IMG/VR virus record: IMGVR_UViG_3300033571_010132
Span: 1 to 26,892 of that record
Origin: a virus
Direction: 5' to 3' (one strand)
DNA length: 26,892 nucleotides
Shown here: one piece after another, positions 1 to 26,892 of the stretch
Numbering within the stretch: the first letter of the stretch is position 1
How the letters are laid out: each line of letters starts with the position of its first letter
The notes under the pieces: model-generated
Told to the model about the DNA's origin: nothing
What the model saw: only the letters and a program-made list of their open reading frames with translations
The model's database searches: none
Made by a program: the position numbers and the translations under genes

Positions 1-840
1 CCAACACACGAACCTTGGGCACGTCCACCTGGTCAAGAAAACATTGAAGATGCAAGAAAGTTAAATGTTGCTCCAACTAATGAAAACATATCAGTCAATA
101 CTAGTACAAATCGCGTTGCAGCAACTTCACTTCCGGGAGTATCTGAAAATCCAGTTCAGGAGATTGCGCCTCAACGGTTTAGTCCCGATAAAGGCACGTT
201 GCAAACGATTCCTAAAAATTTACGCATAACTGCTGCACAAATTGACGCACAGCCGGATCCACCGGGCGCTATTGGCAATTTAACTGTGTTACAAACAAAA
301 GCACTGTTTGCACAACTTGCACTACGTGAGAGTAGCTTGCGCTATAATATTGCTGGTGGCAGAACCAGGGCAGGAGTTTACACAGGAAATTTCCTAGGCA
401 AATATCAAATGGGTGCCGAGGCCTTAGCTGGTACAGGATTCATTGATGAAAAACGTTTACAAACAGACTACAAAGGTAGACCTACATATGCAGTCCGTGA
501 TGACAGTGTTTGGCTTGGTAAAAATGGTGTTAATTCCAAAACAGACTTTTTAAACAACGGCGCTGCCCAGGAAGCAGCTATGTACTCCTTTACTAAAACT
601 CAATACACCGAGCTGGTTAAAAACGGTACTATTAAATCTGGAGATTCACCGGAAGAAGTTATGGGCAAGCTAACTACGGCTCATTTACTAGGGACCGGCG
701 ATGCAACTAAACTATTCAAAACCGGAGTTGACTCTAATGATGCCAATGGTACTTGGGGTAAATCTTACTACGAACTGGGACGTCATGCTGCAAACGTAGC
801 ATCTAATATAGAGTATACTAGAACATTGGCATCAAAATAA
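1..840 (+). CDS. Virion protein with C-terminal lysozyme-like domain, probable baseplate hub component (5' partial)
   Basis: The frame is open from the first base, so the gene starts outside the window and 279 residues are visible; the TTG at 199 is only an internal codon. Residues 1 to about 85 are Pro, Asn and Thr rich with a PTHEPWARP stretch, reading as a linker. From about residue 95 there is a compact domain with a RESS motif (E110) followed by GKYQMG (133-138) and a helical C-terminus. That spacing resembles lytic transglycosylase or lysozyme folds, where the Glu is catalytic and the G-x-Y-Q loop lines the glycan cleft. The gene lies directly before gp25 and gp6, a position that suits a gp5-like hub protein that opens peptidoglycan during injection. 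Catalysis and the gp5 equivalence are inferred; a separate structural lysozyme is the alternative. Confidence 0.7.
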   Translation, partial: PTHEPWARPPGQENIEDARKLNVAPTNENISVNTSTNRVAATSLPGVSENPVQEIAPQRFSPDKGTLQTIPKNLRITAAQIDAQPDPPGAIGNLTVLQTKALFAQLALRESSLRYNIAGGRTRAGVYTGNFLGKYQMGAEALAGTGFIDEKRLQTDYKGRPTYAVRDDSVWLGKNGVNSKTDFLNNGAAQEAAMYSFTKTQYTELVKNGTIKSGDSPEEVMGKLTTAHLLGTGDATKLFKTGVDSNDANGTWGKSYYELGRHAANVASNIEYTRTLASK

Positions 841-854
841 CAGGAGTATTTGAC

Positions 855-1232
855 ATGGCAACTTATTTGGGATTTTCTACCGATAGTAAATTTAAAAACT
901 TCAAAGTCACTGATTTTGAACTGGCAGTTGAGGATTTACTTAATCATTTCAACATCAGACTTGGCGAAAAGCTCATGAATCCTAAATTTGGTTGTGTGGT
1001 TTGGGATATGTTGTTTGAAAATTTTACTGATGAAGTTAGAATATTGGTCATGGACAACATTGGCGAAATTGTCGATGCTGAACCACGTTTGAATTTAAAC
1101 GATATCAGCGTAGAAGAATATGATCAAGGACTGCAAGTAAACTTAGAACTAGAGTACATAGAAACATCAATGGCTACCAATCTCAGTGTGTTCTTTGATC
1201 AAAACAGTGACAAAATTTATGTCGCAGGGTAA
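855..1232 (+). CDS. 25: Baseplate wedge protein gp25
   Basis: This 125-residue protein has the length and signature of the gp25/GPW family: an N-terminal strand-rich segment, then RLGEKLMNPKFGCVVWDMLFE-type sequence at residues 36-55, and EPRLNLNDISV at 76-86. In T4, gp25 sits in the wedge core near the sheath attachment site and helps start sheath polymerisation; despite its old 'lysozyme' label it is structural. A clear Shine-Dalgarno sequence (CAGGAGT, 841-847) precedes the ATG, and the start follows the hub/lysozyme stop by 14 bases, so the two are probably co-transcribed. gp6 follows after a 57-base gap that contains a late-promoter-like box. Family assignment is secure by motif and context. 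Confidence 0.93.
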   Translation: MATYLGFSTDSKFKNFKVTDFELAVEDLLNHFNIRLGEKLMNPKFGCVVWDMLFENFTDEVRILVMDNIGEIVDAEPRLNLNDISVEEYDQGLQVNLELEYIETSMATNLSVFFDQNSDKIYVAG

Positions 1233-1257
1233 GTTAAATACGTTGATAACGATAACC

Positions 1258-1265
1258 CATAAATA
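1258..1265 (+). promoter_or_regulatory. Late-promoter-like box (CATAAATA)
   Basis: CATAAATA lies in the 57-base gap between gp25 and gp6 and ends 24 bases before the gp6 ATG. It matches the T4 late promoter (TATAAATA) and the NATAAATA form described for T4-like cyanophages, and the spacing leaves room for a short leader. The same seven-base core recurs in three other gaps of this window. Confidence 0.6.
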
Positions 1266-1289
1266 TTTGATACCTACCTTGGAACAATA

Positions 1290-4200
1290 ATGGCTAGCTC
1301 ATCTCGACAGCAATCACTACTAGTAGCTGAAGATTGGAAAAAACTGTATCAGACTTTTAGACAGGCTGATTTCCAAAGTTTCGACTTTGAAACCTTGCGT
1401 AAGAGCATGATAGACTATTTGAAGCTGTATCAGTATGAAGATTTCAACGATTTTATTGAAAGCAGCGAGTATGTTGCACTGATTGACTTGATTGCCTTTT
1501 TAGGGCAAAGCATTGCGTTTAGAGCAGATCTAAATGCACGTGAAAACTTTATCGACACTGCTGAGCGTAGAGACAGCATATTAAAGCTGGCTAGGCTAAT
1601 CAGCTATAGCCCTAAACGCAATAGTCCAGCCCAAGGTTATTTAAAAATTCAAGCTGTTTCTACCACAGAGATTTTAACAGATTCAGCTGGTAATAATTTA
1701 TCAAACCAGGTAATCAACTGGGCGGACTCCAATAACGACAATTGGCAAGAACAGTTTAATACCATATTCAATGCTGCCATGGTCTCAACCCAGCGCATAG
1801 GTAACCCTGCAGCAAAGACCACACTGGGGTCAGTTAACTATCAGCAATACCAACTGCTACTACCCACTGGTACAGCGCCAGTTTATACATTTTCTTCTAT
1901 TGTGCAGAGTATTAGCACCAAATTTGAAATTGTGGGCACTACAATTGAGGACGGTGTACTACGTGAATCGTATCCGTCAACTCGTGGAGTATTTGATCTA
2001 CTTTACAAAAACGACGGGCAAGGCACACAATCCAACAATACTGGGTTTTTTGTAAGATTTACACAAGGGCAGTTATTAAGTCAGGATTTTAATATTCCTG
2101 AAAGTATAAGCAACAGAATTGTACCAGTTGATACTTTTAATATTAATGAATTTGATGTATGGTTGTTTGATGTTGATTCTACTGGTGCTAGCAATACGCT
2201 ATGGAAAAGTGTACCTGCAGTAGCCAATAGCAATATTGTGTACAATACATCTGGTACTTTTACTAAAAAGGCCTATCAAATCACTAGTAGGAACAATGAT
2301 CAAATTGATTTGAATTTTGGTGATGGAAATTTTGCACAGATACCTGTGGGCAATTTTAGGGTTTACTACAGAGTTTCCAATGGACTTACCTACAAAATTT
2401 TACCCATAGACATTGTAAGAATACCTATTGTTATTAACTATACAAGTAGAACTAACCAAATTGAGACTCTTACTATATCGGTTAGTTTAACAACACCGGT
2501 AACTAATGCCAGTGCTAGAGAGACTATTGAGGAAATTCGCCAACGGGCTCCACAACAGTACTATACACAAAACCGCATGGTCAATGGGGAAGACTATAAT
2601 ATTTTTCCTTATACCAAATTTGCAAACATTGTCAAATCTAAATCAGTTAATAGAACCAGCAGTGGTATAAGTCGATATCTTGATGTTATCGACGTTACTG
2701 GCAAGCATTCCACAACTAATATTTTTGGCGATGACGTTATACTTTATGCAGACAGTACTGTAGACTCGTTTACATTTGAATATGCGACTGATGCTGAAGT
2801 TGCAAATATGATAAGTTCACGGCTGAACCCCATAATGGCCAGTCGAAACATGCTGCATTTTTATTACGCTAACTTTAGCCGAGCTAGTTCTTCACTGGTG
2901 TGGAATCAAAGTACGTTTGGCACAAATCAATCTACTGGATACTTTAGACGCCTAGGACAAAGCCAACCCGAGCCAATTGGGGCAAAATATTCTAATACAA
3001 TAGTAAACGGTACGCTGATTAAATTTGCTGCTCCTACTGGCAAGTATTTTGATCTTGACAATAATCTAGTAACAGGTACACCAAATCTTGCAATTGGGCA
3101 TAGACTTCATATATTTTCTACAGTTGTGACCTTGATTGATGATGGCACTAATTCAGGCCAAGGTAATTTTGCCGACGGTACAGGTCCGGTGTCTTTAAAT
3201 GAAAAAATACCCAGTGAGGCAATCATTGCTGAATTTATTCCAGTCTGGAAAAACAGTTTTACTGCTGATGTTGTCACCAGCATTATCGCAAATGTGCGAA
3301 ACAAAAAAACGTTTGGACTAGGATTTGATTCAAGAAACAGTATATGGTTTGTGACCTCTACGCTACTATCCGGCACCACTGTGTTTAACGAATCAACTAA
3401 TCCTTGGTTATTTAAATTTGACTATGCATCAAACGTGTACACTGTGTCTTATAGATCTTTAAAATACATAGTAGAAAGTGCATTGCAAACTCGTTTTTAC
3501 TTTGACTCAAGACTAAAGATTTTTGATTCAAAAACTGGACAATTGGTAGTTGATCAAGTTAAAATTTTAAAAGCCAACTCTCAGCCTGACAGCGGACTCC
3601 CTTATTCGCAAGACCAAATTTGCTATGTGATTTCACAAGTTGTAGAGTCTGATGGCTATGTTGACACTACTAAAATTGAAGTATCATATGCAGACACTGA
3701 CAATGATGGTGTACCTGATGATCCAGACTTTTTTGAAAACATTGTATTTTCAAAATCTACCAGTGATGTATCTGGATTAGTTACTCGTGCCAATTCAGCA
3801 CGGGGATATATAAAAACATCGTTGGTTTTTTATAAAAAAAGCACAGACCAATATGCGTATGTGCGCTGGACACCAATAGCTAAAGGAGTAGTGCTTATCT
3901 ATGCAACAAAAGCAGCTATTGAGGCAGTAAAAAATCAATACACAGTTGGGCAGCTTTTTTATTCAACTGGTACTAGTGCGATATACCAATCTGTTCTAAA
4001 TGCATCCAATGCTATTGTATTAAACGACGTAACTGTGGACTACTTGATTCGTGAAGGACGCCAAAACTTATTTTTCCAATACAAACATAATAGCCCGCAC
4101 ACTAGAAGAATAGATCCTAGCCCAATCAATATTATTGATTTGTATGTATTAACCAAACAATATGATAATGATTATCGTTTATGGGCTCAAGACAGCACAG

Positions 4201-4694
4201 GCATGACCGATAAACCAACTCCGCCAACGTCAGAAGAGCTAGCAGCAAGTTACAGTGATCTAGACGAATACAAAATGACCAGCGATACTATAATTTTTAA
4301 TACCGCTAGATACAAACCTATTTTTGGAGCCGATGCCGCTCCATCACTGCGAGCTGTTTTCAAAGTTGTTAAAAATCAAAATACTTTGGCCAGTGACGCT
4401 GAAGTGCGGTCAAGTTTGATTTCAGCAGTGAATACGTATTTTGCAATTGAAAATTGGGACTTTGGTGAAACATTTTACTTTAGTGAAATGGTTGCGTATT
4501 TGCATCAACGATTAGCTACTATTGCAAGCAGCATAGTAATTGTGCCAGCCCAATTGAGTCAAAAATACGGAGAGCTGCAACAAATTAATGCTGAGCCCGA
4601 TGAGATTTTAATCAGTACTGCTCGTGTTGAGGATGTTACAATTATTTCTTCAATCACTGCCGTTCAATTAAATTCACTTCCATCTAGCACTTAA
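1290..4694 (+). CDS. 6: Baseplate wedge protein gp6, enlarged form
   Basis: The N-terminus (residues 1-110) carries the gp6 pattern: a helical segment with YEDFNDFIESSEYVALID, then AFRADLNARENFIDTAERRDS and LARLISYSPKR. A MVNGEDYNIFPY segment at 430-441 matches the DY motif of baseplate J/gp6 proteins. Residues about 945-975 (NIIDLYVLTKQYDNDYR) and 1047-1090 (ENWDFGETFYFSEMVAYLHQRL) match the C-terminal assembly part. In T4, gp6 dimers form the inner baseplate ring. At 1134 residues it is far longer than T4 gp6 (660); the extra length lies in the middle, where residues 802-813 read DTDNDGVPDDPD, a TSP3-like calcium-binding pattern. No strong Shine-Dalgarno precedes the ATG. Identity is firm; the role of the insertion is unknown. 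Confidence 0.9.
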   Translation: MASSSRQQSLLVAEDWKKLYQTFRQADFQSFDFETLRKSMIDYLKLYQYEDFNDFIESSEYVALIDLIAFLGQSIAFRADLNARENFIDTAERRDSILKLARLISYSPKRNSPAQGYLKIQAVSTTEILTDSAGNNLSNQVINWADSNNDNWQEQFNTIFNAAMVSTQRIGNPAAKTTLGSVNYQQYQLLLPTGTAPVYTFSSIVQSISTKFEIVGTTIEDGVLRESYPSTRGVFDLLYKNDGQGTQSNNTGFFVRFTQGQLLSQDFNIPESISNRIVPVDTFNINEFDVWLFDVDSTGASNTLWKSVPAVANSNIVYNTSGTFTKKAYQITSRNNDQIDLNFGDGNFAQIPVGNFRVYYRVSNGLTYKILPIDIVRIPIVINYTSRTNQIETLTISVSLTTPVTNASARETIEEIRQRAPQQYYTQNRMVNGEDYNIFPYTKFANIVKSKSVNRTSSGISRYLDVIDVTGKHSTTNIFGDDVILYADSTVDSFTFEYATDAEVANMISSRLNPIMASRNMLHFYYANFSRASSSLVWNQSTFGTNQSTGYFRRLGQSQPEPIGAKYSNTIVNGTLIKFAAPTGKYFDLDNNLVTGTPNLAIGHRLHIFSTVVTLIDDGTNSGQGNFADGTGPVSLNEKIPSEAIIAEFIPVWKNSFTADVVTSIIANVRNKKTFGLGFDSRNSIWFVTSTLLSGTTVFNESTNPWLFKFDYASNVYTVSYRSLKYIVESALQTRFYFDSRLKIFDSKTGQLVVDQVKILKANSQPDSGLPYSQDQICYVISQVVESDGYVDTTKIEVSYADTDNDGVPDDPDFFENIVFSKSTSDVSGLVTRANSARGYIKTSLVFYKKSTDQYAYVRWTPIAKGVVLIYATKAAIEAVKNQYTVGQLFYSTGTSAIYQSVLNASNAIVLNDVTVDYLIREGRQNLFFQYKHNSPHTRRIDPSPINIIDLYVLTKQYDNDYRLWAQDSTGMTDKPTPPTSEELAASYSDLDEYKMTSDTIIFNTARYKPIFGADAAPSLRAVFKVVKNQNTLASDAEVRSSLISAVNTYFAIENWDFGETFYFSEMVAYLHQRLATIASSIVIVPAQLSQKYGELQQINAEPDEILISTARVEDVTIISSITAVQLNSLPSST

Positions 4695-4696
4695 TT

Positions 4697-7600
4697 ATGG
4701 CTCAAAAGAAAACCACAAACTTACTACCACGTAAGTTTAGAACTAGCGCAAACACAAAATTTCTTAATAGCGTAGTTGAGCCATTAATTTCTGAGCCTGA
4801 ATTAAGACGAATTGATGGTTATATTGGTCAACATCTAACTAGATCTTATCGTGTTGGCGATGGATACGTACAGGAAGATTCTTCAGCACGCCAACACTAT
4901 CAATTTGAACCCACGCTGATAGTTAAAGATGTTACTACAGAGAAAACTAAATTAACTGTTGGTTATACCGAGCTGATTGACAAATTGCGTTATTTAGGTA
5001 ATACAGTAACAAACGAAAGTTTGTTATTTGAACAGCCTTACTATAATTATCATGGAAATTTTGACATTGACAAATTTGTTAACTACGCTCAATATTATTG
5101 GGTGTCGGGCAGATTGCCGCCAGTAATTATTACAGACACAAATACTATTGACATTGTTAGTGATATTTTATCCAACTCTACTTACACAAGTGCAAACAAC
5201 GTAGTTTTTACCAATGGACTACTGGTTAAATTTAGGACACTAACAGAACCTGCAAGTTATCAAAATCAAACTTACTATGTAGAAGGGGTAGGCTCTGGTA
5301 TTAAATTAGTAAACATTAACTCTCTAATAACACCTGAACCTTTTGTAACCTACGTTCCTGCTCCGTACGATATATTTCCTTATGATGTTGATGGTTATGA
5401 TGTAAATCTAAATGATCCACAATATCCTGAATATTTTGTTATTAACAGAGCCGATCAATCACTTAATGCATGGGCTAGGTGTAATAGATGGATGCACATA
5501 GATGTCTTACGAGCATTTGAAAATTATCAAAATAGTCAAATTGACTTGTCAAAGTATGCTAGAGCTACCAGGCCCATAATTGAGTTCAACGCCGACATTG
5601 CACTATTTAATCACGGTGTTAATTTTTATGGTATGGTTGATCTAATAGACACAACCACAACCGATCCGCTCAGTGACGCTAACTATACTGGGGTAGAAAA
5701 CTCAACTATTGCTAAACTAATAGACACTGTACCGGTACAAAACAGCTATAGAATAATTTTTACTGCAGCATTAGATCCCGATGTAAAAAATAAAATCTAT
5801 ACTGCACGTATTGGTAACTTTGGCAGTGACGGTGCTGCTAGAATTAGCTTAACAGCAACTACAACTCCCTTACTTGATAATTCTAGTTTATTGGTAAAAC
5901 AAGGGGCAAATAAAGGGCGTACTTTTGTTTATAGAAACAGTGTGTGGAGTCTAGCACAACAAAAAACTCGAGTAAATCAGCCACCACTGTTTGATTTATT
6001 TGACACAGACGGCAACAGCTATTCTGATACTGCTTATTACCCTGCAAGCACATTTTCAGGTACTCTGCTATTTTCTTACAAGTCCGGTACAGGGACCACA
6101 GACCCGGTGCTAGATATGGCACTGTCTTATCGCAATATTGGCAATATTGGTGACATTCAATTTGAAGATTTTATAACCACCGGCACGTTTAGTTATCTAG
6201 GAAACAGTAGCATGTCTACTGAAGCAGGCCAAATTAAAATTGCTGGGGAACTAACCAGTAACTGGTTACCAATAGTACAAAATTCTTTTCAACGACAAAT
6301 TTTTGAATTTGTAGTTACAAATACCGATCCTTATATTATTGACATTGTTCCTAAAAATCAAAAACAATCAATAGAAATTAATGTCAATGGTAGATTTTTA
6401 AATAGAGACGAGTTTACTTACAATACTGTTACTCGTGCAATATCTTTTGTCACAGATTTAACTGTGGGCGATTTTGTTAGTGTATTGGTTCACAGTGATC
6501 AAGTGTCCAGCACTGCTTACTTTGAACTACCGTTAAATTTAATCAACAACAGTGATAATCAAGATATTTCAACAGTAACACTAGGCCAATTGAGAAACCA
6601 CTTTGTTTCCCAATACAGAAATTATCTTGGAGCCGATAACTCATTTCCAGGAACATTATCTGTTCGTGATTTTCCCGCAAGTTCACGTGTGAACGGCACT
6701 ATTTTACAACACAGTTCTCCAGTAGCACCGGCGATGTTTTTTTTAACTAGCAGTGATTTTGATTTTGTTGCTAGCGTCGAACAAGCCCGTACTGCCTACA
6801 GTTTTTTCAAGAAACGGTTTTTAGATGCTGTGTCAACATTAGGTGATTTAGATTTTGACGACATACCTGCAGCAGTAGATACTGCATTAGACTACATTAA
6901 TCAAAACAAGTCGCCAGACATGCCTTATTACTATAGCGATATGGTACCAACAGGCAGCGAAGTTTCTAAAACTACATATACGGTACTTAATACAGCCCAA
7001 GAAAGTTATGGCATTGAGTCAATATTTGACAGCACCGTGCCGTCGGGACGAGCAGTATTGGTTTATTGTAACAATGTTCAATTGGTTCAAGGTCGAGACT
7101 ACGACTTTGACACTGCTAGGCCTGGCATTAAAATGTTGACCACACTGCCTTACAATTCAACTTTAGAAATACGTGACTATGCATCCACTGATGGTTGCTA
7201 TATTCCTGAGACCCCTACAAAAATGGGACTTTGGCCATCTGCAATACCTGAAATAACAGTTGATAACAGTTTTCGCAATGAACAAACTGTAGTTGTTGGA
7301 CACGACGGCAGTAGAACTATTGTGTTTGGTGACATGCGTGATAACATGGTACTAGAATTAGAATTGAGAATTTACAATAATATCAAACGTCAATTTGATA
7401 CTGCTAAGTTGGATTCGCGTGAAATTGTTCCTGGAGCATTTAGATCAACCGGGTTCACTATTGATCAAATCAATGCAGTACTAGCTCCTTATTATTATAG
7501 ATGGAAAGACGAAAACAATCTCAACATTGAATCAGCTAGTTTTTTTAAAAACAGCGACGCTTGGACTTGGAACTACTACAATCAATTAGCCAAAGACAAT

Positions 7601-8059
7601 TCTCGTCTTACAGGATCGTGGTCCACAGTATTTCGTTATTGGTATGACACAGCAGAACCCAGTACTAGACCTTGGGAAATGCTAGGCTATAGTTCTAAAC
7701 CTGCTTGGTGGAACGGCAAGTATGGCCCTGCCCCGTATACCGCTGGTAATACCATATTATGGGATGACATACGTGATGGTGTACAGACTGACAACGATGG
7801 TACAACACACATTAACCGCTTGTCTGCTAGACCTAACATTTACAGCTATTTGCCAGTTGACGACCAAGGTCAACTGCGTACACCTTTAGATATATTTGTC
7901 AAAGTGTTTAATGGAGCGATAACCAACACTGTTTATGTTTTTGGTATGGGTGACCCTGTAGAAAACAGTTGGCGTCGCAGTAGCGACTACCCGTTTGCTT
8001 CACAAATAGCTATGGCCGTACTAAAACCAGCAAAATATTTTGCTCAGTTCGCATCATGA
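4697..8059 (+). CDS. Large virion structural protein, probably baseplate-associated (gp7 position)
   Basis: This protein of 1120 residues starts two bases after the gp6 stop, so it is probably translated from the same message. The N-terminus (LLPRKFRTSANTKFLNSVVEP at about 9-29, then IDGYIG) and residues 90-138, rich in Tyr and Asn (NYHGNFDIDKFVNYAQYYW), read as a conserved head domain. The C-terminal part (about 973-1028) is strikingly aromatic, with RPWEMLGYSSKPAWW and NGKYGPAPYTAGNTILWDD. I know these motifs from large structural proteins of marine T4-like phages but not from a protein of solved function. There is no signal peptide or membrane segment. Its position after gp6 corresponds to T4 gene 7, so a wedge or wedge-to-fibre role is inferred. 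Homology to T4 gp7 itself is not shown by anything visible here. Confidence 0.75.
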   Translation: MAQKKTTNLLPRKFRTSANTKFLNSVVEPLISEPELRRIDGYIGQHLTRSYRVGDGYVQEDSSARQHYQFEPTLIVKDVTTEKTKLTVGYTELIDKLRYLGNTVTNESLLFEQPYYNYHGNFDIDKFVNYAQYYWVSGRLPPVIITDTNTIDIVSDILSNSTYTSANNVVFTNGLLVKFRTLTEPASYQNQTYYVEGVGSGIKLVNINSLITPEPFVTYVPAPYDIFPYDVDGYDVNLNDPQYPEYFVINRADQSLNAWARCNRWMHIDVLRAFENYQNSQIDLSKYARATRPIIEFNADIALFNHGVNFYGMVDLIDTTTTDPLSDANYTGVENSTIAKLIDTVPVQNSYRIIFTAALDPDVKNKIYTARIGNFGSDGAARISLTATTTPLLDNSSLLVKQGANKGRTFVYRNSVWSLAQQKTRVNQPPLFDLFDTDGNSYSDTAYYPASTFSGTLLFSYKSGTGTTDPVLDMALSYRNIGNIGDIQFEDFITTGTFSYLGNSSMSTEAGQIKIAGELTSNWLPIVQNSFQRQIFEFVVTNTDPYIIDIVPKNQKQSIEINVNGRFLNRDEFTYNTVTRAISFVTDLTVGDFVSVLVHSDQVSSTAYFELPLNLINNSDNQDISTVTLGQLRNHFVSQYRNYLGADNSFPGTLSVRDFPASSRVNGTILQHSSPVAPAMFFLTSSDFDFVASVEQARTAYSFFKKRFLDAVSTLGDLDFDDIPAAVDTALDYINQNKSPDMPYYYSDMVPTGSEVSKTTYTVLNTAQESYGIESIFDSTVPSGRAVLVYCNNVQLVQGRDYDFDTARPGIKMLTTLPYNSTLEIRDYASTDGCYIPETPTKMGLWPSAIPEITVDNSFRNEQTVVVGHDGSRTIVFGDMRDNMVLELELRIYNNIKRQFDTAKLDSREIVPGAFRSTGFTIDQINAVLAPYYYRWKDENNLNIESASFFKNSDAWTWNYYNQLAKDNSRLTGSWSTVFRYWYDTAEPSTRPWEMLGYSSKPAWWNGKYGPAPYTAGNTILWDDIRDGVQTDNDGTTHINRLSARPNIYSYLPVDDQGQLRTPLDIFVKVFNGAITNTVYVFGMGDPVENSWRRSSDYPFASQIAMAVLKPAKYFAQFAS

Positions 8060-8072
8060 GCGATTTAGCTCA
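8057..8072 (+). terminator. Small hairpin at the end of the 1120-residue gene (weak terminator candidate)
   Basis: TGAGC at 8057-8061 pairs with GCTCA at 8068-8072 around a six-base loop. The stem includes the stop codon of the upstream gene. It is only 5 bp with no U-tract directly after, and the AATAAATA box follows at once. It may reduce read-through or be chance. Confidence 0.25.
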
Positions 8073-8080
8073 AATAAATA
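8073..8080 (+). promoter_or_regulatory. Late-promoter-like box (AATAAATA)
   Basis: AATAAATA sits in the 47-base gap between the two giant structural genes and ends 26 bases before the ATG at 8107. It has the same core and almost the same spacing as the box before gp6, making a late promoter for the 2398-residue gene plausible. The surrounding TTTAATAATATTA is strongly AT-rich, which would favour melting but also raises the chance of a fortuitous match. Confidence 0.6.
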
Positions 8081-8106
8081 TTTAATAATATTAGGCTTTT
8101 GTCAGT

Positions 8107-11100
8107 ATGGCTTTGAAAAATTTTCGCAAGTCCAGCGTTGTAGTTAACGGTGAAACTAACTCAACAGGTGCAGTTTCGCGAGCTGCAGGATATGTCAATT
8201 GGATAGCTGACAATTTAAGAAAAAATTTCCAAGCTACCGGCACAATTACCAAATCACTTGCAAAAACCAGTATTCAACTCAGTTATCCTCTTGGCGGGTA
8301 TTCAACTAAACGCTATCTAACTGTGATTGGTGAACAAAGCTCTCCAGCAGCAACCAGTAACGGTATACTGATTCCCGAAGATGATTATGAAATATTTTTG
8401 CATAAAAGTCAACCCGTTGCACAAATTGTCTACAGTGCCGTAGTAGTTAAAAAAACCAATTTGGGCTACAGTGTATCTGGATACAATACTGCTCGCCCGT
8501 ATTTTACTATAATTCCCTCAGTTATTTCAAATAACAGCTATTCAATTTCAGTGGACGGTGTTGGGGCTGTAGTTTACAACGACTATGAATCTTACACTGT
8601 AGATCTTGCTTACAATACTGAGTTTACTACTATTCAACAGGTTGTAGATTTTTTAATAAGCTATCAACGCTATTTGACCTCAACGGGCGTACTTTTTGTT
8701 GATACTTCGCCAACGCTCAAAGAAATGTTGAATTTCACATTAAGTGCCAAGGAGTTTTTAACTTGGCATCTACAAGGGTGGAAAGAAAACAACCTCATTG
8801 TGTTAAGTCCTGTAGCCGACACATTAAAAGTTAATTTATCTAATGGCACTACAGACCGTATACAGCATAACAAACTATATAGTCGAGTGTTGGATCAGAA
8901 CTTTAATATAGTTGAAAATAAAGATATTGATGTAAATCGTTTTGATAACTTTACTTCGATATTTTGTAAACGAGTAACAACTATTGGCTTGGTAGTTTTA
9001 GACGTAGTTGAGTATGAACACCAAATTATTTTTAACAATGTAACTCAATTCAACGATATTATATATCAGCCTGAGCTAGGTAATAGACAGTCAAGATTAA
9101 AAATTTCAGGGATAAAAACTGACAATTGGTTGGGCACTTTAGACGTTCCCGGGTTTATTATTAATATTGCTGATGTTAATAATTGGTCAGCTGACCAAGT
9201 ATATTCTGTTGGTGACATTGTCAAATACAAAGTTTTTTATTATGTAGCTTTAGAAAACAATACTGGATTAACTTTTAATTCTAGTGTTTGGCAACAAATA
9301 GATTATAATCAAATCAATCAAACTCTACTACCAAATCTTTCTACATTGGCCACAATGAGTCGAGATTATTATGATGCCAATAGTTTAAATTTAAACGAAT
9401 CTATTGACAGCCATGCTCGTGGATTGATCGGCTTTAGATCTCGGCCGTATTTTAATGAGTTGGGAATTGATTCAGTAAGCCAAACTAAATTTTACCAAGG
9501 TTTTATACGAAACAAAGGTACAGTGCCATCTTTGTCGGTTTTAAAGCACGTTAATTTTGGAAAACTAACAAATACTGTTGACATTTACGAAGATTGGGCA
9601 TTTAGAGTTGGTGAATACGGTGGCACTGACGTTAATCAGTTTATTGAAATTGCTCTTGAGGAAGCAGTCTTTTCAGCCAATCCCGGGATTGGAGAATTTG
9701 TTGACACTCCCAATAATAGTACTACTCAGCAAATCACTGTTTCCAGTTTGTATAAAAAGCCCTTTAATTTTACTGCGCTTGACATTGCAGAAGACTATCT
9801 AGAGTATCGTGAAGACTCAATTCGCAGTGCTGGATATGTTGATCCTGATGATGTTAATGCTAGTATTTTTGACATACAAGATCTATCATCCAACAACTTG
9901 TTGTCTGAAGTATACCCCGGCTATGTGTTTTGGTGTGCCTTGGATTATACCAGGACCTGGAATGTTTTCAGGGTGTCTGACACTGGGTTAACTTTTAAAG
10001 AAGTTAGCAACATGCTGGACCAACTGCTAATGATTGAGTTTAAAGACATACATCAGTTAGTGCCTGGCGATATTGTAGCTGTTAAAAATTTCAGTACGCT
10101 TATTGATGGCTTTTATCAAGTTGACTCAACGCCTACAATAGATTCTATTATAGTTGTTAGTAATAAAAATTTACAAGGGTTTACGTCTACTACTGGCACT
10201 GGTGTATTTTACAAAATGGTACCCTTGCGCTATTCTAACATTGAGGATAGTGTCAAGTTCACCCCGCAAAACAATTGGCGTGAAAACGAAAAAATTTGGA
10301 TCGACAATTACAGTGATTCTAAAAAATGGGCAGTTTTAGAAAAACACTCGCCTTGGAACTTTGAAGAAAACAAGTCATTGTATTCAACAGAGGCATTGTT
10401 AACTGGTTTTGGTGGCTCGCTAGCAACAGAAAGTACTGGTACTTATGTAATATCAGGTACCAATAGTAAAAAAGTATTTGTTTATAAGCGAAATAGCAAC
10501 ACTGGCAATTATGCTGTTCATCAAACTTTAACAAATGCCTACACTGGTAATATCAGCTTTGGGGCAAATGTTGACTATGTTAATTCTATACTAGCTGTTG
10601 GAGATCTAGGATTTGCTAGTTCTGGGGCAGTTATACTGTACCAAAAAAACAGCACAACAGATCAATTTGAACCCGGACAGTTTATTGCCCCAGTGCTGGG
10701 AAATACTTCAAAATTTGGATTTTCTTTTGTTCTAAGCACAAACTACTTAATAGTGGGTGCACCTGGTATTAATACCATTTACATCTATAAAAGAGAAAGT
10801 CAAACTGCGTACTCTTTGGCTGTGCCAACTCCTGGTTCTACAATAAGTATGCAGATTGTTCCTACAGCAGCAAATTCTATTATACTAATAACTGCTGCTG
10901 GCACTATTATTTCTCCAAGAACATATACTGTATCAGGATCAACTATTACATTTAGTGTAGTACCCACTACTGCTTACACCATATATCAACGCAGCTATTA
11001 TTTTAGAGAAGCTCAAATTATCAATGATAAAAGTGTTAGTGGACTTACCGATTTCTTTGGCTACAGTCTCGATATAAATGCCACAGAAGACAAAATTTAT

Positions 11101-14100
11101 GTTGGCGCTCCCTACGCAGATGTTAGAAACGAAACAACGCAAAAGGATACTGTCAATGCGGGGCGAGTAGTTGCTTATCATTTGTACAGCGGGTATTTTC
11201 AGTTTATGCAGAGAATTGAGCCTACAATACCTGAAGTCAACGGGGAATTTGGTTCTGCAGTTAAAGCCAGCAGCGACGGCTGTTCGGTATTTGTAGGAGC
11301 ACCAGGTGTTAGTTTTGTTGACACATATAGATCTGGTCAGTTGTACAGATTTGTTAACTTAGGGCGAACTGTGGGTACTGTGTCTACAGTGCCAATAACT
11401 GGAAATTTAATTGCAGCTGGCACTATTGTTATTAATGGTGTTGAAGTTTTAGTTAGTGGCAGTATTGAAAATGTTAAATCCCAAATCGACGCTGCTAGTA
11501 TACCCTATATCAGTACTTCCGTTTCCAACTCAATTTTAACTATTAGTTCAAGTTCGTTAATTGAGTTTGATAAATTAAACATTTTACCGGGACTTTCTGT
11601 TAGGCCAAAACTTGATGACCCGTTCGTTGAATTGGGACTAGCTGTTTTCACCGAACAGCAAGTCATTCCAAATCCAATTAATAGAAACCTCAGTAGATTT
11701 GGAGAAGAACTAGATTTAAGCAACAACAATATGCAGTTGTTTGTTTCTTCTCCACACGCTACAACTATATTAGATACAATTTTTGATGACGAAACTTGTT
11801 ATTTTGATTCAGCTGCAACTATATTCCGTGATCAAGAAATTGACAGTGGTAGTGTTTGTGTATTTGAATTTATTAAGCCACTTGTACCTACATTGACTAA
11901 TTCAGGTAGTTATATTTTTGGTCAACAGTTGGAATCGGCTGCTGTTAGTCCTGGAGATTTATTTGGTTCGTCTCTAGCTGTTGCTAACGAAACAGTGTTT
12001 GTAGGTGCACCTGGTGACGATATACTTCACGGCACTGACAATCGCGGCCGTATCCAATTGTTTAGCAATCCTGGCATTGACTCACTATGGAGCCCAATAA
12101 AAACTGCTGCTCCATTGATCAACGTAGACAAAATTAATCAAGTATACCTTTATAATAAAAAGACTGGTATTATATCGTCAATGCTGGACGTTGTTGATCC
12201 TATCAAAGGTAGAATTCTAGGAATCGCTAGACAAGACATAGATTTTATATCATCGCAAGATCCTGCGGCATACAATAGAAGCAGTGGCCTTGACCTATTG
12301 GGCGATGCTCGTGTAAACGACAATAATTATTGGGCTGAAAAATATGTAGGACGCTATTGGCTTGACACTAGTCAAATTAGATTTGTGGACTACGAGCAGC
12401 AAGATGTAGATTATAGAAAAAATCATTGGAATCGGTTGTTTGACGGTAGTGCAGTGCATGTATATCAATGGATCAGTTCTGACGTACTACCTAGTTTTTA
12501 CAGTAATTATTACCGTGGTGACCCTAAATATCTTGAAGACCAGTCATATGTCGTGGATTACATCATTGACAAAAACACCGGTGGATCACGAGCAAGATAT
12601 TATTTTTGGGTTAGGGATTACAATCTAATTCCTGACAACAAAGGGCTAAGTACCACGGCTATTGAAGAACTTATAGAAAATCCCAAAGCCTCAACGATTC
12701 CTTATATTGTATTTTATTCACCTACTGCTTTTGGGTTATATAACACTGACAGTTATATCGATGGCGAAAATACTGTTTTGCATATTGATTACGATCAACA
12801 ACCAAACGACAGCGTTATACATGCAGAGTATGAGCTGGTACAAGAAAATAATAGCACCAGCAATCCTCCATCAAGAATCCTTAAAAAATTCATTGACAGT
12901 TTAGCTGGGATTGATTCTATAAACAATCCAGTACCGGATCCAGCTCTTAAAGTATCTGAACGTTACGGACTAGATATTAGACCTAGACAAACACTGTTAA
13001 TTGATCGCACAGCAGCACTTGAGGTTTTAGTTAACCAGGCTAATGCTGTGTTAGCTCATTTATTTGCTGCTGAACGCATTGTCGGGACTGACTTTTTCTA
13101 CACGCAAGGAACACAGGACGCTAGAAACTTTTGGCGTTATGCGGCATGGACCGCTGAAGGGTATGATACCACAACCAAGCCGCAATACACTGTTGCTAAA
13201 TTTGCTGATATTCAAAAAAGAAATTATGCTGTTGGTACCATAATAAAAGTAACCAACAATGGCGATCGCTATGCTATTGTAAAAACAACTGCCGATGGGT
13301 TTGATCTTCAAGCGCAAGAGCGTGGTACTATTGAGTTATTGCCTGCAATTTATCAAACTGCTACTACACAAACTGCAGTTAGAAAAGTTATAGAAAGTTT
13401 ATTCTACGATTTGTTGATTGAAGACTATGCGGTATACGCTAATAAATTATTTTTTGTTCTAGTTAAGTATGCATTGCGCGAGCAAAAATACATTGACTGG
13501 GCATTTAAAACCAGTTTCTTAACTATTAATCACGACGTAACTCAGTTTGAGCAATGGCCTAACTATCAGCCGGATAACTCTACATACTTAATTGACTATA
13601 TTAGCGAAGCTAAACCTTATCATACTAAGATACGTGAATATCGCCCCAAATATAATGGAATTACTACAGCAGGCGTAGCAGCCACTGACTTTGATCTGCC
13701 AGCATACTATGATGCCGATCTTGGAGTATTTAGATCGCCGTCGGGAGAAACTGTTGGTGATTCTAGTCTTTGGGCTAGCCAACCAGAATACCAAGAATGG
13801 TACAACAATTATAAATTGGTTTTAGCTTCTGTAAGTATCAGCATTGCTGGTACTGGATATTATACTCCACCAACTATAACTATTACTGGTGGCGGTGGCA
13901 CAGGGGCAACTGCTCGAGCAGTGGTCAGTGGAGGATCTATTGTAAGAGTGGTTGTAGTTAATCCCGGGGCTAATTATACTAGTACACCTACTGTAACTTT
14001 GGCTAGAGCAGGCATTGATCGACAATTAAATGTCCAGTTAGTTGCCGCAGCACTAACAGACAAAATTTCAGGAAAACCTGTTGACACTGTATTAAATGCA

Positions 14101-15303
14101 GCATTTGATACTGTGGTTGGCGGATTTAAACTTGGTGATTTAACCAATAGTGGCATTATAACTAAAGATGACGTTGATCTTTTAAAAACTTACATTACCA
14201 ATACTTTGACTGGACCTGAATTGACCACAGTCAACACAAAATTAACTGCTATTCAAAATTATGTAATAGCCAACAACGGAACCAACAATTTAAACGTTGA
14301 TGCTGTATTGTCCGCTAAATTAAGCAACTCGTCAACTAGAACAATGTTTACACACTTATTGTTTGATCGTATTGCTTATACTGCAACCAATACTGACGTT
14401 GGGTTTGATTTGCAGTTGTTTGACGAGGACACTTTTGACGACGTTAATCCCGAAGCTGCTTACCAAAATGCACTGGATCGAGCTAGACAATACTATACCA
14501 GTAACCCTGGATCAGCAGGCCTTGACTACGCTCAATTGTTTTCTGGTATAGAATTTCCTGGATATAATGTTCAGGGTATTGGGTACACTGTTGGTAGTGG
14601 GTTTGACTCGTATGCTTATGAATCCGAAAACCCACCAGTGGGCTACAGCGGAACAGGAGATCAAAACAATCTAGCCGATATGATTTTGCAAGGGTCCTAC
14701 AAGGATCTACTACTGGGAACTCGCGCAGAGGATATTGTGTTTGATGGCGGGAAATTTATTGATCCTGCACACAGTCATGCTCCTGAGGAAATGGTTCCGG
14801 GCATTGTATTTGACACACTGGAGATTAGAGTATTCCATAAATTTGCAGGGTCTAATAGACCAAACGTAACATTCAGAATGTTTAAAAACCTAATTGACCA
14901 GTACAGTTACTATAGAATGAGTGCAACAAATTCCACTAGACTGAGGCAGCCGTTGTTGATTGGCGACACTGAAATTTCTGTCGTGTCAGCTGCGGAACTA
15001 GACCTTCCAAGCCCGAATAGTGCTACCCCTGGTGTTATATTCATTAAGGGCGAACGTATTACTTATTTTGAAAGAGACACTGTCAATAATAAACTGCGTC
15101 GTATTCGTCGAGGTACTGCTGGCACAGGGGCCGCAGCAGTATATGCTAGTGATACAGTAGTTGTTGGATCGGGCGCTAGTCAAATATTAGCCGATGCACA
15201 CACTACAGTATGGTACGATCCCCAAATTGGACTTGAAAACTCTACAACAGACATAGCTAAATTCTTAAAAGACCAGGATCATCCACCGGTGTCTGTAACC
15301 TGA
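8107..15303 (+). CDS. Giant multidomain virion protein with FG-GAP beta-propeller and carbohydrate-binding-like modules
   Basis: This 2398-residue protein is the largest gene in the window. Visible parts in order: a conserved head (1-340); a segment with the W..Y..GD.V.Y...YY.A pattern of small carbohydrate-binding modules (about 358-399); ARGLIGFRSRPY and SQTKFYQGFI motifs (about 440-465); seven FG-GAP-like units (about 765-1310, first residues near 768, 818, 869, 983, 1048, 1198 and 1286), of which four carry VGAP; a helical part with RYGLDIRPRQ and, near 1835, EAKPYHTKI; a GYYTPP glycine-rich beta module (about 1909-1966); a dockerin-like loop (2011-2022, GDLTNSGIITKDD); and a C-terminal beta module (about 2275-2360). 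The motifs recur in large aquatic-phage structural proteins. I infer a baseplate-periphery or fibre-network protein that may bind surface glycans. No enzyme active site is apparent. Confidence 0.8.
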   Translation: MALKNFRKSSVVVNGETNSTGAVSRAAGYVNWIADNLRKNFQATGTITKSLAKTSIQLSYPLGGYSTKRYLTVIGEQSSPAATSNGILIPEDDYEIFLHKSQPVAQIVYSAVVVKKTNLGYSVSGYNTARPYFTIIPSVISNNSYSISVDGVGAVVYNDYESYTVDLAYNTEFTTIQQVVDFLISYQRYLTSTGVLFVDTSPTLKEMLNFTLSAKEFLTWHLQGWKENNLIVLSPVADTLKVNLSNGTTDRIQHNKLYSRVLDQNFNIVENKDIDVNRFDNFTSIFCKRVTTIGLVVLDVVEYEHQIIFNNVTQFNDIIYQPELGNRQSRLKISGIKTDNWLGTLDVPGFIINIADVNNWSADQVYSVGDIVKYKVFYYVALENNTGLTFNSSVWQQIDYNQINQTLLPNLSTLATMSRDYYDANSLNLNESIDSHARGLIGFRSRPYFNELGIDSVSQTKFYQGFIRNKGTVPSLSVLKHVNFGKLTNTVDIYEDWAFRVGEYGGTDVNQFIEIALEEAVFSANPGIGEFVDTPNNSTTQQITVSSLYKKPFNFTALDIAEDYLEYREDSIRSAGYVDPDDVNASIFDIQDLSSNNLLSEVYPGYVFWCALDYTRTWNVFRVSDTGLTFKEVSNMLDQLLMIEFKDIHQLVPGDIVAVKNFSTLIDGFYQVDSTPTIDSIIVVSNKNLQGFTSTTGTGVFYKMVPLRYSNIEDSVKFTPQNNWRENEKIWIDNYSDSKKWAVLEKHSPWNFEENKSLYSTEALLTGFGGSLATESTGTYVISGTNSKKVFVYKRNSNTGNYAVHQTLTNAYTGNISFGANVDYVNSILAVGDLGFASSGAVILYQKNSTTDQFEPGQFIAPVLGNTSKFGFSFVLSTNYLIVGAPGINTIYIYKRESQTAYSLAVPTPGSTISMQIVPTAANSIILITAAGTIISPRTYTVSGSTITFSVVPTTAYTIYQRSYYFREAQIINDKSVSGLTDFFGYSLDINATEDKIYVGAPYADVRNETTQKDTVNAGRVVAYHLYSGYFQFMQRIEPTIPEVNGEFGSAVKASSDGCSVFVGAPGVSFVDTYRSGQLYRFVNLGRTVGTVSTVPITGNLIAAGTIVINGVEVLVSGSIENVKSQIDAASIPYISTSVSNSILTISSSSLIEFDKLNILPGLSVRPKLDDPFVELGLAVFTEQQVIPNPINRNLSRFGEELDLSNNNMQLFVSSPHATTILDTIFDDETCYFDSAATIFRDQEIDSGSVCVFEFIKPLVPTLTNSGSYIFGQQLESAAVSPGDLFGSSLAVANETVFVGAPGDDILHGTDNRGRIQLFSNPGIDSLWSPIKTAAPLINVDKINQVYLYNKKTGIISSMLDVVDPIKGRILGIARQDIDFISSQDPAAYNRSSGLDLLGDARVNDNNYWAEKYVGRYWLDTSQIRFVDYEQQDVDYRKNHWNRLFDGSAVHVYQWISSDVLPSFYSNYYRGDPKYLEDQSYVVDYIIDKNTGGSRARYYFWVRDYNLIPDNKGLSTTAIEELIENPKASTIPYIVFYSPTAFGLYNTDSYIDGENTVLHIDYDQQPNDSVIHAEYELVQENNSTSNPPSRILKKFIDSLAGIDSINNPVPDPALKVSERYGLDIRPRQTLLIDRTAALEVLVNQANAVLAHLFAAERIVGTDFFYTQGTQDARNFWRYAAWTAEGYDTTTKPQYTVAKFADIQKRNYAVGTIIKVTNNGDRYAIVKTTADGFDLQAQERGTIELLPAIYQTATTQTAVRKVIESLFYDLLIEDYAVYANKLFFVLVKYALREQKYIDWAFKTSFLTINHDVTQFEQWPNYQPDNSTYLIDYISEAKPYHTKIREYRPKYNGITTAGVAATDFDLPAYYDADLGVFRSPSGETVGDSSLWASQPEYQEWYNNYKLVLASVSISIAGTGYYTPPTITITGGGGTGATARAVVSGGSIVRVVVVNPGANYTSTPTVTLARAGIDRQLNVQLVAAALTDKISGKPVDTVLNAAFDTVVGGFKLGDLTNSGIITKDDVDLLKTYITNTLTGPELTTVNTKLTAIQNYVIANNGTNNLNVDAVLSAKLSNSSTRTMFTHLLFDRIAYTATNTDVGFDLQLFDEDTFDDVNPEAAYQNALDRARQYYTSNPGSAGLDYAQLFSGIEFPGYNVQGIGYTVGSGFDSYAYESENPPVGYSGTGDQNNLADMILQGSYKDLLLGTRAEDIVFDGGKFIDPAHSHAPEEMVPGIVFDTLEIRVFHKFAGSNRPNVTFRMFKNLIDQYSYYRMSATNSTRLRQPLLIGDTEISVVSAAELDLPSPNSATPGVIFIKGERITYFERDTVNNKLRRIRRGTAGTGAAAVYASDTVVVGSGASQILADAHTTVWYDPQIGLENSTTDIAKFLKDQDHPPVSVT

Positions 15304-15309
15304 TAAATA
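15302..15309 (+). promoter_or_regulatory. Late-promoter-like box (GATAAATA) overlapping the stop codon of the giant gene
   Basis: GATAAATA begins inside the TGA stop (15301-15303) and ends five bases before the ATG at 15315. If it acts as a late -10 element, the transcript would begin at or just after the start codon, giving a nearly leaderless mRNA. No Shine-Dalgarno sequence is seen before this ATG. A leaderless start, or a non-promoter role for the box, are both possible. Confidence 0.4.
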
Positions 15310-15314
15310 TTCCT

Positions 15315-15944
15315 ATGAAACCCACACAAGATTCCCTATTTGATCAAAGCGGCATTTATGCTGAAGGGCATATCAAAATTTTTGACCCTGCCAGTCAGGA
15401 AGTATTCGTTGATAAACGAAATGCTATTCATTTTGAAAATTTCAGTGAAGCAATGGCACTGAGCTTGGCTCACAAAGGAACTGGATTTATACACGAATTG
15501 CATTTAGGCAATGGTGGTACTAGTGTGGATCCCACTGGGGTTATAACTTATTTGCCTCCCAATACCAATGGCTCGACTACGGACTTATACAACAAGACCT
15601 ACTACAAAGTAGTTGACGCTACTAGTGCTTATAACACTGATACTAACAAAAACTATATGACTGTAAGGCATATCCCTGGTAAAGTCTATTCCGATATTGT
15701 AGTAACTACTACTCTAGAGTATGGGGAACCTACTGATCAAGCAGTTTTTGACAATTCGGTTAATCTAGATAACATTTATGTGTTTGACGAGTTGGGATTA
15801 AAGTCCTGGGGAGGAGCTCCTGGAACCGGTAAGTTGTTGACGCATGTTATTTTTCACCCAGTTCAAAAAAGTCTTAATCGATTAATTCAAATTGATTATA
15901 CTATTAGAATACAATCATTAACTAACCTTACTAGCCAACTATGA
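15315..15944 (+). CDS. Virion structural protein upstream of the fibre cluster, function unknown
   Basis: A 209-residue protein with no enzyme motif, signal peptide or membrane segment. Its first half (GHIKIFDPASQEVFVDKRNAI, about 18-38, then FENFSEAMALSLAH and IHELHLGNGGTSVDPTG) and second half (IYVFDELGLKS, LTHVIFHPVQKSLNR, IQIDYTIRIQ) are strand-rich. They resemble small structural proteins found next to fibre genes in aquatic T4-like phages. It starts 11 bases after the giant structural gene, and its stop overlaps the next start (ATGA at 15941-15944), so it is translationally coupled to the first fibre. That placement suggests an adaptor between baseplate and fibres, but this is inference. 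Confidence 0.65.
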   Translation: MKPTQDSLFDQSGIYAEGHIKIFDPASQEVFVDKRNAIHFENFSEAMALSLAHKGTGFIHELHLGNGGTSVDPTGVITYLPPNTNGSTTDLYNKTYYKVVDATSAYNTDTNKNYMTVRHIPGKVYSDIVVTTTLEYGEPTDQAVFDNSVNLDNIYVFDELGLKSWGGAPGTGKLLTHVIFHPVQKSLNRLIQIDYTIRIQSLTNLTSQL

Positions 15945-18550
15945 GTTATCTCCTCGATAAAACCAACAATTCAAGTTCTAAGATCACCGTTGAAGATGGT
16001 ACTATAGATAATACTTCTACTTCTTTGACTATGATTGGGAGGGCCTATAATGGTTGGGGTGAAGCGGTTAACGAAAACTTTTTAGCACTTTTAGAAAATT
16101 TTGCTAGTACTAGCAGCCCACGCAATGCTGTAACCGGGCAACTATGGTATGACACAGGCAATGCATGCCTTAAATATTTTGATGGTACTACACACAATAC
16201 ATTAGCAGTATATCCTACACTTAGCGAAGGATTTTTATACAATAACAGTTCAAATGTTAAGTCGTGGGTCAGTGTTTTCCCCAGTAACGCTACCGATGGA
16301 GTAAATTCTTACTTGCAAAGAACTACTACCGGTGCACTAATCTGGGTTTCCGGTACGTCATTGTTTACTGATGCATTGCCCGCCGGGAGTGGACTTTTAA
16401 CAAAAAATACCAATGGTACTTATGGTTTTACAGCAGCGTACACATTGCCCACTGCTAGTACATCTGTACTAGGTGGAGTCAAAGTTGACGGGACCACTAT
16501 TAGTATTAACAGCGGAGTTATCAGTGCTGTTAGCAGTGGCGGCGGCAGTTCATTACCTGGCAACGCTACAGGTTATTTGTACAACAACGGCACTGGTACA
16601 CTGAGTTGGGGTACGCTTTCGGGCGGAAGTGGTGGCTCATCGTCCGTAGACGTACAAACATTTAACAGCACCGGCACTTGGACCAAGCCAAGTGGATACG
16701 CTATGGCGCGTATTCAAGTGTGGGGTGGTGGGGCAGGTGGCGGCAAAGGTGCAGCTGGTCGTGGTGGCGGTGGTGGCGGTTATAACGAAACTACAGTTCC
16801 TTTATCTTATTTGGCTTCAACGGTAACCATAACCGTTGGGGCAGGGGGACTTGGCAGAACCGGGACTGCAGGCAATGGTGGCAATGGTGGAACAAGCAGT
16901 GTCCCATTTTTGACCGCGTTGACCAATGGGTCAACCGCAATTTATGCTTATGGTGGGTCTGCTTATTTGCCTGGTCAATACAATTTAGGTGGCGGACAAT
17001 TAGGAATTAACAATCCCTCTCCGGCAAATGTTAGCGGGTTTCTTATCTCCCCATTATGGAATGGTGGTGCTGGCGGTGAGTCCGCCAATGGATGCTGTGG
17101 AACCGCTGGTTTTGCAGGGACTGGCGCAGTTTTTGGTGGCGGTGGCGGCGGTGGCCAATCATTTGCTGGTGGTGCTAGTGTTTACGGCGGAGCAGGTGGC
17201 GGTGTTGGCGGAGCGAATGGCATAAATGGTAACGCACCTGCCGGGGGAGGGATGGGCAGTACTGGTGTAACCGATGGCGGAAACGGCGCCGCCGGCCGAG
17301 TGGTTATTACTTGTTGGGGTGGGGGAGGAGGATCTAGTCTTCCTAGTCAGACTGGCAATAATGGCAAGTATCTAACCACTGATGGCAGTGCATTGAGTTG
17401 GGACACCCCTGCTGGTAGTAGTACCGGTGGATTTGCCCAATTTGGGCTATGGTATAAATCTACCGCTGGCACAGAAACGTTTACAGTGCCGGCAGGAGTA
17501 ACACTGCTTCGTGTTGCTATAAGTTCGGCATATGTTGTCGGGTCTGCAGTAGCTTATGGTTGGGTTACAGTGACCCCAGGGCAAACAATATCTGTAACAG
17601 TTGGTGACGGCGTCTCAGGCACCGCGGGAATATCAACTACTCCTGTTAACAATGGGCTGAGTAGTTTTGGCACTTATTTAACTGCTTCTCTCGTCCCAGC
17701 GGGCGGGGCAAGCTATTCGTTTAGCACCGGTGGCACAGCGAAGGTGTCAGATTATGATATTGGGATGGCCAATTATATTAGAAAGGTGACTGGTGGCGGT
17801 ATCCTTACAGTTGATATTACTAGCAGTATTCCAGCAGTTCAAAATCAATCGTGGACTGGGGACACTCGTTATGATGGTTGGGTTATAGTAGAATATGGCG
17901 TCGGTGCCAGTGGTGGCGGCTCATCAGCCGCAGAAGTTCAAACATTTAACAGCACAGGTACTTGGACCAAGCCTAGTGGATGTAAAATGGCGCGTATACA
18001 ATTGTGGGGCGGTGGTGGGGGCGGAAGCCGCGGATCTAGCGCCATTGGCGGCGCGGGTGGATCATATAACGAAATTATAGTTCCCCTTTCTTATCTAGCA
18101 GATACAGTTCCAGCAATTGTAGGTGCCGGTGGAGCAGTTTCTACAGTCGTTGGATATGGTAGTCAAGGCGGCGGCGGTACTTCCTCGTCTTTTGCATTAG
18201 CAACTCCTGTTAATGGTATGTCTACTGTGTATGGATATGGCGGAGGAGGTGGCTCTGGCCCTCCTCCTTCCCCATTCTTCAATCTTGGGGATAATGGCTG
18301 GAAGGGTGGTGCGGGCGGAACTTATGACACAGGGGATGCCGTTCCTGCTGGGTCATCAATTTTTGGAGGCGGGGGCGGCGGCAATGGACTTAGTATCGAT
18401 CCCGGGGGAACTAGTCTTTACGGTGGAGCAGGGGGAAGTAGCATAGGATACCCCTCTACAGCAAATTTTAACGGACGTGTACCAGGGGGAGGCGGAGTAG
18501 CCAACGGTGGAAATGGCGCCGCCGGCCTTATCATTGTTACTTGTTATTAA
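15941..18550 (+). CDS. Tail fibre protein 1 with duplicated glycine-rich domains
   Basis: An 869-residue protein. Residues 1-82 form the module shared with the other two fibres: a DKT/DGT start, IGRAYNGWGEAVNENFLALLEN, then a TGQLWYDT motif. A GATGYLYNNG-like stretch (about 205-225) recurs in fibre 2. Two homologous glycine-rich domains follow, at about 238-465 and 666-869. Each opens with VQTFNSTGTWTKPSG, then MARIQ.WGGG, poly-Gly segments and a closing strand ending ITC or VTC. Between them, residues 490-650 (TFTVPAGVTLLRV, GWVTVTPGQTISVTVGDG) have the same strand plan without the glycines. Such Gly-rich domains are common at phage fibre tips, where polyglycine II-type packing can present surface loops. 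Receptor binding is inferred. The start overlaps the previous stop. Confidence 0.85.
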   Translation: MSYLLDKTNNSSSKITVEDGTIDNTSTSLTMIGRAYNGWGEAVNENFLALLENFASTSSPRNAVTGQLWYDTGNACLKYFDGTTHNTLAVYPTLSEGFLYNNSSNVKSWVSVFPSNATDGVNSYLQRTTTGALIWVSGTSLFTDALPAGSGLLTKNTNGTYGFTAAYTLPTASTSVLGGVKVDGTTISINSGVISAVSSGGGSSLPGNATGYLYNNGTGTLSWGTLSGGSGGSSSVDVQTFNSTGTWTKPSGYAMARIQVWGGGAGGGKGAAGRGGGGGGYNETTVPLSYLASTVTITVGAGGLGRTGTAGNGGNGGTSSVPFLTALTNGSTAIYAYGGSAYLPGQYNLGGGQLGINNPSPANVSGFLISPLWNGGAGGESANGCCGTAGFAGTGAVFGGGGGGGQSFAGGASVYGGAGGGVGGANGINGNAPAGGGMGSTGVTDGGNGAAGRVVITCWGGGGGSSLPSQTGNNGKYLTTDGSALSWDTPAGSSTGGFAQFGLWYKSTAGTETFTVPAGVTLLRVAISSAYVVGSAVAYGWVTVTPGQTISVTVGDGVSGTAGISTTPVNNGLSSFGTYLTASLVPAGGASYSFSTGGTAKVSDYDIGMANYIRKVTGGGILTVDITSSIPAVQNQSWTGDTRYDGWVIVEYGVGASGGGSSAAEVQTFNSTGTWTKPSGCKMARIQLWGGGGGGSRGSSAIGGAGGSYNEIIVPLSYLADTVPAIVGAGGAVSTVVGYGSQGGGGTSSSFALATPVNGMSTVYGYGGGGGSGPPPSPFFNLGDNGWKGGAGGTYDTGDAVPAGSSIFGGGGGGNGLSIDPGGTSLYGGAGGSSIGYPSTANFNGRVPGGGGVANGGNGAAGLIIVTCY
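16655..16730 (+). repeat. Direct repeat, copy 1 (start of glycine-rich domain 1)
   Basis: This stretch matches 17939-18014 with about 65 of 76 positions identical by eye, at an offset of 1284 bases and in the same reading frame. It encodes the QTFNSTGTWTKPSG through WGGG part of the domain. The DNA-level similarity indicates a recent duplication or gene conversion. Confidence 0.8.
17939..18014 (+). repeat. Direct repeat, copy 2 (start of glycine-rich domain 2)
   Basis: Partner of 16655-16730. The domain ends are also alike: GGCGCCGCCGGCC occurs near 17285 and near 18518, shortly before the matching closing strands. Recombination between the copies would delete or multiply one whole fibre-tip domain without a frameshift. 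Confidence 0.8.
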
Positions 18551-18561
18551 GGGAATTTAAA

Positions 18562-18816
18562 ATGAAAACTAATAATTATGCATATTATAATATTAGCAGC
18601 GGTTTAATTGAGAACGTAATTTACATTGAGGATTCGGTTGCTCCTACGCTACAGTGGCCCAACGGATATGCCATCGTGGTAATTCCAGACGGATTGAGTG
18701 GTGAGTGGTCAACTTGTGGCATTGGCTGGAGTTACGTTAATGATCAATTTGTTGAACCAACAAAGCCTGATAATGTCACAACACAACCCACAGTCACTGG
18801 AGCAGACACGCTGTGA
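18562..18816 (+). CDS. Small fibre-associated protein (84 aa), function unknown
   Basis: The ATG at 18562 is chosen because AAGGGA (18549-18554) lies seven bases upstream; a TTG at 18541 would lack such a site and would overlap the fibre stop. The product has a plain layout: YYNISSGLIENVIYIED at the N-terminus, then WPNGYAIVVIPDG, then GIGWSYVNDQFVEPTKP and a Thr/Pro-rich tail. The 'GIGWSYVNDQFVEP' ending resembles short proteins encoded beside tail fibres and the ends of some fibre-assembly proteins. It may be a minor fibre component or an assembly helper; nothing decides between them. Its stop overlaps the GTG start of the cupin gene by the GTGA at 18813-18816. Confidence 0.65.
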   Translation: MKTNNYAYYNISSGLIENVIYIEDSVAPTLQWPNGYAIVVIPDGLSGEWSTCGIGWSYVNDQFVEPTKPDNVTTQPTVTGADTL

Positions 18817-19100
18817 TTGCTGTATTCCCAAAATTTTCAGTAGAACAGGATGGCACAACCATCAACGTTTACCACGCTGACAAGGGGCAAGGCCTGCCTA
18901 GGCATGATCACGTCTACAGTCATTTGGTATTTTGTCATGCTGGAAAAATTCTCGTAACTAAAGAGAACGTTCAGCGTGAAATGGACAAGAACAGTCGACC
19001 TGTAAATTTACTTGCTAGCCAATGGCACGAAATTGAAGCACTTGAAGAGGGCACAGTGTTTGTTAATATTTTTTCAACCCCAATTCCAAATAATATTTAA
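18813..19100 (+). CDS. Small single-domain cupin protein
   Basis: A 95-residue protein that begins at a GTG overlapping the previous stop. It fits a minimal cupin barrel: motif 1 is GLPRHDHVYSHLVFCHAG, with H31 and H33 as the HxH pair, H37 where many cupins have Glu, and G44. Motif 2 is LASQWHEIEALEEGTVFVN, with H72 and N85. Four histidines could bind Fe, Ni or Mn. Cupins of this size include isomerases, oxygenases and sugar-binding proteins, so substrate cannot be told. No signal peptide is seen. Its place between two fibre genes suggests it modifies or helps assemble fibres or acts on a host surface sugar, but a metabolic cargo role cannot be excluded. Fold assignment is fairly firm, function is not. 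Confidence 0.75.
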   Translation: MIAVFPKFSVEQDGTTINVYHADKGQGLPRHDHVYSHLVFCHAGKILVTKENVQREMDKNSRPVNLLASQWHEIEALEEGTVFVNIFSTPIPNNI

Positions 19101-19102
19101 TT

Positions 19103-20635
19103 ATGGCCTATATACTTAACAAAACTGACGGAACCGCACTGGTCACAGTTGCTGACAACTCTACCACTGGGTCAGATTATTCAGTGACATTTATTGGTAA
19201 AAACTATTTGGCTTATGGCGAAGCTCTAAACGAAAGTTTGCTGCATCTATTAGAAAATTCGGCTAGTACCAGTGCAAATCGCCCAGTGACACCGGTTGTA
19301 GGGCAAACTTGGTACAATAAAACTGATGGGTCGTTGTATGTTTGCTCTCAAGAACGTGTTGGTACAACAGCAGCCCAATTCAAAGCACTAGCCAAGTCAA
19401 GTTACAGTTCAACAGCACCTGCGAATCCAACGGTTGGCGATATTTGGTTTGATGTTATTAATGGGTTTCTTAAGCTCTATACTGGTTCTACATCGGGATG
19501 GACCGTTATTGGGCCATCTAGTGCTAATTGGACACAGGCTACTGCTTCAGCACCAGACTACATTAAAAATAAACCCACAACTTTCCCTTCTGCATTAACT
19601 ATCCAGAATGGGGGAGCCGTTGTTAGTGAAACTCCGCAAACTATTAATTTTACTGGTGCAGGTGTTACAACAACACTGGTAAGTGGGTCAACTACTAGTG
19701 TAGTAGTCAACATTCCCGGCGGTGGTGGCGGAGTGTCATTGCCTGCTGGTGCTACTGGATATTTGTACAACAATGGCAATAATACATTGTCCTGGTCTTC
19801 AGTATCTACTAGTACAGCACTGTCAAGTTTAACAGACGTTGATACTGCTGGCCTAGCTGTAGGAAACGTATTAAAGTATACCACAGTTAGCGGTGTTAGT
19901 AAATGGCGGCCTGCAGCTGGAGCAGCAGCAAGTACCAGTTTTACACTAGCTACTACAAACGGTAGTGCTAAGTCAATGGGGGTAGTATTGACTCCTGGCA
20001 CTTGGCAAGTAATACTAGACACAAGACTAACCACTATCGATGATTATAATCAAGACGTTAATTTAACACAATCAGCAACAGTTGGGTCTGTTACAGTAAC
20101 TACTAGTATTAGGACATATCGAGCTGGGGGGTCAGGGCATGGACGGCAGGGTCTTGGCGCGTCTGACATAGCAGTTGGTGAATTTACGCTTACTGTTGAT
20201 ACTGCTGTTACCATGTCAATGGCAGCCGCAGTTCCTGGGGACACTAGACTACAATCTCCAGTTGGCTCTACGCTAACAGTGTCAAAAATTGCTTCAACGG
20301 ATGCCCAAAATCTCTACAGTGGTACTATGCCTACATTTACAGTGGCATCCGCATCAGGAATAGGTGTAGGCCAAACTTGGCAAAATGTAAAATCAAATCG
20401 AGCAGTAGATATATCTTATACAAATAGTACAGGTGCGCCTATTATGATTGCGTTGAGTTTTTATTTACAACATGATAGCACCCTCTCTGTCTATGTTGAT
20501 AATGTTATGGTTTTATCTTCAGGCAGTCCAGCCGATGATTCCTACCACAATTTAACTTTTATCGTTCCAAATAGTTCGGCATATAAAGTTACTAAAAATG
20601 GTGGAACGATAGATATTTGGGCAGAATTAAGGTAA
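19103..20635 (+). CDS. Tail fibre protein 2
   Basis: A 510-residue protein that starts two bases after the cupin stop. Residues 1-80 are the shared fibre module: DGTALVTVADNS, then FIGKNYLAYGEALNESLLHLLEN and VGQTWYNKTDG. A second copy of the WYD-type hairpin (VGDIWFDVINGFLKLYTG) follows. Residue W143 opens WTQATASAPDYIKNKP, a motif often seen in fibre shafts. A VSLPAGATGYLYNNG stretch near 210-225 matches fibre 1 and leads into SSLTDVDTAGLAVGNVLKY, a segment common in phage fibres. The C-terminal 200 residues are strand-rich, low in Cys and of unknown fold, and are the probable receptor-contact part. There is no intramolecular chaperone motif. Confidence 0.82.
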   Translation: MAYILNKTDGTALVTVADNSTTGSDYSVTFIGKNYLAYGEALNESLLHLLENSASTSANRPVTPVVGQTWYNKTDGSLYVCSQERVGTTAAQFKALAKSSYSSTAPANPTVGDIWFDVINGFLKLYTGSTSGWTVIGPSSANWTQATASAPDYIKNKPTTFPSALTIQNGGAVVSETPQTINFTGAGVTTTLVSGSTTSVVVNIPGGGGGVSLPAGATGYLYNNGNNTLSWSSVSTSTALSSLTDVDTAGLAVGNVLKYTTVSGVSKWRPAAGAAASTSFTLATTNGSAKSMGVVLTPGTWQVILDTRLTTIDDYNQDVNLTQSATVGSVTVTTSIRTYRAGGSGHGRQGLGASDIAVGEFTLTVDTAVTMSMAAAVPGDTRLQSPVGSTLTVSKIASTDAQNLYSGTMPTFTVASASGIGVGQTWQNVKSNRAVDISYTNSTGAPIMIALSFYLQHDSTLSVYVDNVMVLSSGSPADDSYHNLTFIVPNSSAYKVTKNGGTIDIWAELR

Positions 20636-20675
20636 TCAGCAATATGGTGTTTTTAATGTCAAGGATAGCATAACA

Positions 20676-23072
20676 ATGGCTTACAGCGTAACTCGGGCAG
20701 ACGGTACACGATTAGTCACCGTTGCTGACAATAGCAAAAATCAACAGTATTCAGTGAGTTTTGTTGGTAAAGGGCTTGCTGCCTACGGCACCATGCTCAA
20801 CGACAATTTTCTTAGACTGTTGGAAAATTCTGCCAGCAGTACTGCTCCACTTAGTCCAGTACTGGGACAACTTTGGTATGACACAACTAATAATTTATTG
20901 AAAATTTGCAAAGATGAAAATCCTATACTGTGGGTCGCAGTAGGGTCGTCTATTGAAGCTGTAGTTAGTTTAGGTAACGTGTCAACTGCTGCAATTATTG
21001 ACCGTGCACTGGGCAATATATTTAATATTACTGCAACTGGTAATTTTGCTGTTGCTATCAATAATATCACAGCCGGGCAAACGCTGACAATTTTTGTAAC
21101 TCAAGACAGCGCAGGAAATAGAATTTGGACATATCCAGCTACTTTTAGATTCCTAGGCGGCGTTAATACTCTCAGTACTGCTGCAAGTGCTGTAGACAAA
21201 ATAAACATACTGTTTGATGGTACTTACTATTTTACTGATATTACCAAAGGATTTACAGCAGTAACTCCGCCATCTCTAGGCACAATAACTACTACCGCTA
21301 CAGGCAATAGCGGGGCATCAACTATCGTCGTCGCTAGCACTGCTGGTCTAGCTGTTGGACAGGGTGTTACTGGCACTTGTATAGGGGCAGGTGCAGTTAT
21401 TACCGCAATTGACACTCAAACCAAAGTCGTAACACTAAGCGTACCTAATACTTGTGCAGTTACAGGGTCTGTGATATTCACCCCGGCAGTGACTACTACC
21501 ACAACTTCAGCAACAACCACAACAGCAGCACCGACTACTACAACTACACGAGCGACAACTACAACTACAACAGCGGCACCGACGACTACAACAACAGCGG
21601 CACCGACGACTACAACAACTACTGTGGCGCCTGCCCCTGCAGTTACATTGTCAGTTAGCCCAGCAAGTCCAATTACAGTAGGCACAACATCGTCAATAAC
21701 TGTTAGCGGTACAAACTTGGGCTCTAGAAGTATCGATCTACGAATATATGATCTTAGTAACGTTCTACAATACCAAAGTTATTTCTCCTCTGGGTCAGGC
21801 ACAGTACGCACCTTAGGTACAGGCACATATTCTATAACAGCTCGTGCTGTAGATTTAGGCACTATGGTGTATGCAGGTAATACAGCAACAGCTACTTTAG
21901 TTGTTAATGCGGTTACAACTACAACCACAACTACTACTGCAATACCAAGTCCAATTCAAGAGCAAACGTTTACCTGGTTGTCTGACAGAACATTTAATCT
22001 GTCACACACCGGGCTTGACAATATTGTATTTGATTTCCTAGAAACTGGGTATATTCAAATTATTGGTTGGAAGCAGAACTCCAGTTACGCTACTTTAACA
22101 GGGCCCGGAGCAGTTGACCTTACAGTTGCTGGCTACAAACAATGGTACAATGGCCCATTAAGTGCACCTGGGACACAAGGCTTTTACTACATTAGATATA
22201 GAATAAATTCTTCAACTGGTACTTATAACGCAGCAACTGCCGGGGTGTGGACTGAAATTAGCGATAGCGGCCCAAGTCCTGCATCTGTTGTTAGAGAACT
22301 TATTACTGGTGGAAATATTACAGAAACACGAACTAATCATTTTGTTAATGTGGTTGCTAGTAGTATTGGCACAAGTTCTTCGATTAACTTTGATATTGAT
22401 TTTGGTCAATACGATGGTAACGGTGTTAGCCTAATCCGTACGATTTCCAATATTACTTTATCTTGTTCTGTGTCGGCTACAACTACAACTACTACAGCGG
22501 GACCGACAACTACAACTACTACAGCGGCCCCGACAACTACAACAACTACAACAACCAGTACCACTACTACAACTACTACAACTACTACAGCAGCACCTGG
22601 CGCACCAGTAACTACACTAGGATTTAATGGTAATAACTACTATTGGAGCAAGTCAAGTTCTGGTGTAAGTTCAATGGCATTGAAGTTCCAATCTAATGGA
22701 ACTTGGACAATAGTCAAAGCCAATACCGGTAGCTCACCGTTCTTTGCAATTAACGGTTATCCTGATTCGTGGAGCAATACTATCACTGGCAACTGGTACT
22801 CGCCTACTACTGCCAACGTTGGCACTGGTTATTTGATTAAGTTTACTTCAAATGATTACAATTTTGCTGGTAACGGGTCAACCACACTCAGTGGTGGCGA
22901 CAGTGGCTGGTTAGTGCTTAATCAAGACAGGACACAACAAGCAAGTATCACTGCTGGCGGGGGAGATGCTATTTATGTTGCTTGGCGTGTAGATATTGCT
23001 ATCAACAACGGTGGATCACCGGGTGCTATTGTGGCTACTAGTGTAATAGAATTTGACGGCAGCCATACCTAA
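20676..23072 (+). CDS. Tail fibre protein 3 with polythreonine linkers
   Basis: A 798-residue protein with AAGGA (20661-20665) ten bases before its ATG. The shared fibre module covers residues 1-78 (DGTRLVTVADNS, GLAAYGTMLNDNFLRLLEN, LGQLWYDTT). A beta-rich shaft part follows (about 100-270), including the STAGLAVGQGVTG segment known from other fibres. Three threonine tracts then separate domains: residues 273-316 (31 Thr of 44), 414-421 (8 Thr) and 602-638 (30 Thr of 37). Between the first two lies an Ig-like domain (VTLSVSPASPITVGTTSSI onward); between the second and third, a strand-rich domain (about 425-600); after the third, a C-terminal domain (645-798) of unknown fold. The layout is beads on flexible linkers, suited to adhesion. 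The stop lies two bases from that of the convergent deaminase gene. Confidence 0.83.
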   Translation: MAYSVTRADGTRLVTVADNSKNQQYSVSFVGKGLAAYGTMLNDNFLRLLENSASSTAPLSPVLGQLWYDTTNNLLKICKDENPILWVAVGSSIEAVVSLGNVSTAAIIDRALGNIFNITATGNFAVAINNITAGQTLTIFVTQDSAGNRIWTYPATFRFLGGVNTLSTAASAVDKINILFDGTYYFTDITKGFTAVTPPSLGTITTTATGNSGASTIVVASTAGLAVGQGVTGTCIGAGAVITAIDTQTKVVTLSVPNTCAVTGSVIFTPAVTTTTTSATTTTAAPTTTTTRATTTTTTAAPTTTTTAAPTTTTTTVAPAPAVTLSVSPASPITVGTTSSITVSGTNLGSRSIDLRIYDLSNVLQYQSYFSSGSGTVRTLGTGTYSITARAVDLGTMVYAGNTATATLVVNAVTTTTTTTTAIPSPIQEQTFTWLSDRTFNLSHTGLDNIVFDFLETGYIQIIGWKQNSSYATLTGPGAVDLTVAGYKQWYNGPLSAPGTQGFYYIRYRINSSTGTYNAATAGVWTEISDSGPSPASVVRELITGGNITETRTNHFVNVVASSIGTSSSINFDIDFGQYDGNGVSLIRTISNITLSCSVSATTTTTTAGPTTTTTTAAPTTTTTTTTSTTTTTTTTTTAAPGAPVTTLGFNGNNYYWSKSSSGVSSMALKFQSNGTWTIVKANTGSSPFFAINGYPDSWSNTITGNWYSPTTANVGTGYLIKFTSNDYNFAGNGSTTLSGGDSGWLVLNQDRTQQASITAGGGDAIYVAWRVDIAINNGGSPGAIVATSVIEFDGSHT
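21492..21623 (+). repeat. Polythreonine codon repeat, tract 1
   Basis: An imperfect ACN trinucleotide array encoding T-rich residues 273-316 with AAPT punctuation. It contains a 24-base tandem unit: ACAACAGCGGCACCGACGAC starts at 21567 and again at 21591. Changes in unit number would alter linker length in frame. Confidence 0.85.
22479..22589 (+). repeat. Polythreonine codon repeat, tract 3
   Basis: A second long ACN array encoding residues 602-638 (30 Thr of 37, with AGP, AAP and one Ser as interruptions). A shorter eight-codon tract lies at 21915-21938. The tracts share codon pattern and punctuation, suggesting they arose from each other by duplication or slippage. Confidence 0.85.
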
Positions 23073-23086
23073 AATTAGGCTTGGCT
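23061..23086. terminator. Hairpin spanning the two convergent stop codons, candidate bidirectional terminator
   Basis: AGCCA (23061-23065) pairs with TGGCT (23082-23086), and CCTA (23068-23071) pairs with TAGG (23076-23079), giving a 9-bp interrupted stem with a four-base AAAT loop. Both stop codons, 23070-23072 on the plus strand and 23075-23077 on the minus strand, lie inside. There is no long U-tract on either side, so intrinsic termination may be partial, or the hairpin may mainly protect 3' ends. Confidence 0.45.
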
Positions 23087-23506
23087 TATATCAATACCGC
23101 AGCGGCTGAGAAATTCAACGCCGCTGTGGTCACGATAACCGTGCCTATAGTAAACTGATGCGATACCACTTTGATATATCAGTTTAGCACAGTCCATGCA
23201 GGGCGCATGAGTTACGAACATAGCAGAACCTACTCCAGACTCGGAGCACCGAGCTAATTTTGCAATGGCATTTGATTCTGCGTGAATTACCTCGGGTCGA
23301 GTTTTTAAGACAACCGGAAATCCATCCTCGTGGGATATTTCATCTTCACAGTTGTTGTCCCATCCTGCTGGAGTCCCATTGAACCCAATACTGATGATGC
23401 GTGTTGCTTTGACAATGATAGCGCCAACTTGCAGTCTACGAGCGCGACTTAGCTGAGCTGTTCTCTCAGCTATGTCCATGTAATAGTCAACGAACCTTGG
23501 TGTCAT
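23075..23506 (-). CDS. dCMP deaminase (zinc-dependent)
   Basis: A 143-residue protein of the cytidine/deoxycytidylate deaminase family. The zinc site is complete: H75-A-E77 supplies one ligand and the catalytic Glu, and P102-C103-x-x-C106 supplies the other two ligands. The segment GFNGTPAGWDNNCE (41-54) is typical of dCMP deaminases rather than tRNA or cytidine deaminases. It converts dCMP to dUMP, the substrate of the neighbouring ThyX, so the two form a dTMP supply line in the infected cell. The start overlaps the thyX stop (ATGA at 23503-23506), which implies coupled translation. It is the last gene of the minus-strand block, ending inside the convergent hairpin. Regulation by dCTP or dTTP, known for T4 dCMP deaminase, cannot be judged here. 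Confidence 0.92.
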   Translation of the reverse strand: MTPRFVDYYMDIAERTAQLSRARRLQVGAIIVKATRIISIGFNGTPAGWDNNCEDEISHEDGFPVVLKTRPEVIHAESNAIAKLARCSESGVGSAMFVTHAPCMDCAKLIYQSGIASVYYRHGYRDHSGVEFLSRCGIDISQA

Positions 23507-24186
23507 ACCAAGGTGTTGGTCATTGGGAAGATTTTTGAAATAACATCAGCACAGGCCAGCGCAATCTCTTGATGCTCTAGTTGTGTGCCATTGGCTGCTC
23601 GCAGTTGGATATAATGTATCCAACTTCTAAGTGTGCCATTCATATATAATCTACTAACAGTATTGCCCTCGGGAAGTACAGCACGAGCTTGTTCCTTGGC
23701 AATTCCATTGTCCACAGCCCAAGAGTAAGTTTCACGTGCTAGTTTAATCAACTGATGTTGACGCTCCATCCACATCTTGTTGAGTTCTCTATATGCAGGA
23801 TCAGACAAGTCCGGTTCAATACTGTTTTGCCTGTTCTTGGTATCCTGCAGCCGTGTCTCACGAATCACAAAATCCAAGTCTCGAGTAGGATCAGCATAGC
23901 GTTGACTAAACTCTTGGAAACTGAAACTACGATGACGTAGCATTTGGCGTGCAATATCCCTAGTAGTCTCAATCTCCAAACAAGCTGAAACCATTTCCAG
24001 TGGGCTCCAATGCTGATGCCGAATCAAATAATTAATTAGTCGTTCATTGGTTTCGGTATTGAGTTGGTTGCTGGGATTACTAACTCTAGCACAGTAAGCG
24101 ATTAAGTCCTGTACGTCAAGTTCAAGCCCAAATTCATTTTCAAGTTCTTCCGTTGCTCGACTGTAACTTATTAGTTTTACTTTCAT
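23503..24186 (-). CDS. thyX: Flavin-dependent thymidylate synthase ThyX
   Basis: A 227-residue protein with the ThyX signature RHRSFSFQEFSQRY at residues 84-97, fitting RHRxxSxxxxSxRY with all fixed positions present. Other family features are HQHWSPLEM (57-65), EQARAVLP (165-172), and LRSWIHYIQLR (186-196), which includes the Arg that contacts dUMP. ThyX methylates dUMP to dTMP using methylenetetrahydrofolate with FAD and NADPH, as a homotetramer, and has no sequence relation to ThyA or to T4 gene td. The length is normal for the family. Its ATG overlaps the upstream stop (ATGA, 24183-24186), and its own stop overlaps the deaminase start, so the three genes are coupled. ThyX rather than ThyA is usual among T4-like cyanophages and their relatives. 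Confidence 0.96.
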   Translation of the reverse strand: MKVKLISYSRATEELENEFGLELDVQDLIAYCARVSNPSNQLNTETNERLINYLIRHQHWSPLEMVSACLEIETTRDIARQMLRHRSFSFQEFSQRYADPTRDLDFVIRETRLQDTKNRQNSIEPDLSDPAYRELNKMWMERQHQLIKLARETYSWAVDNGIAKEQARAVLPEGNTVSRLYMNGTLRSWIHYIQLRAANGTQLEHQEIALACADVISKIFPMTNTLV

Positions 24187-24518
24187 AAATCTTTGAGTAA
24201 TCGATCAGTTTCGGCCTGCACAGTTCGTGCTACACTGGCCACAGAAATATAATAGTCTACGTCTTCAATGTAGTCGTCAAGTTCGCGGAGTCGACCCGAC
24301 AAGTGTTGATCAAGTTCCACTGGGTCGTGTCCACCGGCCAAGAGCTGTGCAATGTTAATTGGTACGCGGCTTCCATCTCGAAGATTGACTACCACGTACT
24401 GAATAACTTCAATGGGAACATCTGTTTTATCAGCCTCTTTAACCCACCGCTGCCATTCGGCTCGGGTATTGAGGGTGATTTTTTTAGCTCTTGGCCGTCG
24501 GGGCTTTTTTTCTTGCAT
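24183..24518 (-). CDS. Conserved-looking hypothetical protein upstream of thyX
   Basis: I do not recognise this protein. The chosen ATG at 24518 gives 111 residues beginning MQEKKPRRPRAKK, a basic stretch, then a helix-rich body with an aromatic and acidic pattern (RELDDYIEDVDYYIS) and a C-terminal coiled-coil-like helix. An ATG at 24551 would add 11 residues (MLLLHQSERRP) but enlarges the overlap with the preceding gene from 35 to 68 bases; neither start has a clear Shine-Dalgarno. The 35-base overlap in a different frame encodes the lysine-rich end of the preceding protein. The stop overlaps the thyX start (ATGA), so it is likely co-expressed with nucleotide genes. The basic N-terminus could contact nucleic acid or a virion partner, but that is speculation. 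Confidence 0.65.
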   Translation of the reverse strand: MQEKKPRRPRAKKITLNTRAEWQRWVKEADKTDVPIEVIQYVVVNLRDGSRVPINIAQLLAGGHDPVELDQHLSGRLRELDDYIEDVDYYISVASVARTVQAETDRLLKDL

Positions 24519-25122
24519 TGGCCGCCGCTCGCTTTGGTGCAGTAGTAGCATCAGTTTTTTCGTTAATAGTTGTTGTTCCAGCCAGTGTTGCTGCTTCTTG
24601 GTCCAGCGTATCAGCTTCTTTCAGTAACTCGGCTGCTTGCTGACGCATACGAGCACTTTGTTCACGGCGCTGCCGAGCCAGGTCCTCGTCGGTAAGTACA
24701 TCAGGAATAGATGGCGCTGCGGTAGTGGCCTTAGTTGAACGATTCATGTCGTTTAGTTTCTTATTGGCCTGTTTACCTCGTTCCATTTCTTCGATGATTT
24801 TGTTGACTTCCTCAAGGGTAACCTTGGTTGAGGCATTGGGAGTAAGTGTAACTTGATTGGTGGGAATTTTTTTAATTAATCCACTAGCATGAAGTGAATT
24901 TAGTGCATTAGTGCCGTCCTTCATGGTTACTCGAAACAGCGCTTCGGCAAAAACTTCTGCAGTTTGCCCTGCATTGCTTTCTACACAACGCATAACTTCT
25001 TCGTGAACCAGTGGTGGGAGAGAATCTGAATATGCAACCAAGCACATATGATCCTCGTCGGGTACAGTTCTGTATAGCACAACCAGCTTTTTGCCTTTGT
25101 GCGTTCCAATGTGCTTGATCAT
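24484..25122 (-). CDS. Conserved-looking hypothetical protein with a basic Thr/Ala/Lys-rich tail
   Basis: A 212-residue protein of unknown function. The N-terminal half (about 1-110) looks like a folded domain with a neat pattern (MIKHIGTHKGKKLVVLYRTV, DHMCLVAYSD, ESNAGQTAEVFAEALFR). I associate its opening with a small protein family of T4-like aquatic phages, without a known role. Residues about 110-175 are helical and charged (EEVNKIIEEMERGKQANKK, then a RREQSARMRQQAAELLKEAD coiled coil), and the last 35 residues are low-complexity with Lys, Arg, Thr and Ala. The start follows the upstream stop by five bases and has no Shine-Dalgarno; a late-promoter-like box overlaps this junction. The stop lies inside the next gene. 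Confidence 0.7.
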   Translation of the reverse strand: MIKHIGTHKGKKLVVLYRTVPDEDHMCLVAYSDSLPPLVHEEVMRCVESNAGQTAEVFAEALFRVTMKDGTNALNSLHASGLIKKIPTNQVTLTPNASTKVTLEEVNKIIEEMERGKQANKKLNDMNRSTKATTAAPSIPDVLTDEDLARQRREQSARMRQQAAELLKEADTLDQEAATLAGTTTINEKTDATTAPKRAAANARKKAPTAKS

Positions 25123-25124
25123 GA

Positions 25125-25132
25125 TATTTATT
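25125..25132 (-). promoter_or_regulatory. Late-promoter-like box (AATAAATA, minus strand)
   Basis: On the minus strand AATAAATA overlaps the stop of the 76-residue gene and ends two bases before the ATG at 25122. As a promoter it would place the transcript start inside the coding region, so it is either fortuitous, serves a shorter product, or has another role near the start codon. It is listed because it shares the exact core with the other three boxes. Confidence 0.3.
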
Positions 25133-25358
25133 CAGCAGCAGGTGTTTCGGCAGGAGCAGCATCAGCGGCTGGAGCAGCCGTTTCTTTTACTTGTCCTAGA
25201 AAGTTTGAAATTTTCTCATAAATGGTACCAACAGCAGTGAATTCCTTGGGACGGAAAGCGCCACGTTGTGTAGCAACGTCAATGATTTGTAGAACTGAGT
25301 TTAGATCTTCTAGGGTAAGAGTAACTTGCTCGGTTGGTGCGGGTTGAGTTTCAGTCAT
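25128..25358 (-). CDS. Small conserved-looking protein (76 aa) with Ala/Pro-rich tail
   Basis: A strong Shine-Dalgarno sequence (AAAGGAGA, with nine bases before the ATG) marks the start at 25358. Residues 10-56 (TLTLEDLNSVLQIIDVATQRGAFRPKEF then VGTIYEKISNFL) form a short helical domain with a RGAF motif that I associate with small proteins of T4-like cyanophages, function unknown. The last 18 residues are Ala/Pro repeats. It has the best ribosome-binding site of the minus-strand block, so it may be made in quantity. It is followed by the 212-residue gene after five bases. No enzyme motif is visible. Confidence 0.75.
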   Translation of the reverse strand: MTETQPAPTEQVTLTLEDLNSVLQIIDVATQRGAFRPKEFTAVGTIYEKISNFLGQVKETAAPAADAAPAETPAAE

Positions 25359-25382
25359 GATAACAATCTCCTTTAAAGTTAG

Positions 25383-25407
25383 TAGTTATGTTAATATTAT
25401 TTAACTA
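25383..25407 (-). promoter_or_regulatory. AT-rich inverted repeat upstream of the 76-residue gene
   Basis: TAGTTA (25383-25388) and TAACTA (25402-25407) are inverted copies, and inside them GTTAA (25390-25394) faces TTAAC (25401-25405). It lies in the only 72-base gap of the minus-strand block, between the TTG-start gene and the strong ribosome-binding site. It could be an operator or part of a promoter region for the downstream genes. The evidence is symmetry and position only. Confidence 0.3.
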
Positions 25408-25430
25408 CACACTTAACGACGGCAAAATTT

Positions 25431-25700
25431 TTACCTAGAATTTAAATCTATCAGGTTCAAGCTAAAAAATACTAGGTCTGATGCATCTTCAAAGGCAGCA
25501 CAATGTAGATAATCAAACCCAACGTCAGTGCTTTTTACATAGCGTTGACCAAAAAAGAATCTTGAATCGGTATGTTCGTAAATCCAGTTCAGTATAGATT
25601 TAGAATCAGACACTTGTAGATTAAAGTATACAGGTTCGAAATGAGCGTAGAGTACTTCTACTCTACGCTGATTGTGGTAGTCTAACGGGTTAAATTCCAA
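25431..25700 (-). CDS. Small hypothetical protein (89 aa) with TTG start
   Basis: An open frame of 89 residues with no ATG or GTG at a suitable place; the only usable start is TTG at 25700, five bases downstream of the stop of the metallopeptidase/VWA gene, with no clear Shine-Dalgarno. The product is rich in aromatics (YAHFEPVYFNLQV, RFFFGQRYVKS, FDYLHCAAF) with an alternating pattern suggesting a small alpha/beta domain, ending FFSLNLIDLNSR. I do not recognise a family. Same-strand packing between two real genes supports it being coding. The start codon is uncertain. Confidence 0.55.
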   Translation of the reverse strand: MEFNPLDYHNQRRVEVLYAHFEPVYFNLQVSDSKSILNWIYEHTDSRFFFGQRYVKSTDVGFDYLHCAAFEDASDLVFFSLNLIDLNSR

Positions 25701-25704
25701 AGTA

Positions 25705-26892
25705 TTATTTTTTTGGTTCGGTGTACGGAACTGTCAAGCCCCACGGTGCTTCAATACGCTCTCCGCCACTGTGAGCAATCCACAGCGTTTGGCAGTAGTT
25801 CTCATCGCCCCACCCGTCACCGGTCATCATGTCTGTAAAGAACACTAGTAACTTGGGCTCAATATTGTTCTCTTTCATCCAAGTCCAGTTAACGTCAAAA
25901 CTAGTGCCGCCTCCGCCCTGTACTTGGTAGTCCATGATGTCGTCCAAGTTGTCGCTAGTAAACACTTGATGATTGTATACCTCAGTGTCAAAACTCCACA
26001 CTTGTACGCGAAACTCGGCATACTGCTCCATAATGCCTTTGATCTCGCCCATAATGTCTCGCAACATTTTGTCGTTCATACTGCCGGACGCGTCAATTGT
26101 TACGCACACATCAATAGTTTCTTCGGGCAACAGTCCGGCCATAATAGCATCACCGTGCCAGCCTTTGCGGTTAGGTCGCATGAAACTGTAGTCGTTTTTA
26201 ATAGTACTTTGAATCTGCTGTGGCAGCAGCTCACGCCAGTTCATTTTAGGCTCGGTAAAGTCTTGAATCAGACGCCCAATACCTTTTGGCAAGTTGCCGG
26301 CACCAGCTGCCTGAGCAGCTTGAATCATTGCATCTTTAATTTCGTCTTTAATGGCATCCCGCTGTTCTTTAGTGAGACGGGGCCGACCGGTGCCTTCACC
26401 TTCGCCCTCATCTCCGTCCTCGCCATCCATGTGCTCGTCCAGCAGTTGGTCAACTAGGTCTTGGATGTTGATCTTTTCGGCATTAGCATAGAGATGGTCA
26501 TAAATCTCTTCCGAGCTCCAGCCTTGATACTTTTTGTCGTACAGCCCAGGAGTCTTGCGTGGGCGCTGTCCAATCTTGGATTCAATTAGGTCAGCATTAA
26601 CGCAGTAGTCGGCCGCGCAGTTGTATAGCCTTGGGTCACGATGCTCACGACGTCCAAAATGGTCATAGCATACATGTAGAATCTCGTGTCCAATAACAAA
26701 CTCAATTTCTTTAACGTTGAGGTCCTTAAAGAACTCGCTGTTATAGTAGAGGGTTCGCCCATCTGTGGCCGCAGTGCCTAACCACTCGTCACCATTGACC
26801 AGTGTCATGCGGGTTGCCAAGTTACCAAAAAACGGTTGTTTCAACAGCAGGCCAATCCGAGCAGTAACAATCTTTTCGCGCACTTCGCGATC
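25705..26892 (-). CDS. VWA-domain protein with N-terminal zinc metallopeptidase-like domain (5' partial)
   Basis: The frame stays open to the window edge (Asp-Arg-Glu before the GTG at 26883), so the true start may lie outside. Numbering from that GTG, residues 1-140 hold a metallopeptidase-like domain with H66-E-I-L-H70 and H75, then NCAADYCVN (88-96) supplying further candidate ligands. An acidic linker (147-165, Asp/Glu/Gly) leads to a helical part, then a VWA domain from about 257. Its metal-ion-dependent adhesion site is complete: D264-x-S266-x-S268, T327 in GGGGTSFD, and D351 in FFTDMM. The pair matches the 'putative metallopeptidase plus VWA-like' families. These usually work with a MoxR-type AAA ATPase, which would be expected just outside this window. 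Possible roles are remodelling or maturing protein complexes; the substrate is unknown. Confidence 0.88.
   Translation of the reverse strand, partial: DREVREKIVTARIGLLLKQPFFGNLATRMTLVNGDEWLGTAATDGRTLYYNSEFFKDLNVKEIEFVIGHEILHVCYDHFGRREHRDPRLYNCAADYCVNADLIESKIGQRPRKTPGLYDKKYQGWSSEEIYDHLYANAEKINIQDLVDQLLDEHMDGEDGDEGEGEGTGRPRLTKEQRDAIKDEIKDAMIQAAQAAGAGNLPKGIGRLIQDFTEPKMNWRELLPQQIQSTIKNDYSFMRPNRKGWHGDAIMAGLLPEETIDVCVTIDASGSMNDKMLRDIMGEIKGIMEQYAEFRVQVWSFDTEVYNHQVFTSDNLDDIMDYQVQGGGGTSFDVNWTWMKENNIEPKLLVFFTDMMTGDGWGDENYCQTLWIAHSGGERIEAPWGLTVPYTEPKK

Follow-up and report, generated by a model that had tools for sequence, protein, structure and literature searches.

Introduction

When host recognition by very large phages is studied, attention usually goes to the tail fibres. 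Propellers of the baseplate offer precedents for another location, namely phi11 gp45, which has a host-recognition role, and phiKZ gp131C, for which receptor binding has been proposed in a source that itself calls this role unconfirmed (PMC4901313). The phiKZ domain (PDB 4GBF) is seven-bladed, lies at the baseplate periphery of a giant myophage and forms the C-terminal domain of gp131, while phi11 gp45 is a homotrimeric receptor-binding protein whose five-bladed propeller is closed by an N-terminal velcro. FG-GAP propellers as such are likewise known, and so are YHYH domains fused to tail and baseplate proteins of jumbo and pelagic phages (PMC7824862, PMC7029224).

Here we describe a seven-bladed FG-GAP_2 propeller predicted in a giant phage protein. 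It is encoded in a window (the whole stretch of DNA analysed) of 26,892 nucleotides from a viral IMG/VR record. By description it resembles phiKZ gp131C in blade number and in its probable setting, whereas it would be inserted in a hairpin of a protein encoded at the gene 7 position. Unlike phi11 gp45 it has seven blades, and no velcro strand is seen at the level of strand assignment. The window protein carries the propeller and no YHYH domain, unlike the YHYH tail proteins; YHYH does occupy the same site in some of its relatives.

The propeller carrier and its gene context

The features discussed below are listed in Table 1. The 2398-aa ORF that carries the propeller makes up the C-terminal part, ∼2/3, of a giant protein of the baseplate region. 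Together with the 1120-aa ORF it matches phrog_10938 (E 5.8e-171), one giant protein of jumbo myophage virions, which is a single protein in RaK2, GAP32, CBB, PBECO4, PA5oct, SCTP-2, Vibrio phage 2.275.O, Phosso and Atu_ph07. In the window and in its nearest relative, contig L001, the gene is split in two, and the C-terminal part is likewise encoded by a separate ORF in contigs L002 and L003. The phrog_10938 proteins of RaK2, GAP32, PBECO4, PA5oct and SCTP-2 are homologous to the window protein on both flanks of the propeller; unlike it they lack the propeller, and in this comparison the gene is split only in the window.

The gp6-like protein shares ∼35% identity, over ∼90%, with annotated baseplate wedge proteins. 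A gp25-like gene is located upstream of it, and fibre-like genes follow the 2398-aa ORF. The gene for the giant protein also immediately follows a gp6-like gene in RaK2, GAP32, CBB, PBECO4 and PA5oct, and comparison with the public T4 record and with P-SSM2 placed it at the position of T4 gene 7, directly after gene 6. Comparisons of the giant protein with T4 gp7 and gp8 revealed no homology, and hhalign detected no similarity to T4 gp7; we therefore use "gp7-position" as a statement of gene order. The P-SSM2 gp7 protein (5195 aa) is also giant, is encoded directly after gp25 and gp6 and is annotated as baseplate wedge; unlike the window protein it has no propeller, and the alignment between the two is weak (E 0.002) and confined to a chitin-binding-type module. 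A second AlphaFold prediction, made for the core of the giant protein, was only partly confident (pTM 0.43) and had no match among solved PDB structures. Gene order and homology suggest that the giant protein sits in the baseplate.

Table 1. Coordinates of the features in the window; residues are those of the 2398-aa protein
Feature	Position	Strand	Residues	Description
gp6-like baseplate wedge protein	1290..4694	+		directly upstream of the 1120-aa ORF; phrog_10646, E 1.5e-300
1120-aa ORF	4697..8059	+		N-terminal part of the phrog_10938 giant protein; separate gene here, fused in most relatives
2398-aa ORF	8107..15303	+		propeller carrier
Docking hairpin strand 1	10324..10344	+	740-746	KWAVLEK
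Blade 1	10408..10533	+	768-809	AlphaFold strands, conserved FG column
Blade 2	10558..10686	+	818-860	AlphaFold strands, conserved FG column
Blade 3	10714..11025	+	870-973	broken by insert A; AlphaFold strands, FG column
Insert A	10801..10995	+	899-963	blade 3 C-D loop, all-beta
Blade 4	11056..11217	+	984-1037	AlphaFold strands, FG column
Blade 5	11248..11670	+	1048-1188	broken by insert B; AlphaFold strands, FG column
Insert B	11356..11649	+	1084-1181	blade 5 C-D loop, alpha/beta
Blade 6	11698..11931	+	1198-1275	AlphaFold strands, FG column
Blade 6 B-C loop	11752..11847	+		32 residues; invariant D1227, D1234, T1238
Blade 7	11962..12105	+	1286-1333	FG-GAP_2 match, AlphaFold strands
Docking hairpin strand 2	12088..12105	+	1328-1333	WSPIKT

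FG units and their conservation

An earlier note on this DNA had placed seven FG units between positions 10408 and 12020. The FG dipeptides are located at residues 768, 818, 870, 984, 1048, 1198 and 1286, as given there for units 1, 2, 5, 6 and 7 and one residue away for units 3 and 4. VGAP is present in units 3, 4, 5 and 7, as the note had said, and units 1 and 2 lack GAP. An eighth FG (residue 1271) falls within strand D of blade 6 and belongs to no unit. The FG count between residues 740 and 1330 was 8, against a mean of 2.8 after shuffling, and the 7 matches to an FG...hhG pattern in this region were reached in none of 5000 shuffles. The Pfam family FG-GAP_2 (PF14312) matched the segment with E 2e-12 and 47.4 bits, against a curated cut-off of 23; for the entire protein the E-value was 9.5e-8. 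A single unit of the window protein exceeded the Pfam threshold, and the older FG-GAP model PF01839 did not match the protein.

Relatives were collected in four scans of IMG/VR contigs, which yielded close copies (57-73% identity) to begin with and distant copies (25-28%) afterwards. The last scan, for which the core downstream of the propeller was the query, gave 348 relatives; 80 of these were fetched and 62 were non-redundant. The propeller regions of 44 of the latter were aligned with that of the window. FG-GAP_2 matched all 45 aligned sequences and the seven FG columns were in register throughout, F or Y being kept in 89-100% and G in 73-100% of the sequences, depending on the unit. The shortest propellers, those of contigs L107, L110 (441 aa) and L120, comprise ∼410 residues and lack large inserts. 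Among named phages, the propeller alone as query produced a single match, which was weak and concerned another, separate protein in Sinorhizobium phage Phosso.

Predicted fold of the propeller

When residues 723-1342 were submitted to AlphaFold with the alignment of relatives, a single confident domain was obtained (mean pLDDT 89.8, pTM 0.90), in which 28 blade strands form seven groups of four. The outcomes named by the earlier note as contrary to its claim, lack of a propeller or separate beta domains, were not seen. Foldseek against solved structures placed integrin-alpha propellers on top (E 1.6e-11) with the whole domain aligned; WD40 rings of seven blades, CIAO1 for example, matched with a target-normalised TM of 0.75. 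The integrin TM normalised by the query was about 0.45 only, which is no surprise at 12% identity and with ∼160 inserted residues in the domain. An independent profile search of PDB sequences also yielded integrin-alpha chains (E 1.2e-11), and the matches in a viral structure library were proteins of uncultured tailed phages and, from giant viruses of eukaryotes, FG-GAP proteins. Taken from the grouping of the strands, the pTM and the whole-length matches, the seven-bladed ring is probably closed. According to the strand assignment, the C-terminal side supplies all four strands of blade 7. Its strands C and D lie past position 12020, so the end proposed before was too early and the domain reaches about 12105.

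The integrin-alpha propeller, which also has seven FG-GAP blades, is hence the best solved-structure match by both profile and fold, and differs from the window propeller in several respects. The integrin-type DxDxDG calcium loops are absent, as had been suspected; the A-B loops are only 2-5 residues long, which makes such calcium sites impossible. Unlike the integrin domain, the window propeller shows no velcro strand in the strand assignment, contains two C-D loop domains and is part of a phage protein of the baseplate region. These two domains are the extra segments noticed earlier, and they are real: in blade 3 the C-D loop is formed by a segment of 65 residues, in blade 5 by one of 98. 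Insert A had no Pfam match and insert B no significant one; a Flagellin_IN-like identity considered for insert B received no support from Pfam. Among the relatives, the C-D loop ranges from 2 to 224 residues in blade 3 and from 5 to 252 in blade 5, and nearly all remaining loops are almost constant in length. Most of the positions that are invariant in the propeller hold G, F or W of the structural type. G1248, also invariant, directly follows the B-C loop of blade 6.

A conserved hairpin at the insertion site

The propeller is flanked by two short strands, preceded by the motif WxV and followed by W..IRx..xVD. W741 was invariant and V743 was kept in 98% of the 45 sequences, and strand 1 is retained in proteins whose site is empty. 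The second strand, in which W1328 is 96% conserved, doubles as the last and outermost strand of blade 7. BLAST alignments with the named jumbo phages run up to about residues 530-720 and resume at about 1326-1349, skipping ∼600 residues. The halves of the hairpin directly adjoin each other in contig L121 and in PA5oct, SCTP-2, Phosso and Atu_ph07, and core profiles matched RaK2, PA5oct, SCTP-2, Phosso and Atu_ph07 on both sides of the site. These computations support the view that the propeller has been inserted into a conserved hairpin, separating its two strands.

Loss, replacement and divergence of the propeller

A maximum-likelihood tree was calculated for the core, in which the long-branched named phages are uncertainly placed and the row of SCTP-2 carried the label OTHER, the SCTP-2 hairpin itself being empty. 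The propeller carriers and the exceptions nested among them (63 rows) were united at 100/98. Contig L121, with its empty hairpin, nested with the propeller carriers L086, L107, L110, L120 and L124 (100/100), which indicates loss of the propeller. L121 is one single metagenomic contig. In five other contigs (L051, L056, L057, L067 and L084), which form a nested clade (100/99), a YHYH domain (PF14240) is present in place of the propeller; a Pfam scan of L051, L057 and L084 gave E-values of 1e-29 to 1e-32, and the motif is also visible in L056 and L067. A LamG/concanavalin-like identity had been considered for these five inserts and was discarded in favour of YHYH. Another clade has YHYH within blade 1 of the propeller, in L012 and L013 after strand C. 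Since L121 and the YHYH clade are nested within the propeller clade, the tree provides computational support for both loss and replacement of the module.

Sequence identity was lower in the propeller than in the core for 463 of 465 pairs (mean 0.31 versus 0.45). The two identities correlated at 0.86, which indicates that propeller and core are for the most part inherited jointly, with faster change in the propeller.

A possible role in host adhesion

An antiparallel blade of four strands has two faces: strand A begins and strand D ends on the face where the B-C loop lies, and the opposite face bears the A-B and C-D loops. It follows that the ends of the propeller, the hairpin and the B-C loop of blade 6 share one face, and that the other bears the C-D domains of variable size as well as the YHYH insert of L012 and L013. 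From this topology, docking to the baseplate would occur through the face with the two ends and all B-C loops, among them the conserved one of blade 6, and the face with the size-variable C-D domains would point outward. The outward face may bind a glycan or protein of the host surface during adsorption, and the module would then act besides the tail fibres encoded downstream. We consider it reasonably probable that the closed seven-bladed FG-GAP_2 propeller in the gp7-position hairpin of this jumbo-type myophage is an accessory, exchangeable module for host adhesion, that is, a non-essential part of the baseplate that would touch the host surface. Its faster divergence, loss and replacement agree with a role in binding, although a decorating domain can diverge quickly while binding nothing.

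The propeller might instead be a structural part of the baseplate, in contact with adjacent wedges, with fibres or with a second layer of the baseplate and not with the host, which we regard as unlikely but worth serious attention. The invariant residues in and after the blade 6 B-C loop and the fixed lengths of most loops suggest a conserved protein contact. T4 gp7 is absent from cyanomyophages and pelagimyophages, in which another large protein, VrlC, substitutes for it and is linked to double-layered baseplates (PMC7029224). Evidence against a structural part of this kind comes from L121 and the named jumbo phages, which manage without the propeller, from its substitution by YHYH in a whole clade, and from its faster divergence relative to the core.

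That the propeller is an enzyme or the scaffold of one, acting for example on capsule or peptidoglycan, seems improbable to us. Propellers occur in phage endosialidases (PMC4901313), and YHYH, the alternative occupant of the site, is a predicted metal-dependent hydrolase (PMC7824862) that some relatives carry inside blade 1. The invariant positions are nevertheless of the structural type for the most part, and D1227 and D1234 could equally be structural. FG-GAP_2 is not known to have a catalytic motif, which also counts against enzymatic activity. Finally, a decayed or partial array of FG units forming no single closed ring, which the one unit above the Pfam threshold and the missing GAP of units 1 and 2 might recall, is barely credible given seven units kept in 45 sequences, the confident prediction of 28 blade strands and full-length matches to seven-bladed rings.

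Returning to the adhesion module, we propose more tentatively, and with somewhat less conviction than we hold for adhesion itself, that across a large jumbo-type group the docking hairpin is a slot at which whole modules are gained, lost and exchanged, the occupant being a propeller, YHYH, both or nothing. If true, there would be a second slot for host-contact modules, at a fixed position in the baseplate core and independent of the tail fibres. In the open-access papers searched, neither an FG-GAP propeller in a phrog_10938 protein nor the hairpin as a point of exchange is described, and the graft site appears to be undescribed. The presence of a propeller at one hairpin across a diverse clade, together with its replacement or clean loss in some members, points to another site of host contact, one that is easy to test. 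The ends of the hairpin are natural boundaries for expression or deletion of the module, and relatives with an empty site and those bearing a propeller form a natural comparison.

Domains at the docking hairpin and in the core

In L051, L056, L057, L067 and L084, all relatives of the giant baseplate-region protein, the docking hairpin is occupied by a YHYH domain (PF14240) in place of the seven-bladed propeller, and in L051 and L056 this domain is followed by ~200 extra residues. The two domains are combined in the relatives L012 and L013 (see Table). The hairpin is empty in Sinorhizobium phage Phosso (L004), a phage that carries ~20 FG-GAP-like units on the product of a separate 11-kb gene (XYS97267.1), which possibly forms several propellers within one protein.

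The chitin-binding-type CBM5/12 module gave a weak Pfam match when analyzed as a single sequence (E 0.74), and its family profile matched modules of chitinases and deacetylases in the PDB (E 0.001-0.02). The positions of this profile were found again at other places in other giant proteins.

Positions of features in the window and in two relatives
Feature	Sequence	Position	Remark
Propeller with YHYH domain	L012	7675-10692	YHYH domain inside blade 1
Propeller with YHYH domain	L013	7684-10686	YHYH domain inside blade 1
CBM5/12 module (chitin-binding type)	window	9181-9291	residues 359-395 of the 2398-aa ORF; conserved core
Fibre-like protein 1	window	15941-18550	
Fibre-like protein 2	window	19103-20635	
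Fibre-like protein 3	window	20676-23072	

Gene organization and relatives

The giant protein (phrog_10938, window 4697-15303) is filed in the PHROGs category head and packaging, but the position of its gene and the neighbouring genes point to the baseplate. Here it is encoded in two pieces, ORFs of 1120 and 2398 aa, with the break at window 8050-8110; in most relatives it is a single chain. The same split is present in L001, and the second part is also a separate ORF in L002 and L003. The L002 homologue of the 1120-aa ORF (74-5545) is 1823 aa long, with a glycine-rich domain at its C-terminus (E 5.5e-7 for Gly_rich_2).

An N-terminal stretch (phrog_15511/14394) is similar in all three fibre-like proteins encoded downstream. 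The remainder differs among them and contains glycine-rich repeats in one and threonine-rich runs in another.

Core relatives L128 and L129 are located on contigs, probably of phage origin, that were assigned to metagenome-assembled genomes of Pelagibacter and Porticoccaceae by binning, a possible hint to the hosts of distant relatives.
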